A DNA stretch of 57,611 nucleotides, taken from a virus. The stretch spans positions 6,265-63,875 of the IMG/VR virus record IMGVR_UViG_3300029448_000020. One strand, given 5' to 3'. Shown here piece after piece: positions 1 through 57,611 of the stretch. Position numbers and translations under genes: made by a program. The notes under the pieces are model-generated. The model searched no databases and was not told the origin of the DNA. It was given only the letters and a program-made list of their open reading frames with translations. How positions within the stretch are numbered: the first letter of the stretch is position 1; the number at the start of each line of letters is the position of its first letter.

Positions 1-632
1 CGAAGATCATAGAGATTAATTCATCAGCTAGATGTACAACTGTAAAACCTGCAGGGACGACATCTCTGGTCCTCGGAACGTCTTCGGGTATTCATGCTTG
101 GCATAATGATTATTATGTCCGTAGGATGCGCGTAGGAAAGAATGAGGCTATATACGATTATCTGTTAGCATATCATGATGAATTAATTGAAGATGAATAC
201 TTCAGACCTCATGATACAGCTGTTATTTCCATACCACAAAAATCACCTCAAGGTTCAATATTAAGAACTGAATCACCATTCGATACGTTAGAAAGAGTTA
301 AGCGTGTTGCACAAGACTGGATACGACCTGGTCATAGAAAAGGTAGTAATACACACAACGTGTCAGCAACTATATCTTTAAAGGAAAACGAATGGAAAAA
401 AGCAGGGGATTGGATGTGGGAAAATAGAGAATATTACAACGGGTTATCTGTACTACCATATGATGGCGGTACATATACTCAAGCTCCGTTTGAGGACATT
501 GACGAAGCGAAATACAATAAAATGTCTAAAGTATTATCTAATGTAGATTTAACAAAAGTTATTGAAGCTGAAGATAACACAGATCTATCAGGTGAGTTAG
601 CTTGCGCTGGTGGTGCCTGTGAAATTGTTTAA
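1..632 (+). CDS. nrdJ: Class II (adenosylcobalamin-dependent) ribonucleotide reductase, C-terminal part
   Basis: The gene is cut by the left edge. The open frame runs from base 3, so 209 residues are visible and the upstream ATG lies outside. The visible part opens with an active-site region containing CTTVKPAGTTS and GTSSGIHAWHNDYY, and ends in CAGGACEIV, a C-x4-C tail like the redox-shuttling cysteine pair of monomeric B12-dependent ribonucleoside-triphosphate reductases. The enzyme makes deoxynucleotides for DNA synthesis, a common function carried by marine phages. It is the upstream gene of a short rightward pair with the histone-like gene. Assignment to class II rather than class I NrdA rests on the tail and the RTPR-like core and is fairly secure; the B12-binding part itself is not in view. 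Confidence 0.9.
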   Translation, partial: KIIEINSSARCTTVKPAGTTSLVLGTSSGIHAWHNDYYVRRMRVGKNEAIYDYLLAYHDELIEDEYFRPHDTAVISIPQKSPQGSILRTESPFDTLERVKRVAQDWIRPGHRKGSNTHNVSATISLKENEWKKAGDWMWENREYYNGLSVLPYDGGTYTQAPFEDIDEAKYNKMSKVLSNVDLTKVIEAEDNTDLSGELACAGGACEIV

Positions 633-650
633 TTTAATAAAATATATAAT

Positions 651-833
651 ATGAATTTAGAAGAATTAGTAGATTTAATGCAAGATGAAATGCACGATGC
701 ACATCAAGAAATAGAAAAGTTTATAGGAGGTAATAAATCAGCTGGAACTAGAGCTAGGAAGAGTATGCAGATAATAAAAGAAACCGCACAGAATGTGAGG
801 AAACATATTCAAGAGATTAAGAATAATTCTTAA
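651..833 (+). CDS. Histone H1/Hc1-like DNA-binding protein
   Basis: This is a 60-residue, all-helical, charged protein. The pattern FIGGNKSAGTRARKSMQIIK followed by a basic helix (NVRKHIQEIKNN) closely resembles the small histone H1-like (Hc1 family) proteins of Bacteroidota, which usually have a GN-x-AAGTR-x-RK-x-MQ-x-LK core and about the same length. It presumably binds DNA and could compact phage or host DNA. It starts 18 bases after the reductase stop with an A/T-rich leader, and the bidirectional terminator follows immediately, so it is the last gene of the rightward transcript. The family call is by eye; a nucleoid role is inferred. Confidence 0.75.
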   Translation: MNLEELVDLMQDEMHDAHQEIEKFIGGNKSAGTRARKSMQIIKETAQNVRKHIQEIKNNS

Positions 834-840
834 AATAATA

Positions 841-869
841 AAGGGAGCTTAACGGCTCCCTTTTTTTTT
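841..869. terminator. Bidirectional intrinsic terminator between converging modules
   Basis: AAGGGAGC (841-848) pairs with GCTCCCTT (855-862) around a TTAACG loop. A run of T follows on the plus strand (861-869), and on the minus strand the hairpin is followed by TTATTATTTT. It therefore serves both the rightward histone transcript and the leftward late transcript, and marks the point where they converge. Confidence 0.85.
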
Positions 870-1218
870 AAGTATATCTTTTCATTTTCCTATCTATTTG
901 CTTATTTCTTTTTTTATCAGATATTTCAACTCTTCTAGTTTCTCTCCAACCTGCTCCTGGTTTTGCTTTTTCTACAATTTTATAACCATCTTTGTATATT
1001 ATTCTTCTACCACGTTGATCTTTTGTTTTAGCTCCAGACGTAAATACATGGTCCGCTGTACCTTGTTTTTCTGTATAAACATCTTTGTCATAAATTTTTC
1101 TAGGCTCTTTGCTGCCTTTAGCCTTTTCTGCGTGTGATGGTTGAACTGTGGCATCAGATGTGAAAGGACTCCATCCTTTCATTTTAAAACCTTTTGTGTC
1201 TTTTTTAAAATCCGGCAT
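868..1218 (-). CDS. Small basic tag-bearing protein, probable virion component
   Basis: A 116-residue, strongly basic protein of unknown function and the last gene of the leftward late module. Residues 11-20 (FKMKGWSPFT) carry the sequence tag that recurs near the N-terminus of many small proteins here. Its first residues, MPDFKKDTKGF, match the start of the protein at 47770-48246 (MPTFKKDTDGF), so the two share a longer leader. The rest is K/R-rich with no recognisable domain. Its place in a run of virion-type genes suggests a packaged or injected protein; this is inference. Confidence 0.7.
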   Translation of the reverse strand: MPDFKKDTKGFKMKGWSPFTSDATVQPSHAEKAKGSKEPRKIYDKDVYTEKQGTADHVFTSGAKTKDQRGRRIIYKDGYKIVEKAKPGAGWRETRRVEISDKKRNKQIDRKMKRYT

Positions 1219-1222
1219 AATA

Positions 1223-1567
1223 TTATTTCTTTTTATTTATAAATGTATATCCTTTTGCTTCTAAGCTTTTTTGAAGAGCTTTGTTTTGTTTAGCTCTATT
1301 TTTAGCAATTTTATTAAATACATCAATTGCTTTTTTACCTTTTTTTATTCCACCTGGACCAATCGGTATATCTGGAACAGTAGTTTTCATTATATTATAT
1401 TTTCCATGTTGTTTCTTTTTAAAAGCTTTAAACTCTTGCAACTTAGATTTAAACTTCTTTATTGGGTTACTCTGCATTGGACTAGCTTCATTAGACATCC
1501 CCATTTTTAAAGGACTATCTTTTCTATATTTTGCTAAACCAGGTAGTATACATTTTCTACTTTTCAT
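1223..1567 (-). CDS. Basic protein with SP[ML] motifs
   Basis: A 114-residue basic protein, not recognised. The N-terminal third contains KDSPLKMG and ASPMQSNP, short S-P-hydrophobic motifs that recur in several other small proteins of the late module. The remainder is lysine-rich and probably helical, with a glycine-rich turn (IPIGPGGIKKGKKA). It lies 4 bases upstream, in transcription order, of the tag protein at 868-1218. The compact spacing and shared motif suggest one small virion-protein group. Confidence 0.65.
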   Translation of the reverse strand: MKSRKCILPGLAKYRKDSPLKMGMSNEASPMQSNPIKKFKSKLQEFKAFKKKQHGKYNIMKTTVPDIPIGPGGIKKGKKAIDVFNKIAKNRAKQNKALQKSLEAKGYTFINKKK

Positions 1568-1568
1568 A

Positions 1569-1967
1569 TTATTGAAATTTACTTAATACTATTGTGTCAA
1601 CTGAGTTTTGTACTGTTTTTTTATCAGCATCAAGTTGAAACATTATATTGGGATTAAATCTTACTTTTTCTACACCGTTATCAAATATAATGATAGTTGG
1701 AATACCTGTTATATTGTATTCAGCTTGAGTATCAGCGTTAGCCATTATATCTAATCTATATTTTTCACATTCTTTTAGTTTTTCTAAATCTTCAAATTGA
1801 TTAGCTTGATTCCAATCAGCCCAAAACTCTACAGCAACTATATTTTTAGCTATTTTTTCATCAAAATCACCATTAATAAAGGTTTGACTAAATGCTGTAC
1901 TGCACCCAAAAACAAACAACATCATTAAGACGTATATGTAAGTTGAAATCTCTAATTCTTTTTTCAT
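1569..1967 (-). CDS. Exported thioredoxin-fold protein lacking the redox cysteines
   Basis: A 132-residue protein. Residues 11-28 form a hydrophobic export signal ending FGCSTAFSQ; the Cys at 22 might act as a lipid attachment site, but the lipobox is imperfect. The mature part reads as a thioredoxin fold: VAVEFWADW, then the position of the WCGPC active site, here W-N-Q-A-N (52-56), then the cis-proline segment TGIPTIIIF (P90) and FDNG. Both catalytic cysteines are gone, so oxidoreductase activity is not expected; a binding or structural role is more likely. Its start overlaps the end of the next upstream gene by 4 bases, indicating translational coupling. Confidence 0.75.
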   Translation of the reverse strand: MKKELEISTYIYVLMMLFVFGCSTAFSQTFINGDFDEKIAKNIVAVEFWADWNQANQFEDLEKLKECEKYRLDIMANADTQAEYNITGIPTIIIFDNGVEKVRFNPNIMFQLDADKKTVQNSVDTIVLSKFQ

Positions 1968-2308
1968 TTTCTTAAGTATTTTATTTCGTCTTTCATTTCA
2001 TCTACTTCCTTTATTACCGCATCGATTTTATTTCTAGCCATTTGATCCTTCATGTTAAACTCCATACGGGTTGGAGGCCAAGTATTAGTGGCCGCTGGAT
2101 CACCCATGTCAATAGTGTATATACCAGTACCTGGTTTAGGTAACTCTAAAGCTCTTTGTACTTTTATTTCTAAGTCATCAAACTTAGAATTGATTGTTGC
2201 CATTAAACCAAAGTAAGCAGAAACAACTGTAACAACAGCTGCAACTATACTAATTAAGGTTTTTACACTAACTTGAAATTTACTGTTTTCTGATAATTCT
2301 TTAGTCAT
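1964..2308 (-). CDS. Membrane-anchored coiled-coil protein
   Basis: A 114-residue protein with one clear transmembrane segment (about residues 15-38, TLISIVAAVVTVVSAYFGLM) followed by a predominantly charged, coiled-coil-like C-terminus. A short conserved-looking linker contains DMGDPAATNTWPPTR. The topology resembles i-spanins and small phage envelope proteins, so a lysis accessory role is possible, but no specific family is recognised. It overlaps genes on both sides by 4 and 8 bases, within the envelope-protein cluster. Confidence 0.6.
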   Translation of the reverse strand: MTKELSENSKFQVSVKTLISIVAAVVTVVSAYFGLMATINSKFDDLEIKVQRALELPKPGTGIYTIDMGDPAATNTWPPTRMEFNMKDQMARNKIDAVIKEVDEMKDEIKYLRK

Positions 2309-3218
2309 TGCTATTATAATAAATTTTACCGTTTTCTATATATAATCCTTGCCTCACTTTAATTGCCTGCCCTTGTAGATTATATATTACACTATTTTCG
2401 CTCGATTTATCCACTACCTCTTGAATACCACTACTACATGGTAAGCCAGTATCACAATCAATGTATTCAGTATTTATTATTTCAACGTATTCTATTATTG
2501 AATCAATTACTACTATTTCAACATATTCAGTATTAACTATTGTATCATACTCAACAATAGTATCAGTAACAAAAAATTCTACGTATTCAATTTCTGTTTC
2601 TACAATAGTATCATAAACAATAACCTCAACCTCCTCTATAACATCTACAAACAAAGTATCTAAAACTTCAGCATATAACGTGTCAGTCACATATATATAT
2701 TCAGGAACTAATACTTCTACTTCTTCTACTACAGTATCAACAACAATCTGTGTTATATATTCAGTATTGTATATCGTGTCAAACTGAACATCAACTATCG
2801 TATCAATTACGATGTTTGTAATGAATTCAGTTTCAACAATTGTATCAAACTGTATAATTGTTTCATAAACATAAAACGGGACTTCTAATGTGTCTGTTTC
2901 ATATATATATTCTATTACTGGTACATCAACATAAATAGTGTCACAACTTTCTTCTCCATAACTACCACAATCTGCCATTGTAGTTGGTACTGCCTCCGCT
3001 TCATCAGAAGCGTCAACACAATCATCCCACCCGTCATTCAAATAAAAAAGATCTTGATATCCATTTGGAACACAACCGTTTGGTGAGTACTGTGTCCAGT
3101 TCGCTGGATCGTCTCCACAATAAAATCCATTTTGTTCTACACATTGTTCACATAAACTTAAGTCTTGTGCAAAAGTTAATGAACTTAAAAATATAAATAG
3201 TGATAATAGTTTTTTCAT
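2301..3218 (-). CDS. Secreted LDLa-like, beta-repeat protein with a T9SS-like C-terminal tail
   Basis: A 305-residue acidic protein. It starts with a signal peptide (MKKLLSLFIFLSSLTFAQ). A Cys-rich segment (about 22-85) ends in NDGWDDCVDASDE, the calcium-cage pattern of LDL-receptor class A repeats. Residues about 90-260 are a run of degenerate strands built on D-T-[IV] units (DTIVETE, DTIYNTEYI, DTIVNTEYVE). The last 40 residues, with IYNLQGQ and GLYIENGKIY, resemble the sorting domain that sends Bacteroidota proteins through the type IX secretion system. Taken together, it is predicted to be displayed on the infected host surface. A virion adhesin is the alternative. Confidence 0.7.
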   Translation of the reverse strand: MKKLLSLFIFLSSLTFAQDLSLCEQCVEQNGFYCGDDPANWTQYSPNGCVPNGYQDLFYLNDGWDDCVDASDEAEAVPTTMADCGSYGEESCDTIYVDVPVIEYIYETDTLEVPFYVYETIIQFDTIVETEFITNIVIDTIVDVQFDTIYNTEYITQIVVDTVVEEVEVLVPEYIYVTDTLYAEVLDTLFVDVIEEVEVIVYDTIVETEIEYVEFFVTDTIVEYDTIVNTEYVEIVVIDSIIEYVEIINTEYIDCDTGLPCSSGIQEVVDKSSENSVIYNLQGQAIKVRQGLYIENGKIYYNSND

Positions 3219-3230
3219 AATAATTTTAAT

Positions 3231-3413
3231 TTAGTAAGCTTCTCCCCTGGGTTTATGCAACTTAAGTCTTCTTTTCATTTCTTCTTCTTCTTTTCTTTTT
3301 TGTTCTTCAAACTCAGCAAACAACTTACGTTTTTCTTCATCAGTTAATTCATTGGATGTAAAAGGAGTATAATCCCTTAACATAAAGCACGTACCTTTTC
3401 TTTTTCTTTGCAT
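3231..3413 (-). CDS. Short tag-bearing charged helix protein
   Basis: A protein of at most 60 residues; an internal Met at residue 11 would give a 50-residue protein starting MLRDYTPFTSNELTDEE. That start places the tag (DYTPFTS) right at the N-terminus, as in the other tag proteins, so it may be the true one. The rest is a highly charged helix rich in EEQKRKEEEE. Function unknown. Confidence 0.55.
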   Translation of the reverse strand: MQRKRKGTCFMLRDYTPFTSNELTDEEKRKLFAEFEEQKRKEEEEMKRRLKLHKPRGEAY

Positions 3414-3427
3414 ATTCTTATTATTAA

Positions 3428-4138
3428 TTACATTAATCCAAATGGCGTTGATATTAGTCCACGTCCTCCTCTAGATGCTTCAGTGGCACCGCTAAGTGCA
3501 TTTCCACCAGCAGATCCTCCACCACCACCAACACCTCCTGTTAACATACCAGTTACACCCGATACGCCTCCTTGTATAGCGCTCCACTTAGCTTGCTCAG
3601 CCGCTGCAGCTTGCTCTTGATAAGCAGCAACATCTTGTTGAGCCATACCTAAAAGCGTTGATTGCTTTTCCATCTCCATCTGTCTAGACATAACTTCACC
3701 TTGTCTTTCTTGATCTTGTATTTGAGCGGCCATATTTCTCTCTGCCATTTGGTTTTGTTGCTCTTGAGCTCCAATTTGCGCGGAAGTTTGTTGTGCTGCT
3801 AATTGTCCTTGACTAGCTAATGACTGAGCTACAGCAGCGATACCAGAACTTCCAGCTGCCTCACTCAATCCACTTAATATGTTTGATTGACTCTGAGCAA
3901 ACTGTTGACTTTGTAGATTATACTGCTGTTGATTAACAGTCAAATCTTCCATCATGTTTTCCATATCTAAATACGGATTACTAGTGTCCAACTGACGATA
4001 CGTATCTTTTAAAGCTTCCATTTCTCTTCTGGCTTTCTTTTCTTTTTTCTCAGCCTTCTTTTTAGCTTTGTTAGCACTGTGTGCTCCTAGCGCGGCACCT
4101 CCAACCGCTATTATACCTCCTACTATAGCAAATGACAT
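3428..4138 (-). CDS. Ejection-type internal virion protein, paralogue A
   Basis: A 236-residue protein. A hydrophobic glycine/alanine segment opens it (AIVGGIIAVGGAALGA, about 4-20). A lysine-rich helix, the motif LDTSNPYLDMENMMEDLTVN (about 50-69) and a long Q/A-rich helix follow, with a glycine-rich tail (GGVGGGGGS). It is clearly homologous to 19266-20057 and, more loosely, to 4141-4710. A membrane-active N-terminus, Q/A-rich helices and small size are typical of podovirus ejection proteins such as T7 gp14. That role is inferred from composition and context. Confidence 0.7.
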   Translation of the reverse strand: MSFAIVGGIIAVGGAALGAHSANKAKKKAEKKEKKARREMEALKDTYRQLDTSNPYLDMENMMEDLTVNQQQYNLQSQQFAQSQSNILSGLSEAAGSSGIAAVAQSLASQGQLAAQQTSAQIGAQEQQNQMAERNMAAQIQDQERQGEVMSRQMEMEKQSTLLGMAQQDVAAYQEQAAAAEQAKWSAIQGGVSGVTGMLTGGVGGGGGSAGGNALSGATEASRGGRGLISTPFGLM

Positions 4139-4140
4139 AA

Positions 4141-4710
4141 TTAAACGTTTTGATTATTAATGGCACCAGTCATGCCAGTTATACCATCTTGAATGGCCTT
4201 CATCTTAACTCTTTCAGATTCTGCTTCTATTTCTCTTTGAGCAGTTAGCTCTTGCTGTGACATACCTAATAAAGTTTCATTTTTATCCATATTGCTTTGT
4301 TGAGACATCATTTCACCTTCAGCTTTTAAATTTTGTATTCTATCTTTAAACTCAGCATTTCTTTTGTTATTTTTAGACTCTTGATCTCCAATGTCAGCCG
4401 ACATTTCTTGTGCCATAATTTTGTTTTCAAAAGCTAATGTGTTTGCTAATTCTGCCGCGCCAGATCCTCCTTGAGTTTCACGCAAAACACTTAGTGCGTT
4501 AGCTGTGTCTTGTTCGTGTTGTGTTTTTCTAGCATCCATTTCTAATAAACTAATCTTAAGATCTTCATATGGATTGTCCATGTGATCATATGGATTACTA
4601 GTATCTAAACTAGCATAAGCCTCTTTATTGGCTTGTAGTTCTTGTTCAGCTTTTTTTAGCTTTTTACCTTTTTTATCAAAAGGTGTCCATCCTTTTTGTT
4701 TGTAAGCCAT
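4141..4710 (-). CDS. Ejection-protein-like paralogue with its N-terminus replaced by the tag
   Basis: A 189-residue relative of its neighbour 3428-4138. It shares LDTSNPYDHMDNPYEDL, a GSGAAELANTLA segment, a coiled coil and the ETLLGMSQQELTA region. In place of the hydrophobic N-terminus of its paralogues it begins MAYKQKGWTPFDKKGKK, the module-wide tag. It therefore shows the tag to be a separable unit. It probably arose by tandem duplication. Lacking a membrane segment, it may be a soluble internal protein. Confidence 0.7.
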   Translation of the reverse strand: MAYKQKGWTPFDKKGKKLKKAEQELQANKEAYASLDTSNPYDHMDNPYEDLKISLLEMDARKTQHEQDTANALSVLRETQGGSGAAELANTLAFENKIMAQEMSADIGDQESKNNKRNAEFKDRIQNLKAEGEMMSQQSNMDKNETLLGMSQQELTAQREIEAESERVKMKAIQDGITGMTGAINNQNV

Positions 4711-4712
4711 AA

Positions 4713-5756
4713 TTAAAATATTAAATAATTAAATCCAAATTTTGTTTCAAATAATTCTTTGCCCCAGTATTTCATGTGTGTTCCTTCTACAAATAAACCT
4801 AAGTGTTTTGTTATTCTTGTCCCAAATACTAAACCACCATCCCATTCAATCTTGCTGTCTCCATACTCATAAGAATATTTATCTAAACCATAATGATATG
4901 GCAGACAATTAAACCAAGCATGTACCCACGTCGTAGGAGTATATTTATAATAAGCCAAGCCAATTACCGCACTAAGTTCTCTTTGTAAACCTAATTTATC
5001 AAGTTCACGTTCGTTGAAACTAGCTACTGCGTCACCGAAGTAGTGGTGGAAAAACTCGTCGTTTGAGGTAGCGATAAGTACGGAATCTCCACCACTAACA
5101 TCGTACCAATTTTGATTAACATAATTTCCTTGAATCCACATCTCTGGAGCGTAGCCAAAGTCTTCAGCTAAATCTTGAAACGTTGATTCACCTGGAACCC
5201 AAAAATCTTCTATAGGATTTACTCCATACACTGGATGTATTCTAGCTACAGCTCCAACTGTTAAATCCCAATTACCTTTATTTATTCTAAACCTAGTATC
5301 AAAAGACATAAACTTTAAGTTTACTCTTTGATTATCTGTATACTGAGCTTTTGTCACACAACTATTACCTAAATATCTTAACCAAAAGTTTTGCTCTGTA
5401 AACTCATCACTCCTATTTCTTATAAATGAATAGTTAAAAAGATATTCCCAACCAACAGCATTACCAATAGTAACATTGTCAGCTATATTATCTTCAGTTC
5501 CATAATACCAAGTTTTAACTTTATGTTCATAGTCAAATCTAGCTATTTTACGTAAACCTATAGTTAAATTATAATCGTAAGGATTAATCCATGTAACATC
5601 TTCGTAACCTTTATCAATAGCTACATAATCTTCTCTTTCAGTCATAGACGTTCCCATTGTCATCGATGTATAAAATGTAGAATATTTGAAGAAGTCTTTT
5701 ATTTGTGCGTTACCTATTGTACTAATAAGTACAAATAATAAAATTAATTTTTTCAT
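4713..5756 (-). CDS. Predicted outer-membrane beta-barrel protein
   Basis: A 347-residue protein with a canonical signal peptide (MKKLILLFVLISTIGNAQ). The mature part is a series of alternating aromatic/polar strands such as YNLTIGLRKIARFDYEH, NFWLRYLG and WDLTVGAVARIH. It ends in a strand with a terminal aromatic residue (FGFNYLIF), the signature recognised by the Bam machinery. No enzymatic motif is seen. A phage-encoded outer-membrane protein could alter receptor exposure, block superinfection, or be a contractile-free tail tip part. The specific family is not recognised. Confidence 0.65.
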   Translation of the reverse strand: MKKLILLFVLISTIGNAQIKDFFKYSTFYTSMTMGTSMTEREDYVAIDKGYEDVTWINPYDYNLTIGLRKIARFDYEHKVKTWYYGTEDNIADNVTIGNAVGWEYLFNYSFIRNRSDEFTEQNFWLRYLGNSCVTKAQYTDNQRVNLKFMSFDTRFRINKGNWDLTVGAVARIHPVYGVNPIEDFWVPGESTFQDLAEDFGYAPEMWIQGNYVNQNWYDVSGGDSVLIATSNDEFFHHYFGDAVASFNERELDKLGLQRELSAVIGLAYYKYTPTTWVHAWFNCLPYHYGLDKYSYEYGDSKIEWDGGLVFGTRITKHLGLFVEGTHMKYWGKELFETKFGFNYLIF

Positions 5757-6047
5757 TTATGTTCTTGATTTAATTTCTTTTCTTAAATTAGCTATTCTTT
5801 GTTCATATCTTTTAACAGCTGATTTATCACCTCTTTCTCTAGCTTCTGCTAATTCATTATCCATTATACCATATATTTCACCTTCCAATCTAGCTATACT
5901 CATCTTTTGTCTTTTAGTTTGAGGAGTCATGTCTGGGTGAGTGTGATGTCCTTTTTTAGTAGGATCTTTATAACCTCTAGTTTTTGTTTGAGGTTCATAT
6001 TCTTTTTTCTTAGTATATGGGCTGTAGCCCGCCATTTTAAATGCCAT
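5757..6047 (-). CDS. Tag-bearing coiled-coil protein
   Basis: A 96-residue basic protein starting MAFKMAGYSPYTKKK, a clean copy of the tag. A linker rich in K, T and P follows (EPQTKTRGYKDPTKKGHHTHPD), and then a helix with coiled-coil character (about residues 45-96). Function unknown; it sits between the barrel and the DUF5675 gene with 0-2 base gaps. Confidence 0.65.
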   Translation of the reverse strand: MAFKMAGYSPYTKKKEYEPQTKTRGYKDPTKKGHHTHPDMTPQTKRQKMSIARLEGEIYGIMDNELAEARERGDKSAVKRYEQRIANLRKEIKSRT

Positions 6048-6049
6048 AA

Positions 6050-6547
6050 TTATATAGTTTTATATGTTATTGTTACCTGTTCTTCACATTCAATAGCTTC
6101 AGCTATTCTTGAATAAATTCTTCTATATGCTTGAGTCGATTTTCCTATAAAACCGTTCTTCTTGATTTTGTTGTTTTCTTGGGAGTCTCCGACGAGCAAG
6201 CAACCCGCTGTATGTTCGTCAGTATTTCCACAATGAATGAGAATATGCTCAAAATTAGGAACGTCAAGAACGTGAAGCATACCAATATGAAAATCAGAAA
6301 AACGCTTAGAATACTTTGAGTGAAATCCACCCTCTTTTCTAAGAGCAAGTTTATACGTTCCATTAGGTATTCTAGTTTCTCCATATACTTTTTCTTCTCT
6401 ATATTCATCTTCAAGTGTATAAGCTAAAAATGTTCTTTTACATCTATAACCTTCTGAATGTGGTGCTGGTGACAACCTGTCTACTTCGAATAATATACCA
6501 TTTGTACTATCAGTACCACTACTTATTCTAATTACTTCTAATTCCAT
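6050..6547 (-). CDS. DUF5675 family protein, candidate peptidoglycan-acting lysis protein
   Basis: A 165-residue protein with the layout of the DUF5675 family: an N-terminal strand region (TLEDEYREEKVYGETRIPNGTYKL) and then FHIGMLHVLDVPNFEHILIHCGNTDEHTAGCLLVG (about 87-120). The H-x-GN...GC arrangement (HCGN 105-108, GC 115-116) recalls the catalytic layout of L,D-transpeptidase-like enzymes. The family is common in Bacteroidota phages and is suspected to act on the cell wall. No other endolysin is visible in the window, so this is the best lysis-enzyme candidate; activity is inferred. Confidence 0.7.
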   Translation of the reverse strand: MELEVIRISSGTDSTNGILFEVDRLSPAPHSEGYRCKRTFLAYTLEDEYREEKVYGETRIPNGTYKLALRKEGGFHSKYSKRFSDFHIGMLHVLDVPNFEHILIHCGNTDEHTAGCLLVGDSQENNKIKKNGFIGKSTQAYRRIYSRIAEAIECEEQVTITYKTI

Positions 6548-6844
6548 TTATTTAATTATTACAGTAGTATCTGCTGTACTACTAGTTACTAATCTTAAAT
6601 TATAAAGTCCAGAGTTAAAACTAACATTATCTTCAAGAACTAATGTGGCTCTTGCCGGAATAATTGTTTCAGCTATAACGTAAGTTACACTACTACCATC
6701 ATATAGATGCAATTGAACAGTGTTTGAATCAGAGTCATCATGGTTAGCTATGTTAATTTTATTTATACTACCACTAACACCACTACCTTTTGTTATTAGT
6801 GTGGTCGTTGTTGCTGAAGATATGTTTTTATATACTGTTGCCAT
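6548..6844 (-). CDS. Small beta-rich virion protein
   Basis: A 98-residue protein of alternating strands (INKINIANHDDSDSNTVQLHLYDGSSVTYV; IPARATLVLEDNVSFNSGLYNLRL). It matches a type often seen next to tail fibre genes in marine phages, possibly a decoration or fibre accessory protein. It follows the fibre gene by 2 bases in transcription order. Function not known. Confidence 0.6.
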   Translation of the reverse strand: MATVYKNISSATTTTLITKGSGVSGSINKINIANHDDSDSNTVQLHLYDGSSVTYVIAETIIPARATLVLEDNVSFNSGLYNLRLVTSSTADTTVIIK

Positions 6845-6846
6845 TA

Positions 6847-8379
6847 TTATGTTGTTTTTGTTATACTTATATATCCCCCATGAAGTATATCAGTAGTATC
6901 GCCAGGGTTCCACTCTATTATCACAGTTACAGCGCCATTCCCGTCCACGTCATTTGCTCCAAAATCATGAGTAACAGTTCCACTACTAAACGTACTAGCC
7001 GTAGCTAATGCAGATGACATAGCGGCAATAGTAGATCCCGAGTGGCATCTTATAGTACCATCATTGTCCACATCTGTAGCAAACATGGTACACGCGGTCG
7101 CTGTATATCCATTAGGTATAATAACTTCACAGTAAGCGTTAACACTAGCGCTAGGCATCGTTATTCCACCACCAACTAAACTATACTGTGGATGAAATCT
7201 ATAACTATTAGCTAAAAATTCTGTTGGTGATATAGGTATTTTACCATCTTGAATAGTGCCTATATTACTTCCTCTATATAATCCAGTTGTATTAATATAA
7301 TTAGTTGTAGCACCAACTTCTAATTCTATATTTGCCGCAGAATCTAATGTTACAGTTGATCCTGCGACTTCGGCGGTACCAACCGCGGTTATTGTTGTTG
7401 CTGCAGAGGAATCAACATTTAAAACACCAGCATCTATGTTTACCACATTGTCTGTGTCCGCGTCTGCGTCTAAATGAAATACGTCACCAGATATATCGGC
7501 CGGAGTTATAACAACTTTACCATCTGGATCTAGTGTTAAGTCAGCAGCGGTTGCATCGTCATCAACTGTAGTTAAAGTTGTAGCTCCATGTGTTGTTGTT
7601 GATATAGAAAAATAATCTCCCGTATCAGCAGAACTCATACATTTTACATCTATTCCACCATCGGTAACTTTAGTTGTTAGCCCTATGTTTGTATCACCAC
7701 CAGTAGCAATAATATTAATTCCTTCAGCGGTAGTTGTTCCCGCATCACTAACAAAGCTACTTTGAACTTGTATTCCAGTTAGTGTGTTAGTTGCGTTAGC
7801 GTGATTAGTAGCAACGTCAATTAGTGCTAAGTTGTGACCAATAACGCTTCGCGTATTACCATCACCTATTACACCAGTTTTTGAATAAGCGGTTTTTATC
7901 AAACCATTACCAGTTACACTTGCTGTGCCAGCATCTGTTTGTGCTAAATCTATAAAACTACCTGTTGTTATAGCGTTTGCTACTACCTTAATAGCATCTC
8001 CCGTTGTTAAACTATTAGCCGTTAAGTCAAAAACATCAGCAGTAGTTGCAGATGTTGCTAATTCTATACCTATAGTAGAGGTCATGTTAATTAGGCCAGC
8101 TAAAGTAAGTGTTGTTCCATCAAAAGTAAGATTGCTTTCACCTATAATAGCGGCTGACCCATCGGCAGCACCAGTTGCTGTAACCACTCTATTATCTGCG
8201 GCATTATCTAAAAAATCGCTAGTATCAATAACTATTGTGCTTTGATTCTTTTTACTAACTTTACCGTCAGAATCAACAACTAATAACTCGGCCTCTGATG
8301 TTGTAGATAGGTTTTCTAAATACACATCATTACGAAATCTAGATATAAAATCCCATATGTGTTGACCTATCCATTTCAT
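6847..8379 (-). CDS. Tail fibre protein
   Basis: A 510-residue protein. The N-terminus MKWIGQHIWDFISRFRNDVYLE is a recurring start of marine-phage fibre proteins and probably anchors it to the tail. The middle (about 50-380) is a long low-complexity array of T/A/D-rich strands (LTANSLTTGDAIKVVANAITTG, VTDGGIDVKCMSSADTGD) typical of trimeric beta-structured fibres. The C-terminus (about 385-510) is less repetitive and may hold the receptor-binding head. A chaperone domain is not obvious. Confidence 0.8.
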   Translation of the reverse strand: MKWIGQHIWDFISRFRNDVYLENLSTTSEAELLVVDSDGKVSKKNQSTIVIDTSDFLDNAADNRVVTATGAADGSAAIIGESNLTFDGTTLTLAGLINMTSTIGIELATSATTADVFDLTANSLTTGDAIKVVANAITTGSFIDLAQTDAGTASVTGNGLIKTAYSKTGVIGDGNTRSVIGHNLALIDVATNHANATNTLTGIQVQSSFVSDAGTTTAEGINIIATGGDTNIGLTTKVTDGGIDVKCMSSADTGDYFSISTTTHGATTLTTVDDDATAADLTLDPDGKVVITPADISGDVFHLDADADTDNVVNIDAGVLNVDSSAATTITAVGTAEVAGSTVTLDSAANIELEVGATTNYINTTGLYRGSNIGTIQDGKIPISPTEFLANSYRFHPQYSLVGGGITMPSASVNAYCEVIIPNGYTATACTMFATDVDNDGTIRCHSGSTIAAMSSALATASTFSSGTVTHDFGANDVDGNGAVTVIIEWNPGDTTDILHGGYISITKTT

Positions 8380-8380
8380 T

Positions 8381-8704
8381 TTATTGAGAGTCTTTCAAGT
8401 CTTGAGCCGATGGTGCACCTTCACTTCCTGGTTTTCTCATTTTTTCACCTGATCCAGCTTTTATTCTTTTTCTTTTTGCGTGTATATTGTCCCATAAACC
8501 CTTTTTCTTTTTCATGGCTGACTCAGCCTTACTAGCATATATAGCCTTACGTTGTGCGTCAGACTTATATTTTTTCATAGGACTATCTTTCATTTCATCA
8601 ATGTGCTCTTCAATGATTTCAGCCTGCTTGCCATGAGCTTTAACTGCACTTTTTAATTGATCTACAACTTCTTGTAAATCTTTGTATTTCATTTTAAATG
8701 CCAT
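8381..8704 (-). CDS. Basic virion-type protein with tag start, DSPMKK and NIHAKRKR motifs
   Basis: A 107-residue protein. It starts MAFKMKYKD, the first half of the tag. At about residue 40 comes DSPMKKYKSDAQRKAIYASK. The C-terminal third, GLWDNIHAKRKRIKAGSGEK with a following RKPGSEGAPS, is a module found in many small marine-phage proteins. The three motifs in one short protein link the tag family with the SPM family. Function unknown. Confidence 0.7.
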   Translation of the reverse strand: MAFKMKYKDLQEVVDQLKSAVKAHGKQAEIIEEHIDEMKDSPMKKYKSDAQRKAIYASKAESAMKKKKGLWDNIHAKRKRIKAGSGEKMRKPGSEGAPSAQDLKDSQ

Positions 8705-8709
8705 AATTT

Positions 8710-8892
8710 TTATATTTCAAATCCAAAGTTTAGAATCATAAATCTAAATCTTTTACAACTCTTTTTTTTATTTTCACAAACCCAACAAGGGCAAAACATT
8801 AGTTCAAACACTGTTAGTGTGCTTATTCTAAATGTTAATTCATATTTATCTTTTTTGTTTCCTGATGTCCAGGAATTAATCCAATTTATCAT
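8710..8892 (-). CDS. Small protein with a CPCxxC motif
   Basis: A 60-residue protein with strand-like hydrophobic stretches (YELTFRISTLTVFELMF) followed by CPCWVCENKKKSC and the closing FRFMILNFGFEI. The clustered cysteines could bind metal or form disulfides. A neighbouring 28-residue ORF (8896-8982) has a similar CPCPMC, suggesting related functions. No family recognised. Confidence 0.5.
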   Translation of the reverse strand: MINWINSWTSGNKKDKYELTFRISTLTVFELMFCPCWVCENKKKSCKRFRFMILNFGFEI

Positions 8893-8895
8893 AAT

Positions 8896-8982
8896 TTATT
8901 TTTTTATTATTTTAAAAATTACTAAACCAACTATTGCAGCTGTTGTGCACATAGGACAAGGGCATATAACTAACATTTCCAT
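8896..8982 (-). CDS. 28-residue membrane peptide with a CPCPMC motif
   Basis: The ORF reads MEMLVICPCPMC, then a hydrophobic helix (TTAAIVGLVIFKIIKK), then TAA. Its ATG overlaps the final codons of the upstream gene (8970-9260), an arrangement typical of coupled translation. The next gene starts only 3 bases after its stop. Four of its first twelve residues are C or P in CPCPMC, echoing CPCWVC in that next gene. The exact fit between genes makes it likely real. Confidence 0.5.
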   Translation of the reverse strand: MEMLVICPCPMCTTAAIVGLVIFKIIKK

Positions 8983-9260
8983 CTACGCCTAGCAGCTTTA
9001 CCTCTTTCACCAGTCCAACCTCTTGATCTAGCGCAAAACGATTTTCTACGTTTAGCAGCTTTACTACCTGGTTTAACATCACCAGTCACAGCTGTTTTCA
9101 GCTTGCTACCTGGATTTTTACGTTTATATGTTTCAACGCCCTTCTTTGTCATACCGGCGCCTTCTTCAACTGTTCTGAAGTTTCTACCTTTACCTTTTGT
9201 AGTTTTTCTAGGTTCATTGTCCTTGGTAAATGGAGTAAACCCTTTTTGTATATAAGCCAT
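8970..9260 (-). CDS. Tag-bearing DUF6321-like protein
   Basis: A 96-residue very basic protein. It starts MAYIQKGFTPFTKDNEP (the tag). From about residue 34 on, GAGMTKKGVETYKRKNPGSK, KPGSKAAKRRKSFCARSRGW and the closing ARRRWKC match a small domain seen in cyanophage and marine-phage proteins (I believe DUF6321). Here the tag is fused to a known small phage domain, which again supports a modular signal. Function unknown; DNA binding is plausible from charge. Confidence 0.7.
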   Translation of the reverse strand: MAYIQKGFTPFTKDNEPRKTTKGKGRNFRTVEEGAGMTKKGVETYKRKNPGSKLKTAVTGDVKPGSKAAKRRKSFCARSRGWTGERGKAARRRWKC

Positions 9261-9279
9261 AATTTATATTATTACATGT

Positions 9280-12200
9280 TTATTGATGAGCATAACATTT
9301 CTTGTTTTTATTCTCAGTCTTGTTGTTACATCGTTGACCATTAGTTTTTATAGCTGTACATCTATATTCTTTTATGCCGTCATTGTCTCTATCCATACCA
9401 TCTTTAAAATCCATATGATGTATGCACTTCCAGGTTTTAGCTTTAGTTTCTGTTGTTAAGCTACATCTTTGACCATTTGATCTAATACCAGAGCATTGCA
9501 CGGTTTTTATTCCTTCTTTCTTTTTTCTTTCATCTTCAGCTTTTTTATCTTCTGCTTTTCGTTTTTCTTTTTCTATTTTTTGACTTTCCCTTCTTTCTTT
9601 TTTAGCATCAGCTTTTGCTCGCTCTAGTTCTTCGTCTTTAACACCAAGACTCCACATACTCCAACCAGTAGACAAAGCAACACGCTTCCAAAGATCATGA
9701 TTACCCGTTATTGCCTCTTCTAGGTTATTCATCTTATGTTGTATTCTAGCCATAGGAAAGTTAGTTAAACCTTCTACTAAACTACTAGCTATAGATAGAT
9801 TAGGATTCTCTATTCTAAATCCTATTTGTTTACTAACACCTTTATTGTATTTTTCTGATTTTATTGCTTGGTTTAGCTTTCTAAGTTTACTACCCATAGG
9901 TGGAGATAAACTAACAGCCTGTAAAGCTATTCTTATGTCATCTCTTTTGGCCCACGGTTGTTCTGTTTCATATTTCCATTGCTTTAATGTATTTTTTAAT
10001 GCGGCTATAGCGGCACCATAAACACCAGTTCCTCTTAATAAAGTATCTATAGCTCCATCTAAAACTCTTATACCTTGAGTTCTTTTTCTTTCGTCATCTT
10101 CATCATCATCTCCTCCAAATAAGGCAAACGCTAATCCAGATTGTAGAGCACCGAATATTAGATTTTGAACAGCACCATAGTATATAATCTTAGATATGTT
10201 AGTTCTCGTATCACCTCTACCATTTTTAAGATCTAATGCAGCCTTCTTCATTAATCTAGTCATCTGCATTGGTGTGTTTTGAAATGGTAGTATTATTCTA
10301 CCTAATACACCAGCTTGTTGTCCTGATATTAAATCTGGTCTAGATGACTGTTGTGTTTCTTCTGCTATTTCTTGAAAATCTAAAAATGCTTGAGATTCAG
10401 CTTCGGCTTGAGATTTTCCATTTTTGATATAAGTATTTATTCTATTTCTATAAAAACTAGCGCCACCAAAAGATATAGCAAAACTATCCGCTATTCTAGT
10501 TGGTGCAAATCCCTTTTCTAACATCCATCTAATTACAGATTCTACGCTACCTCTACTTTGAGAAAACGCATCAGCTAATTCACTGTGAGCTATATCTATT
10601 TGTGACCCACCTCTTCTTTGTTTTAACATGTCAGAGTTAAATATGGTAGCAAAGTCTTTAGAAAATTGAGGTATGTTAGCAAATGCTTTAGAAGCTTTAA
10701 ATATATTATTATCTCCCCAATTAATAAAGTTAACTGTAGATATTGTTTGTAGCGCTGCAGATCTTACATTAAGAAACATGATTGCTCCAACAGAACCGTT
10801 AACCCAGTTAACAAACTTATTGACTGTCTTATCTTTACCAAGAACTCTATTAGTTCCGTTTTCCATTCTGTATAATATATTCTCTAAAGCATCTCTAAAA
10901 CCAGAACCATGTATAGCCTCTATTTTATTTAAATTATCTTTTGAAAATATTTCATTTTTATTATTTATCCAATCACCTAAAAATTGTTGTCTTCCAATTT
11001 TAACTGTATTAAATAAATCACTAGCTATACTTTCAACCATCCAAAATTCACTAGGTTGAGTGTAACCATCTTGAGCGCGAGATATAATACCTAATGTTTC
11101 AGCAAAGTTTATTAAATCAGCGTTTTTATTAACGTGACTTAATAGTTTCTTTTTTGTTGTTTCAGCCATACCTGGTATTTCCATACCGTTTTTATTCCAT
11201 AAATATGTTCTTATAGCTGTATCAACAGTAAAGCTTGTTCCAGGTACTTTATCATCTAGTGTTTTTACTAATTTAGGATTTCTTTTTTTCAATGCAGAAT
11301 ACTCATTAGACATGTTTTGCTTGTATGTATTCCAAGTTCTTATACCTTTAGCAAATGGGTCAAATAAATTATCTTTAAACCATTTCATATCTTTGTCTCC
11401 TTGTTTACCTTTACCTAAAAACTTATACATTAAACCTTTGAAGTCTTCAGCTGATGGTGGAACAAAAAGATCCCATTTACCTATACCTTTTCCTCTAACT
11501 ATAGCTTCACCTCTTGAAAATACTTTTTCAAAACCAACACCAGATGTTCTTTCAATCATCTTGTTAAAATCAACACTGTGAGATCCACTTAGTTTAACTT
11601 TAGCTTGCACAACCTTAGATTTGATATCTAGTTGATCTAAGACATTCTTAACAGCTTTTACATTTGGTAAGGCATCATCTACAAAATACATATCATTATA
11701 ACCCTCTGCAAACTTCTCTAACATCCAGTCAGCTTTAGCTTGACCAGTGCTATTACCTAAACCAGTTACATTTTTTATAGGTATATAAACACCTTCACTT
11801 CTTAACCAATCATGAATAGCTTTTTGACTCTCAGGTGCTCTTGCTGTTAATATAAAAACATTATTAGGTCCATACTTTTTAATTTGATTTTTCATCTTTT
11901 GAAGTAATGGTCCTGGTTTACCTTTTGTAACTTTATTAAAATCAGTGAAATCAAAATCCCAACCCTCTTTAGCTAATTGATCACCAACCATTGGCCATTC
12001 ATTTGAAGCTATCTTTTTAGTTTCTTTACCTTTCTTAGCGATTATATAGTTTTCACTTACACCAACTGTCTCATCAAAATCAAATGCAGACATACCTTTA
12101 GTCTTACCAGTTTGACTGTGCTTAACAATATTTTTTTGAGCTTTTATTGCGTTAAAAATATTATTAACTTGAGATTGTGACTTACTCCATTTAATTTTTA

Positions 12201-15200
12201 CAGCAGCTTGTATTCCTTTTATTGCTTTTTGTTTAGTAATTTTACCTGTTAATTGTTTTATTATTAAATCGTTTTGGATAGGTATTAATCTTTCTATTTG
12301 AACGTCAGTTAATTTTTTGACATTAGTACCAACACCAAAGTATTCTGCTATAGTTTGATTAGTACCAACTATTTCTAATTCATTTAAATTAACACCTTGA
12401 ATAGCTAATCTAACTACAGCACCCATCCCATCTTCTAGTTTAAGTTCACCACTAATAACTCTAGGCAGAATATCATCAAACCAAACGTCTGGCGCACCAT
12501 TTTTTAAACCAATTTTTTCACCGTAAATATTTTTGCTACCATCATTAATTAAATTGTCAGCTTCTATAGTTATACTTCCTTGCATCATAGAAGCTCTTAT
12601 ACCAACAAACGCTTTTTCAACATTACCTTCCATAGCAGCAAATAGCAAGGCAGAATGTATTTGATTAGCCGGGTGGTTGTGCTCTTCTCGCATGTTAGCC
12701 TTATAATTAGGCTTTCTTGTTTTTTGATCTATAGTGCGTATTTTATATGGAAAAGACACTCTAACTGTACTACCCATACCAGCGGAACCACCGTCTTGAT
12801 AAAAAGATATAAATAATGCCGCTGCCTCAGGATTTGTTTTTAAAAACTCTTGTATTGCTACAAAATAATCTTTAAGATTATCTAGTTTATTGTCTTCTAC
12901 AGCTTGTTGTTTTTCACTTAAGTTTATTTTTTTAGGTTGTTGTTTTTTATTCTTTAAGTAACCATGTCTAATTAACTTTATTTCGCTTTCAGTTAAAGAA
13001 AATGAGTCTTTGATCATGTTCATAAAAAATTCCTCACTTCCATAAGTAGATCTACTAACACCACCTAATCCAGATTTCATTAAGTAATCTCTAAACTGAG
13101 GGTTTTCTTGTAAGAATTGTATAGTAAATCTTATTTTAGCCTCTATAACTGATTCTCCAGTGTTTTCATCGAATACACCATTATAAGTGGCTTTATCACC
13201 TTCGTATCTAATAAAGCTTTCTAGTTTACCAACTGGTATTTTAGACTTTTTAGACCAATGTTTAACCAAGTCATTGGCACCCATATAAAAACCTTCTTTG
13301 TGTTTTTCACTAAACATAACCTCAGATCGACCTCTACCTATTTCTTTCATAGATGGTTTATCTAATCTTATTTGTTGATTAGCACCTAATGCAGCTAGTT
13401 GGATAACAAACTCTCTTATAGCTCCATCAAACTTAGTGCCTTTACTTGTGGGATTACCATCTTGATCCATTCCAAATAACTTAAAGAAATCTTCATTTGG
13501 CGCACTTTGTATTTTATCAAATCTATTTTTTTGACCTAATGATTTTATTGCTCCTTTACCAACCTCAACTCTCTTACCACTATCTCTATAAAATTCATTA
13601 AGTTTAGTATTAGCCACGCCAGTAGCTCTACCGTCTTCATCTTGAGCTTCAGGTAATATGTCTATTAAATTGTTATCTTTAGCTATTTCAGCTATCTTTT
13701 TTCTAGCAGCGCTTCTTTGTTGTCCATCTAAATCTATGTTTTTAGAAAGCTTATTAACAGGTATACCAAATTCATTACTAAACAACTCTAACACTGGAAC
13801 TAATGGTCCATTTTTAACTAGTGCTTTAGTTTTCTTGTATGATTTTTCTTTTTCTAATTTAGTCAAATCAGCATTGTCAGTAATTTCTTGTATATTATCA
13901 GGTTTTACTCCAACAATTTTAGATACTTTCTTACCATCAACTTGTTTGGTTGCAGCGGTTGATGGTGTAGATTTTTTATCAGCAGCATCAAATCCAGCCT
14001 CCTGCAAAGCATCAAGTGAAAATGAATCTATTTGATCTTTTAGTGATTCTAATATTTGACCATATCTTCTAGGTAGTATATCATTTACGTAAGCGCCAAA
14101 CTCAGGGTTAACACTTGGATCCCATGAGTTAGCTAGTGTTATTAATTGTTCTATAAATCCACTTTGCCAATCTTGTTTTGGTATAGCTTTAGAAATATAA
14201 TTAGGCACACCAGCGTCTCTAAGATTTCTTATTCCAGATTCATAAGCGTTTTTAGCTAGTTTGTTTGCTATAGCTAAATTATTCATGACTAAACCCTCTC
14301 TAATTCTAGGTGTAACAGCGTCTCTTAGGTTTTTTCTATTTATACCCTTTTTATCAGCTTGATCAACAACTTGACCATATAGATTTTTATTTTCATTAAC
14401 TATCTGAACAGTGTTTTTCTTTAAAGCCTCAGACATTTTTGCATCACGAGTCTTAGTGTCCTTACCAACAATAGATTCCATCGTTTTTGTTGTTTCAGCT
14501 ATACTACTTCTACCTATAGCTTTTCTTTCTTTCATTGTTAGAGTACCAGCTTTAATTTTCTTAGCTAGCTGAGTAACAAATGTAACAGCGTCTGTTTCAC
14601 CTTCAAAATTAAAATCAACATCTGATTTAGTTGCTTTTTTAATACCATTTCCAAACATCCAACCCATTAACGCACCTACACCTGTGTTCTTTTCAGATTT
14701 AAGGTCAAATTTTCCTTCAGCTACCAACTCCATGAAAACAGTTAAAGTTTCCTCTGGATCCATTCTACTACCATCGTTTCTAGTTGTATAAGCAACTAAC
14801 ACCTTATGTAGATTTGGATTATGTATTTGAACATGTTGCTCTATTTGTGCTGCCATACCAGCAAAAGCTTCGGGATTACTAGAAAATGCCTCTCCAAATA
14901 TAGTATGACCAAGCTCATGTGTCCTTGTTTCTAGCCTATCATCTTTAGCCATATTTTCTACAACTTGAAGAGAAATAAACTTACCATCTGTAGTAGGTAG
15001 ATTTACACCATGACCACCGTTTTGAATACCTTTGATTGCTTTGTTTTTAGCTTCTTCAGAAACGTTTTCTAAATTACTTATATCTTCTACTGCCTGATTA
15101 ACTGTTTGAGAGTTAATCATTGATTGAGCTAAACCAGTTTTCTTTCTTCTTTCGTTAAAAGCTTGATTTATTTCTTGAGTGTTATATATTATTCTAGCTT

Positions 15201-18171
15201 CTTCTTGTATTTGCTTGTCACTTATGTTAGTCTTACCATCTTGAATTAACTTGTTTTCTGCTTTTTTGAATATGTTGTTTTTTCTATCTATATCAACTTT
15301 GTCTTGACTATTTATAAATCCATTGAATTTATTACCAAAAGCATTTTCATCACGTAGTGCTTCTACTAAGGTTTGGTTTTGTGCAAATTGTTTTTCAAGA
15401 TTATTTAAAGCTTTGTTTTTGGTGTCATTATCCATATTTTTATTGTTGATGATTTTTTCAGCATCAAGTCTTATGGATTGTTGTTTTGTTATTAATTTTA
15501 AATATTGTTCTGTCCACTTGGGTGATAAATTTTTTAACTTCCCTTCTAAATTATCTAATATTTGTTTGTTCTCGTTTTTTAAATCATTAAGTTGTTTTTC
15601 TAAAACTTTTTTAGTTCCAACATCATAATTCATTTCATCTAGATCTTTTTGCAAATCACTTATTTCAGATAAATTATGCCTATACTTTCTACTTGTTTTT
15701 GGATCAGAAAATTGGTTCATAACCAAACCTTTCATAAACGGTGTTCCGCTAAACATATAACCAAACATACCACCACTAAAAGCAGCGTGGCCCATATTTT
15801 CTGTTATTGGTTTACCTGTAAAAATATTCTGCGAACCAGTAGTAAGAACCTCTGACATAGTTTCTAAAGCTGGATCATATAATAATTGTCTTTTACCATT
15901 TTTTATAAAGTGCTGTTTAATGCCATCTAAGCCTTTTAATAAATTACTTTTATTACCATACATAGACTTCCAACCTCTCTTCATAACTGGTAAGGTCAAA
16001 AACCTATCAAACACAACCTCAGCACCACCATATGCCGCACTGGTTATAGCTTTTTTAAACAGCGAGTTCTGTATCATTCCATCACTCTGCTCTTCTTCTT
16101 TTACCATTTCTAACCAGTTTTCTCCAGAACTACTATACCCAAGCATTGGTATACCTATTGTTGGTATAGCTAGCGTGGCAAATATAGCGCCTTGATTAGC
16201 AAACTCTTGAGCAACAAATGTTCCAAAGTTTTCAACACTAAAAGCATCTTCAAATGCTACGTCTTTTTGAAATACATTTCTAGCATCTTGCGTAGCCTTT
16301 TCTACTTGAAGCATGGTTTTGTCTAAACGCCTATCATCAATACCCATTACTGAACCAGTTAATTTATACCCTCCATATGCCGCTTTATTAAAAATATCTA
16401 AAAACCCACTACTTAATGTAGTAACAAATTTTTCTCCATTGTTATAGTTTCTTTGTATAAGGTTATTTTTGTAATCACTATTCTCCATTTTATCAAGCAT
16501 AGGCACCATACTTTCATCATACCATGTTTCATAATCTGTTTCTAGTGTTTTTATTTCATTTAAATTCTTGTTAAAGTTTTCTAAAACTTCTCTAGGAATT
16601 TTTCTACCATCTTTTAATGTTACAGCATAAGATTCATCTTGAAGTCTTGTTAAATCACCCTTGTATTCTTTGTTTATGTCATTAACTTTATTTTCTATTT
16701 GAACTAAATGTTCATTATAAAGTTCTTTAGCTTTTTCAACTAGTTTATCTTGATCTATACCAGGATTTTCTTTTTGAACTTTTCTAACAAAATAGCTAGG
16801 ATCAATTTGCTCTGGCATCCTGCTAGTATAGTGTTCTTCTATTTTTTGAATTTCACTATCCATATCCTCGTCAGTCCAAGACTCGTCACTTGATAGATGC
16901 CACATAGCTGTTGGATCGTTTAAAAAATCTATAACAGGTTTTGCTTCAATGTATTTTCTTTTTATTACGTCTGATTTAGCTTCATTAGCTATTTCAAGAG
17001 ACTTAAGTTCTTTAGCTTCTTTTATATTAGCTAATCTAGCACCAATTTTTATATCGTTAATTGTACCAGTATATGAAGTACCAACTTCACTAGGATCAGC
17101 CTCACCTTTTTTATCTATAAGCAAAGAGCCAATAAAACTATATCCCTCTACATCCTTAGAGTTCATTAGTTCAAACATTTTTTGATCTTGCAACTTATCA
17201 ATGTCTTGCTTAATCATGTTTTGCTTAGCTCTTTCTTTTATTTCATTTTGTTCTGGGTTTTTATTACCCTCAGCTTTAAGTTGATTTTTAGCTAATTTTA
17301 ATTCACTTTCATAAGGTTGAACTTTAGTTGATGTAGTTCTCATCCCATCTCTAGAATAATCGCTAGTAACAAGCTCCGGTTTGAATATATCTACATCGTT
17401 GCCATCGTTGTCTTTGTAATTATATTTAGATTCAATTTCTTTTTTGTCTGCTTCACTTACGTGCAAAGGACCGTCTTTAACAGAAAGTCTTTCATAATCA
17501 CTTATTAATATATTTTGATTTTCTTTAGTTTTTAAAATATCTTCTTGACTTAGATTATTTTTTAAAAACTTAAACAACTCATTTCTTGAGTTTCTTTTTT
17601 TAAGACTAGTGTCAAAATCTGTTTTTTCTTGAAACCTACCTGGACCAAGCCCAACATCAATAACAGTTTCTTTGCCAGTTTCTTTGTGCTTAATTTTTAC
17701 TTTATTTAAATTTTGAGCATCAAAAGTTTTCTCAAACTCAAAAACATTACCATATATAGATTCCATTTGATCTATAAAGTCATCATGATTTTGATCATAT
17801 ATTGTGTTGTCAAGTAGATAATCATAAGCACCATCATGCTTAATAGATTCGTTCTTTATTGTTTGAACATTTTGATTATCAATATCGTTATTTTTTAAAT
17901 CTCTTTGTGATTTTTCCCATTTAATATACTCTGGGCTATCGGAAGGTAGTGATTTAACCATTTCTTCGTACGACTGTACGGTGGTTGGATCTATTTTAGG
18001 ATCAACTTTTATTTCAGTTGATTTTTTTGCTTGTTCTTTTTCTAATTTAATTTGCTTTCGCAATGCGGCTTCTTCTTCTTTGCTATTAACTGTATATTCT
18101 TGACCGTCTATTGTTATCACATAAGAAGTATCGTCTTTTGGCGATTGCTCTTTTTTTGTTTCTTCTGCCAT
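9280..18171 (-). CDS. Giant polyvalent ejection protein (metallopeptidase motif, HAD domain, zinc-knuckle tail)
   Basis: A 2,963-residue protein. The first 1,000 residues are mostly charged helix with one hydrophobic patch (about 670-700). A zincin motif HELGH sits at 1085-1089, followed by MDPEETLTVFMELVAEG. A HAD-type phosphatase region starts FDFDETVG (D2031/D2033) and runs through ILTARAP and YFVDDALPN to about 2180. Residues about 2550-2720 (SRPDLISGQQAGVLGRI, FQNTPMQMTRLMKKAALDL, NGRGDTRTNISKIIYYGAVQ) resemble a large-polyvalent-protein associated module. The end has two C-x9-C-x(10-12)-C-x2-H knuckles (2893-2919, 2938-2962), DUF5763-like. In T7-like phages such giants are ejected with the DNA; that role is inferred. 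Confidence 0.8.
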   Translation of the reverse strand: MAEETKKEQSPKDDTSYVITIDGQEYTVNSKEEEAALRKQIKLEKEQAKKSTEIKVDPKIDPTTVQSYEEMVKSLPSDSPEYIKWEKSQRDLKNNDIDNQNVQTIKNESIKHDGAYDYLLDNTIYDQNHDDFIDQMESIYGNVFEFEKTFDAQNLNKVKIKHKETGKETVIDVGLGPGRFQEKTDFDTSLKKRNSRNELFKFLKNNLSQEDILKTKENQNILISDYERLSVKDGPLHVSEADKKEIESKYNYKDNDGNDVDIFKPELVTSDYSRDGMRTTSTKVQPYESELKLAKNQLKAEGNKNPEQNEIKERAKQNMIKQDIDKLQDQKMFELMNSKDVEGYSFIGSLLIDKKGEADPSEVGTSYTGTINDIKIGARLANIKEAKELKSLEIANEAKSDVIKRKYIEAKPVIDFLNDPTAMWHLSSDESWTDEDMDSEIQKIEEHYTSRMPEQIDPSYFVRKVQKENPGIDQDKLVEKAKELYNEHLVQIENKVNDINKEYKGDLTRLQDESYAVTLKDGRKIPREVLENFNKNLNEIKTLETDYETWYDESMVPMLDKMENSDYKNNLIQRNYNNGEKFVTTLSSGFLDIFNKAAYGGYKLTGSVMGIDDRRLDKTMLQVEKATQDARNVFQKDVAFEDAFSVENFGTFVAQEFANQGAIFATLAIPTIGIPMLGYSSSGENWLEMVKEEEQSDGMIQNSLFKKAITSAAYGGAEVVFDRFLTLPVMKRGWKSMYGNKSNLLKGLDGIKQHFIKNGKRQLLYDPALETMSEVLTTGSQNIFTGKPITENMGHAAFSGGMFGYMFSGTPFMKGLVMNQFSDPKTSRKYRHNLSEISDLQKDLDEMNYDVGTKKVLEKQLNDLKNENKQILDNLEGKLKNLSPKWTEQYLKLITKQQSIRLDAEKIINNKNMDNDTKNKALNNLEKQFAQNQTLVEALRDENAFGNKFNGFINSQDKVDIDRKNNIFKKAENKLIQDGKTNISDKQIQEEARIIYNTQEINQAFNERRKKTGLAQSMINSQTVNQAVEDISNLENVSEEAKNKAIKGIQNGGHGVNLPTTDGKFISLQVVENMAKDDRLETRTHELGHTIFGEAFSSNPEAFAGMAAQIEQHVQIHNPNLHKVLVAYTTRNDGSRMDPEETLTVFMELVAEGKFDLKSEKNTGVGALMGWMFGNGIKKATKSDVDFNFEGETDAVTFVTQLAKKIKAGTLTMKERKAIGRSSIAETTKTMESIVGKDTKTRDAKMSEALKKNTVQIVNENKNLYGQVVDQADKKGINRKNLRDAVTPRIREGLVMNNLAIANKLAKNAYESGIRNLRDAGVPNYISKAIPKQDWQSGFIEQLITLANSWDPSVNPEFGAYVNDILPRRYGQILESLKDQIDSFSLDALQEAGFDAADKKSTPSTAATKQVDGKKVSKIVGVKPDNIQEITDNADLTKLEKEKSYKKTKALVKNGPLVPVLELFSNEFGIPVNKLSKNIDLDGQQRSAARKKIAEIAKDNNLIDILPEAQDEDGRATGVANTKLNEFYRDSGKRVEVGKGAIKSLGQKNRFDKIQSAPNEDFFKLFGMDQDGNPTSKGTKFDGAIREFVIQLAALGANQQIRLDKPSMKEIGRGRSEVMFSEKHKEGFYMGANDLVKHWSKKSKIPVGKLESFIRYEGDKATYNGVFDENTGESVIEAKIRFTIQFLQENPQFRDYLMKSGLGGVSRSTYGSEEFFMNMIKDSFSLTESEIKLIRHGYLKNKKQQPKKINLSEKQQAVEDNKLDNLKDYFVAIQEFLKTNPEAAALFISFYQDGGSAGMGSTVRVSFPYKIRTIDQKTRKPNYKANMREEHNHPANQIHSALLFAAMEGNVEKAFVGIRASMMQGSITIEADNLINDGSKNIYGEKIGLKNGAPDVWFDDILPRVISGELKLEDGMGAVVRLAIQGVNLNELEIVGTNQTIAEYFGVGTNVKKLTDVQIERLIPIQNDLIIKQLTGKITKQKAIKGIQAAVKIKWSKSQSQVNNIFNAIKAQKNIVKHSQTGKTKGMSAFDFDETVGVSENYIIAKKGKETKKIASNEWPMVGDQLAKEGWDFDFTDFNKVTKGKPGPLLQKMKNQIKKYGPNNVFILTARAPESQKAIHDWLRSEGVYIPIKNVTGLGNSTGQAKADWMLEKFAEGYNDMYFVDDALPNVKAVKNVLDQLDIKSKVVQAKVKLSGSHSVDFNKMIERTSGVGFEKVFSRGEAIVRGKGIGKWDLFVPPSAEDFKGLMYKFLGKGKQGDKDMKWFKDNLFDPFAKGIRTWNTYKQNMSNEYSALKKRNPKLVKTLDDKVPGTSFTVDTAIRTYLWNKNGMEIPGMAETTKKKLLSHVNKNADLINFAETLGIISRAQDGYTQPSEFWMVESIASDLFNTVKIGRQQFLGDWINNKNEIFSKDNLNKIEAIHGSGFRDALENILYRMENGTNRVLGKDKTVNKFVNWVNGSVGAIMFLNVRSAALQTISTVNFINWGDNNIFKASKAFANIPQFSKDFATIFNSDMLKQRRGGSQIDIAHSELADAFSQSRGSVESVIRWMLEKGFAPTRIADSFAISFGGASFYRNRINTYIKNGKSQAEAESQAFLDFQEIAEETQQSSRPDLISGQQAGVLGRIILPFQNTPMQMTRLMKKAALDLKNGRGDTRTNISKIIYYGAVQNLIFGALQSGLAFALFGGDDDEDDERKRTQGIRVLDGAIDTLLRGTGVYGAAIAALKNTLKQWKYETEQPWAKRDDIRIALQAVSLSPPMGSKLRKLNQAIKSEKYNKGVSKQIGFRIENPNLSIASSLVEGLTNFPMARIQHKMNNLEEAITGNHDLWKRVALSTGWSMWSLGVKDEELERAKADAKKERRESQKIEKEKRKAEDKKAEDERKKKEGIKTVQCSGIRSNGQRCSLTTETKAKTWKCIHHMDFKDGMDRDNDGIKEYRCTAIKTNGQRCNNKTENKNKKCYAHQ

Positions 18172-18207
18172 ACTGTATCGTTAGTTACCCGTAATTAATA
18201 ATTTGTT

Positions 18208-19251
18208 TTAAGCTAATTTTTCGTTAGAAATGCCTTGCTCTTTTGTTGGATTAGGTCTATTCTTTTTACCCATATTCCATTGTTTTTCTAAAAATGATGT
18301 AAAGTATTCAGCTATTTCATCATCTAGTACACTTTTGTATTCTTTTCTTTCTATAATTGCATCAGCTATTTTCTTTGATTCTTCATAGTTGATACCATCA
18401 TTTGGATTAACACCTTCTAGTTGTAGTCCTAATTTAGCGTATGTATTAGATGATATTTTATCAACAAAATCATTGTAAAATATTCTACCTGCAACCATCT
18501 CATCATAAATTAAAGACTTAGGATTATCTGCTCCATCAATTATATTTCTTTTTACTTGTTGTTTAGCTGCAGCTCTAGGAAAAGACATGTTGTCAGCTGG
18601 ATTAGTTTGAGATGATTTACTTATATAATTATTACCCATTGAGGTAACAGCATCTTTAGTTGCTTTGTCTACTAATTTTATTTTACTTTTTAAATTAGGT
18701 ATAGCAACCCACTCTTCTCCACTACTATCTATAGTCTGAACTAGTTTATTTCTTTCTGTTATGTATTGATCTGCGTACAACTTTTGTGTGTCTATATTAG
18801 CGTTGTTATACTCATCGTCTAGCTTAACTAATGTTTCTTTAGCTATTTCTGCAGACTTAAAGTTAGGCATCATTATCCCTAATTCTTCTTTGTGAGGACA
18901 ATGTTGTTCACCTGGGCAAACTTTTTCTACTAATCTAACTTCATCTTTTAGTAAACGCATAACAGCTTTACCATCGGGTGAATCACTCCACGTGTTCATT
19001 AAAGCTTTTGTGTTGTAAGCTGCGGCAACATCTTGTCTAAAGTTTTTGTAAGCACCAATGTTCTGAGCCCACATATTTAATTGTCTTTTTATTAGACCTC
19101 TTTTAGTTTTGTCACCATCTACATACTCTTGTTTTTTAGCTGCTAAGGATTCAGATATAGCGTTATACTCACCACCTGGTAGTTCACCGTCTGTATCTAG
19201 CACTGTTCTAACAAGTGCATCATGTTCTGGATTTGTTTTTCTATTTAACAT
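18208..19251 (-). CDS. Internal virion or structural protein
   Basis: A 347-residue protein from the ATG at 19251 (MLNRKTNPEHDALVRTV); a longer reading from 19284 would overlap the upstream gene and has an unconvincing start. It is largely helical and charged, with a single Cys cluster (CPGEQHCPHKEE). It lies between the giant polyvalent protein and an ejection-type paralogue, the position of an internal or ejected virion protein in podoviruses. No domain recognised. Confidence 0.65.
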   Translation of the reverse strand: MLNRKTNPEHDALVRTVLDTDGELPGGEYNAISESLAAKKQEYVDGDKTKRGLIKRQLNMWAQNIGAYKNFRQDVAAAYNTKALMNTWSDSPDGKAVMRLLKDEVRLVEKVCPGEQHCPHKEELGIMMPNFKSAEIAKETLVKLDDEYNNANIDTQKLYADQYITERNKLVQTIDSSGEEWVAIPNLKSKIKLVDKATKDAVTSMGNNYISKSSQTNPADNMSFPRAAAKQQVKRNIIDGADNPKSLIYDEMVAGRIFYNDFVDKISSNTYAKLGLQLEGVNPNDGINYEESKKIADAIIERKEYKSVLDDEIAEYFTSFLEKQWNMGKKNRPNPTKEQGISNEKLA

Positions 19252-19265
19252 ATTAAAATATTTTA

Positions 19266-20057
19266 TTATGAAACACCTGGACAACTTGGGTAATTTGCGT
19301 AATATTCTGCTCTTTCTTCGCTTTCTTGTCTTAACCTATCAAACTCCGCTTGTGCTTCTGGTGATATTGTATCTTCCAATGCGGCGCCTTTTCTTTCATT
19401 ACCAAACTCTCCTTCAGACGAAGAAAATCTTTCACCAGAAGAAGCACCAACTCTACCTTTAAGTATACTACCAACAGCTGTAACACCTCCAGCAATTGCA
19501 TCCCATTTTGCTTGATTCGCTGCAGCAGCTTGTTCTCTATAAGCTGCTACCTCTTGTTGCGACATTCCAAGCAATGTTGACTGTTTGTCTCTTTCTGCGT
19601 TTCTAGACCATATTTCACCTTCTCTTTCTTTATCTTGCAAATTAGCTGCCATATTTCTTTCAGCCATTTGATTCTGTTTTTCTTGTTGACCAATTTTAGC
19701 CGCAGATGATTGTGAAGCAATTTGACCTTGAGTAGCTAGAGCTTGTGCGACAGACGCTATACCTGAGCTACCCGCAGCTTCTCTTAATCCACCTAAAACG
19801 TTAGCTTGGCTTTGTCCAAATTGTTGCTTTTCTAGATCGTATTGTCTTTGGTTTATTGTTAGATCCTCCATTGTATTTTCCATATCAGTGTAAGGATTGC
19901 TAGTATCTAAAGAAGAATAAGCGTCTTTTAATCTATCCATTTCCACCTCAGCTTTAGAAGCTTTTCTTTCAGCTTGTCTTTTAGCCTTATTAGCGCTAAT
20001 TGCGCCTAACGCAGCACCACCAACAGATATCCCTAAACCTACTAATGCAAATGACAT
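19266..20057 (-). CDS. Ejection-type internal virion protein, paralogue B
   Basis: A 263-residue paralogue of 3428-4138. It shares the hydrophobic start (ALVGLGISVGGAALGA), LDTSNPYTDMENTMEDLTIN, AAGSSGIASVAQALATQGQ, NQMAERNMAA and STLLGMSQQEVAAY. The C-terminus differs, ending in an acidic, E-rich tail with a final Cys. It is next to the giant ejection-type protein, so it is likely the primary copy of this family. Function as a T7 gp14-like membrane or ejection protein is inferred. Confidence 0.7.
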   Translation of the reverse strand: MSFALVGLGISVGGAALGAISANKAKRQAERKASKAEVEMDRLKDAYSSLDTSNPYTDMENTMEDLTINQRQYDLEKQQFGQSQANVLGGLREAAGSSGIASVAQALATQGQIASQSSAAKIGQQEKQNQMAERNMAANLQDKEREGEIWSRNAERDKQSTLLGMSQQEVAAYREQAAAANQAKWDAIAGGVTAVGSILKGRVGASSGERFSSSEGEFGNERKGAALEDTISPEAQAEFDRLRQESEERAEYYANYPSCPGVS

Positions 20058-20058
20058 A

Positions 20059-20613
20059 TTAAGAGTATCTCATGTTATCTTTCCAGCCCTTGCTTTTTCT
20101 ATCTTCGAATTTATTTAACTTCATATCTTTTTTGATGTCCTTTTTACCTGCTCTATAGCTATCACCATATAAAACTCCAGCTGTTTCACCAACATCTCTA
20201 GACATATCACCAAGGGCTCTAGCTTTTGCTATTTGCCCATATTTAGCCGTACCTTTTCCAGATGCGGCATCATAGGCTCCTCTAACTAATATAGCATCAG
20301 TTTTGTAAGGAGTATAACCTTCTTTTTTAGGCATTGGACCTCCACCATATAAAGCTCCACCTGGAGGAAGATTTGATACATTCATTTTACCCATCATTCT
20401 TTGATTTGCCATCATTTGTGCTTCTCGACCAGTCATACCACCACCTTCACCTGGTTGTATTCCAACCGCTTGCTGTGCACCACCACCAAACACCTTGTTT
20501 ATTCCACCAACCATTTTTTTACCAAGTCCTTTTAAAAACTTATTTGGTGATGGTTTGTTACCTGATCTCATTGAAAAAGGAATTGAACCTCTACTTTTAC
20601 TTGTTCTCGCCAT
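20059..20613 (-). CDS. Basic virion protein with an internal tag-like motif
   Basis: A 184-residue basic, glycine-rich protein. The first 25 residues contain SGNKPSPNKFLKG (an SPNK motif also seen at 47770-48246). At 96-105 lies KKEGYTPYKT, an internal copy of the tag. The middle is G/M-rich (GGMTGREAQMMANQRMMG) and the rest resembles a basic helix. The position of the internal tag suggests that an internal start or processing event could expose it; this is speculation. Confidence 0.6.
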   Translation of the reverse strand: MARTSKSRGSIPFSMRSGNKPSPNKFLKGLGKKMVGGINKVFGGGAQQAVGIQPGEGGGMTGREAQMMANQRMMGKMNVSNLPPGGALYGGGPMPKKEGYTPYKTDAILVRGAYDAASGKGTAKYGQIAKARALGDMSRDVGETAGVLYGDSYRAGKKDIKKDMKLNKFEDRKSKGWKDNMRYS

Positions 20614-21094
20614 TTGTATATTTTTTATATTCTTCGTAACTTATTGCTACGATTTGTTTTTCTAATTCTTCAACATCATTAATGTTGTCTGGGTTTTTGT
20701 GAGTATTATACCAGTGAGATTCTTTGTGTGCGTAAAGTATTCTTTTCTCTCCCGGTTCTGATATTATATAACATGGAGCAATATACTCTTTTACTCCTGA
20801 TGAGCTAGCAACACTTAAATGTCCTTCTAATAAAAAACACATATGTTTGTGTTTGTGTATAGCTCCAATAACAATATATCCTTGAAACATTGTCATTTTT
20901 CTTATGTAAACACCATCCATGAAAAAATGATCAATTGGTATTTGATCATTATCGTTAAGTATTGGTTTGTCTTTTGTTCCAGCCAAAATTGACTTACCAT
21001 CAGCAATTGATTTTAAGTCATTTTCTAATTTTGTAACCGCTGTTTCAAAATTTTTACCAACACCAAAGTCTGGCATTTTTTGTATTTCACTCAT
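20597..21094 (-). CDS. Cupin-fold protein
   Basis: A 165-residue protein. The central part MFQGYIVIGAIHKHKHMCFL, LEGHLSVASS, GVKEYIAP and EPGEKRILYAHKESHW reads as a small double-stranded beta-helix with histidines spaced like a metal-binding cupin. Similar proteins appear in marine phage structural regions. It may be a fibre-associated or metal-binding virion protein. It overlaps the following gene by 17 bases. Confidence 0.6.
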   Translation of the reverse strand: MSEIQKMPDFGVGKNFETAVTKLENDLKSIADGKSILAGTKDKPILNDNDQIPIDHFFMDGVYIRKMTMFQGYIVIGAIHKHKHMCFLLEGHLSVASSSGVKEYIAPCYIISEPGEKRILYAHKESHWYNTHKNPDNINDVEELEKQIVAISYEEYKKYTNGENK

Positions 21095-21140
21095 TTAATT
21101 AAATTTAACTAGTAATATAGTTACATTTTTTGTATATTAT

Positions 21141-21539
21141 TTAGCTGCTACTTACGTTGATGTTACATGAAGCAGCAAACAGCTCTGCTTTTTCTTTAGA
21201 GTTATTTTCAAATCTAAACTTACCGTAGTAACCTACTATTGAAGCTTCATTAACTTCTCTGCTTTTTCCAAAAAATATAAAGTCCCCAGCTTGTGGAGCT
21301 GGCGTTGATTCACCTATACTACATATTAATGTCCATGTAGCTGTGTTATTAACGTCTCCATCTAAAGCTGTTGTTACTATATCGTTTATAACGCCTATCT
21401 CTACACAATCCTCGTTACTAATATTAACGTTAAATCCACCAACTAAAGTATTAGCTGGTATGTAGTATGCTATATCACCAGGTTGTACAGATGCGTTTAA
21501 TACGACACTTGCTCCTAATTGTAAATTTATTATTGCCAT
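21141..21539 (-). CDS. Small beta-rich virion protein
   Basis: A 132-residue protein with strands (GASVVLNASVQPGDIAYYIP) and a C-terminal segment FIFFGKSREVNE...SIVGYYGKFRFENNSKEKAELF that is commonly seen in small virion proteins of marine phages. It closes a run of tail-associated genes. Exact role unknown. Confidence 0.6.
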   Translation of the reverse strand: MAIINLQLGASVVLNASVQPGDIAYYIPANTLVGGFNVNISNEDCVEIGVINDIVTTALDGDVNNTATWTLICSIGESTPAPQAGDFIFFGKSREVNEASIVGYYGKFRFENNSKEKAELFAASCNINVSSS

Positions 21540-21550
21540 TGTTTATTATT

Positions 21551-23155
21551 TTAAGATAATGTTGCTATATCGTCAACATCTAATTGCATTGTTACATCTT
21601 TTGTTCCCCACTTTTCTATATCAACATTATATTTTAAAGTAAGCGTGTCGTTAGATGACGATGTAGTTGATATAGCTACTGATATGCCTGTTATATCTAA
21701 ATCAGTACCACCGTTACCAACAAAACCATTAGCAGAGTCGTTGTTTGGTATAGAGTTTGTCCAATCTGACTCACTACCAGATTCATTAGAAAATAATGGT
21801 GCGCCTAATGTACCTCCTGATCCATCAGATCCAGATCTAAGAGCAAAAGCACCTGAACTGGCTTTAAATATGTGTGTTACTGAAAAATACTTAGCAATTG
21901 TTTTAGAATTTATTTCACTAGATTTTTTATTATATTTACCGGTATATGTTTTTGTTATAGGGTTACTATTATCAAAAGTAACAAAGGTTCCACTTCCAGT
22001 GTCAACAGTAGCGTTACTCCAAGTTGTCACTGTTTTTAATGTTAAAATTGGATTCATAAATTGATTTAATTGTTGTTGAACACTAGCAAAATCTGTACTT
22101 GCGTTAGCCCAGTTTTGAGGTATACCTTTTAAAAGTGCATCACCTAAATTATATTTTACCCATGTTCCATTATCGTGATTAGTTGAGTCATTAGAACCTA
22201 CGTATATACGAGAACGTGCTTGAATATTATCGTAGCGAAACTTTATAGAATACCTCGTGTGTGATGTTTGTAGTGGGAAATTTACATAAAATTCTAATAC
22301 CCCCTTTTTTGGAATAGTAAAATAATGTATTGGAAAAAATTCTGGTGGATAACCAGCGTAAATCCATTGACTACTAGTAGATACTGGCATAGTTGGCTTA
22401 CCAATAGGTTGGGTGAATCCTGGTCTTCTTGCTTCTCTTTCAGCTGCTGGTAATAAAGAAGTTTCTTTTGAAGCTGTTATATTACCGTTGGCATCTAAAG
22501 TATCAGTTATCTTAGTTATAACTATAGGAACTACTGTCCCTTCTGACCCGGTGAGTCTAAATTTTCTTTTCTCACCAAGCGGGGATATGATATTGCTTCC
22601 AAATTCAAAGTTTAATAATCCTTCTTTATTAACCGTAGATCTGTCTGTTAATTTAGGAGCTAGGTCTTCACTTATCTGGTATCTTAGTGTTTCATTATTT
22701 GAAATATCTCTAGCATCATACATAACGTCAAATAAATAACCTGTAAAATTACCCTTAGCATCTTTTGTCGTTTTGTTTAATTTGAAAAACACTCTATTAT
22801 TAGTATTGTTTTCTATTTCAACTAAATTAGGAGATGTCGCGTGTTTTAGATTAACAGTAGTTCTGCTACCAATCTGGCCAGTTACTGGATCTATAATACC
22901 ACCTATTTTTACTTGAGCAGCTTGACTTGCATTAATACTTATTGTACCGACTTTTGTTATAGTATTTAATTTTACTCTACCTGATATATTAAACACCGCT
23001 TTTTCACTATCAGTTCCTTCATTAGTTTTTGACAATGTTACGTTTGAATAGTTTGATTGCAACACCTCAACTTCTGAATAATTGTCTACGTGATTTTGGA
23101 TTATATTTTGTAAAGCATCTATTACTCCTAAATTTGATATTTTTGATTTAGCCAT
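21551..23155 (-). CDS. Tail-associated structural protein
   Basis: A 534-residue, strand-rich protein with many T, S and N residues and no enzyme motif. The N-terminus (KISNLGVIDALQNIIQNHVDNYSEVEVL) looks helical and may attach it to the tail. The rest resembles stacked beta-domains. It is transcribed with the 617- and 2,122-residue proteins ahead of it, which suggests that the three form the tail or baseplate periphery. Confidence 0.6.
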   Translation of the reverse strand: MAKSKISNLGVIDALQNIIQNHVDNYSEVEVLQSNYSNVTLSKTNEGTDSEKAVFNISGRVKLNTITKVGTISINASQAAQVKIGGIIDPVTGQIGSRTTVNLKHATSPNLVEIENNTNNRVFFKLNKTTKDAKGNFTGYLFDVMYDARDISNNETLRYQISEDLAPKLTDRSTVNKEGLLNFEFGSNIISPLGEKRKFRLTGSEGTVVPIVITKITDTLDANGNITASKETSLLPAAEREARRPGFTQPIGKPTMPVSTSSQWIYAGYPPEFFPIHYFTIPKKGVLEFYVNFPLQTSHTRYSIKFRYDNIQARSRIYVGSNDSTNHDNGTWVKYNLGDALLKGIPQNWANASTDFASVQQQLNQFMNPILTLKTVTTWSNATVDTGSGTFVTFDNSNPITKTYTGKYNKKSSEINSKTIAKYFSVTHIFKASSGAFALRSGSDGSGGTLGAPLFSNESGSESDWTNSIPNNDSANGFVGNGGTDLDITGISVAISTTSSSNDTLTLKYNVDIEKWGTKDVTMQLDVDDIATLS

Positions 23156-23173
23156 TTTTTTTATTTTTTTTTA

Positions 23174-25027
23174 TTAACCCACATCTACACCTCCAATTAA
23201 ATCTACGCTAAAAGGTAAGCATTGTTGTCCGTCAAGTGCAGTAGCTTCTCCGTTTATTAGTATTTTTATGTTATCTGGATTTGCCCCTGGAACGTAATTA
23301 TGAAGATTGTTTAAATTGACCAACACCGCATTACCTACCCAATCAGAAGCACAATATGGCTCAGGCATAATACCATTAGGCCCCTCCCCATCCGGAGGCG
23401 TAGTTGTTGCCCACTCGACACCGGTGTCAAAACCAATAAGTTGAGATAAAGCAGAATATTCATTTTCTACTGATGTTATAAATTGCCCTAAAATTGGAAT
23501 ACCTAGAGTGTATTGCTTACTGTCAATTAATGTAACATCTGGATCACCTCCAGGTGGGACAATACTGTTGCTTGTGGTAAAGTAGTCGCTGAGAGGAGTG
23601 TCTAAAAAATACGCAGCAAAATCATCCGAATTATTTATATTGTTAATGCCAATATCATTTAGCCAAGCACGAACGCCATAATACTTTGTAGCACCTCTCC
23701 ATGATGACGTTAAAGCTCCACTTCCTTCACCATAACCACCTACTACTTCATATGGGTGATTTGTTAACTGCTCGTAATTAATTGATTGTTGTATTGAAGA
23801 CGGAAAACTATCCTTCCAGTTTTGTACAAACGATTGAGGCACATTAGGTCCAAAAACATCACCAACAGTGTTTTGATATTGCTTTTGCAATAAAATTTCA
23901 CTATTTGAGTACCACTGACCTCCAACTCCTGTCCCAAGAACGCCTGATATTGGTTCGTAATCGAAATAAGTTTGATCTCCCGCCGCATTTGGTCCTCGAT
24001 TCACACTAAGATTATGTCTAGATAGAACATAACCTTCATTAGGTACTATCCAAAAAAATATTGACTTCAAGCTATTAAAAATTTCAGGTAAAGCAACACT
24101 TCCTTCCCACCAAACATTAGATGGATTAAATGTAATACTAGCTCTATGTGGTTCTTGAGGATTCCAACTGGTTTGATAACCATATCCATCGTAAGTGGCA
24201 CTACTACCGCCAAACATGGAAAATCCAGGTAAATATGGAATTATTGAAAAGTTAGAATTTACTCCTGATAGAGCCTCTAAAGTTAGAGTCCAAGAGTTGT
24301 CTGTTGTTGATGTGGTAACATTTGTGTTTCCACTATTTGAATCTACTGTTATAGGTGTTGCACTACCGCCAACATACAATTTGTACGCAACAAGACCATC
24401 AAGCATATTGTTTGTTGTAAGTTCATTAGATGTTAAAAAAACAGGTGTAGTGTTTGTTAGTATATCGTGCTCTGGATTAATGTAAGCCAAAACTACTACT
24501 TTATTACCAACGGTATCTGGTGTTCCAGCTGAATTTGTTGAAAAGTTAAAATCAAATACTTTTACTTTACTGTAAATTGTCTGACCATTTGGCCATAAAT
24601 TTATGGTTGCCGCAGTTCCATCTGTTAAAGTAGTTGAAGCACCATTAATCCATTCTCTAACTAATACACTTCCTCCAGTGTAACCAGGGTATAAATTATC
24701 TTCATACTCTTCGCTAGTGGGTTCGTATTTACCAGTAGTAATATAAGGATTTACTGTAGTAAGAGATCCACTTGGATATCCACTAAATTCCTCCATGTTT
24801 ATATTTGAGGCCGCTATAGTATATTCAGCACTATTTGTTGGTTCTAATATCATCCTAAGAGGTATAGCACCATTATCAACAACACCATCACCATCACTTT
24901 CTCCTGGTAAGGCTATGTCTTGATTTCCCCACAAGCTAGATTCCGTAATTTGACCATCTGCATTTGGAAATATATCGTTAGATAAATTTATAGGGACATT
25001 ATAAGCTTGTATATTTTGAGTAGGCAT
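23174..25027 (-). CDS. Tail-associated structural protein
   Basis: A 617-residue protein, strand-rich and W/Y/G/N-rich. It starts MPTQNIQAYNVPINLSNDIF. No catalytic motif or repeat is clear. It lies between the largest tail protein and another structural protein with short gaps (18 and 31 bases). Probably part of the tail or a receptor-contacting complex. Confidence 0.6.
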   Translation of the reverse strand: MPTQNIQAYNVPINLSNDIFPNADGQITESSLWGNQDIALPGESDGDGVVDNGAIPLRMILEPTNSAEYTIAASNINMEEFSGYPSGSLTTVNPYITTGKYEPTSEEYEDNLYPGYTGGSVLVREWINGASTTLTDGTAATINLWPNGQTIYSKVKVFDFNFSTNSAGTPDTVGNKVVVLAYINPEHDILTNTTPVFLTSNELTTNNMLDGLVAYKLYVGGSATPITVDSNSGNTNVTTSTTDNSWTLTLEALSGVNSNFSIIPYLPGFSMFGGSSATYDGYGYQTSWNPQEPHRASITFNPSNVWWEGSVALPEIFNSLKSIFFWIVPNEGYVLSRHNLSVNRGPNAAGDQTYFDYEPISGVLGTGVGGQWYSNSEILLQKQYQNTVGDVFGPNVPQSFVQNWKDSFPSSIQQSINYEQLTNHPYEVVGGYGEGSGALTSSWRGATKYYGVRAWLNDIGINNINNSDDFAAYFLDTPLSDYFTTSNSIVPPGGDPDVTLIDSKQYTLGIPILGQFITSVENEYSALSQLIGFDTGVEWATTTPPDGEGPNGIMPEPYCASDWVGNAVLVNLNNLHNYVPGANPDNIKILINGEATALDGQQCLPFSVDLIGGVDVG

Positions 25028-25058
25028 ATTATTTATTTTAATTAATCATTAATTAGCG

Positions 25059-28000
25059 TTATGAAACATATCCTCCGTAACCTTCAATATCAGTTGAACC
25101 ACCCTCTATTTTTAATGTAGCTGCATTTTGAGCACTAACAACATTATTTACAGCAACTGAACTAGTTGTTGTACTTGTTGTTCCACCACAACTATTTGTT
25201 ACGGTTGTTTCTGTTGTTACTGTTGATGTTCCATCTCCATTATCTGTAGTCGTTACTGTTTCTGTAGTGACTATACAATTATCGGTACCACTAAGAACTG
25301 TTGTACTAACAACATTTGTACCTATATTTTCAACGGTTCCCTCTAAGTAACCTAAACCTTGAACGCTAAATTCATTTAAGTCTTTGTCTGTTATCTTTCC
25401 ACGCTCATCTCCATCTATTTTATTATACCACTTTCCTTCTTTTTCTCTAAACTCGTGAACAGATCCTTTTAGCGACATGTCTGTAGTTATATTGCTAACC
25501 CACCATCCATCTTTAGCACTTAGATTGTAATATTCTTTGTCAGTTAACTCTAATAGATTGTTATTAGAATCTACAACTTGTTCTGTTGTGAATTGTTTTA
25601 CTAAACCTTGTGATCCTTCGTAGTTAACACTTGTAAAAGATTTAACAGCACCTGGCATGTCATTAAATAAAACATCAACTTGTGAATTTTCACAGTACTC
25701 ACTTAACTCTGATAATTGTGGTTCATTTGTTATAAATTCTCTTGGAGCATAAAAAGTATTTCTGTTGGCAACTTTTCCATAACTTAAGCTAGATGGGTTA
25801 TCATTAATTATATCCACATTATGCTCCCAAGCCGTAAAAGATGTTTGATTGGTTGTTACACCATTTGGAATTGTAGGTTTCAATTGTTTGGCAGCTATAT
25901 ATTTTCCACCAACAGTTACTCCGGCTTCTGGTATAAAAGATTTAAAACTAACCCAGCCTTTTGACGCTTCGCTAAAAGATACAGTAGTGTCTTTTTGTTG
26001 CGATATTCCAAGATTTGATTTGTAATCAAGTGTTAAATTGTATTCACCGTTTACTCCATCAAAAGTTCCTAATAGTATTTTTGCTTTTTTCAAATTATTT
26101 CTAAACCAAGTTTTCATACCAACACTTGATATTGGCGTTAATCCGTTTCCAGATAATCTTAAAACAGCACCTCTCTGCATGTCTGTAAAGTATAGTCTAA
26201 ATTGATCCCAAGCTAATGACTCTGGATTATTAGATATTCCATAGTCACCTGAAAATGGTATTGCTGTACCAAGAACTCTATTTGTTGCTGTTAATTGAGC
26301 ATTACCATCAGCATTAAATAAAGCATCCTTATTGGTTATAACTTTTAGTATTTTATCTTCAGTAAATGTTACTATATCATTGTCACGTGTTTTTAATGCT
26401 TGAATAGATCCATAAGAAGGATTTATGTCTTTTGTTATTTTTTCTGCTTGATTAAACTCATTTAAATTATTAACACCTGATGTAGAGTTAAATATACCAG
26501 AATATATTAATGATGATTTTTTATGCTCTTCACCAAACTCTAAAAATGTAGTAGAAACACTAACACCATTATCTATTTGAGGAGCATTAAAGTCATCACG
26601 TATTCTATCAGATTCAACACCATTACCAAAAGACCAACAATTGTGCCAAGATAACGTTATTGGTTGTTTCCAAACCTTAGGATCAACTTTAAAAAACCCG
26701 GTCCAAGCATTAGTTCCGTCGTTACTAGTGGTTTTTCTAAATCTAACTTCAGCTCTACTATCTAGAAAAGTAAAATCGTTACCACTAATAGTAACTTCAC
26801 CATCTCCATCAAAATACATGTCTTCTGGATAACACCAATTAAAACTAGTTGTATCAAATTGTAAGTCATTTCCATCCTTGTCTATTGGATAAACTTTTGG
26901 AGCAAATGGTATTTTAGCTATAGTTTGCATTCCGTCTGAGTGTTCAAAAGCAAAATACCTATATGGACTAGAACCAGTTGGTACTATTCCATTGTCGCTA
27001 CTTATTTCAATATCAAGTCCACTTTCTTGGTCAGTAAATGTTCTAGCGTACATTCTATATGTTGGATTTTCTAAATCTGTTTGAAATTGTATTCCGACTA
27101 TAACATCCGCCTCGTGATATCCAACATAAAACACTTTGTGATTAATACCATAAGTAAAATCAACACTTGTTTCTGCATTTTCACCACTTTTTAAAGTTAC
27201 CTTACAATCTAATGGAATGAAATCCGTTGCGTTTTCACTAGTTAAATTCATTGGTATTGCATCAGACGCTTCATAATATAAGTCTAATCCAATATCTTCT
27301 TTTGGTTCTGTTTCAAAAACAGCAGCATCAGCACTTGGTATAACAGCTTGTGGATCATCCATGTTAGTCATAACAGCACTTATAGGCATAGACTCTCTAA
27401 AATCATGACATAGTTCTCCTCTAGGATCCCAATCAGTTAAGTCAACACCTCTAGTTCCACCATCACGTAACAATCCAACTGTTGTGTCAAATTCTCTAAA
27501 TTCAATTCTAAACCCTTGTCTATAGCATTGATCCTCACCAACATTACACTCATTACAAGTATTAGTAAAATCCAAAGGGCCGCCAATCAATATATTTGCT
27601 AATGTTGGACCAGAGTTGTTTTGAGCCACCTGAAGCGCTGTGTAAGTAGATGTTCCGTTGTTATTTTCGTTCCAATCACTATCAAGTGAACTGTAGTTCT
27701 TAGCATCATTCCATTCATCAAAACCATCTCCAACTATTTGATATACTCTATCGTTTGGATCTCCAGCAAATCTAAATTTATTACCAGGTTGCGTCATATA
27801 GTTTTTAAACGCGAGCTCATCACCTGTCCAACCCCAGTTATTTAATATAGAGAAACAAATTCTACCAGCTTCAGCATTTATAGTATTATCAAACCCAAGA
27901 CCAGATTTATAACCTTGATCTAATCCAGTTGGTTTATAATAATATTGTGAATTTGTAGTTCCAGCGTCATCATCTACATTGTTATTTGCAACATCCTGTT

Positions 28001-31000
28001 CTACTCCATCACTACCTCCCTCTAATTCCATGAATTTTGCTCTAGCGGAATCAATAAATATTTTCGTGTTATTATTATTGTTTACTTGATTAATAGTCCA
28101 ACCCCAAAATCGCTTAGTCATTCTAGCCCAATTAACTAAACTATCTGTATCATTAAACGCATTTTCTTGATATTGACTATTACCACTTAAAGCACAACCT
28201 AGCCCTAAAAATCCTCCAGCATTTTGAGGAGTGAGATCACCACTGAATGGTCCATTTCCGTTGTTCCAATCTGAATTTATTTGCGTAAGACCAGCTACAT
28301 TATTAGAAGAACTATTATCAGAATCAAATCCAGCATCTCCACTTTCAATAGCCGCAGCACCAGTATTACCACTATCAGATTCTTTAAACCAAGTATAATT
28401 ACATCTAGGACCTGGTGATGTTGCTGTTGCACTAGCTGGATTAACATCTTGACTATCTACATAACCAACTAACCATGTAGTAGAATTATAGAATTGTATA
28501 GAGTCTGACACAAAGTTCATTACTCTATCTTCTAATGCAACATCTTTTTCTAATTTAACAAAAAACTTACCATCAAATTGAGCTTGAGTTGTATTAACTA
28601 CATCTTCTTTAAACTCAACAAAATACTTTAAGCCAGCTGTGTCAAGACTACTAGATTCAAAAAAAGATAACATATTAGCTGAAGTATTAAATGCTTTTCT
28701 CCATCTAATTATACCTTCGGTATTATTATTTGTAGTTCCATAGTAAGTTATAGTACGCCACTGAGTACCTTTTCTTTCGTTATCACCAGCCACACCAACT
28801 ATTCTAATCTTTAAATCTCCTTTTGGCTGATAGTTCATTAAAAAATCATTCCAACCAGACAATCTTAAACTAGTTTTTTGCATTAATAAATCTGGTGCCA
28901 CTGATGATGTATCAGGGTTAGCTGTTGAAAATACACCAAAGTCACCACTATTTGCATCTTCAGCGTAGTCATCTTCAAGTATTTCAACTCTACCCATTAT
29001 TCTAGGTTCAACTCTTATAAAATCTGGTGGTTCGTTTGCTATTGATATAACCTTATATCTTGCTCTTTCTGTAACCGGTGTTGGTTGACCGTGAGTTGAT
29101 TTTAAATTCAAGTAAGTTGATTCATCGACTTTATTTCTATCAGCAGAAGCAAAAGCTATCCATAAATTACCATCTTCAGCCTCATACCACCTATCCATTA
29201 TAAGATTGTAATATTCGTTCGATGTTTCTTTTACGTAATATTTTACGTATTCTATCCAGTTTTCTGGAGATGATGATATTACTCCATAATCCCATATTTG
29301 CTTTAATTGAAATCTATTTCTCATAGACGAAAAAGCTTTCTCAACACTAACATCACCAGACTGCATGTCCTGACCATCTGTAGTGCCTAGTCCTTCTAGA
29401 TAACCACCTGTTATAACTGGAGTTTCTCTACCGTACTTATCTCCAAATACCATACCCCACTTATAATTTCTAATAGATTTGACTGATTTTTTCGGCGCTG
29501 TTTGACTTGGAGAATCATCACTAATTAAGTTTTGCTCTAATCCTATTGCGCTATCTATATTATATCCTTGAACATAATTACCAAAAACTATTCTATTAGC
29601 TGCTATTTCTTGAGCTAAAGCTCTTCTTGGCACATTATCCCAAGCTCTAAGTAGTTGATTTTTTTCAACAACCCTATGTATCATTTCTGATGTTATAGTT
29701 AATTGACCAAAAGCGTTATTACTATTATCTTCATTTAAAGTGAACTCGTCCCACTCTGGATCTCTTCCTCTTCTAATAGTTTTAACTACATAACAATTTG
29801 GTGATTCAGTAGTTTTCCACAATATATCAACCTCAGAAACATCAAGAGGTCTTGTTCTTTGATATGGAATAAAATCTTTTACTACTAAACTTCTAACAGT
29901 GTTTACCATTCCTAAATTGTAACCTTTTTTATGATTAAAATCATATTTACCAGGTAAAAATGCTAACTCAGACCAAGGGCCAAAACTAGAGTATTCTCCG
30001 TCATCATACTTGTACCGACAAGCAAATCTACCCATTTTTAATTCAAATAAAGGATTTCTTTCTACTAAAGTAACCGTCCAAACACCTGAGTTATTAACAA
30101 AAGAATTAGCTGGAATATAATTTGTACTAACTGACGTTATTGTTACAGTTAAAGATTGAATTCCATCATATGTATTTATCGTACCCCTTATTACTGCTCT
30201 ATTTTCAACGTCTGTTATTTCTTCAGTAAATGTTAATATATCATTAAACGTCCAGTTTAAATCAGCTAATAATGTGTCATTAATGGTTACTATATCGCCT
30301 ACACTAAAATTGCCATCATTTCCTAAGAAATCATTAACTAAACCAGTTACGGAACCTGAACCTTCTCTTGTTGAAGCACTCATTTCTATTGATGGTGCTT
30401 TTGTTGGAGCTTTTCTAATAACAGTGATGTGTTCTTTTTTAATATCACCTCCAACGCTTGGAGATAATATACCACTTTCAGCGTCTGATAAAGATATAAT
30501 ATCACTTGATGATATTGGATCATTGATCATTAGTTGAGTATGATCTTTCCAAAAGTCGCTAGTAGATTTTGTACCTGCTATACATTTTTTAATATTAATT
30601 TTTTTTGGTTCATCGTTATTGTCTGTCCAAAATAAAAAATCATCAATTAAACTTATTGCAGATATTTTTCTATCTTGATCAAAGTTTAATACACGATCAG
30701 GATATTCAAATATTATATTACCAATTGCGCCCCAATTATTTCCACCACTTATACTTCTTTCTTGCACTAAGTTTATTTGATAACCATCATTAGTAGCCGT
30801 ATTATCTATAATATCTTGTATTTCAAAAGTTAATAATGGAGCATACGAAACTCCACCCGAACCAAAGCATTTAGCTTTCATTCCAACCCTCAGATCACTG
30901 GCGTTATCCATTCTTAATTGCTGAATATTTTCAGGTAAACCTGGATCTTGAGCTCCAAAAAACCCAGCTAAACCTTTAGCTTGACCTATTACAGCGTACT

Positions 31001-31427
31001 TATCTACAAAAACAGGTCTTATTTTTATTTTTTCAGTTCCACTTCCCGTGTCAACCTCAATAATAGTATCTACAAATGTTTTTATTGTTGTAAATCCACC
31101 TTCTGTATTATTTTTAACTTTCTGTAAATCTAAACCAGCTATAAAGAAATAAGCTTTATTAGTTTTTTCATCTGCAATACTACCAACAACTGTTGGTTTA
31201 TTTGTATCATCTGTTTTGTATGGTTCTTCATGATAAACTTTTGAAAATATTTCTTGCGTTCCTTGAACGTTTTGAACAGTACCAGCATTACCAACACCGT
31301 CAGCATCACCATCAGTTGTTCTAACCTGAACATTCATCGCATGTCTATATTCGCCATTAGCAACAAGTCTCTCATCGAGATCTTTATTCATCTTTGCTCC
31401 AGCAAAATTATTTTTAATTTCCGGCAT
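25059..31427 (-). CDS. Large tail 'stabilization'-type protein
   Basis: A 2,122-residue protein. The start, FAGAKMNKDLDERLVANGEY and then RHAMNVQVRTTDGDADGVGNAGTVQNVQG, is the hallmark of tail stabilization proteins in marine and crAss-like podoviruses. The body is built of strand-rich domains, with a Cys-rich stretch near 1290 (NTCNECNVGEDQC). Before the end lies a low-complexity T/V/S segment (VTTETVTTTDNGDGTSTVTT). It is directly downstream of the two ring-type proteins in transcription order, consistent with a portal-vertex and tail assembly. Confidence 0.75.
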   Translation of the reverse strand: MPEIKNNFAGAKMNKDLDERLVANGEYRHAMNVQVRTTDGDADGVGNAGTVQNVQGTQEIFSKVYHEEPYKTDDTNKPTVVGSIADEKTNKAYFFIAGLDLQKVKNNTEGGFTTIKTFVDTIIEVDTGSGTEKIKIRPVFVDKYAVIGQAKGLAGFFGAQDPGLPENIQQLRMDNASDLRVGMKAKCFGSGGVSYAPLLTFEIQDIIDNTATNDGYQINLVQERSISGGNNWGAIGNIIFEYPDRVLNFDQDRKISAISLIDDFLFWTDNNDEPKKINIKKCIAGTKSTSDFWKDHTQLMINDPISSSDIISLSDAESGILSPSVGGDIKKEHITVIRKAPTKAPSIEMSASTREGSGSVTGLVNDFLGNDGNFSVGDIVTINDTLLADLNWTFNDILTFTEEITDVENRAVIRGTINTYDGIQSLTVTITSVSTNYIPANSFVNNSGVWTVTLVERNPLFELKMGRFACRYKYDDGEYSSFGPWSELAFLPGKYDFNHKKGYNLGMVNTVRSLVVKDFIPYQRTRPLDVSEVDILWKTTESPNCYVVKTIRRGRDPEWDEFTLNEDNSNNAFGQLTITSEMIHRVVEKNQLLRAWDNVPRRALAQEIAANRIVFGNYVQGYNIDSAIGLEQNLISDDSPSQTAPKKSVKSIRNYKWGMVFGDKYGRETPVITGGYLEGLGTTDGQDMQSGDVSVEKAFSSMRNRFQLKQIWDYGVISSSPENWIEYVKYYVKETSNEYYNLIMDRWYEAEDGNLWIAFASADRNKVDESTYLNLKSTHGQPTPVTERARYKVISIANEPPDFIRVEPRIMGRVEILEDDYAEDANSGDFGVFSTANPDTSSVAPDLLMQKTSLRLSGWNDFLMNYQPKGDLKIRIVGVAGDNERKGTQWRTITYYGTTNNNTEGIIRWRKAFNTSANMLSFFESSSLDTAGLKYFVEFKEDVVNTTQAQFDGKFFVKLEKDVALEDRVMNFVSDSIQFYNSTTWLVGYVDSQDVNPASATATSPGPRCNYTWFKESDSGNTGAAAIESGDAGFDSDNSSSNNVAGLTQINSDWNNGNGPFSGDLTPQNAGGFLGLGCALSGNSQYQENAFNDTDSLVNWARMTKRFWGWTINQVNNNNNTKIFIDSARAKFMELEGGSDGVEQDVANNNVDDDAGTTNSQYYYKPTGLDQGYKSGLGFDNTINAEAGRICFSILNNWGWTGDELAFKNYMTQPGNKFRFAGDPNDRVYQIVGDGFDEWNDAKNYSSLDSDWNENNNGTSTYTALQVAQNNSGPTLANILIGGPLDFTNTCNECNVGEDQCYRQGFRIEFREFDTTVGLLRDGGTRGVDLTDWDPRGELCHDFRESMPISAVMTNMDDPQAVIPSADAAVFETEPKEDIGLDLYYEASDAIPMNLTSENATDFIPLDCKVTLKSGENAETSVDFTYGINHKVFYVGYHEADVIVGIQFQTDLENPTYRMYARTFTDQESGLDIEISSDNGIVPTGSSPYRYFAFEHSDGMQTIAKIPFAPKVYPIDKDGNDLQFDTTSFNWCYPEDMYFDGDGEVTISGNDFTFLDSRAEVRFRKTTSNDGTNAWTGFFKVDPKVWKQPITLSWHNCWSFGNGVESDRIRDDFNAPQIDNGVSVSTTFLEFGEEHKKSSLIYSGIFNSTSGVNNLNEFNQAEKITKDINPSYGSIQALKTRDNDIVTFTEDKILKVITNKDALFNADGNAQLTATNRVLGTAIPFSGDYGISNNPESLAWDQFRLYFTDMQRGAVLRLSGNGLTPISSVGMKTWFRNNLKKAKILLGTFDGVNGEYNLTLDYKSNLGISQQKDTTVSFSEASKGWVSFKSFIPEAGVTVGGKYIAAKQLKPTIPNGVTTNQTSFTAWEHNVDIINDNPSSLSYGKVANRNTFYAPREFITNEPQLSELSEYCENSQVDVLFNDMPGAVKSFTSVNYEGSQGLVKQFTTEQVVDSNNNLLELTDKEYYNLSAKDGWWVSNITTDMSLKGSVHEFREKEGKWYNKIDGDERGKITDKDLNEFSVQGLGYLEGTVENIGTNVVSTTVLSGTDNCIVTTETVTTTDNGDGTSTVTTETTVTNSCGGTTSTTTSSVAVNNVVSAQNAATLKIEGGSTDIEGYGGYVS

Positions 31428-31431
31428 AATA

Positions 31432-32331
31432 TTATTTTATTTGTTTACCCATACCTTTAATGACCTGAGTAAATTCTTCTATCTTAATATTAGATAATCT
31501 AATTTTTGCTTTTCTAGTTTCAGCAAACTTTTCTCTTTTAAATCTTTGTATAATCATCTCTGGAATACCTGTTCTAACTGAAAGTAAACCATAAGCTATA
31601 GATTTGTAAACAGCTTCTTCAGCAAACTTATGTACAAGCATTTCTTCATCTGTACCTAAACCATCACTTACGTATTTTAATATAATCGTTTTACCTGATA
31701 GATTAGAACTAAAGTGTATAAAGTTTTTTAAAGGATCAATATAAAAACTACCATGCTCATGAGCGTGTTGCGGATCTAATCCATATCGTCTACCTCTATA
31801 ATCTAATTCCATGTCTGTTGCGTCAGTTGCATTTGTAGCTTGTGTACTACCAACTTGAGCCTCGTAATTCTGCCAAGTATTACTTTCATTAGTTTGCTCA
31901 ATTAAACTATCTAATGCTCCATCGTTATCAACATCACTATATTGATAAACACCATCTGTATCTTGAGTTATTGAAAATGGGTTTGATGTTTTACCTGTTG
32001 GATATAGATTTTTTTCAATACCATCAGAACCAACTGTTGTTAATTTAACATAATTAACATAATCCTGTGGCAGTATCATTTTTAAACTTCCTGGAAGTTC
32101 TATCTCTTGAGACTTAATAGATCTTAAAACATCATAAGAAAGTTCTTGTATAGCTCTCATGGCATGAAACTGAACATCAGTCCTATTAACTTTTGATATT
32201 ATTTTACTTTCTCCAACATAAGAAAACATAAATGCACTTATTATATTGTCTAGTGTGGTAAACTGGTAATTACCATATAAGCCAGGGGTTGTGTAATATG
32301 TGTTTTGGTTTTGATTATCTAATAGTCCCAT
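31432..32331 (-). CDS. Head-tail connector (ring or adaptor) protein
   Basis: A 299-residue protein starting MGLLDNQNQNTYYTTPGLYG. The pattern DVQFHAMRAIQELSYDVLRS, EIELPGSLKMILPQDYVNYVK and a later AEEAVYKSIAYGLLSVRTGIPE is seen in marine and crAss-like phage ring proteins that sit between portal and tail. It lies between another connector and the stabilization protein, with gaps of 2 and 4 bases. Family call by eye. Confidence 0.7.
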   Translation of the reverse strand: MGLLDNQNQNTYYTTPGLYGNYQFTTLDNIISAFMFSYVGESKIISKVNRTDVQFHAMRAIQELSYDVLRSIKSQEIELPGSLKMILPQDYVNYVKLTTVGSDGIEKNLYPTGKTSNPFSITQDTDGVYQYSDVDNDGALDSLIEQTNESNTWQNYEAQVGSTQATNATDATDMELDYRGRRYGLDPQHAHEHGSFYIDPLKNFIHFSSNLSGKTIILKYVSDGLGTDEEMLVHKFAEEAVYKSIAYGLLSVRTGIPEMIIQRFKREKFAETRKAKIRLSNIKIEEFTQVIKGMGKQIK

Positions 32332-32333
32332 AA

Positions 32334-33059
32334 TTAATCATTTTGATCTTGTTTAGTATTAGCTTTTTCCGCCATAGCAACCTCAACAATTCCAGGTTTT
32401 TGTATTATGACTCCAGCTAATTGTAATATTCTAGTTACTAAAGCTTCTTCTTCTGATGGATGTAAAGAAAAATGTTGACTTGCGGAAGACGAGCCATTAT
32501 ATAAAGCTCTTCCTTTAACAACAACATATCCCCAATTAGGAGTTGAAGGTTTTTTCCAGTAATCTATTCTGTAATACACGTTAGTACCTGTTGAAGGCAC
32601 TGGAAATATAGAGATGGTATTGCTAGTTACAATATATATAGGTCTAGCAAGTGACGGTGCTAACAAAGGATTAGCTATAGCATTTATATATTCTTTTTGA
32701 TTTAATTCAGTAACTTCACGTCCAGTAATAGCATTATTAACATCACTAGTTGAAATTGAATCTATATAATATGAATTACCTGGTATTCCAACCGTTCCAG
32801 TACCACCACCCTCTATTAACACATTGGTTGTTGCTTTAAATGGGTACATTTTTTTATGAAGTAACTCCATTTCATCTCCATGGTTTATATTAGTTTTAGG
32901 TTTTTGATAAGCCATTTTTAAATCATAAAAATATGTATCAAATATTTCCATTTGAGCTTTATCTGCCATAAGGTTGAATTCTTGAGGTGTTATATAACCT
33001 CTTTGCTCTTTATTAGCTAAAGCTAAAACCTTTTGATATACTGTATCTATATTTACCAT
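32334..33059 (-). CDS. Head-tail connector (ring or adaptor) protein
   Basis: A 241-residue protein. Its start, MVNIDTVYQKVLALANKEQR and then GYITPQEFNLMADKAQMEIFD, is familiar from ring-type connector proteins of podoviruses with the same gene order. A strand region with YRIDYWKKPSTPNWGY follows, and the C-terminus has HPSEEEALVTRILQLAGVI. Together with 31432-32331 it probably forms the ring between portal and tail. Confidence 0.7.
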   Translation of the reverse strand: MVNIDTVYQKVLALANKEQRGYITPQEFNLMADKAQMEIFDTYFYDLKMAYQKPKTNINHGDEMELLHKKMYPFKATTNVLIEGGGTGTVGIPGNSYYIDSISTSDVNNAITGREVTELNQKEYINAIANPLLAPSLARPIYIVTSNTISIFPVPSTGTNVYYRIDYWKKPSTPNWGYVVVKGRALYNGSSSASQHFSLHPSEEEALVTRILQLAGVIIQKPGIVEVAMAEKANTKQDQND

Positions 33060-33061
33060 TT

Positions 33062-33235
33062 TTATTTATTTTTATAAGGAAATTGTTTATTTAGAAATTC
33101 TTTCCTTTTTTCACATCCACAATCTTTTATTCCAGCTGCGTCTGTCATTAGTTCCATAAGTGTTTTTAATCCTGTAGCTTTAGTTATTTTTTCTACAGAA
33201 TCTCCTAATCCTTTCGATTCCATAATAATATCCAT
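33062..33235 (-). CDS. 57-residue small protein with a CGC motif
   Basis: Below the length of most gene calls, but it fills the gap before the connector gene exactly, ending 2 bases before that gene's ATG. It reads MDIIMESKGLGDSVEKITKA, then TGLKTLMELMTDAAG, IKDCGCEKRKEFLNK and QFPYK. The layout GLGDxVEKxTKATG...DCGC..R...LN..FPY is common in small marine-phage and Bacteroidota proteins. The start could also be the Met at residue 5. It is the first gene after the terminator at 33288-33312, so it may need its own promoter. Confidence 0.7.
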   Translation of the reverse strand: MDIIMESKGLGDSVEKITKATGLKTLMELMTDAAGIKDCGCEKRKEFLNKQFPYKNK

Positions 33236-33287
33236 TTTACTTTATTATAGTTACATAATAACGAGAAAGGTTAGCATCTAAATAAAA

Positions 33288-33312
33288 ATAGCCACTCCTT
33301 TCGGGTGGCTAT
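33288..33312 (-). terminator. Intrinsic terminator after the head-protein gene 33333-34175
   Basis: ATAGCCAC (33288-33295) pairs with GTGGCTAT (33305-33312). Read on the minus strand the stem is followed by TTTTTATTT. It lies 21 bases beyond the stop of the head gene and would separate head genes from connector and tail genes, allowing graded expression. Confidence 0.8.
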
Positions 33313-33332
33313 CTCTATCAGTTAAAAGATTA

Positions 33333-34175
33333 TTAGTTTAATCTTTTTTCTATATTTGAATATATTTCCATACCTTCGTCGGTTTTAAACCAAGCAGCTA
33401 ACGCTGAATATGGATGCTCATCAAATGGAACTGTCATTATTTTTCTATTAGTAGAACTCCATAAAAAGTATCTTTGATCATTAGATAATTTAATTACTCC
33501 AGCTTCAACAGCTTTTATACCAAAATTTCTAAGTTGAACATTATCGTCTGTAGTTAACTCTATAAATAATCTAGGGTTTGATCTAGCAAATAATAGTAAA
33601 TCTCTTTTAAGTTCTTTAGAACTCATCTTAGATACCTCAGATCCCTTTTCTACTCTCATAATAGCTTCAGCCATATCAATGTCCATATCCTTAGCTATAC
33701 CTAAAGCCGTAACTTCAAACTCTAACCAATCTAATTGATTTTCAGCAATCTTAACTGGATTATGCTCGTAGAACAACTTGCCCATATGTGGGTGGTATAA
33801 TGATAAAAACTTTTGTAGAGTAACTTTTTCTTTAGGAACATATAATGCTCCACTTCTAAAAACAATATGTTCTTGCCTTTGATCCCCTTTCATTTCGTCA
33901 ACAAAAACAGTTCTTTGATTTTGACAGTATTTTATTTCTCTTTCATAACCAGCCTCTTCATCAAACCAAAATAAATTTGCACTTCTGATTGAATATGATA
34001 AAGGTTTTCTCTTACTTTTCAAATAATAAACTCTATCTTTTATTTCCCATTTAGGTTTTAGTTCAGTTTTAACTTCTTTTTTTATCTTAGGAGTTTCAAC
34101 TACCGGCTCTTCCATAACAACCGTTTCTTCAACTACAGGTTCTTCAACCTTAGTTTCTTTATTTTTCTTTGCCAT
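33333..34175 (-). CDS. Head-associated protein of unknown role
   Basis: A 280-residue protein. The N-terminal 40 residues are a V/E/P-rich acidic-basic linker similar to that of the scaffold gene. Then comes KDRVYYLKSKRKPLSYSIRS, and further on IKYCQNQRTVFVDEMKGDQR, IVFRSGALYVPKEKVTLQKF and LYHPHMGKLFYE. This layout is typical of a protein found right after the capsid gene in marine phages. It is flanked by two terminators, so it may form its own expression step. Function not known. Confidence 0.65.
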   Translation of the reverse strand: MAKKNKETKVEEPVVEETVVMEEPVVETPKIKKEVKTELKPKWEIKDRVYYLKSKRKPLSYSIRSANLFWFDEEAGYEREIKYCQNQRTVFVDEMKGDQRQEHIVFRSGALYVPKEKVTLQKFLSLYHPHMGKLFYEHNPVKIAENQLDWLEFEVTALGIAKDMDIDMAEAIMRVEKGSEVSKMSSKELKRDLLLFARSNPRLFIELTTDDNVQLRNFGIKAVEAGVIKLSNDQRYFLWSSTNRKIMTVPFDEHPYSALAAWFKTDEGMEIYSNIEKRLN

Positions 34176-34205
34176 AATATAATATATAATATAATTAATA
34201 AAAAT

Positions 34206-34232
34206 ATAAGGGCGATACTAGACCGCCCTTAT
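34206..34232 (-). terminator. Intrinsic terminator after the major capsid gene
   Basis: ATAAGGGCG (34206-34214) pairs perfectly with CGCCCTTAT (34224-34232). On the minus strand it is followed by ATTTTTATT. It starts 13 bases after the capsid stop. Partial termination here would keep capsid mRNA in excess. Confidence 0.8.
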
Positions 34233-34244
34233 AAATAAATAGTC

Positions 34245-35765
34245 TTACTTCATTAACATAAAGTTGTTTGCACCTTGTGTGATTAAACATCTTTCTGATA
34301 AGAAATGTACTGACATTGCATCAAGCGCTGATGTAGCAGCTCCAACTGAACCAGTAACCCAAGATTTCATCTTTCGGTCATCAGTTTGAGAAGCTCTATA
34401 TCTAACGTGTAAGAATGGTCGCTTCATGTTTGAACCAACTTGTTGGTCATAAACAGTAGACATACCAGCTGGTATCATAACACCTCTGATTGCATTTGCA
34501 CCAGCAGCATCATTAATTCCACCTCTTGTAGCTTTGTCATTTAAGTATCTGAAGTCAGATTTATAGAAGTCATAAGAACCTCTTCTAAATCCTGAGAAAC
34601 CTAAATTTAATGCCATATTCTCGTCGTTGTCAAATACTCCGTAAGAAGTACCTCCAGCTCCGTAAGAATTCATTGAAGCAAGCATGTCATCGATAGCTAA
34701 ACTAGTAGCACGATTAACAAACATCATGTATTCTTCAATAGCACCTTGTTTGTCAAACTCAGCTAATATAGCATCGAATTCAGCTAAATCAGTAGCAGCG
34801 TTAACACCAGTTACACCAGAAGTAACATTACCTCTTGAAGTAATAGCAGCAAATAAACCTTCTGTACCAACTCTATTAGCACCACCAGCAGAAGAACCTG
34901 CTAATATAGTAGCACCATCAAGTAATGATCCAGCTTCGTTTAATTCACCTTCTAACATTGCCATTTCAACGTGATCAGTAAATCTTAGTCTAGTTTCAGA
35001 TTCAGCTTTTAAATACCAAAGATATCCAGAAGTACCATCTTCAGCTGAAACTTCAACCCAACCAATTCTAGATGCATCAGATCCTGATACTTCGTAGTAA
35101 TCTTTCATTATAATTGGTTTGTTACTAAAGCTTTTGAACGATGGTTCATTACCTCCTCTTTGCTCAGTAGTATTAGTAGTACCAGCATCAGCTACATAAC
35201 TCATACCTTTACCATACTCAGAACCAATAACTAATAAAGTACTTTCCTTTGAACCTGTAGCAGCTGGTACAGCACCAGAAGCTTCAGCTGTATAAGGAAC
35301 TACATCTAAAACAGCGCCAGCTACAACTGTTACTAAACATTTGTAAACTCCAGCTGAGTTAGCTATAATAACCATATCGTTAACTCTAACACCGTGATTT
35401 GCAGCTGTCATACTTGTCTGATCGATGTCATCTTCAATTGTAAACTGTGAAACGTTAGCTGTACCACCGTCACCAGTAGCTGCACCCGCTGTAGCAGAGT
35501 TTACGTTACCTACATAAGATAGATGTAATCTACCTTGTTCTGACCAAATGACCTGATCTGCGGTCATAGCCTCTTCTGCGCCGACTTGTGCTAAGAAACC
35601 AGAAATTGTTCTAGGTCCGAAAACCTCAGCTTCTTGCTCCATTAAGTCTGGCACGTATTGTTGTCCCCATCCACTTGTGGACGAAAGATCTAAATAGTTT
35701 GATGATAATGCTTGTTGCACTGGTGCAGGCACACTATTCAAACTACCTCCTGCAGTAATTGCCAT
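34245..35765 (-). CDS. Major capsid protein
   Basis: A 506-residue protein starting MAITAGGSLNSVPAPVQQAL, with LMEQEAEVFGPRTISGFLAQ and FKSFSNKPIIMKDYYEVSGS. Its place directly after the scaffold and portal genes, its length and its balanced composition all fit a HK97-fold major capsid protein of a marine podovirus-like phage. A strong terminator follows the gene, which is usual for the most expressed virion gene. Identification is by context and general sequence resemblance. Confidence 0.8.
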   Translation of the reverse strand: MAITAGGSLNSVPAPVQQALSSNYLDLSSTSGWGQQYVPDLMEQEAEVFGPRTISGFLAQVGAEEAMTADQVIWSEQGRLHLSYVGNVNSATAGAATGDGGTANVSQFTIEDDIDQTSMTAANHGVRVNDMVIIANSAGVYKCLVTVVAGAVLDVVPYTAEASGAVPAATGSKESTLLVIGSEYGKGMSYVADAGTTNTTEQRGGNEPSFKSFSNKPIIMKDYYEVSGSDASRIGWVEVSAEDGTSGYLWYLKAESETRLRFTDHVEMAMLEGELNEAGSLLDGATILAGSSAGGANRVGTEGLFAAITSRGNVTSGVTGVNAATDLAEFDAILAEFDKQGAIEEYMMFVNRATSLAIDDMLASMNSYGAGGTSYGVFDNDENMALNLGFSGFRRGSYDFYKSDFRYLNDKATRGGINDAAGANAIRGVMIPAGMSTVYDQQVGSNMKRPFLHVRYRASQTDDRKMKSWVTGSVGAATSALDAMSVHFLSERCLITQGANNFMLMK

Positions 35766-35788
35766 AATAATTAATTTTTAAATTGTTT

Positions 35789-36955
35789 TTAATTCTTTTT
35801 TTTAATCTTAAAGGATCTGTTTTTTAAATCAGCAGAAGATTGACCTAACACCCTAACTTTTAAACCACCAGCATTTATTTCACCGTGAGTTTGTCTAGGA
35901 TTAAGATCAATATTTTTATCTTTAGCAATAGATTCTTTTATTGCATCAGCTTTTCCTTGTTCGTAGAAATGCTTAGCGATAGTATCAGCATTCATTGCTG
36001 TAAATAAAGATTTGTGATATCCTTCAGCATCATCAATAGTTGCTTTGTCTTCACCAACAAACTTGTTGATAAAATTATTAATATCACCTTGCGTGTTTTT
36101 TACTTCATCAACATCTTTAACATTAAACCTAAATTTTTTGTCTCCAACTTCGTAATCAAAACCTTTGAATTCTTTATTGAAAACTTTGTCAGTTTTTTGT
36201 AAAAATGATTTTTTAGTAGTTTCACTTAATCTGCGTTGTTCTTCAGATTCCTTTTTGTATCTATTAAAGAAGTTTACAGCTTTTTGTTGATCTTCTGTCA
36301 ATCTACTTCCAGCTTTAATTTCTTCATAGTATTTAGACTTTTGCCTGTCCAAGTGGGCTCTAGCCTCGGCAACTTGCTCTTTGAGGGCTATTCTTTTTCT
36401 CTTAATGTCTTTAGGATCGTCTTCCTCTTCATCATAACCAAATGATTCTTGTAATAAAAATCCTCTTTCTTCTGGTGTTAGATGAGATTTAGTTTTACGA
36501 TAATATTCATCAAGTACATCAGAGTCATCCATTTTAGATAAATCTCTGTTTAATTCTACGTAGTCTCTTAAATCACCACCTGTTTCTTCCATGAAACTTA
36601 TAAGTTTTTCAACCTTTTCAGGTAATGGCCTTCCAGTTTGTTGAGCTTCAACAATAGCTTCTTGAACTTCTTCTTCAACTTTAACTACCTCTTCGTTTGT
36701 AACATCTTGTACAACTGGTACTTCTTCTTGCTCAACAACTTTTTCTTTGACTTCTGGTTCAGCATTGACTACGACCACCTCTTCTTCGACGGGTTTTTCT
36801 TCTACCTTTTCGTCTGTTACTGGTGGTTTTGATAAATCAACTTTTGTAATAGTTTCTTTTGGTTTTTGCATTTTAACCTTAGTTATATTACTCTTTTTTT
36901 CGTTTTTAGTCTCTTCGACTTTTGGTTCTTCAACCTTGTTTTCTTTTTTTGCCAT
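35789..36955 (-). CDS. Scaffolding protein
   Basis: A 388-residue, highly charged protein. The first 130 residues are a low-complexity K/E/V/P region. The middle (about 150-260) is helical (RIALKEQVAEARAHLDRQKS), and the C-terminus contains a basic segment ending LKNRSFKIKKKN. Acidic helical scaffolds with a basic C-terminal capsid-binding end sit between portal and capsid genes, exactly as here. No protease domain is visible. Confidence 0.7.
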   Translation of the reverse strand: MAKKENKVEEPKVEETKNEKKSNITKVKMQKPKETITKVDLSKPPVTDEKVEEKPVEEEVVVVNAEPEVKEKVVEQEEVPVVQDVTNEEVVKVEEEVQEAIVEAQQTGRPLPEKVEKLISFMEETGGDLRDYVELNRDLSKMDDSDVLDEYYRKTKSHLTPEERGFLLQESFGYDEEEDDPKDIKRKRIALKEQVAEARAHLDRQKSKYYEEIKAGSRLTEDQQKAVNFFNRYKKESEEQRRLSETTKKSFLQKTDKVFNKEFKGFDYEVGDKKFRFNVKDVDEVKNTQGDINNFINKFVGEDKATIDDAEGYHKSLFTAMNADTIAKHFYEQGKADAIKESIAKDKNIDLNPRQTHGEINAGGLKVRVLGQSSADLKNRSFKIKKKN

Positions 36956-36981
36956 AATAAAATTTTATAAAATATTAAATG

Positions 36982-39384
36982 TTAACGAGGACCAAACTGG
37001 CCTAATCCACCTGACCCTCCTGTAATTATATCATTACCTGATGATTCAAAACCTTTAACGGAATCACCTGATTTTCTTTGCTCTACCATTCTACTTTGAT
37101 GAACAGCTTGTCTATCTACTCTTTCGTCTTTTCTATCTTCTCTTGTAGATTCCATTCTTGAAGCTATTTCTTGTTCTTGGTTTTTTATCTTAGTATTTAA
37201 TTCAAACTCCAACATCATTAATTCTTTTTTAACTATTGCTTCTTGATTTAAGAATTTAATTTTTAAAGAATTTCTTGTTCTTTCTAGGTTTTCTTCACTT
37301 TGAGCTTTTGCTTGATTTTTTTCAATTTCAACCTTAGCCGCTTCCTGTGCTGCCATTTGTGTTTGTTGACCTTGCATTTGCATGTTTTGTGCTGCAATAG
37401 CTTGATCTCTTTCCATCTTCTTTTTTCTTTTCAACTTCAGTAGTTGATTTGCTAACTTAACGTTTTTAACTTCACGTAAATCGATTGCATCATCTAAATC
37501 AATCATTTTTTGAGCTAAAGCTTGCTGTATATTATTTTCAAGAACTTGTTTTTGTTCATCATCTGGTTGAAGTTCTATAAATATACCAAAGTCATAAAGA
37601 TGTAATTCACTTATTTCTTCAAGCGTTGCTACATTATGTGATCCAATAGCTTGTATAAATGCTTTCTTTGTTGGAGAGTATTCTATTATGTCAGCTACTC
37701 TTAACGATAAACATTCTGATGCTTCAGCAGTTAAATATAACATAGAGTTTAATATATGTCTTGTTGCTGTATTAGAATTTGCAGCTGCTAATTTTTGTAC
37801 ACCAACTAAAGCTCTTTCATCTGGAACACTAGCATCTCTAGCTTCATTTAATCCTGTCACATCTCTTATCATTTGTAAATAATAATTATATGTTTGGATT
37901 AGAGCTTGAAGCTTACCACCACCAACACCGTTTTGTATTTGTTGAATAGGTACTTTTCCTGGATTAGGATCTCCTTCTGTTGTTAAGCTTCTACCAATAA
38001 CAGAACCAGTTTGGAAAAACATGTTAAGTGCTTCTTGTGGATTATAGTTTGTTCCATTACCTAAATCAACCTCTGCTAATCCATCTGCATCAAGATATAC
38101 ACCATCTGGTACCATTCTTGCCATTACTTGTTGCAGTTTTAAGTGAGTTAACTGAATCATGTCAGCAAAACCGGTTATTCTACCAACTAGTGACTGTATT
38201 TTACCATCGTACATTCTAGGTGCTACAATTTGGTAATTCATTTTAACTCTACTAAAATCAGAATCGGATCTCATCATGTTTGGCATCATTCTCCATTTTA
38301 ATAATTTGTCTGCACCAAGAATATAAACACCTTCGAATAAAACTTCAACAACTCTTTCTAATTTTTCAAAGTTTCCTTCTTGTTGTTTTTCTTCTGGAGG
38401 ATTAAAGTTTTCATCTTTTTCAATAACTTTTTCAGTACCACCAAGTGTCTTTTTTAACTTATATACATTATTAGAATGTGTTTTATAGTTAAAATACAAA
38501 ACATTAACTTTGTTTTTATCTCTATGTGGAGTGTGCTTTAGTGGATCTCTAGATTTATCTACAATTTCTTTTATATCTTCTTCAGTTAAATCTCTAAACT
38601 CTTTAACTAGTTCATTAATAGGTATTTCTTTTACCTCGCCAACATAATATATGTCTTCAAAATAAGGTGAATCAGTATGAGAATAAACTAAGTTTGCTGG
38701 ATCAACATATTTTACTTTAGCACCATCGCTAAAATCAAAGGTTGTTTTAGTTGCTCCAATACCTATAGTACATATATCATATATAGCTCTTCTTCTTATT
38801 AATTCATAATCGCTACCTTCTAATAAAACATTTATTGCTTGTTCTTCTGCTAGTTCAACAGCTTGTTTGTAGCTAAGCTGCATGTGAAGTTTTAATTCTT
38901 CTTCTGTATCTGGTAATTTAGTAGGATCAGTTTCATAAAGATCTACGTTAAACTGAGCTTTAGCTAATTCATTAAACTCTTTAGCTCTCATATCTCTTAA
39001 TATGGTTTCCATGTATTCAGTTCGCTTGTTAATACCATATTGATCTTGTGCATAGCATTTAACATCAAATGTTCTTTGTGCCATTCCATTTACAACAATA
39101 TCAACAAACTTAGATATTATTGGTACAGGCTTCCAATCTAAATTAAGATATGATAAATCACCATTAATTGATAATTCATTTTTATATTTTTCTATAGATT
39201 GTTCTCCTCTAGCATAAAGTCTTAAGCTATGAAAACTATCTAAGTTATTTCTAAATTTATTTCTATTTCCTGAAAACCATTCGTGCCTAATAGCTCTAGC
39301 TATTTTTAAACCATAGTCTTCACTAAGTTTTTCTAAATCACTGACCGCTTGGGAGGGAAAATGTACAACAGACTCTGTTATCAT
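36982..39384 (-). CDS. Portal protein
   Basis: An 800-residue protein between terminase and scaffold. Residues 1-580 have the mixed alpha/beta make-up of podovirus portals, with QMIRDVTGLNEARDASVPDE (about 545-565) resembling the conserved wing/stem portion. The C-terminal 170 residues are a Q/E/K-rich coiled coil (AQNMQMQGQQTQMAAQEAAK), which would form the barrel inside the head. The start overlaps the terminase stop by 4 bases. Confidence 0.8.
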   Translation of the reverse strand: MITESVVHFPSQAVSDLEKLSEDYGLKIARAIRHEWFSGNRNKFRNNLDSFHSLRLYARGEQSIEKYKNELSINGDLSYLNLDWKPVPIISKFVDIVVNGMAQRTFDVKCYAQDQYGINKRTEYMETILRDMRAKEFNELAKAQFNVDLYETDPTKLPDTEEELKLHMQLSYKQAVELAEEQAINVLLEGSDYELIRRRAIYDICTIGIGATKTTFDFSDGAKVKYVDPANLVYSHTDSPYFEDIYYVGEVKEIPINELVKEFRDLTEEDIKEIVDKSRDPLKHTPHRDKNKVNVLYFNYKTHSNNVYKLKKTLGGTEKVIEKDENFNPPEEKQQEGNFEKLERVVEVLFEGVYILGADKLLKWRMMPNMMRSDSDFSRVKMNYQIVAPRMYDGKIQSLVGRITGFADMIQLTHLKLQQVMARMVPDGVYLDADGLAEVDLGNGTNYNPQEALNMFFQTGSVIGRSLTTEGDPNPGKVPIQQIQNGVGGGKLQALIQTYNYYLQMIRDVTGLNEARDASVPDERALVGVQKLAAANSNTATRHILNSMLYLTAEASECLSLRVADIIEYSPTKKAFIQAIGSHNVATLEEISELHLYDFGIFIELQPDDEQKQVLENNIQQALAQKMIDLDDAIDLREVKNVKLANQLLKLKRKKKMERDQAIAAQNMQMQGQQTQMAAQEAAKVEIEKNQAKAQSEENLERTRNSLKIKFLNQEAIVKKELMMLEFELNTKIKNQEQEIASRMESTREDRKDERVDRQAVHQSRMVEQRKSGDSVKGFESSGNDIITGGSGGLGQFGPR

Positions 39385-41615
39385 ATTTTTTGTTTTATTA
39401 TTGTTGATTGAAATCCTTTGTTATTATATTTTGCTATATTAAGATTTACCACCTTTTTTGTTCTATCTGGATTTGGTTTGTACAAATGTCTATTACAAGC
39501 CATTATAGCTAATCCAGAACTTATAGAGGCATCATGCTTTGTTCTTTTTGTTATATCAAATTTAGACCAATCGTTTAATGTTTCGTTAAAATACATTGCG
39601 CCATAATTACCTTCTTCTATCATTCCAACGTGGTCATTTATATATGTTTCAATAGCAGCAGCGTGCGCTTGCTTAATATCTTCACTTGAGTTTGGTATTC
39701 CACCAATTTCTCTTTCTGCAACTGAAAGCTTGTTTAAAGCTTTATCTGGTCTATTCATACTAAATGCTCTATAACCTCTTCTACGTAAATAGTACAATAA
39801 CCTTGGTTTATTATTCTCTGCTAATAGTGGCATACCATAAAATACTAGTGCCATTAGTACATCTTCAAAAAATATATCAGCTGTTTGAGGTCTTGCTATA
39901 TATTCTAAAAAAAAAGTGTTAGCTGGAGCATCTTCCATTGAAAACTTAGTTAATCCGTGTAAAGCTCCTTTCGATCCAGTTCCATCAACTGTTCCTGATA
40001 TATCGTATGAGTCACAGCCAAAAGCTCCTAAGTGTTCATTTCCTGGATATTTCATTCCATTTTTAATTATCACACTATTTTGTAGTTGTGATTTTGGAAC
40101 CCAACTTACTTTAAATCTACCATTTGGATCTGGACTAAATATTACTCTAGTATCTTTTACTCCATTTGTCCATTGGAAGTTTCCAGTTGTTAATACAGAT
40201 GAGTTTCTATTTCCTTCGTTATAATCTATTTGTTCGTATATCTTTACTAAATTAAATAAACTATTACCTGTTTCATCTCTAAATGCATGTTCTTCACTTC
40301 TTGGAAATTGACGATAAAATTCATTTAAAGCGTCTTGGTCATCTTTTAATCCATCAGCTTCGTTATCCCAGTGATCTATAACACCGTAATCTATCTCTAC
40401 TCCATGTGGATCAAATGTTTGTTTTTCTGGAGTATTGAAAACAGGTTGTCCGAATTCATCAATGAATCCTTCGTAATTCCATTCCATAGGAATAAACAAA
40501 GAATATAATCCCGACTTAGTTTGTCCATTTCTATTTCTCTTTGTAACATCTGAGTTATTATATAAGTTCTTAAAATTATCCCCACCTTTATCTAATGCGT
40601 TACTTGTTGATCCCATCATACACTTACCTATAATCCTACTACCTAATCGTAAACAAGTTTTTGTTACTCTCCAGTTGTTTTTTATATTATCAGGTCTTTC
40701 CCATTTACCACTTTCATCATGAACTAGTAAATTTAACTTTTCACCGTCATAACTATTATCACCTGTATTTTTCCAGTCAATAGTTGTATCAAGACCCTCC
40801 ATATCATCTTGTTCCTCACGTTCCCTCATTTTTTTACGAGTAAACTTTTTTGCTGGTACTCTATATGCTAGTTCAGACTTTGGACGATCCATACCGTCTT
40901 GTATTGGTTTAAAGAAAAATGGATAGTTTAAACTAATAGGTACAACCTTGTCAGTAAACATCTTTTTAGCATCGGCACCTGTTTTAGATAATATACCAAA
41001 TCTACTATCACTTGATATTGTAGCTTGATTAACTGTTTCAGATGAACTCATAAAAGAAAAACCAGAACGTCTATTCTTTAAATAACACATTCCATAACTT
41101 CTATTATCTGCTTTGCAAGCCTCCCAAAATATAAAGAACAATCTGTTTGCCTCTCTAAAATCTGGAGCTCCAACATCAATCTTACTCCACTGTAGATACA
41201 TATAATGTGTACCTGTTAAATATGTTGATTTACCATTATTCATAAACCAAAAACCCTCTTCTCTTCTTTTAAACTCTTCGTCTATATATCCATAATGTTT
41301 TTCTTTAAAATCATCTGGATAATCTTGCCAATCAAATACCGTTTTAATTCTTTTAAAATCAGGGTTAGGTGGAAATTGTTTCCACTTTTGCTCTGATTGT
41401 GTATCACTACAAGAATAAACTTTATTTGGTTGTTTTGGTAAAGCTATTTGAAAACCTTGTATTTCAATAATATCACCAATCATTCCTGTTTTAGATATTA
41501 CAACAATATCGTTTTCTTTGTTATAACCATACTCCCACTTTTTAGACTTGTTAAGTCTTTTTATAGTGTTTTCTTTTATAGGATTTACAATCTTATATAG
41601 TGTTTGTTTATACAT
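39381..41615 (-). CDS. terL: Terminase large subunit
   Basis: A 744-residue packaging motor. NRRSGFSF (181-188) is the deviant Walker A-type loop, LLVHDE (296-301) is the Walker B with its catalytic Glu, and GAFGCDSYDI (531-540) opens the RNase H-like nuclease domain with the first Asp (D535). The unusually long N-terminus and insertions are as in other marine phages. The following genes in transcription order are portal, scaffold and capsid. Confidence 0.85.
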   Translation of the reverse strand: MYKQTLYKIVNPIKENTIKRLNKSKKWEYGYNKENDIVVISKTGMIGDIIEIQGFQIALPKQPNKVYSCSDTQSEQKWKQFPPNPDFKRIKTVFDWQDYPDDFKEKHYGYIDEEFKRREEGFWFMNNGKSTYLTGTHYMYLQWSKIDVGAPDFREANRLFFIFWEACKADNRSYGMCYLKNRRSGFSFMSSSETVNQATISSDSRFGILSKTGADAKKMFTDKVVPISLNYPFFFKPIQDGMDRPKSELAYRVPAKKFTRKKMREREEQDDMEGLDTTIDWKNTGDNSYDGEKLNLLVHDESGKWERPDNIKNNWRVTKTCLRLGSRIIGKCMMGSTSNALDKGGDNFKNLYNNSDVTKRNRNGQTKSGLYSLFIPMEWNYEGFIDEFGQPVFNTPEKQTFDPHGVEIDYGVIDHWDNEADGLKDDQDALNEFYRQFPRSEEHAFRDETGNSLFNLVKIYEQIDYNEGNRNSSVLTTGNFQWTNGVKDTRVIFSPDPNGRFKVSWVPKSQLQNSVIIKNGMKYPGNEHLGAFGCDSYDISGTVDGTGSKGALHGLTKFSMEDAPANTFFLEYIARPQTADIFFEDVLMALVFYGMPLLAENNKPRLLYYLRRRGYRAFSMNRPDKALNKLSVAEREIGGIPNSSEDIKQAHAAAIETYINDHVGMIEEGNYGAMYFNETLNDWSKFDITKRTKHDASISSGLAIMACNRHLYKPNPDRTKKVVNLNIAKYNNKGFQSTIIKQKI

Positions 41616-41890
41616 TATTTAGATCTTCCTTCTGCGAATCCTTTAAAAGCTGTTTTCTTTTCTTCTTCTATAGGTTTTCCTTCTAACATTGCTTCTTCTT
41701 CGTGGATTCTGTTTAATATTTCAAAAGCATCGAATATAGCTAGTTTCTTTGTAGCTGCAGCATTCTTTAATCTATCTGCTGATATATCTTCGTCTGAATC
41801 AACTATTTCTTCTCTAGCAACTTTAATTAGCTCTTCAACTGCTTTGTGCCCAGCTTGGATTATATTCTTCTTCGTTTCCTTGATATTCAT
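41615..41890 (-). CDS. Small helical protein, candidate terminase small subunit
   Basis: A 91-residue acidic-basic helical protein. The middle ISADRLKNAAATKKLAIFDA followed by FEILNRIHEEEAML is frequent in marine phages next to the terminase. It is immediately upstream of terL in transcription order, sharing base 41615, which is the usual position of the small subunit, but no DNA-binding helix-turn-helix is clear. The start overlaps the previous gene by 56 bases. Confidence 0.55.
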   Translation of the reverse strand: MNIKETKKNIIQAGHKAVEELIKVAREEIVDSDEDISADRLKNAAATKKLAIFDAFEILNRIHEEEAMLEGKPIEEEKKTAFKGFAEGRSK

Positions 41891-42422
41891 ATTTAATTGT
41901 AATAAATTTATTTAAAACCCTATATAATCTTTCTCCATTAATAACGAACTCATATTCACTACTTGGATTAAAACCGATTAATTCTTCTTTTTTAAAAGTT
42001 CCATCAGAATATTTAATTACTCCAACTAATGGTCTTTCTTCATCTGCATTAAATTTACTTACAGACTTAATGGGTTTTACAAAACTATAACCAGGTGTAG
42101 CAATCCAATTGTTTCTTTTGTATAAATATATTTGATCTGATGATATTATATACTTATCTTCTTTCCAATAAGATCTACTATTTTTTTCAACACCTTTCAT
42201 ATTTAGCCATCTTCTAAATATGTTGTGGTGTACTATTACCTCATCACCCACGTTAATAGGTGATTGAAATAATAGTGGAGTAGCGATTACTTTTGCTTTT
42301 CTATTTACGTATTGATGATTAAATATTTCTGTATTAAGCACTAGTTCTTTATCACCAACTTTTTTAGAATTATTATAACGTTTACCAATAGGCGACACTA
42401 TAAACTCTTTGTAAGCTTTCAT
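41835..42422 (-). CDS. Beta-rich protein, possible GroES-like fold
   Basis: A 195-residue protein rich in strands: KAKVIATPLLFQSPINVGDE, VIVHHNIFRRW, DQIYLYKRNNW, and the C-terminal VINGERLYRVLNKFITIKYEYQ. The alternation 'VGDEVIVHHN...' and the closing 'GERLYRV' resemble the beta-barrel of 10-kDa chaperonins, but the mobile loop is not evident. This is a guess. A true GroES is encoded elsewhere in the window. Confidence 0.45.
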   Translation of the reverse strand: MKAYKEFIVSPIGKRYNNSKKVGDKELVLNTEIFNHQYVNRKAKVIATPLLFQSPINVGDEVIVHHNIFRRWLNMKGVEKNSRSYWKEDKYIISSDQIYLYKRNNWIATPGYSFVKPIKSVSKFNADEERPLVGVIKYSDGTFKKEELIGFNPSSEYEFVINGERLYRVLNKFITIKYEYQGNEEEYNPSWAQSS

Positions 42423-42652
42423 TAGTATTCTAAATTATACTCAATAGATATAGCCATATTTTTATTAAAATCTTTCCAAGGTATAACTATATCACCTTTT
42501 CTAATATAAATACAGTATTTGTCTTCTTCTTCTACTATATCACAGATTTTATGACCTCCATACACTTCCTGTCCAACAGAGTAGTGCATGGAATCATTTT
42601 TGTAATCTTTACCTATAGTAATTTTTCTGATGATATTATTTTTCATCTTCAT
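42422..42652 (-). CDS. Small conserved-type phage protein
   Basis: A 76-residue strand-rich protein; MKNNIIRKITIGKDYKNDSM followed by HYSVGQEVYGGHKI is the type of sequence found near terminase genes in marine phages. Start at 42652 or at the internal Met at 42646. It overlaps its upstream gene by 17 bases. No function known. Confidence 0.55.
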   Translation of the reverse strand: MKMKNNIIRKITIGKDYKNDSMHYSVGQEVYGGHKICDIVEEEDKYCIYIRKGDIVIPWKDFNKNMAISIEYNLEY

Positions 42653-42920
42653 TTTCTTTAGGCCAATTTATAGTTCCGTCAGTTAAGTTTATATCATAAC
42701 TACCATACTCCTTTACCATCTTATCTTGAACCATTGATATAGTATCGTTGCCTAAAGCCAGTTCGTGTAGAAGTTTATGTTTTTGAGATTCTAATCTACC
42801 AATATTAAATTGCAAAGCGTTAATTTTGTTTGCTATTGCTAACATTTCATCTAAGTGTTCTTTTGAAACCTTTTCTTTTCTTTCTACTACGTCTAATATT
42901 TTTTCTTTTGTTTTTGCCAT
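42636..42920 (-). CDS. Coiled-coil protein
   Basis: A 94-residue protein; residues 10-60 form a long helix with heptad character (VSKEHLDEMLAIANKINALQ), followed by a short strand segment (SYDINLTDGTINWP). Function unknown; it sits in the run of small genes leading to terminase. Confidence 0.55.
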   Translation of the reverse strand: MAKTKEKILDVVERKEKVSKEHLDEMLAIANKINALQFNIGRLESQKHKLLHELALGNDTISMVQDKMVKEYGSYDINLTDGTINWPKENEDEK

Positions 42921-42949
42921 TGTATTTAATTTTATTTAATTATATTTAT

Positions 42950-43300
42950 TTATCTACATAGTGTTCTAGCTGTAATAACGCCAGCACTATTTACTTGTAT
43001 GTTAAAGTATGTTACTACGCCATCGAATATTCTATAATGGCCAGCAGTAAATGTATTTGGGTTTCTAGCTCGCTTTGATTTATACATTATATCATTAACA
43101 GCTGGTACCGAGGCACCTCCGTTATAATAATAAGTTATATTAGTTGCAGGCGCACTTCTACAAGTATCACTTGCAGCTTGAACTGATCCTGCTATAGAAC
43201 GGTAGTCTTTTGCAGCTACAACTTCTTTACGTCTTTTTACTAATACAGGTTTATTCTTACCTCTAGATTGAACAGATGAGTTTGCGTTACCTAGTGCCAT
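42950..43300 (-). CDS. Small virion-type protein
   Basis: 116 residues from MALGNANSSVQSRGKNKPVL. The ATG at 43300 shares one base with the TAA of the upstream gene (TAATG), which selects this start over an ATG further upstream at 43363. The region RKEVVAAKDYRSIAGSV and the strand-rich C-terminus with a final Cys (ARTLCR) are like small decoration-type proteins of marine phages. Role unknown. Confidence 0.6.
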   Translation of the reverse strand: MALGNANSSVQSRGKNKPVLVKRRKEVVAAKDYRSIAGSVQAASDTCRSAPATNITYYYNGGASVPAVNDIMYKSKRARNPNTFTAGHYRIFDGVVTYFNIQVNSAGVITARTLCR

Positions 43301-43635
43301 TAGTACCCGAAATAAAATATTACACCTCCTGCAGTTGAAGCTGGTGGAGTAAAACTGTCCCATCTACCATATATTGTTAAACCCGCTGGAAACGATGTAG
43401 CTGAATCTGTTTCAGCCGCTCCACCACCATTACCAGCTACAGCAGTAGTATGACTAAAATAAGAACTATTAGGATCATCTGTTGATGCTACTAATGTACT
43501 TAATACTGTGGCTTCTAAAAAGGTTATAGCTACTATTTTTTTCCCAGTTGGAGGTGTTACCTCTACAGCTTCGTCACTAAAACCACTACCTAATTGCCCA
43601 AAGTTCCAGGCGGTTGCCGTTGAATTTATTCCCAT
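43300..43635 (-). CDS. Small beta-rich virion protein
   Basis: A 111-residue protein MGINSTATAWNFGQLGSGFS with KIVAITFLEATVLSTL and FPAGLTIYGRWDSFTPP. It is typical of small strand-rich decoration or tail-accessory proteins, and appears in tandem with the protein at 42950-43300. Function unknown. Confidence 0.6.
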   Translation of the reverse strand: MGINSTATAWNFGQLGSGFSDEAVEVTPPTGKKIVAITFLEATVLSTLVASTDDPNSSYFSHTTAVAGNGGGAAETDSATSFPAGLTIYGRWDSFTPPASTAGGVIFYFGY

Positions 43636-43647
43636 TTTATTATTTTT

Positions 43648-44064
43648 TTATTTTTGTTCTTGATTCTTTTTAGCCGATCCACCGAAAAAGAAATCGACGA
43701 CCGTATTGACTTTTGCGCTCATTGCGCCAAATATTGTAGAGATAAAACTTATCTCAAATTCTCCTAAACTTATATCTCCCATCACAAATACTCTAAACAT
43801 CATAAAGCTTAAACCGAAGTACGCTGCTGTAAATAACGTTGCAAGTATTTTTTGAATAAATGCATCGTCTTTGTACATATCCCTAGCGCTCTTTCTGTCT
43901 TCGACTTCTTTTGCAAAGGCTTGTTTTTCAGCGTCGAGTAGTAACCGTTTGAGAGCATGCTTCGCTTCATCTCTTTCTTGGTCTGTCGTAATAATTTGGT
44001 CAAGTATTCCTTCTGCATTTTCTACTACTTTGCCGAATAAGCCACCTATAAATTTTCCAATCAT
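43648..44064 (-). CDS. Holin, 3-TM family
   Basis: A 138-residue protein. A helical N-terminal half contains AKEVEDRKSARDMYKDDAFI, and the membrane half is built of ILATLFTAAYFGLSFMMF and EISFISTIFGAMSAKVNTVV ending in DFFFGGSAKK. This matches the 3-TM holin family linked to gene transfer agent release (PF11351). It permeabilises the inner membrane to trigger lysis. The likely enzyme partner (DUF5675, 6050-6547) lies 37 kb away, so the lysis genes are not clustered. Confidence 0.8.
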   Translation of the reverse strand: MIGKFIGGLFGKVVENAEGILDQIITTDQERDEAKHALKRLLLDAEKQAFAKEVEDRKSARDMYKDDAFIQKILATLFTAAYFGLSFMMFRVFVMGDISLGEFEISFISTIFGAMSAKVNTVVDFFFGGSAKKNQEQK

Positions 44065-44501
44065 CTGTTATTGTCTTTTATCATATCATCGATAGACTTA
44101 TTCATTACCTTATCGGTGTATGACTTGTTATTAAAAAACACACTCTTTTCTGAAGTAGGTATATCTTCTTCACCTAAGAGTATTCTATAAATTCTACTAA
44201 TTAAGTGCGAACACTTAAAAGAGGTTTTGAATACAGAGTATTTGATGGTTGTTCTATTTCTGTGTCTCCACGTTTCTATCCAACCATTCCTCTTTAATTT
44301 TTCCCAACGGTTCTTATCCCAACTCATAGTATATGTTCCATTGATAAAATCATTTCTTGTAAAACGCCCCTTGCAATCTAGATATATTAAGAGTTCAAGG
44401 TCTGCGTCTGTTAACCCATAAGTCTTACAGGCCCATTTTCTAACGAGCCTGTAATACTTAAGGATTTGTAAATCACGTAAATCGTGACTAGTTAATCTCA
44501 A
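44061..44501 (-). CDS. Winged-helix (MarR-like) transcription regulator
   Basis: A 146-residue basic protein. Helix-turn-helix pattern YGLTDADLELLIYLDCKGRF, then a recognition region (TRNDFINGTYTMSWDKNRWE) and a wing (GWIETWRHRNRTTIKYSVFK). This is a MarR-like arrangement seen in marine phages. Its location inside the late operon beside the holin suggests control of late transcription or lysis timing; the target is unknown. Confidence 0.7.
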   Translation of the reverse strand: MRLTSHDLRDLQILKYYRLVRKWACKTYGLTDADLELLIYLDCKGRFTRNDFINGTYTMSWDKNRWEKLKRNGWIETWRHRNRTTIKYSVFKTSFKCSHLISRIYRILLGEEDIPTSEKSVFFNNKSYTDKVMNKSIDDMIKDNNR

Positions 44502-44504
44502 CTA

Positions 44505-44843
44505 CTATGAGTCAAGAGTTATTGCACACGACAGTATATCTTTGTGTAAAAATATACTATTGATATCATCGCAGACAGTAATTAAACCATCTTTCATGCT
44601 ACCAGTTGCTGTACATGCTCTAGCTATAGCTTCAAAAATTGCTTTTTCAACAGCAGTTCCAGCTGTAGTTGTAAGTGTAACTAAATCGTTTTCAGTTCCA
44701 CCAGCACCAGTACCACCAGCAACACCAGATGAGAATCTAAGTAGAACAGCTTCGTCTGCGGCACAAGTTACAGCCGCTAATTTTGAAAGCGGGAACATTG
44801 CGATGTCATTTTCGGCGTCTACAAATAATAAAAATTTTTCCAT
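44505..44843 (-). CDS. Small virion-type protein
   Basis: A 112-residue protein starting MEKFLLFVDAENDIAMFPLS, with a T/A/G-rich middle. Related-looking small proteins sit near decoration genes in marine phages. It follows the spacer containing the ATAAACN repeats, so it may begin a transcript. Function unknown. Confidence 0.55.
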   Translation of the reverse strand: MEKFLLFVDAENDIAMFPLSKLAAVTCAADEAVLLRFSSGVAGGTGAGGTENDLVTLTTTAGTAVEKAIFEAIARACTATGSMKDGLITVCDDINSIFLHKDILSCAITLDS

Positions 44844-44887
44844 TTGTTTATATTTTTATGATTATTAATTAATTGATTTTGATTTTT

Positions 44888-44915
44888 TGTTTATTGTTTA
44901 TGGTTTATAGTTTAT
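44888..44915 (-). repeat. Four tandem 7-bp repeats (ATAAACN) in a spacer
   Basis: On the minus strand the spacer between groES and the gene at 44505 reads ATAAACT-ATAAACC-ATAAACA-ATAAACA, four perfect units apart from the last base. They sit 45-72 bases before the ATG at 44843. They could be a binding site for a regulator such as the winged-helix protein encoded just downstream (44061-44501). No promoter consensus is clear. Confidence 0.6.
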
Positions 44916-44961
44916 GTATAATCTACTTTAATAGATATTACATACTTTTTATAAATAGTAA

Positions 44962-45219
44962 CTATTCTACTATAACTATATCCCTCATGCGTATAACGCG
45001 ATACATCTCATCTTTATATGAAATATCATGACCTGCCATAGTATCGTAATATATTACATCACCTCTCGTTACTATTTCAACCATATTACCAACAGATACT
45101 ATCTTTGCTTTTTTATACCTGTTAGTTTCGTCTGTTTCATCTGTTAAGATTAAACCTCCAACCTTTTTTGGTCCTTCTTTTACTTTATCTACTATAACGT
45201 AGTCATTAATTGCTTGCAT
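44962..45219 (-). CDS. groES: Co-chaperonin GroES
   Basis: An 85-residue co-chaperonin, slightly shorter than the usual 95-97. The mobile loop KKVGGLILTDE (cf. GGIVL in bacterial GroES), the roof region, and the C-terminal pattern DEMYRVIRMRDIVIVE are present. It caps the GroEL cavity during folding. The start overlaps the groEL stop by 14 bases, so the pair is co-translated in the order EL then ES, reversed from the usual bacterial groES-groEL order. Confidence 0.85.
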   Translation of the reverse strand: MQAINDYVIVDKVKEGPKKVGGLILTDETDETNRYKKAKIVSVGNMVEIVTRGDVIYYDTMAGHDISYKDEMYRVIRMRDIVIVE

Positions 45220-46771
45220 TTTCTATTCTTATATTTGAAATTACACAATCTGCTGACATCACAGTTAAAGCTACACTTACAGCATTTTTAAGCGCGGACT
45301 TAGTTACTAATACTGGATCAATAATACCTTCATCAATCATTTTAACAAATGCACCATTTATTACATTACAACCATAACCTTCTTTCATACCAGTGTTAAG
45401 TTTTAATCCAGCATTTTCCATTATAGTTGCAAACGGTGAAGATAATGATTTTAATAATACGTTTCCAGCTTTATTGGTTTTTATTTTTTGACTAGCGTTA
45501 AGAAGAGCAATACCACCACCTGGGACGATACCTTCTTTCAGGGCCGCTTTCGTAGCGTATATTGCATCTTCTATTCTATCTTTCTTTTCTTTTAGTTCAA
45601 CCTTAGAATTAGCACCTACTTTAATCATTCCAACACTACCTGATAATGTAGCTAATCTTTGTTCTAGTTTCTTTTTAATAAAACCATTCTTCTCTTCAGC
45701 TAACTTAGTATTTAACTCATCTATTCTACCTTCTATCTCGTCTGTCATTCCTTCTAGCGTTAAAATAGTATCTTTATCATTTGTAATAGAAAACTCAGCT
45801 TCACCTAAGTGTTCTGGCTTCATAAGATCTAAATCATCACCAAGTTCTTCATTTAATACTGTAGCACCGGTTAATATAGCTAAATCCTCTATAGCATCTT
45901 TCTTTGTTGGTCCAAAACCTGGAGAATCTATTATATTAATCTTTATATTACCTTTAACTTTATTCATTAATAATGCAGATTTAACTGATTGAGCAACTGG
46001 TGCTACTATTAGTAATGATCTATTGTTTTTAATAACATACTCTAATATTGACTGTATTTTACGAATATTCGGTATTTCAGATGAACATGTTAAAACAAGA
46101 GGGTTATCTAGTTCACATGTATGTTTTTCTGTATTTGTAACAAAGTGAGGTGATGTTAGTCCACAGTCTATTTGAACACCATCAACTATCTCAACATAAG
46201 TATCTTCAGTTGGTGACTCTTCCATAAGTACAACTCCATTTTTACCAACCTTGTCATAAGCTTCAGCAATTATCTTGCCTAGCTCTTTATCGTTGTTACA
46301 TGATATAGAACTAACAGAAGATAGCATATCACCTTCTACTTCAACTGATATATTGTTTAAGTAGCTAATGACACTATCTAGTGTTTCATTTACTCCATCT
46401 TTAATTTCTCTTATTGTAAGACCATCTGCGACTGCAGCGTCTATTTGTTTGATTAGTGCTTCTGCTAGCACTGTAGCTGTTGTAGTTCCATCACCAGCTT
46501 CTTTAACTGTGTTTCTGGCAGCTTCTTTTATGAGTGTTGCACCCATATTCTCAACCGGATCATACAAGACTACGCTCTCTGCAACGGTTACTCCATCTTT
46601 TGTAATGACCGGTTTGCCTCTCCCATCTTCGTAGATAACACATTTTCCTGATGCACCTAACGTAGATTTAACGGCTTGGGCTAATTTATTAACTCCAGTG
46701 ATAACCTTATCTTTAGCTTCACCACCAAAGTTTAGGTTTTTCACCAATTCACTTGGTAAGTTATATTCCAT
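45206..46771 (-). CDS. groEL: Chaperonin GroEL
   Basis: A 521-residue chaperonin subunit. GDGTTTAT (93-100) carries the nucleotide-binding Asp, and [11 protein letters not shown] (400-410) holds the ATP-hydrolysis Asp (D402, equivalent to E. coli D398). The PGGG turn lies at 417-420, and the apical segment [15 protein letters not shown] and PGFGPTK are conserved. The usual TLGPKGR is TLGASGK, and the C-terminal GGM tail is absent. The protein is divergent but all catalytic positions remain, so it is likely an active foldase for phage proteins. The organisation with groES indicates a complete phage chaperonin system. Confidence 0.9.
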
Positions 46772-46817
46772 GGTATTATATTTTATTTGATTAAATTAAA
46801 TTGTCTTGTAGGTATTA

Positions 46818-47150
46818 TCACCTATTCTTTTTCAAATTAAGCATTTTTCTTAATAATTTTGCTTCAGGGTCTTTTGGGTCCATACCTCTTAGCTGTTCTC
46901 TTATTTTATTTTTTTGCATCTCATTAAGAGGTTTAGCTACATTTTTGTTGTATTGATGAACTTTTCTCCTATGTTTTCTTTCTTGCTTCTTAGTCATTTT
47001 ATCAGTATCATCATCTCTCACTATATCCTCATTTTGATCTTTTAAAAACTTTATATCTTCTTTAGTATAGTGCTTTGGATATTTCTTCTTAGGTGGATCA
47101 GTTCTCTTTAATAATGGAGATTTTCCAAAAAATTTACTTTTAAACGTCAT
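46818..47150 (-). CDS. Basic helical protein with a KSPLLK motif
   Basis: A 110-residue, very basic protein. It starts MTFKSKFFGKSPLLKRTDPP; the rest is highly charged helix (KMTKKQERKHRRKVHQYNKN). It shares the S-P-hydrophobic motif with neighbouring genes. Possibly a DNA-associated virion protein; function not recognised. Confidence 0.55.
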   Translation of the reverse strand: MTFKSKFFGKSPLLKRTDPPKKKYPKHYTKEDIKFLKDQNEDIVRDDDTDKMTKKQERKHRRKVHQYNKNVAKPLNEMQKNKIREQLRGMDPKDPEAKLLRKMLNLKKNR

Positions 47151-47517
47151 TGTTGTTATTTTTTTGTTCTTGTTCTTTTTCTAACTCTTTTCTTGCTTTT
47201 TTCTGTTTTCTTTTTTGATTTAGGTGTTTTCCTATTTTATAAGCTCCATGCGCAAGTGCTATAGTACCTATTGGTCCTTTTGCAAAACGCAACAATGATT
47301 TACCAGGTGTTTTTAAAGCTTGAATACCTTTTCCAACAGCTATAGCACCAGTGGCACCTAAAACTGCTTTTCCAGCAACAGGTGCAGATTTAAATGAATC
47401 AACTGCCATGTTAGCTATATGTGGTGCCATTTTGTAACCAATAGCACCTGTAATCAAATGTTGAGCAATTGATTTAAATGGGGATTTTTTAAGAAATTTT
47501 TTACTAAATTTTGACAT
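47140..47517 (-). CDS. Glycine/alanine-rich membrane-associated protein
   Basis: A 125-residue protein that starts MSKFSKKFLKKSPFKSIAQH. The middle has hydrophobic A/G-rich stretches (AVLGATGAIAVGKGIQAL, GPIGTIALAHGAYKIG), and the end is a K/E-rich tail. It overlaps the following gene by 11 bases. Possibly a small membrane-inserting virion protein; not recognised. Confidence 0.55.
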   Translation of the reverse strand: MSKFSKKFLKKSPFKSIAQHLITGAIGYKMAPHIANMAVDSFKSAPVAGKAVLGATGAIAVGKGIQALKTPGKSLLRFAKGPIGTIALAHGAYKIGKHLNQKRKQKKARKELEKEQEQKNNNNDV

Positions 47518-47518
47518 G

Positions 47519-47764
47519 TTATTTATATTGTTCGTTTTGACTTAATGCAAATTTAGCACCTGCAGATCCTCTTCCGCCTCGAGCTGCTAATGCATGATTT
47601 TTAGCTTCAACAGGATCTTGCCCAGCTCTAACTTCATATGCTGTCATTGGTGATTTTTTTCTACAGCTACCTTTACTATAAGCTTTTTTACCTGGAGTAG
47701 GTTCATAACCTTTCCAACATCTAGATTTAGTAAAAGGACTCCAGCCTGATTGTTCGTATGCCAT
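47519..47764 (-). CDS. Tag-bearing CWKGYEP-type protein
   Basis: An 81-residue basic protein. MAYEQSGWSPFTKSR (tag), then CWKGYEPTPGKKAYSKGSCR, a two-Cys motif frequent in small cyanophage and marine-phage proteins, then KKSPMTAYEVRAGQDP. This gene contains the tag, a recognised phage motif and an SPM motif. Function unknown; the pair of Cys could bind a metal. Confidence 0.65.
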   Translation of the reverse strand: MAYEQSGWSPFTKSRCWKGYEPTPGKKAYSKGSCRKKSPMTAYEVRAGQDPVEAKNHALAARGGRGSAGAKFALSQNEQYK

Positions 47765-47769
47765 ACTTT

Positions 47770-48246
47770 TTAATTTTTATCGTATTGCTCGTTACCATAA
47801 CTACCTGGTCCTGTTTCCATCATTTTTTGTAGCTCTCTTAGTCTTTTAAGTTCAGCATCTGTAATAGTACCAGCATCTTTTTTAGCCTGTAGCATTTTAA
47901 CAGTGTCATGAGGTGATTTCTTCTTTATTTTAGGAACCTTCTTGTCATTCTTCTTCATCATAGGTGAAGTTATTTGTCCCGCGAATCCATGATCTGGATT
48001 TGCTTTCATTTCACCTTTAGTTCTCTTCTTCATTGGTGAATCTAGGATTTTTTTCTGTAAGTGCTCTGGTAGTTGATCTTGATCACCTACTAAAGGTTTA
48101 CTCATTGGAGATGCATCATATTGCTGTATTCCACCCATAGCTTTAAATGGAAAACCTTCTCCAGTTTTTTTATTAGGACTGTGTTTCATTTTAAAACCAC
48201 TAGGTTTGCCCATAAAACCGTCAGTATCTTTTTTAAATGTTGGCAT
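47770..48246 (-). CDS. Basic protein with repeated SPM motifs
   Basis: A 158-residue protein. It starts MPTFKKDTDGFMGKPSGFKM, related to the leader of 868-1218, and carries KHSPNKK, ASPMSKPL, DSPMKKRTKG and TSPMMKKND. Repeats of S-P-M followed by basic residues are spaced 20-60 residues apart. The rest is low-complexity and probably disordered. Might be processed or a DNA-binding core protein; function unknown. Confidence 0.6.
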   Translation of the reverse strand: MPTFKKDTDGFMGKPSGFKMKHSPNKKTGEGFPFKAMGGIQQYDASPMSKPLVGDQDQLPEHLQKKILDSPMKKRTKGEMKANPDHGFAGQITSPMMKKNDKKVPKIKKKSPHDTVKMLQAKKDAGTITDAELKRLRELQKMMETGPGSYGNEQYDKN

Positions 48247-48264
48247 AGTTTTGTTTTTTATTAT

Positions 48265-48666
48265 TTAATATTTATTTTTATGTTTTCCCATTGGAGAAGG
48301 GCGTGGTCTGTCTCTATTAACTAAATCACTCATTCTTTTTCTATCATCTAATCTATCTAACTCTTGATCTTCCTTCGCCATTTGTCTTCTTTTAGCACTA
48401 GCCTCAGGGTTTTCAAGCATTTTCTCAAGATTTTTTATTTTTCTTTGTTTTCTTGCTATACCTCTAGTTACACCTTTATCTTCTTTTCTTTTTATACCTT
48501 TCTTTTTTCTATCAATCTTTTTTTGTAAATATTCTTTCTCCGCTTCAACATCAACATCTTGCGAAGCATATCTCATTTCTATTTCTCGTTTATCTCGCTG
48601 ATACTGCATGTCTTTCGCAGAATCAGGTCTACTAAAAGCTTCAAAACCTCTCATTTTAAATGCCAT
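48265..48666 (-). CDS. Tag-bearing, charged helical protein
   Basis: A 133-residue protein with tag variant MAFKMRGFEAFSRPDSAKD followed by long highly charged helices rich in K, R, E and D. It ends in RPRPSPMGKHKNKY, again an SPM motif. Likely nucleic-acid or protein binding. No function recognised. Confidence 0.6.
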   Translation of the reverse strand: MAFKMRGFEAFSRPDSAKDMQYQRDKREIEMRYASQDVDVEAEKEYLQKKIDRKKKGIKRKEDKGVTRGIARKQRKIKNLEKMLENPEASAKRRQMAKEDQELDRLDDRKRMSDLVNRDRPRPSPMGKHKNKY

Positions 48667-48684
48667 AATTGTTTTTTTAAATTG

Positions 48685-49056
48685 TTATTCTTTTTCAGCC
48701 TGTATTGCTGATTGTTCCCATGGATGATCTGGATGTCCCTCAGGTAATCTGCCAGCGGGTCCATCTATAACCTTTTCTCCATCAACTTCTTTTCTAAAGT
48801 ATATTTTATCTTCCCACATAACCCACTCATCACCATACTGTGCTCTTCCAGATTCCATGTCGTTCATGTGTTTGAGTTCGTGTTTTATTGTTTTGTTGTA
48901 CTTTTCTGTGCCTTCTTTTAATTGAGGATCTACAAATATAGTACCATCGTTATTGGCTTCAGCTAAAATACTACCTTCTAAATCTTTTTTTATTATAGGT
49001 GTATTTTGTGGGGTACGATATCCTCTTCCTTCATTTCCTAGTTTAAATTTAGCCAT
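48685..49056 (-). CDS. Small zinc metallopeptidase-like protein
   Basis: A 123-residue protein. The zincin motif H-E-L-K-H (H59, E60, H63) follows TEKYNKTIK and is followed by MNDMESGRAQYGDEWVMWED, an acidic region that could provide the third ligand. Similar small proteins occur next to tag-bearing genes in marine phages. It may process virion proteins or cut the cell wall. It is a candidate for handling the tag-bearing substrates encoded around it; that is inference. Confidence 0.65.
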   Translation of the reverse strand: MAKFKLGNEGRGYRTPQNTPIIKKDLEGSILAEANNDGTIFVDPQLKEGTEKYNKTIKHELKHMNDMESGRAQYGDEWVMWEDKIYFRKEVDGEKVIDGPAGRLPEGHPDHPWEQSAIQAEKE

Positions 49057-49058
49057 AA

Positions 49059-49922
49059 TTACATATCGTTTTCTTCTCTATAGTTTTCTATAAATTCACT
49101 TAATTTTTCAATTTCTTCATCTGTAGGATTACCTAATGCTTGTCTATCCTCTTCAGTTAAACCACCTTCTTCCTCACTTTTACCAAGAAACTTTTGATAT
49201 CTTTTGAGTTGCTCCATACCAGTTTCACCCCACACTTTACCAGTTTTTGCTGTATATTGTTCTTTTTCAGCATCTGATTGTTCTCTAAATCCACGTTGAG
49301 TTGCTAGTCCTTTTTTCCACTCAGCTAGTGATGAGTGAACACCGTTGAGATTTAAATCTTTTCCAGAATGTATTTGTCCATCGTTATACATTCTTTCTTT
49401 ACCCATCCAATCTGTTCCAGATTCTATCCCAAATGAATAACCTTTACTTAAATCAAAATTTAATAATGATGCATCACCACCTTTCTGTCTAACTAAATTA
49501 GCTTGGTTTCTCATGAACTGTTGGAATTGAGGAGTATTATATACAGCTTCAAAATGTACACCTTGAGGCCCTGGATGCGATCCTGTTCCACTGGCAGTTG
49601 TTCCAGCGGGCGCTTGCATTCTGAATGCTCGCATATATAATTCTTCCCCAATACGTTGTTGAGCCATTTGCTCTAATGTTAACTCTGTTGGTTCACCATA
49701 ACGACCTGGATTATTTATTGAACCAAATCTTTGCCCGTATTTCCACCACTTAAGTTGTAAGCCGATGCCAGTTTTATTAAGTTTTGGTAACCACTTACCT
49801 CTACCAGACTTTTGCATTTGATTCTGGTATTGTACATACTCTGCTGCATTTTCTTGTTCAGAAATTTGCATCGGTGAGTCCTTTTTTCGTGGTTTTGGAA
49901 AACCTTTTTGCTTATACGCCAT
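49059..49922 (-). CDS. Tag-bearing virion-type protein
   Basis: A 287-residue protein. The start MAYKQKGFPKPRKKDSPMQI combines a variant of the tag with SPM. The remainder is mixed, with W-rich (LQLKWWKYGQRFG) and Q-rich segments (TPQFQQFMRNQANLV). Adjacent genes overlap or touch. No domain recognised. Confidence 0.55.
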   Translation of the reverse strand: MAYKQKGFPKPRKKDSPMQISEQENAAEYVQYQNQMQKSGRGKWLPKLNKTGIGLQLKWWKYGQRFGSINNPGRYGEPTELTLEQMAQQRIGEELYMRAFRMQAPAGTTASGTGSHPGPQGVHFEAVYNTPQFQQFMRNQANLVRQKGGDASLLNFDLSKGYSFGIESGTDWMGKERMYNDGQIHSGKDLNLNGVHSSLAEWKKGLATQRGFREQSDAEKEQYTAKTGKVWGETGMEQLKRYQKFLGKSEEEGGLTEEDRQALGNPTDEEIEKLSEFIENYREENDM

Positions 49923-49933
49923 ATTGCTATTGT

Positions 49934-50944
49934 TTATTGTCCAAAAAACTCTCTAATTGGTCTGTCCCAGTCACTAAAGTTTATTTGACTTAAATCTAGG
50001 TTTAAACCTTTGCTTTTTTTCTTTTTCTTAACATTACCTTCATCTCTTCTTACTGGTTGTGGTCTTGATGGTGATCCATCTCTATCAAAACCTTCAATAG
50101 TGTCATCATATCTTAAATTATACTTATCGTAGAATTTTTTTCTAGCGTCAGTATTAATCTTTGGAGCATCATCCCATGGTATTTTACCAGTTTTTTCAGG
50201 AATTACCTCTCCTCCAGTTATTTTACCTACACTAACTTTACCTTCTTTTTCACCTGTAAGTTTAGCTTCAGGTAATCTTGTTGGTATTGCGCCTTCACCG
50301 CTAGGAATATTTAATAAAAAGTTAGTTAAATCAGCATTTTTATATTTTCCAAATTCACTTAAGTCTGAAAAACCTTCTTTACCTTCTTTTCCTAAGTAAG
50401 CAGCGCCACTAGTCCATCTATTACTATATCCTTTTCCACTACTTTTAGCTCTAACTCCTTGAAACTCGTTCGGTCTAAGTTCTATTTGAAAATCTCCTTT
50501 GTCTTTTGAGCCTTGAGTAGCTTTTAATAAACGCTCTCTTATTGCTTTATCTTTAGTAGATAAGTTTTTAGGGTTCATGCGTTTTATTTGCTCTATGTCT
50601 TCTTGTTTTAAATTGAAAGTTCCACCACCTCTTGATGAAGCAGTATCTTGGCTTGGAGTAAATTGATCACCTTGAGAGTAATTACCTTGCCAATCATCGC
50701 CTGCAAATTCTTTATTATCAAAATAATCACGCTGTCCTCCTCTAGGAAAAGTATCACCTGATTCATGAGAGTATTCACCACCAGACATAGGAAGTCTTTC
50801 ACCTGTAATTTTACCGTAATCGTCAATCTCTGTACCAGCATAGTCAGATGTACCACTAGCCATCTGCTCTAATTCTATACTCTTATATAAAGTGGGTTTC
50901 TTTTTACCATGAAACCCACCATATCCTTTCATTTTAAAGGCCAT
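49934..50944 (-). CDS. Tag-bearing G/S/D-rich protein
   Basis: A 336-residue protein, starting MAFKMKGYGGFHGKKKPTLY. The body is strongly polar (GGEYSHESGDTFPRGGQRD), probably in part disordered, and it contains basic segments and a C-terminal K-run (NVKKKKKSKG). This is the largest of the tag proteins. Function unknown. Confidence 0.6.
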   Translation of the reverse strand: MAFKMKGYGGFHGKKKPTLYKSIELEQMASGTSDYAGTEIDDYGKITGERLPMSGGEYSHESGDTFPRGGQRDYFDNKEFAGDDWQGNYSQGDQFTPSQDTASSRGGGTFNLKQEDIEQIKRMNPKNLSTKDKAIRERLLKATQGSKDKGDFQIELRPNEFQGVRAKSSGKGYSNRWTSGAAYLGKEGKEGFSDLSEFGKYKNADLTNFLLNIPSGEGAIPTRLPEAKLTGEKEGKVSVGKITGGEVIPEKTGKIPWDDAPKINTDARKKFYDKYNLRYDDTIEGFDRDGSPSRPQPVRRDEGNVKKKKKSKGLNLDLSQINFSDWDRPIREFFGQ

Positions 50945-50950
50945 ATTGTA

Positions 50951-51244
50951 TTATTTAAACGTTTTGACCACTTTCGGCCCTTTTACATACTCTAGCTTTT
51001 TAGAAAAATGTTCAACACTAAGTTCTACAGCTTGTTCTGCACCTTCCATCGTCTCCCTTCTTGTAATATCAACCCAAGAATCTTCATTTTCAGGTTTATT
51101 TACTTCTGTTTGATAATATCCGTTAGCTAATTGTGTTATTCTCCAGTTTTTCTTCTCAGCCAAGTGTTTCCACTCTTCTATTTGTTTCTCTGAAATTTTT
51201 GGTTCTGTAGTATATGTACTACTTTTATAGTATATGTATGTCAT
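50951..51244 (-). CDS. Small hypothetical protein
   Basis: A 97-residue protein that starts MTYIYYKSSTYTTEPKISEK, with helical regions (EQIEEWKHLAEKK, TMEGAEQAVELSVEHFSKKLEYV) and a strand (GYYQTEVN). It resembles no family I recognise. It is the second gene of the late transcript. Confidence 0.5.
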   Translation of the reverse strand: MTYIYYKSSTYTTEPKISEKQIEEWKHLAEKKNWRITQLANGYYQTEVNKPENEDSWVDITRRETMEGAEQAVELSVEHFSKKLEYVKGPKVVKTFK

Positions 51245-51274
51245 GTTATTTGGTTTTATTGTTAATTAATTGGT

Positions 51275-51291
51275 ATAAGGACTTTCCTTAT
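51275..51291 (-). terminator. Weak hairpin after the first late gene
   Basis: TAAGGA (51276-51281) pairs with TCCTTA (51285-51290) with a CTT loop, and A51275 can pair with T51291. It lies just beyond the stop of 51297-51740 in transcription order. No clean T-run follows on the minus strand, so it could be a partial terminator or an mRNA-stabilising hairpin. Confidence 0.35.
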
Positions 51292-51296
51292 TCTAT

Positions 51297-51740
51297 TTAT
51301 CCTCTGTCAAATAAAAAGTACTCTAGTGTTCCTGCTCCGTCAGCGTCAACTGTTAGATCCATTGTGTAATCAAACGGAAAGAAAGCAAATTCACCATCTA
51401 ATAATGTGAATAATCTTGCTGTATCACCAGAAGCTGTTAAATCAGCTGCTGAACCACCGTCCGCTACGATACCTACGTGAATACTTCTTGTTGATCCTGT
51501 TGTGTTCTTCATGTATACAAAGCAACCTACTGTACCTCCAGCACCATCACCACCTGATATTGCGTCACCATCAAGTAATGTTGCTTCTGTTGTACTTACT
51601 GTTACTGTTTCAGCTTGTACTTTATCTACAGTCAGAGTATCTGTTGCAGATAACGACAAAGCTATACTCAACGGTCCTGCATCTGTAGTAGCGGTAGACG
51701 CATTAGATGTGAGTGAAAATGTTGGTTTTATTACTGCCAT
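51297..51740 (-). CDS. Beta-rich virion protein, first late gene
   Basis: A 147-residue, T/A/D-rich protein beginning MAVIKPTFSLTSNASTATTD. Strands such as GCFVYMKNTTGSTRSIHVGI and a closing GTLEYFLFDRG indicate a decoration or fibre-type protein. It is the first gene of the leftward late module. Promoter and start are in the divergent region to its right. Confidence 0.6.
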   Translation of the reverse strand: MAVIKPTFSLTSNASTATTDAGPLSIALSLSATDTLTVDKVQAETVTVSTTEATLLDGDAISGGDGAGGTVGCFVYMKNTTGSTRSIHVGIVADGGSAADLTASGDTARLFTLLDGEFAFFPFDYTMDLTVDADGAGTLEYFLFDRG

Positions 51741-51770
51741 TTTAATTTATTTTTATTTTTTAATAATTAC

Positions 51771-51789
51771 ACGGCTTTTTGCCGTTTTT
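51771..51789 (+). terminator. Hairpin with a T-run, rightward terminator or late leader hairpin
   Basis: ACGGC (51771-51775) and GCCGT (51781-51785) around TTTTT, followed by TTTTC on the plus strand. It would stop antisense rightward transcription from the late region from entering the early/middle genes. On the minus strand it forms a hairpin in the leader of the first late gene. Confidence 0.5.
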
Positions 51790-51832
51790 CTATATTGTAG
51801 ATAATCACATGGTAGTATAGATATTTACTAAT

Positions 51833-51842
51833 GTACCGGTAC
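51833..51842. promoter_or_regulatory. 10-bp palindrome GTACCGGTAC
   Basis: A perfect inverted repeat in the divergent region, rare for this AT-rich DNA. A dimeric regulator could bind it. No second copy was noticed nearby. Confidence 0.3.
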
Positions 51843-51844
51843 TT

Positions 51845-51937
51845 CCCCCGTATTGTAAATATAGGTATTTTGTCTTACACCCCACTAAAAATACCACCCC
51901 ATCCCCTGGAAAGTCAATCCTTTTACCCCACTCCCCC
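51845..51937 (-). other. Six C-runs (G-runs on the minus strand), G-quadruplex candidate
   Basis: C-runs at 51845-51849, 51880-51883, 51897-51900, 51903-51906, 51926-51929 and 51933-51937 lie in otherwise AT-rich DNA. On the minus strand this gives G4-5 runs such as GGGGGAGTGGGG. The loops between some runs are long, so folding is uncertain. The position at the strand switch suggests control of replication or late transcription. Confidence 0.45.
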
Positions 51938-51975
51938 AATATATATACAATTTCATTATAATCTTTTCACAAACT

Positions 51976-51999
51976 AACTACGACTATCATTAGATAATA
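51976..51999 (+). promoter_or_regulatory. Phage promoter motif, copy 1
   Basis: AACTACGA-N8-AGATAATA: one base differs from the consensus (C for A in AAATACGA). It is preceded by the extended ACAAACTA found at several other copies. It lies 71 bases before copy 2, in tandem ahead of 52094-52312. Confidence 0.7.
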
Positions 52000-52046
52000 A
52001 TAATGTAAGTAAAATATAAATAATATAAATATAATACTAACAAACT

Positions 52047-52070
52047 AAATACGAGAATATATAGATAATA
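52047..52070 (+). promoter_or_regulatory. Phage promoter motif, copy 2
   Basis: AAATACGA-GAATATAT-AGATAATA. The extended ACAAACTAAATACGA is also present. The ATG of the next gene lies 23 bases after the motif. Aligned with the T7 promoter, initiation would be at the G of AGATAATA. Confidence 0.8.
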
Positions 52071-52093
52071 ATAATAACTAAAATATAATAACT

Positions 52094-52312
52094 ATGACAA
52101 CTAAAAGATTTGTAATAAGAAAGTCCTTAATAGGTAAAGACGTAACAATAACATTTGTTAACAAGAAAGGTGAAACAGTAAAGTATAGTCACGACGATGT
52201 GTATAACAAGTTCAAAGAAAGATTCGACTCAATGAATTGCTTTGCTAAATATAAATCATATACTAATAGTAATGCTATGCCAGCTTTCTGCCGAGATATG
52301 AAGATTCAGTAA
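52094..52312 (+). CDS. Small paralogous protein, copy 1
   Basis: A 72-residue basic protein: KRFVIRKSLIGKDVTITFVN, YSHDDVYNKFKERFDSMNCF, KYKSYTNSNAMPAFCRD. It is homologous along its length to 52794-53027 (KRFVVRQSLVGKDATINVTF). Both follow a phage promoter motif directly, so gene and promoter were probably duplicated together. Function unknown; a small host-takeover protein is a reasonable guess. Confidence 0.7.
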   Translation: MTTKRFVIRKSLIGKDVTITFVNKKGETVKYSHDDVYNKFKERFDSMNCFAKYKSYTNSNAMPAFCRDMKIQ

Positions 52313-52401
52313 TATCTCGCTACATAATAGTGTGACAATTGCTAGTTACTATATCTTTAGTTATAACGCTAATGTCACAGTATAAATAATTAATTTGCGA
52401 G
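52292..52401 (+). promoter_or_regulatory. Nested, mutually exclusive hairpins after gene 52094-52312
   Basis: CGAGATAT (52292-52299) pairs with ATATCTCG (52312-52319) around the stop codon of the gene. A second fold pairs CTCGC (52316-52320) with GCGAG (52397-52401) and encloses TGTGACA (52331-52337)/TGTCACA (52373-52379). Both use CTCG, so they cannot form together. Reminiscent of an attenuator or an RNA-processing site; no T-run is present. Confidence 0.4.
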
Positions 52402-52470
52402 TAGAGAAGTGACGAGCAATACGTGTACAAGTAATTTATTCATTAAACAATTAATATACTTTTACAAACT

Positions 52471-52494
52471 AAATACGAAACAGTAAAGATAATA
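52471..52494 (+). promoter_or_regulatory. Phage promoter motif, copy 3
   Basis: AAATACGA-AACAGTAA-AGATAATA, with the extended ACAAACT upstream. It is 19 bases before the 25-residue ORF at 52514. After the motif comes AATAATGTAA, similar to the sequence that follows copy 1. Confidence 0.8.
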
Positions 52495-52513
52495 ATAATG
52501 TAAAACAAATGTA

Positions 52514-52591
52514 ATGGAATTTATAATACTAACAACAATTTGGATAATAGTAAAAACTGCTGAGAAATTAGCTAAAATAGAAGAAAGATGA
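52514..52591 (+). CDS. 25-residue membrane peptide
   Basis: MEFIILTTIWIIVKTAEKLA followed by KIEER and TGA: one hydrophobic helix with a charged tail. It starts 19 bases after promoter copy 3 and its end overlaps the next start (ATGA), which supports it as a real gene. Function unknown. Confidence 0.5.
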   Translation: MEFIILTTIWIIVKTAEKLAKIEER

Positions 52592-52722
52592 TGAAGTACC
52601 TAAGTAAAGATAAAGAACAAAGAATACAACAAATTGCGCTAATAATACACAATGCAAGAGTGTATGGCGTTGAAGTAAATCAAGAGTTACTTGATGAATA
52701 CAACAAGTTAACTAAAGAATAA
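52588..52722 (+). CDS. Small helical protein
   Basis: A 44-residue protein, MMKYLSKDKEQRIQQIALII followed by HNARVYGVEVNQELLDEYNK, ending LTKE. The start overlaps the upstream gene by 4 bases; a second ATG follows at once. Helical with an amphipathic pattern. Not recognised. Confidence 0.55.
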   Translation: MMKYLSKDKEQRIQQIALIIHNARVYGVEVNQELLDEYNKLTKE

Positions 52723-52741
52723 TTGTGAGTCGTCACAATAT

Positions 52742-52765
52742 AAATACGAACAAGTGTAGATAATA
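52742..52765 (+). promoter_or_regulatory. Phage promoter motif, copy 4
   Basis: AAATACGA-ACAAGTGT-AGATAATA, then TAAATG. It lies 28 bases before the ATG of the second paralogue (52794). It probably drives the genes up to the tRNA, because the next motif copy is at 54362. Confidence 0.8.
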
Positions 52766-52793
52766 TAAATGTAAATAAATAAAATTAATAATT

Positions 52794-53027
52794 ATGACTA
52801 ATAATGTAATTCAAAGCAAGAGATTTGTGGTAAGACAATCACTTGTTGGCAAAGATGCCACTATAAATGTAACATTCAAAAATGGCAAAACTGCGACTTA
52901 TAATCACGACAAAGTGTTTGCTATCATGAAAGATAAGTTACAAGAAATGCCATGCTTTATCAAGTACAAGTCGTACACGGCGAGTAATAACCTACCAATG
53001 ATGGTAAGAGATAAAGATATCGCCTAA
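52794..53027 (+). CDS. Small paralogous protein, copy 2
   Basis: A 77-residue protein related to 52094-52312, with five extra N-terminal residues. It keeps the K-R-F-V-V-R...GKDAT, YNHDKVF and KYKSYTASN segments; the downstream Cys of copy 1 (PAFCRD) is lost. Its stop overlaps the next start (TAATG). Function unknown. Confidence 0.7.
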   Translation: MTNNVIQSKRFVVRQSLVGKDATINVTFKNGKTATYNHDKVFAIMKDKLQEMPCFIKYKSYTASNNLPMMVRDKDIA

Positions 53028-53218
53028 TGCGTAGTAAGAAGTTTAGCCACTTCGAAGTATTTAAAGCAGTAATAACAACTCTTTACATCACAAGTGGCAT
53101 TCTTATGTTTAGTACACTGATAAGTAATGCGTCACAAATGTACAAACAAGTAGAAGTAATAGATTCTTATTCAGGAGCAACAATGTATAGTTGCGAGAAC
53201 TGTGACGAAATAGATTAA
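53027..53218 (+). CDS. Small membrane protein with a C-terminal CxxC
   Basis: A 63-residue protein with a single hydrophobic helix (about 13-34, AVITTLYITSGILMFSTLIS), then SYSGATMYSCENCDEID. Coupled to the upstream gene by TAATG. Function unknown. Confidence 0.6.
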   Translation: MRSKKFSHFEVFKAVITTLYITSGILMFSTLISNASQMYKQVEVIDSYSGATMYSCENCDEID

Positions 53219-53225
53219 GTTATAC

Positions 53226-53306
53226 AAAACCACTAATGAAGTGCTGAGTAACTAGTGGTAACTTGAGACGTAGTTGACTACATTTAGCGTCTTATAAATA
53301 ATGCGA
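53226..53306 (+). ncRNA. Hairpins in the spacer after gene 53027-53218
   Basis: ACCACTA and TAGTGGT, separated by about 17 bases, form a 7-bp stem. A second stem pairs AGACG with CGTCT and encloses GTAG-TTGA-CTAC. They lie in a 169-base spacer together with the tRNA-like element at 53320. Transcript function unknown; mRNA processing or termination are possible. Confidence 0.35.
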
Positions 53307-53319
53307 ATGAGTAATACAA

Positions 53320-53386
53320 GGTAGAAAGGCGGCTGTAGTCCTCTCCGAGTGATGACAATCAAGTGGTTCGAGTCCACAACTACCAC
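53320..53386 (+). ncRNA. tRNA-like element (degenerate)
   Basis: GGTAG at the 5' side pairs with CTACC at the 3' side, and a T-arm-like GTGG-TTCGAGT-CCAC stands just before the 3' strand. The D-arm and anticodon arm are not recognisable: the middle folds into TGAT-GACA-ATCA and CTC-TCC-GAG. At about 66 bases it is too short for a tRNA. It may be a decayed tRNA or a tRNA mimic. The following ORF starts right behind it. Confidence 0.35.
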
Positions 53387-53387
53387 T

Positions 53388-53648
53388 ATGAATATAGATA
53401 ATATAATGAGAAATACGTTCGCTGTCGTGACTAATCGATGCGGAGTAGAAGATATTCTTGAATTGTATACAGGTGAAGATGCTATGTTTTATGGCAATCC
53501 ACTCGATATGCAAGTAGAAGATATTGATGAAGTAATAAACTACTTCGAAAATACCGAAGAATACGAGAATTGCCAACAGTTACTTGACGTTAAAAATGAC
53601 AAAGTAGCAGAAGTTTTAACTAAAAAATTGATAAGAGATGAACTATAA
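53388..53648 (+). CDS. Small acidic protein
   Basis: An 86-residue protein from the ATG at 53388 (MNIDNIMRNTFAVVTNRCG), since an earlier in-frame ATG lies in the tRNA-like element; the ATG at 53406 is another option. Its first codons contain AGATAATATAA, but without the AATACGA box. The protein is acidic (LELYTGEDAMFYG, DMQVEDIDEVINYFENTEEY). Not recognised. Confidence 0.55.
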   Translation: MNIDNIMRNTFAVVTNRCGVEDILELYTGEDAMFYGNPLDMQVEDIDEVINYFENTEEYENCQQLLDVKNDKVAEVLTKKLIRDEL

Positions 53649-53736
53649 TATAAAAGATGAAGAATATAATCAAGAACAATTTGATTATTACAACAGTTAC
53701 TTAGAAGATCAAGTGGATATTAATATAAATATGTAA
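53638..53736 (+). CDS. 32-residue acidic peptide
   Basis: MNYNIKDEEYNQEQFDYYNS then YLEDQVDININM and TAA. Its start overlaps the end of the upstream gene by 11 bases and its stop comes 2 bases before the next start. Very tyrosine- and asparagine-rich. Probably real because of spacing, but short. Confidence 0.4.
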   Translation: MNYNIKDEEYNQEQFDYYNSYLEDQVDININM

Positions 53737-53738
53737 GT

Positions 53739-54014
53739 ATGAATAAGAAATTATTATTTATAATAGGTTTTGCGGCAAGTTTAAACGCCGCTTGCCAAAC
53801 CACCTCAACTAATAAAAAAGCTGATAGTTACCATAAATGTATAGTAATGAAGTGTGGTAGTGAGATAGATAAGTGTAAAACAATCGCTGGAATTTTAACA
53901 CCATTTTGTGATAAGCATATAGAAATGATAAGAAACAACAAAGTTTTAGATGTGTGTAGTGGATGTTACAAGCGATATGTAGATAAATGTAAAGAATTAA
54001 CATATGAGAAATAA
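53739..54014 (+). CDS. Secreted Cys-rich protein 1
   Basis: A 91-residue protein with a signal sequence (MNKKLLFIIGFAASLNAAC) in which the Cys might serve for lipid attachment. The mature part has cysteines in CIVMKCGSEIDKC, TPFCDKH and VCSGCYKRYVDKC, likely disulfide-bonded or metal-bound outside the cytoplasm. It overlaps the next gene by 11 bases; both are secreted and Cys-containing. Early export to the periplasm or surface suggests exclusion of other phages; inferred. Confidence 0.6.
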   Translation: MNKKLLFIIGFAASLNAACQTTSTNKKADSYHKCIVMKCGSEIDKCKTIAGILTPFCDKHIEMIRNNKVLDVCSGCYKRYVDKCKELTYEK

Positions 54015-54291
54015 ATTAATAATAGCTAGTGTAGCTCTTGGTGGACTAGTAAATGCACAGTGTAATTACAAGTGTGGTTACAATCAAGACGAGAATGGTA
54101 ATACTGTTCACCTTGAGCAATGTAATGAGTATAAAAAAATTAAAAAAGACAAATCTCTTGATTTAATTTATAATAGAAAAATACCTTTATACACAAAACC
54201 TAATGGACCTATAACTCCGTTAGTTAAATCAAAGTGGATGGAAAAACTAGTAATGACTTTGGAATATGGTGACACCAACATGGTCGAGTAG
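54004..54291 (+). CDS. Secreted protein 2
   Basis: A 95-residue protein with a signal peptide (MRNKLIIASVALGGLVNAQ) and mature CNYKCGYNQDENGNTVHLEQ followed by a Cys. The rest is basic (KKIKKDKSLDLIYNRK). Paired with secreted protein 1. Its last codons and stop lie inside the tRNA-Arg gene (10 shared bases), an unusual arrangement. Confidence 0.6.
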   Translation: MRNKLIIASVALGGLVNAQCNYKCGYNQDENGNTVHLEQCNEYKKIKKDKSLDLIYNRKIPLYTKPNGPITPLVKSKWMEKLVMTLEYGDTNMVE

Positions 54292-54355
54292 CTTAACTGG
54301 ATAAAGCAACAGCCTTCTAAGCTGTAGAGTGTGAGTTCGACTCTCACCTCGATCA
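54282..54355 (+). tRNA. tRNA-Arg (TCT)
   Basis: Full cloverleaf: acceptor GGTCGAG/CTCGATC (one G-T pair), D-arm GCTT...AAGC, anticodon arm ACAGC-CTTCTAA-GCTGT with anticodon TCT, and T-arm GTGAG-TTCGACT-CTCAC. Discriminator A. It reads AGA, the favoured Arg codon in AT-rich phage genes. CCA is not encoded. The first 10 bases overlap the end of gene 54004-54291. Confidence 0.9.
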
Positions 54356-54361
54356 CAAATT

Positions 54362-54385
54362 AAATACGACAACTCGTAGATAATA
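54362..54385 (+). promoter_or_regulatory. Phage promoter motif, copy 5
   Basis: AAATACGA-CAACTCGT-AGATAATA. It lies directly after the tRNA (7 bases) and 8 bases before the ATG at 54393, so the predicted leader is only about 14 nt. AATACGAC extends the match to the T7 core by one base. Confidence 0.8.
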
Positions 54386-54392
54386 TAAATAT

Positions 54393-54605
54393 ATGAAATG
54401 TAAATGTAAAAAAAATATAATACCAAAAGGACGTTTGCGACTCGGTTTTAGAGTATGCGTTGAGTGTTCAACTGTCGAAAGATACGGTTGTGCTCCAGTC
54501 ATTAACCATAAGACAGGCAACACTATTCAAATTATGTCGCAAGAAGACGCTAAACGCATAGCTAAACTGACTCGTAGACGTGGATATGGTACAATGCTTA
54601 AATAA
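54393..54605 (+). CDS. Zinc-ribbon-like small protein
   Basis: A 70-residue basic protein: MKCKCKKNIIPKGRLRLGFR with Cys in CKC and CVEC (residues 3, 5, 22, 25), suggesting a zinc site, and a basic C-terminal helix (KRIAKLTRRRGYG). Similar small proteins occur in marine phages. Possibly a nucleic-acid binder; function unknown. Confidence 0.6.
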   Translation: MKCKCKKNIIPKGRLRLGFRVCVECSTVERYGCAPVINHKTGNTIQIMSQEDAKRIAKLTRRRGYGTMLK

Positions 54606-54612
54606 TAAATAT

Positions 54613-54816
54613 ATGAATAGAATTAAAATACTTAAAAACGGGAACTTAGTAATGACTAAGTCAGATGTAGAAATAACTTATAGACCATACAAGGTTGGTG
54701 ATTTACCAAAAGACTTTGGCTGTATAGAATATAAAAGACCAAGTGGCAAGCTAAGAGATGGTATTGACAACTGGTTCAAGTACAAAGGTTTAACTTACGT
54801 AGCTATTACAAAATAA
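54613..54816 (+). CDS. Small hypothetical protein
   Basis: A 67-residue protein. The ATG at 54613 (MNRIKILKNGNLVMTKS) is chosen: it follows an A/T-rich leader, whereas a longer reading from 54580 overlaps the previous gene. The rest is strand-rich (EITYRPYKVG, WFKYKGLTYVAITK). Function not recognised. Confidence 0.55.
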   Translation: MNRIKILKNGNLVMTKSDVEITYRPYKVGDLPKDFGCIEYKRPSGKLRDGIDNWFKYKGLTYVAITK

Positions 54817-54838
54817 ATACGACAAGTAACAGATAATA
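54815..54838 (+). promoter_or_regulatory. Phage promoter motif, copy 6
   Basis: AAATACGA-CAAGTAAC-AGATAATA. It begins at the stop codon of the preceding gene (54814-54816) and lies 5 bases before the ATG at 54844. AATACGAC extends the match to the T7 core. Confidence 0.8.
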
Positions 54839-54843
54839 ATAAT

Positions 54844-54963
54844 ATGAAAATACAACGAAAAGACATACAAACAAGAGATCCTTACTGGAAAGTAGCGTCA
54901 TTCAAGCGTATTCATAAGAGTAAAAAGACTTATACTCGTAAAAATAAGCATAAAAATAAATAA
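54844..54963 (+). CDS. 39-residue basic peptide
   Basis: MKIQRKDIQTRDPYWKVASF then a K/R-rich tail (KKTYTRKNKHKNK). The short leader after promoter copy 6, and the next gene starting 3 bases after its stop, both support it. Highly basic, so nucleic-acid binding is plausible. Not recognised. Confidence 0.5.
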   Translation: MKIQRKDIQTRDPYWKVASFKRIHKSKKTYTRKNKHKNK

Positions 54964-54966
54964 TAT

Positions 54967-55551
54967 ATGACAAAAGTAAAAACAATGGAAGAAGCATACC
55001 GAGTATTTGAACTACTTGGTATTAAAGATGTCACGAAAAAGTGGCAAAAGAAACAAGGTACTGAAGTATTTGAGTTGCCATTTAAAACTATGTGCTACAA
55101 CGGTCAAGCAGAAACTAATAGATTCTCGATCTACAAAAGTGGTTATATACGTAAAATGGTAGTTCATCCAACTAGTAATGCAAGTTATAGTTGCTATCAA
55201 CTAAATAAAACTCGCAAATCTGATGAGTATTTCAAAGATTATGACTACGATGGCAAGTGGACAGGTAAATATCGTAAAAGCAACAGAACAGAGCGAATTA
55301 TGATAGATACTCACAGAGATCGAGTAGTATATTTATGTAATTACATACTAAAAAATTACTATAATAGTAATAAAATGAACTTAGTTGGCGAATATACTAT
55401 GAAAAGAGTAGCAGAAGTACATGGCGAATGGTGGAGAAACGAAAGAAAACACGACGAGTGGCCATTTGAAGATGTAAAAAGAAACGATGTAGACTACGAA
55501 CCTAAAGAAGTTCAAATAATAATTGACGGACACCGTTATAAAGTAATATAA
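54967..55551 (+). CDS. Hypothetical protein, early/middle region
   Basis: A 194-residue, mixed-charge protein (EEAYRVFELLGIKDVTKKWQ, FDYDGKW-like aromatic segments, a C-terminal QIIIDGHRYKVI). It is the largest gene of the rightward region. No domain recognised. The next gene starts 1 base after its stop. Confidence 0.6.
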   Translation: MTKVKTMEEAYRVFELLGIKDVTKKWQKKQGTEVFELPFKTMCYNGQAETNRFSIYKSGYIRKMVVHPTSNASYSCYQLNKTRKSDEYFKDYDYDGKWTGKYRKSNRTERIMIDTHRDRVVYLCNYILKNYYNSNKMNLVGEYTMKRVAEVHGEWWRNERKHDEWPFEDVKRNDVDYEPKEVQIIIDGHRYKVI

Positions 55552-55552
55552 A

Positions 55553-55804
55553 ATGATAGAAGAATTAAAAGATTTAGAACAAGAAGCGATGGATGAGTTA
55601 ACGCCTGAAGACTATATGGCAATCACCTCTAATGTAATGGACGACTATGATCGACCAATATACCAAAGTGGCTACATAGATGGCTTACAAACAGCTATAA
55701 GAATGCTTAGTAGTGATGATACTACCATGAGTTATACAATGGAGATTGATGAGATGTTTGGTGAGGACTATGCTAAAGTAGATGAAGACGAAGACACAAA
55801 ATAA
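55553..55804 (+). CDS. Acidic protein
   Basis: An 83-residue, strongly acidic protein (MIEELKDLEQEAMDELTPED; EIDEMFGEDYAKVDEDEDTK). The net charge could mimic DNA, as in phage inhibitors of host DNA-binding enzymes; this is speculation. Its stop is at the start of promoter copy 7. Confidence 0.55.
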   Translation: MIEELKDLEQEAMDELTPEDYMAITSNVMDDYDRPIYQSGYIDGLQTAIRMLSSDDTTMSYTMEIDEMFGEDYAKVDEDEDTK

Positions 55805-55826
55805 ATACGATTGCTTCAAGATAATA
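55803..55826 (+). promoter_or_regulatory. Phage promoter motif, copy 7
   Basis: AAATACGA-TTGCTTCA-AGATAATA. Overlaps the stop codon of the preceding gene and lies 21 bases before the ATG at 55848. The large RNA downstream has no motif of its own, so it is probably made from this promoter. Confidence 0.8.
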
Positions 55827-55847
55827 ATAATATAAAAAATAAATAAT

Positions 55848-56048
55848 ATGCCAAATATGAGTTACTGTAGGTTTGAAAACACTACAATAGATATAGATGA
55901 TTGCTTAGCTGCGATACAAGATTCTCACGAAGAATGTGCTGATTTAAGTAGACGTGAGGTGCAAGCTTTACAAAGATTACTAGAACAAGCAGAAGAAATA
56001 GTAGATTTATCGCATGATATTGAACAAATAATAGAAAAATATAACTAA
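55848..56048 (+). CDS. Small MPNMSYCRFEN-type phage protein
   Basis: A 66-residue protein starting MPNMSYCRFENTTIDIDDCL, a start found in many T4-like, cyanophage and marine-phage small proteins. A coiled-coil-like helix (REVQALQRLLEQAEEIVDLS) follows. Function unknown. It precedes the large structured RNA by about 15 bases. Confidence 0.7.
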   Translation: MPNMSYCRFENTTIDIDDCLAAIQDSHEECADLSRREVQALQRLLEQAEEIVDLSHDIEQIIEKYN

Positions 56049-56062
56049 AAATAACTCAAAAA

Positions 56063-56465
56063 TGCGGGGCGAGGGACGTGTAGAACTTAAAGATGGGGTT
56101 AATCCGTTTGGACACCTCGGTTCATCTAACCTTCTTGCCGCAGTGACCTGACTATATCTATGTATAAAGATGAGGTTGGTCACACGTGAACTAGGTGGTT
56201 CAATGTAGGATAAAGCATTCAAGGGAGTGGGAGCGAAATCTCCAGTTAACTATAAACTACTCGGTCTTGATGGTACCACACCTACAGTTCACAACAGCTT
56301 GAAATGGACAAAACAGGGTGATACGCACCGCGTAATTTGCCTGACGAGGTGGGAGGTTCGATTCCTCCCCAAGCTGCAAGATATGTGCCTAAATGTGAAA
56401 TTCATAGCAAGGTCGCAAGTACCTGCAGAAGGCTTGTATGGATAGAGTTAAAGCCTCTATACATA
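56063..56465 (+). ncRNA. Large structured non-coding RNA (about 400 nt)
   Basis: A gene-free region with higher GC than its surroundings and many complementary segments: TGCGG (56063-56067)/CCGCA (56138-56142); GTGACC (56143-56148)/GGTCAC (56178-56183); GTGAAC (56186-56191)/GTTCAC (56287-56292); TGTAGG (56204-56209)/CCTACA (56281-56286); TCAAG/CTTGA; GAGT/ACTC; GGAG-CGAAAT-CTCC. A tRNA-like acceptor plus T-arm is at 56295-56376. The 3' end is a hairpin TATG-G-ATAGAG...CTCTAT-A-CATA (56437-56465). One ORF crosses it, but it has no leader and does not read like a protein. Similar in style to ornate phage RNAs such as GOLLD or ROOL; class not identified. Confidence 0.75.
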
Positions 56466-56474
56466 TCACAAACT

Positions 56475-56498
56475 AAATACGAATAAAGTAAGATAATA
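56475..56498 (+). promoter_or_regulatory. Phage promoter motif, copy 8
   Basis: AAATACGA-ATAAAGTA-AGATAATA, with the extended ACAAACT upstream. It starts 10 bases after the 3' hairpin of the structured RNA and lies 5 bases before the ATG at 56504. Confidence 0.8.
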
Positions 56499-56503
56499 AA
56501 TAC

Positions 56504-56737
56504 ATGAAAACAATATACGATAGACTCACACCAGATATTCTGGCGAGTATAAACAATGACGAACAAAGATATCCTTTTACAACTAAAGCTCTTAAAATAA
56601 AGCTTAAGTCTAGTGATGACTGGTCACAGTTATCTGTAGGTGATGTTCAATCAATAATAACACATTCTCATATAAGATTAATTGACGTAGATCAAGCAGA
56701 TTTAATGTGGGGTGATAAATTTTTAATAAGTAAGTAA
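56504..56737 (+). CDS. Small hypothetical protein
   Basis: A 77-residue protein, MKTIYDRLTPDILASINNDE, with helical content in its middle (DDWSQLSVGDVQSIITHS). Its stop overlaps the start of the next micro-ORF (TAATG). Not recognised. Confidence 0.55.
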   Translation: MKTIYDRLTPDILASINNDEQRYPFTTKALKIKLKSSDDWSQLSVGDVQSIITHSHIRLIDVDQADLMWGDKFLISK

Positions 56738-56805
56738 TGATAATACCAAAAATACTAATATGCTATATAATTATTTTTATAATAGCTGTAAAATATAAAA
56801 AATGA
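56737..56805 (+). CDS. 22-residue membrane peptide
   Basis: MIIPKILICYIIIFIIAVKY then KK and TGA; nearly all hydrophobic. Linked by overlaps at both ends (TAATG upstream, ATGA downstream), which is strong positional support for such a short ORF. Function unknown. Confidence 0.5.
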   Translation: MIIPKILICYIIIFIIAVKYKK

Positions 56806-57014
56806 GTAAAAAATTAAAAGATGGAGTCTACAAGGCTCAAAATGGAAGTGATAAAATTATGTACTTTGTACACGATGAGTTAATTGTTATGCAGTGGAAA
56901 CACGGAACATTCAAAACTAATACTAACTTTATGTTAGGTGCTAAATGGGTTGAATCATTACCAATGTCAAAAGGTGAATTTATAAAAGGTTATAATCAAT
57001 TAAAATCGTGGTAA
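56802..57014 (+). CDS. Small hypothetical protein
   Basis: A 70-residue protein (MSKKLKDGVYKAQNGSDKIM; WKHGTFKTNTNFMLGAKWVE), strand-rich, with a C-terminal basic segment. Starts inside the ATGA overlap. The next gene starts 1 base after its stop. Function unknown. Confidence 0.55.
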   Translation: MSKKLKDGVYKAQNGSDKIMYFVHDELIVMQWKHGTFKTNTNFMLGAKWVESLPMSKGEFIKGYNQLKSW

Positions 57015-57015
57015 A

Positions 57016-57432
57016 ATGGCAACAAGAGCAAAAATACATATAGCTAGGCGTGAAGAAGGAGTATCGTTTAGTGACATACCGGAGAAAGTTATGGTAAGTA
57101 TTTATAATCATTGGGATGGTTACCCTGAAGGATTAGGTGTGAAATTAGCCTCTTATCTTGATGATTTTGTAATAACAAATGGCTTAAGTAGAGACAATGA
57201 GTATGTCTTCAATGGATTAGGCTGCATGGCGGCTTCAATTATAGAACATTTAAAAGATGGTCCAGGAAACGTGTATATAGAAGATCCAGAACGTCCTCAC
57301 ACTTGGATAGATTATGATTATTACGTATGGGGTGATGACCATAAAGATATATGGATTAGTATATTTGATGGATCTGAGTGTATATTTGTAGGAAAACCAA
57401 AAGCTTTATTAAGTAAATACTACACAAACTAA
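57016..57432 (+). CDS. YNHWDGYPEGLG-type phage protein
   Basis: A 138-residue protein. IYNHWDGYPEGLGVKLASYL and FNGLGCMAASIIEHLKDG are strongly conserved features of a family found in many phages, including T4-like and marine ones. The C-terminal half (PERPHTWIDYDYYVWGDDHK, DIWISIFDG) is also typical. Function has not been established for the family as far as I know. Its stop (57430-57432) overlaps promoter copy 9. Confidence 0.7.
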   Translation: MATRAKIHIARREEGVSFSDIPEKVMVSIYNHWDGYPEGLGVKLASYLDDFVITNGLSRDNEYVFNGLGCMAASIIEHLKDGPGNVYIEDPERPHTWIDYDYYVWGDDHKDIWISIFDGSECIFVGKPKALLSKYYTN

Positions 57433-57454
57433 ATACGACGACCTATGGATAATA
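57431..57454 (+). promoter_or_regulatory. Phage promoter motif, copy 9
   Basis: AAATACGA-CGACCTAT-GGATAATA (G for A at the first base of the second box). The match to T7's TAATACGACTCACTATAGG is the best of all copies, with AATACGAC, CTAT and G in register. It overlaps the presumed start of the next gene; see the finding on this copy. Confidence 0.75.
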
Positions 57455-57611
57455 TAAAAGATGAAAATTTAAAACGATTAGGCAGATTTATAGCTGAAGG
57501 ATTAATGGATTTAGCAAAATACACAGACAAAGAAAACTGGATGGAAGAGAATATGAGAGACCATATGATCGGTGAGTTAGCACGCTGTGTCACATTGCAA
57601 AATTTATATCT
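57445..57611 (+). CDS. Small protein, cut by the right edge
   Basis: An open frame of 55 complete codons to the window end: MDNIKDENLKRLGRFIAEGL then MDLAKYTDKENWMEENMRDH. The ATG at 57445 lies inside promoter copy 9. If transcription starts at the G at 57448, this start is not transcribed and a later one (e.g. the Met at about 57505) would be used. Helical; not recognised. Confidence 0.55.
   Translation, partial: MDNIKDENLKRLGRFIAEGLMDLAKYTDKENWMEENMRDHMIGELARCVTLQNLY

Follow-up and report, generated by a model that had tools for sequence, protein, structure and literature searches.

Three paralogous ejection-like proteins are encoded in this viral DNA. Two begin with a hydrophobic Ala/Gly-rich segment, whereas in the third, P0002, a short basic-aromatic peptide (the tag) stands in its place. 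We propose that P0002 is a membrane-less ejection-protein paralogue bearing a virion-cargo tag that would resemble a capsid-targeting sequence, a reading that draws on analogy with known phages and to which we give a probability of about 0.47. The window (the whole stretch of DNA analysed) covers 57.6 kb of a 67.2-kb virus record. The three genes, named P0001 (3428-4138), P0002 (4141-4710) and P0003 (19266-20057), all lie on the minus strand, with open-reading-frame boundaries exactly as given in an earlier, sequence-only reading of this DNA.

3428-4138, minus strand: P0001, second untagged copy, 236 aa, grouping with the second copies of relatives G002 and G003
4061-4138, minus strand: hydrophobic A/G-rich N-terminal segment of P0001 (residues 1-26), from hydropathy
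4141-4710, minus strand: P0002, tagged membrane-less paralogue, 189 aa, from homology to P0001 and P0003
4159-4665, minus strand: helical core of P0002 (residues 16-184), homologous to P0001 and P0003
4672-4710, minus strand: N-terminal tag of P0002, MAYKQKGWTPFDK, with residues 1-9 disordered in the model
19266-20057, minus strand: P0003, cassette copy of the ejection-like protein, 263 aa, from BLASTP, tree and AlphaFold model
19980-20057, minus strand: hydrophobic A/G-rich N-terminal segment of P0003 (residues 1-26), from hydropathy

In BLASTP comparisons, P0001 and P0003 match at 68% over 208 aa, gapless and from the first Met (E 2e-93), and P0002 matches P0001 at 41% over 157 aa (E 1e-30) and P0003 at 44% over 169 aa (E 1e-35). 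Local alignment scores of P0002 to its paralogues lie 37-38 standard deviations above those of 300 shuffles. This homology spans the whole length of P0002 bar the first ~15 residues, which the tag occupies, and the alignment sets in immediately after the tag, with P0002 residue ~16 corresponding to P0003 residue ~31. The sequence-only reading had claimed that P0002 is homologous to the other two proteins, with the tag where they have a hydrophobic segment, and that LDTSNPY, GSGAA..LA and TLLGMSQQE are common to all three; the BLASTP and shuffle results agree, and the motifs are all seen in the alignment. Like the P0003 family, P0002 has a homologous helical core with conserved LDTSNPY, ENTMEDL, GSG and IGxQE motifs. 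At their N-termini, P0001 and P0003 read MSFA[IL]VG..I.VGGAALGA, contain 11 and 10 Ala/Gly, respectively, among the first 24 residues, and reach best 17-residue hydropathy values of 2.09 and 1.95, compared with -0.96 for P0002, whose N-terminus, MAYKQKGWTPFDKKG, has a net charge of +5. An in-frame stop lies seven codons upstream of the P0002 start with no ATG, GTG or TTG between, which fixes the start; a hidden upstream start supplying an overlooked hydrophobic leader is thus rejected.

Structural comparison, in which a lack of homology between P0002 and the other two proteins would have counted against the earlier reading, gave layouts that agree at an offset of ~15 residues, in AlphaFold models of low confidence. 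Helices span residues 10-34, 47-79 and 85-187 of P0002 (tag disordered; mean pLDDT 64, pTM 0.21) and 15-48, 57-94 and 100-201 of P0003 (mean pLDDT 72, pTM 0.37), and the first helix of the P0003 model, unlike that of P0002, runs on into the hydrophobic part. A PDB fold search with both models gave no match. Given this and the low model confidence, the homology rests on sequence, and the models are consistent with it but add little. A sequence search of solved structures returned nothing significant, Pfam assigned no family to P0002 or P0003, and PHROGs at 0.001 assigned none to any of the three proteins.

P0003 is the first gene of a three-gene cassette, followed by a middle and then a giant protein, both untagged in the window. 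P0001 and P0002 sit ~15 kb from this cassette, within the late block.

9280-18171, minus strand: giant protein, third cassette gene, 2963 aa, placed by gene order as in relatives; no Pfam match
18208-19251, minus strand: middle protein, second cassette gene, 347 aa from its ATG, placed by gene order as in relatives; tagged homologues in G021 and others
20059-20613, minus strand: gene just upstream of the cassette, with an internal tag-like PSPNKF; tagged homologues (MAYKQRSPNKF) in relatives

A trio of small (with hydrophobic N-terminus), middle and giant proteins is common to the uncultured podovirus MW202828, Elemovirus, Cellulophaga phages and Gundel_1, and in cultured podoviruses with the same cassette order the counterpart proteins are annotated as (virion) structural. 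Within a reference set of ~60 proteins, a profile of 121 family members gave weak but significant matches to Gundel_1 gp072 (E 3e-6) and to gp099 of Cellulophaga phage phi38:1 (E 8e-5), both of which occupy the same cassette position and are annotated as structural; unlike P0002, they are untagged, and one copy per genome was seen. From position and build, we infer that the cassette proteins are ejection proteins, and the earlier description of the three proteins as ejection-like paralogues is supported. Cassette order and build recall T7 gp14-gp15-gp16. Like T7 gp14 and its analogues (PMC8954989), the family is small, predicted to be all-helical, equipped with a hydrophobic segment and first in a small-middle-large ejection trio. 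The likeness does not extend to fold matches or to sequence: homology to T7 gp14 is undetectable (hhalign probability 0.2%) and is rejected. All gp14 homologues are described as having a membrane-spanning element (PMC8954989); P0001 and P0003 have such a segment and P0002 does not.

A copy-history tree, built from the core only with N-termini left out, puts P0003 in a group with cassette copies from the relatives G001, G002 and G004 (support 100/91) and P0001 in one with the second copies of G002 and G003 (weaker support, 92/66); the duplication that gave P0001 and P0003 thus probably predates the divergence of these viruses. P0002 sits on an end branch of 1.38, compared with 0.17-0.20 for P0001 and P0003, and its placement is uncertain. 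Between their homologues of 4713-5756 and 2301-3218, G002, G003 and G004 each hold one family gene only, and it is untagged. The long branch and the absence from these syntenic relatives mark P0002, which was found in a single genome, as an extra diverged paralogue rather than a fresh tandem copy. Its origin by recent tandem duplication of P0001 is therefore rejected, and the earlier characterization of the neighboring genes as adjacent duplicates was not borne out. Because P0002 keeps 28 of 38 family-conserved columns, its core is probably still functional. Elsewhere in the family, contig L110 (G031) carries two diverged copies (8628-9422 and 9441-10166) next to each other in the cassette position, with odd N-termini.

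Thirteen window genes are tagged, all of them late and on the minus strand, compared with 0 of 40 early genes (p 4e-4). The variants read M-A-[FY]-K-[MQ]-x-G-[FWY]-[ST]-P-[FY]-[TK], or K-x-S-P-[FL]-x-K, near the N-terminus, and include the following.

868-1218, minus strand: tagged late protein, N-terminal tag MPDFKKDTKGFKMKGWSPFT
5757-6047, minus strand: tagged late protein, N-terminal tag MAFKMAGYSPYTKK
8970-9260, minus strand: tagged late protein, N-terminal tag MAYIQKGFTPFTK, body DUF6321
46818-47150, minus strand: late protein with MTFKSKFFGKSPLLK; by homologue comparison, the same body bears MAFKMKGYSAFTK in G004
47140-47517, minus strand: late protein with MSKFSKKFLKKSPFK and hydrophobic segments
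47519-47764, minus strand: tagged late protein, N-terminal tag MAYEQSGWSPFTK
48265-48666, minus strand: tagged late protein, N-terminal tag MAFKMRGFEAFSR
49059-49922, minus strand: tagged late protein, N-terminal tag MAYKQKGFPKPRKK
49934-50944, minus strand: tagged late protein, N-terminal tag MAFKMKGYGGFHGKK

The tag codons vary at synonymous sites, which argues for selection on the peptide and not for recent copying of DNA. A strong tag (MAYKQKGWSPFTK) and a short tag (KNSPFK) have only ~four residues in common, and we treat them as equivalent because bridging forms join them (MAYKQKSPYKF, MAYKQRSPNKF and MAYKKSSPTKF) and because one can replace the other on the same body. With only ~four residues in the short tag, single calls may be chance, and the case rests on position and counts. 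The DUF6321 body of 8970-9260 bears other tags in relatives (MAYKQSNNPFKK and MAFKMKGWSPYTK), and DUF6321 forms the C-terminal part of large uncharacterised phage proteins in PHROGs. A small late protein at 48685-49056 (minus strand) combines an HExxH motif (KHELKHMND) with a tag-like N-terminus, MAKFKLG..., and its homologues in many relatives begin MGFKLG.. or MAYKLG..; it has no Pfam match and is a possible virion-borne metallopeptidase. Close relatives also place a second, longer N-terminal label, GFKKYDSSYKRxESPFT, on several unrelated late proteins (L104 1566-2651, 4116-4634 and 8554-9366; L105 10521-11216), a form absent from the window.

The strict long-form DNA pattern occurs in 33 stretches in IMG/VR and in none of 84,980 bacterial and archaeal species genomes, giving no host link by that route; a literature search for the tag strings returned nothing relevant. 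All tag-bearing relatives found are uncultured contigs known from sequence alone, and the cultured relatives examined have no tag. The counts that follow use a strict tag rule unless stated; a looser rule, which drops the basic-residue requirement, gives false positives in the beta-rich family w21141. Among 145 non-redundant members of the core family, 126 have a hydrophobic segment without a tag, 12 have both, 2 have a tag only and 5 lack both a tag and a strong segment, so that a hydrophobic N-terminus is found in 138. The two tag-only members are P0002 and L094 of G024. The other 12 of the 14 strictly tagged members carry the tag together with the segment, the tag stands ahead of the segment in 19 of 19 members with both under the looser rule, and the two features are not significantly anticorrelated (p 0.14). 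On the 145-row core tree, tag state changes at least 9 times (12 with the looser rule). Because tag and segment occur together in most tagged members, the tag is, across the sequences compared, an additive module that is often gained and lost and no alternative to the membrane segment. P0002 would therefore have arisen when a tagged protein lost its membrane segment, or with the two events reversed, and not by a standard exchange. Thus, the earlier view of the tag as a transferable N-terminal module stands, given these state changes and the bodies found both with and without it, whereas the proposed exchange for a membrane N-terminus fails as a general rule.

Several ejection proteins illustrate the additive arrangement. 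L007, L083, L119 and L206 have both tag and membrane segment; in G021 the core and middle proteins are both tagged; and the middle ejection proteins L132 and L143 carry MSKKSPLN/K before a body that is untagged in L123 and L145 (54-73% identical). A tagged L065 protein likewise matches an untagged MW202828 protein at 65%. A small DUF5754-like protein (L065 2667-2993; L037 38779-39069; L039 27337-27585) carries a tag in one virus and none in MW202828 or elemoA. In G024, the cassette itself is tagged at two positions.

7921-8775 of G024 (L103): family copy L094, tagged, with a short weakly hydrophobic stretch only; in the cassette position and the only family copy found there
9670 onward of G024 (L103): next large cassette protein, N-terminal tag MSKIKSPLKQ

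Within the first 30 residues, tags occur in 9 of 116 core proteins (0.02% of internal windows), in 15 of 139 middle proteins (0.5% internal), a count that includes three neighbors that are not true middle proteins, and in 7 of 115 genes just upstream of the cassette (1.0% internal). Shell, portal, tail, terminase and GroEL homologues have 0 true tags in 132, compared with 14 of 145 in the core family (p about 1e-4); pattern hits in families w21141 and w23174 are chance matches in beta-rich sequence.

Tags on ejection proteins and diverse small late proteins, and not on the shell, form the pattern expected of a cargo-loading peptide. T4 internal proteins are diverse, with a capsid-targeting sequence as their sole common feature (PMC3012670). 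Here too, a short conserved N-terminal peptide is found on varied, otherwise unrelated late proteins, in 13 window genes and in many IMG/VR records; unlike the T4 signal, it is another peptide and is known here from genes. A T4-type sequence is taken off by a prohead protease. Searches for such an enzyme, backed by working controls, matched neither Peptidase_S78 nor CLP_protease, and a Peptidase_S77 search run without a positive control likewise gave no match. In the mechanism that we favor, the tag would take its bearers into the head during assembly, as the T4 sequence does. P0002 would be a paralogue of a virion ejection protein that is T7-gp14-like in position and build, not in sequence, with the basic-aromatic S/T-P-F tag occupying the place of a lost hydrophobic segment. 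Without the membrane-spanning element described for all gp14 homologues, P0002 should not perform the pore-forming step in the host envelope, and may instead be a partner or soluble cargo. Once packaged, perhaps co-assembling with P0001 and P0003 via the helical core, it could remain part of the internal core or pass into the cell in soluble form. Packaging of ejection proteins does not in general require the tag, since most cassette proteins lack it. Storage of proteins for ejection has a parallel in the Bacteroidota podovirus-like virion of crassvirus phiCrAss001, with cargo proteins gp45 and gp46 (PMC10172136); by contrast, the parts of that account available to us report no N-terminal tag on them.

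The sequence-only reading proposed a true module swap, in which the tag takes the place of the membrane anchor and may direct the same core to a different site, within the virion or outside it. P0002 and L094, with a tag and no hydrophobic segment, have the form that such a swap predicts, but the swap reading fits P0002 alone and not tagged members generally: the tag precedes an intact segment in most of them and the two are not anticorrelated, which makes this explanation rather unlikely. Moreover, because cassette copies have the tag as well as the membrane segment, a destination in the virion appears at least as likely for tag bearers as redirection elsewhere. An unlikely alternative to cargo loading is that the tag works once ejection has taken place, or within the cell, by binding to the phage chaperonin, DNA or some host component, and that P0002 is an intracellular factor and not cargo. 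The basic and aromatic tag, the many small, basic tagged bodies and the presence of phage GroEL and GroES would suit such a role. However, tags occur on ejection-cassette proteins and on late genes only, and GroEL is also encoded by tag-less MW202828 and elemoA, so the tag does not track GroEL, which is rejected as its partner.

P0002 might also be a decaying or neutral duplicate with an incidental tag, as its long branch and its absence from three syntenic relatives would allow. We regard this as improbable, since the reading frame is intact, the family-conserved columns are largely kept and the P0002 tag matches other window tags although their codons differ. Extending the cargo reading beyond P0002, we tentatively suggest, at rather less than even odds, that the tag is an undescribed capsid-targeting sequence with which a wide group of uncultured podoviruses, whose hosts are probably Bacteroidota, load a varying repertoire of small proteins and ejection proteins into the head, and that P0002 is an ejection protein that, having lost its membrane segment, became soluble, tag-loaded cargo. 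Should the tag prove to be a packaging signal, it would show which proteins these phages bring into Bacteroidota hosts, most of them without a recognised family, and would serve as a short marker by which virion cargo could be found and tested from sequence alone. Paralogues with and without the membrane segment would also constitute a natural experiment on the helical core of podoviral ejection proteins acting by itself.

By terminase comparison, the source virus is an uncultured podovirus-like virus related to Elemovirus, Pachyviridae and Pervagoviridae. Its terminase best matches that of MW202828 (63%), followed by Flavobacterium Elemovirus phages (44.5%), Cellulophaga phages of the Pachyviridae and Pervagoviridae (38%) and Tenacibaculum phage Gundel_1 (31%). 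Membership in Crassvirales, first suspected from profile hits, is rejected: the match to a crAss-like record reaches just 23% across two thirds of its length, far below the 31-45% seen with Elemovirus, Pervagoviridae and Pachyviridae. Three further minus-strand features of the window deserve mention. The phage GroES and GroEL genes (44962-46771) lie in the late region and adjoin the second cluster of tagged genes. The protein at 6050-6547 is a DUF5675 protein with a ~13-residue insertion relative to its relatives. Finally, the product of 1569-1967, which is kept in syntenic relatives, has a thioredoxin domain (Pfam PF00085, E 6e-8) behind a predicted secreted/lipoprotein leader.

Follow-up and report, generated by a model that had tools for sequence, protein, structure and literature searches.

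Several described RNAs share traits with the locus reported here. GOLLD and ROOL are phage-encoded, large, pseudoknotted and located near tRNA genes (PMC12286853). Type III antitoxins are small H-type pseudoknot RNAs, and a phage-encoded example, pseudo-ToxI, is known (PMC3475682). Resemblance to tRNA is found in tmRNA (RF00023), with its acceptor, GG-bearing D-loop without a D stem, T arm and helix replacing the anticodon arm. According to the work of Chen et al. (2014) as cited in PMC7790460, it is also found in YrlA, a non-coding RNA with a tRNA-mimicking domain. In MALAT1-mascRNA and MEN-beta-menRNA, a tRNA-like element lies directly 3' of another RNA, and RNase P has been proposed to set the 3' end of the RNA preceding elements of this type (PMC11693755).

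The RNA considered here lies in a window of 57,611 nt (the whole stretch of DNA that was analysed) from a 67,197-bp IMG/VR virus record. The source phage is tailed, as indicated by a flavobacterial-phage terminase (63% identity to Caudoviricetes sp. ctfjg026, 44% to Flavobacterium Elemovirus phages), and the hosts of this uncultured phage are probably Flavobacteria-like. It also encodes a GroEL (45206-46771, minus strand; phrog_5725). The RNA locus (56064-56467) is flanked by genes for 66-aa (55848-56048) and 77-aa (56504-56737) proteins and has a GC content of 0.43, compared with about 0.25-0.35 in the flanking DNA. A tRNA-Arg gene lies 1.7 kb upstream, at 54282 (ARAGORN; Rfam RF00005). A preliminary description had placed here a large structured phage RNA that it could match to no class, pointing to a composition unlike the AT-rich neighbours, the lack of a convincing gene and the occurrence of such RNAs near tRNAs; these observations held. 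The two longest chance reading frames (72 aa on the plus strand, 71 aa on the minus strand) are disrupted in relatives by stops and frame changes, which rules out a protein gene.

Gene neighbourhood and strand around the RNA are kept in about 30 contigs, with a 70-aa zinc-ribbon-like and a 194-aa protein upstream and a 138-aa protein downstream. The 70-aa CxC...CxxC protein (54393-54605, plus strand) is 48-97% identical to counterparts in 29 other contigs, ends in the conserved HKTGNxIQIMSSxDAxRIAKLTRRRGYGTML and had no Pfam or PDB sequence match. The 194-aa protein (54967-55551, plus strand) is conserved upstream of the RNA in more than 30 contigs; its AlphaFold model (pLDDT 80) had no significant fold match in the PDB or BFVD. 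The intergenic stretches 53219-53351 and 52313-52480 both contain apparent hairpins. The former has a GC content of 0.40 and includes AAATAATGCG, which resembles part of one of the cassettes described below.

Searches with Rfam 15 (4227 families) gave no above-threshold match at the window locus or at 18 relatives' loci, and across the window found only the tRNA-Arg at 54282. At E<=10, region 55950-56550 yielded only a tmRNA T-arm fragment and a sub-threshold plastid match on the opposite strand. The fragment's score was 9.9 bits, the threshold being 47, and ARAGORN found no tmRNA, which eliminated this class. RNase P RNA and group I intron models were unmatched in the window and in 55950-56550, in agreement with the absence of all three sets of hallmarks remarked on at the outset. 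GOLLD and ROOL were likewise unmatched in the window, in the 18 loci and at E<=10 in the same region.

Folding energy was only moderately unusual against chance and is not decisive. On the plus strand z was -2.70 (0 of 100 shuffles equally stable), or -1.95 when the ends were slightly shifted, and the minus strand gave a less unusual fold (z = -1.85). The RNA structure is instead settled because helices covary in relatives. Together with the Rfam result, the non-coding stretch and the tailed-phage terminase, this supports the initial proposal, and the locus almost certainly encodes a structured, unclassified RNA. Rather than closing as a single 400-nt fold, it consists of five self-closed modules, A to E, in series, joined by short A-rich linkers (Table 1).

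Table 1. Positions of RNA modules, their parts and promoter-like motifs in the window (all on the plus strand).
Feature	Position	Detail
Module A	56064..56141	outer helix GCGG/CCGC; 19 copies in relatives; z = -0.84
A inner helix	56071-56075/56130-56134	GAGGG/CCTTC
A conserved internal-loop letters	56076-56082; 56124-56129	ACGTGTA; ATCTAA
A letters	56135-56137	TTG
A socket s1	56083-56123	
Module B	56143..56183	cassette hairpin GTGACC...GGTCAC; z = -4.08
Module C (conserved core)	56186..56292	covariation; 40 distinct copies; minimal forms in L174, L178, L018; z = -1.13, pseudoknot left out of folding model
C helix P1	56186-56191/56287-56292	GTGAAC/GTTCAC; encloses rest of C
C helix P2	56195-56199/56275-56279	GTGGT/ACCAC
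C socket X	56200-56203	
C helix P3	56204-56209/56281-56286	TGTAGG/CCTACA
C conserved letters	56210-56216	ATAAAGC
C socket Y	56217-56274	
Module D (tRNA-like)	56295..56376	12 relatives; z = -2.74
D acceptor	56295-56301/56370-56376	CAGCTTG/CAAGCTG; 7 bp
D-loop-like GG	56306-56307	
D variable hairpin	about 56308-56340	in place of anticodon arm
D letters	56342-56347	TGACGA, before T arm
D T arm	56351-56369	6-bp T stem, loop TTCGATT
Module E	56380..56467	closing stem GATATGTG/CATATC; z = -2.23
E 3' hairpin	56437-56465	single G-A mismatch
TAAATACGA-N9-GATAATA copies	52046, 52470, 52741, 54361, 54814, 55802, 56474, 57430	ahead of small genes
Promoter-like motif, inferred transcript start	55802..55826	upstream of gene 55848-56048
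Promoter-like motif of next gene	56474..56498	just downstream of RNA

Relatives were found in about 45 IMG/VR phage contigs, reached through a neighbouring protein and by searches with T-arm, C and A patterns. Any letter that a pattern fixed is necessarily invariant in the loci which that pattern retrieved. The C letters also occur in loci from other routes (L002 by protein, L013-L017 by T arm), as do the D letters (L002-L005 by protein, L043 by module A). A strict pattern search found exactly one C in 22 of 29 whole records; some of the remainder hold C outside its gap limits. No C was seen in the examined stretches of L042 and L043, and L019, L177, L181, L190 and L192-L194 were set aside as apparent chance pattern matches. 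The RNA had no convincing DNA match in the sequenced-phage database, and its closest named relatives (Elemovirus, Cellulophaga phi38:1 and ctfjg026) lacked C, A and D in the stretches examined, which covered part of each genome. In cellular genomes the C pattern gave 0 matches and the D pattern at least 117, of which the four inspected, from Flavobacteriales/Bacteroidetes, were ordinary tRNAs. The searches made found no cultured carrier.

At the DNA level, module C is an H-type pseudoknot in which P2 crosses P3, and both crossing helices are kept in relatives. P1 and P3, along with TCAAG/CTTGA, GAGT/ACTC and GGAG/CTCC enclosed by them, had been named in the preliminary description and are all present; it had missed P2, which makes the module a pseudoknot, as well as the complete tRNA-like module and the modular organisation. 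In the fixed register of C type 2, P1 was 97.9% paired with double substitutions at 5/5 pairs. The socket-Y stem, whose offset shifts by a base within this alignment, was 67.6% paired with double changes at 5/5 pairs, and slid registers were 35-47% paired overall. P2 and P3 are invariant within this set. When both C types were aligned, with the P1 and Y stems chosen as best helices and thereby biased upward, P3 showed double changes at two of six pairs, with compensation between types. For P1 and Y, cognate pairing exceeded non-cognate pairing (permutation p about 5e-5). P2 and P3 are complementary in all C copies, this having been a condition of their extraction, and the P2/P3 pseudoknot also appears in loci reached via the T-arm pattern or the protein. 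P2, which never varies, and most P3 pairs are thus predicted from complementarity and conservation, not covariation. The module is present in almost every locus found, can stand alone, in L018, L174 and L178, with a minimum of about 58 nt, and occurs twice in tandem in L184:8389-8800, where one copy holds module A in socket X.

Module D, which incorporates the T-arm-like hairpin recognised earlier, combines a 12-13 bp acceptor/T stack, a TTCRANN T loop, GG at the D-loop position and compensatory changes, and is tRNA-like by these features. Among 12 sequences, the acceptor and T stems were paired in 156 of 156 cells and doubly substituted at 7 of 13 pairs; slid out of register, they were 41-49% paired. 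GG and TTCGANT were invariant in A1. For some loci the T-loop letters had been set by the search pattern; L002-L005, L037 and L043 were obtained without that constraint. The module was rejected as a tRNA: it has no D stem, encoded CCA or anticodon arm, the last replaced by the variable hairpin, and ARAGORN and RF00005 call only the tRNA-Arg at 54282. Variant tRNA-like modules with another acceptor, ACTAG/CTAGT, appear in L028:5070-5220, L034:2909-3110 and L195:6400-6530, and those of L028 and L034 carry an extra domain inserted ahead of the D-loop-like part.

Modules A and B also have counterparts in other phages. The closing stem of socket s1 was paired at 4/4 positions in 15 of 19 cognate module-A copies, compared with 4.7% of non-cognate combinations. 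Stems in module A are of the types GTGAG/CTCAC, GAAGG/CCTTC, GTAAG/CTTAC and GAGGG/CCTTC. The 41-nt cassette of module B is identical in L016 and L017. Module E, which includes the 3' hairpin with a G-A mismatch noted in the preliminary description, is a predicted fold put forward on energy only, and had no close relative among the relatives' loci examined.

The conserved core of the RNA is the pseudoknot, and the remainder is optional and exchangeable between phages. Optional sockets lie in the loops of A, C and D. Socket X contains 4-5 nt, a hairpin or an entire module A, such that A lies either ahead of C or within it, and socket Y ranges from 4 nt (L174/L178) to 95 nt. The cassette GTGAATTGG...AACGAAAC, 33 identical nt, is shared by s1 of A in L020 and Y of C in L022, and a 47-nt cassette is common to the same two sockets of L027 and L030, respectively. 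Hairpins of the CCGAAACTCGG kind occupy X, Y or s1, and cassettes are also inserted inside one another. Where shared cassettes sit in new sockets, the closing stems differ yet remain complementary. With loci lacking an extracted C listed apart, 69 of 70 cassette matches shared the strand of C and lay no more than 900 nt from it. Exchange of cassettes between phages is very probable, and recombination may be what swaps them. A hot spot of mobile palindromic DNA elements that do not themselves function as RNA could also place self-closed cassettes in many positions, even inside one another. This is very improbable, given that nearly all matches adjoin C on one strand, that coding DNA of the loci examined held no dispersed cassettes, and that the core is kept while cassettes change and joining stems are re-matched.

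Two kinds of putative promoter bear on how the RNA is made. In L018, L174 and L178, minimal C follows TTTG-N20-TATCTTTG, a predicted Bacteroidetes-type promoter ending 37 nt before GGATAAAGC; L174 equals L178 here and L018 is related, giving one or two independent cases, and the pattern occurs 62 times per 1.5 million strand-bases searched. In L018 and L174, a peptidase-like gene has C in its 5' leader. The protein downstream of minimal C in L018 seems to be split into two ORFs (L018:5772-6959, minus strand), of which the second weakly matches Peptidase_M42, below threshold. W-type phages have no host-type promoter ahead of the RNA. In the window, TAAATACGA-N9-GATAATA occurs in 8 copies against 0.00 expected, all with a fixed 9-nt spacing, and is a likely phage-specific promoter. 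Given the copies at 55802 and 56474, the transcript from 55802 probably has the RNA as its 3' part.

We are nearly certain of the structural identity, and infer the function. We take this RNA to represent a new class of phage structured RNA. A trans-acting stable RNA with a tRNA-like end, a reading to which we assign a probability of roughly 0.45, is the best fit to an invariant pseudoknot that usually occurs once, lies ahead of differing genes and has a tRNA-like neighbour on its 3' side. A single C in 22 of 29 records fits such an RNA better than a general mRNA element, and clades carry different genes immediately downstream, evidence against cis regulation of a single gene. The mechanism is tentative. 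The RNA would derive from an early or middle transcript of the phage, which in the window probably starts at the 55802 motif; minimal forms would use their own promoter. Host tRNA-processing enzymes could recognise D, with RNase P acting at its 5' side and trimming at the 3' side, freeing a stable RNA that ends immediately beyond C. With its nearly unchanging helix sequences, C would bind one specific partner in trans. The cassettes may bind variable host factors, or may only shield and stabilise the core.

The main rival to this trans-acting reading is a cis role in untranslated regions, where the element would stabilise the end of its own mRNA or, as a leader, control the gene that follows. 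The missing host-type promoter in W-type phages and the 5' leader position in L018/L174 make such a role possible, and C often begins a few bases from the stop codon of the upstream gene, with a promoter-like motif downstream of the RNA in the window. We nonetheless consider it unlikely: upstream and downstream genes are both inconstant, the element is usually single-copy, and its location moves between a 3' end and a 5' leader. A riboswitch or leader regulator was rejected on the inconstant class of downstream gene.

Less likely still is a combinatorial scaffold, in which the fixed pseudoknot and tRNA-like end would carry fast-exchanged nested cassettes, each serving as its own decoy or binding site for a different host factor. 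If the scaffold reading were true, new RNA counter-measures would evolve in phages as cassettes are plugged into sockets and stems re-matched.

By analogy, the pseudoknot or tRNA-like part might imitate a host RNA, for example a type III antitoxin or the substrate of a nuclease that cleaves tRNAs, and titrate the corresponding host factor. Precedents are pseudo-ToxI of phage PhiTE (PMC3475682) and the nuclease-inhibitor role proposed for the YrlA tRNA-like domain (PMC7790460), and the contrast between conserved core and rapidly changing periphery is consistent with an arms race. Such counter-defence is improbable, however, as the nearest window genes had no toxin or defence match by Pfam or PADLOC, and neither tandem ToxI-like repeats nor an Rfam antitoxin match was found. 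A type III antitoxin as such was rejected on one C per record by strict pattern (two in L184) without tandem repeats, and a type III toxin-antitoxin pair on the lack of a Pfam or PADLOC toxin among the neighbours and of a significant PDB fold match for the 194-aa protein. A YrlA-type Y RNA was discarded as well, with no Rfam match and no Ro protein by Pfam among the seven window genes neighbouring the RNA. Least probable is a cage-forming multimeric RNA of the GOLLD/ROOL kind, too diverged for the models, which would fit a large, pseudoknotted phage RNA with a tRNA gene 1.7 kb off and the conserved 3' and variable 5' regions of GOLLD, but not the silence of the models even at E<=10, the reduction of the core to about 58 nt or the unfixed module order.

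Within the models and literature searched, the RNA family and its unusual, nested cassette architecture are new, although the function may still be a known one. The literature searched, with most subscription papers and preprints outside its coverage, held no description of this RNA and no account of helical cassettes, even nested, moving between RNA sockets with re-matched joining stems. The carrier phages have no annotation for this RNA class, which comparison among relatives strongly supports. Its 58-nt minimal core opens structure, partner and function to direct testing, and the modularity of RNA can be studied at this locus as a natural experiment.

These features separate the RNA from each of the described systems that it resembles. 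Unlike GOLLD and ROOL (PMC12286853), it has a small pseudoknot core, exchangeable cassettes and no fixed module order. In contrast to the type III antitoxins (PMC3475682), module C is not a 36-nt tandem repeat, has no recognised toxin partner and possesses a closing helix, P1, and insertion sockets. The halves of module D are contiguous, without the mRNA-like part of tmRNA (RF00023) and without an encoded CCA. Module D differs from YrlA in its 13-bp acceptor/T stack and free variable hairpin, and no Ro/Rsr was recognised among the neighbours examined. MALAT1 and MEN-beta (PMC11693755) are human nuclear RNAs, whereas the phage RNA would undergo its proposed processing at a tRNA-like module directly 3' of a pseudoknot core.
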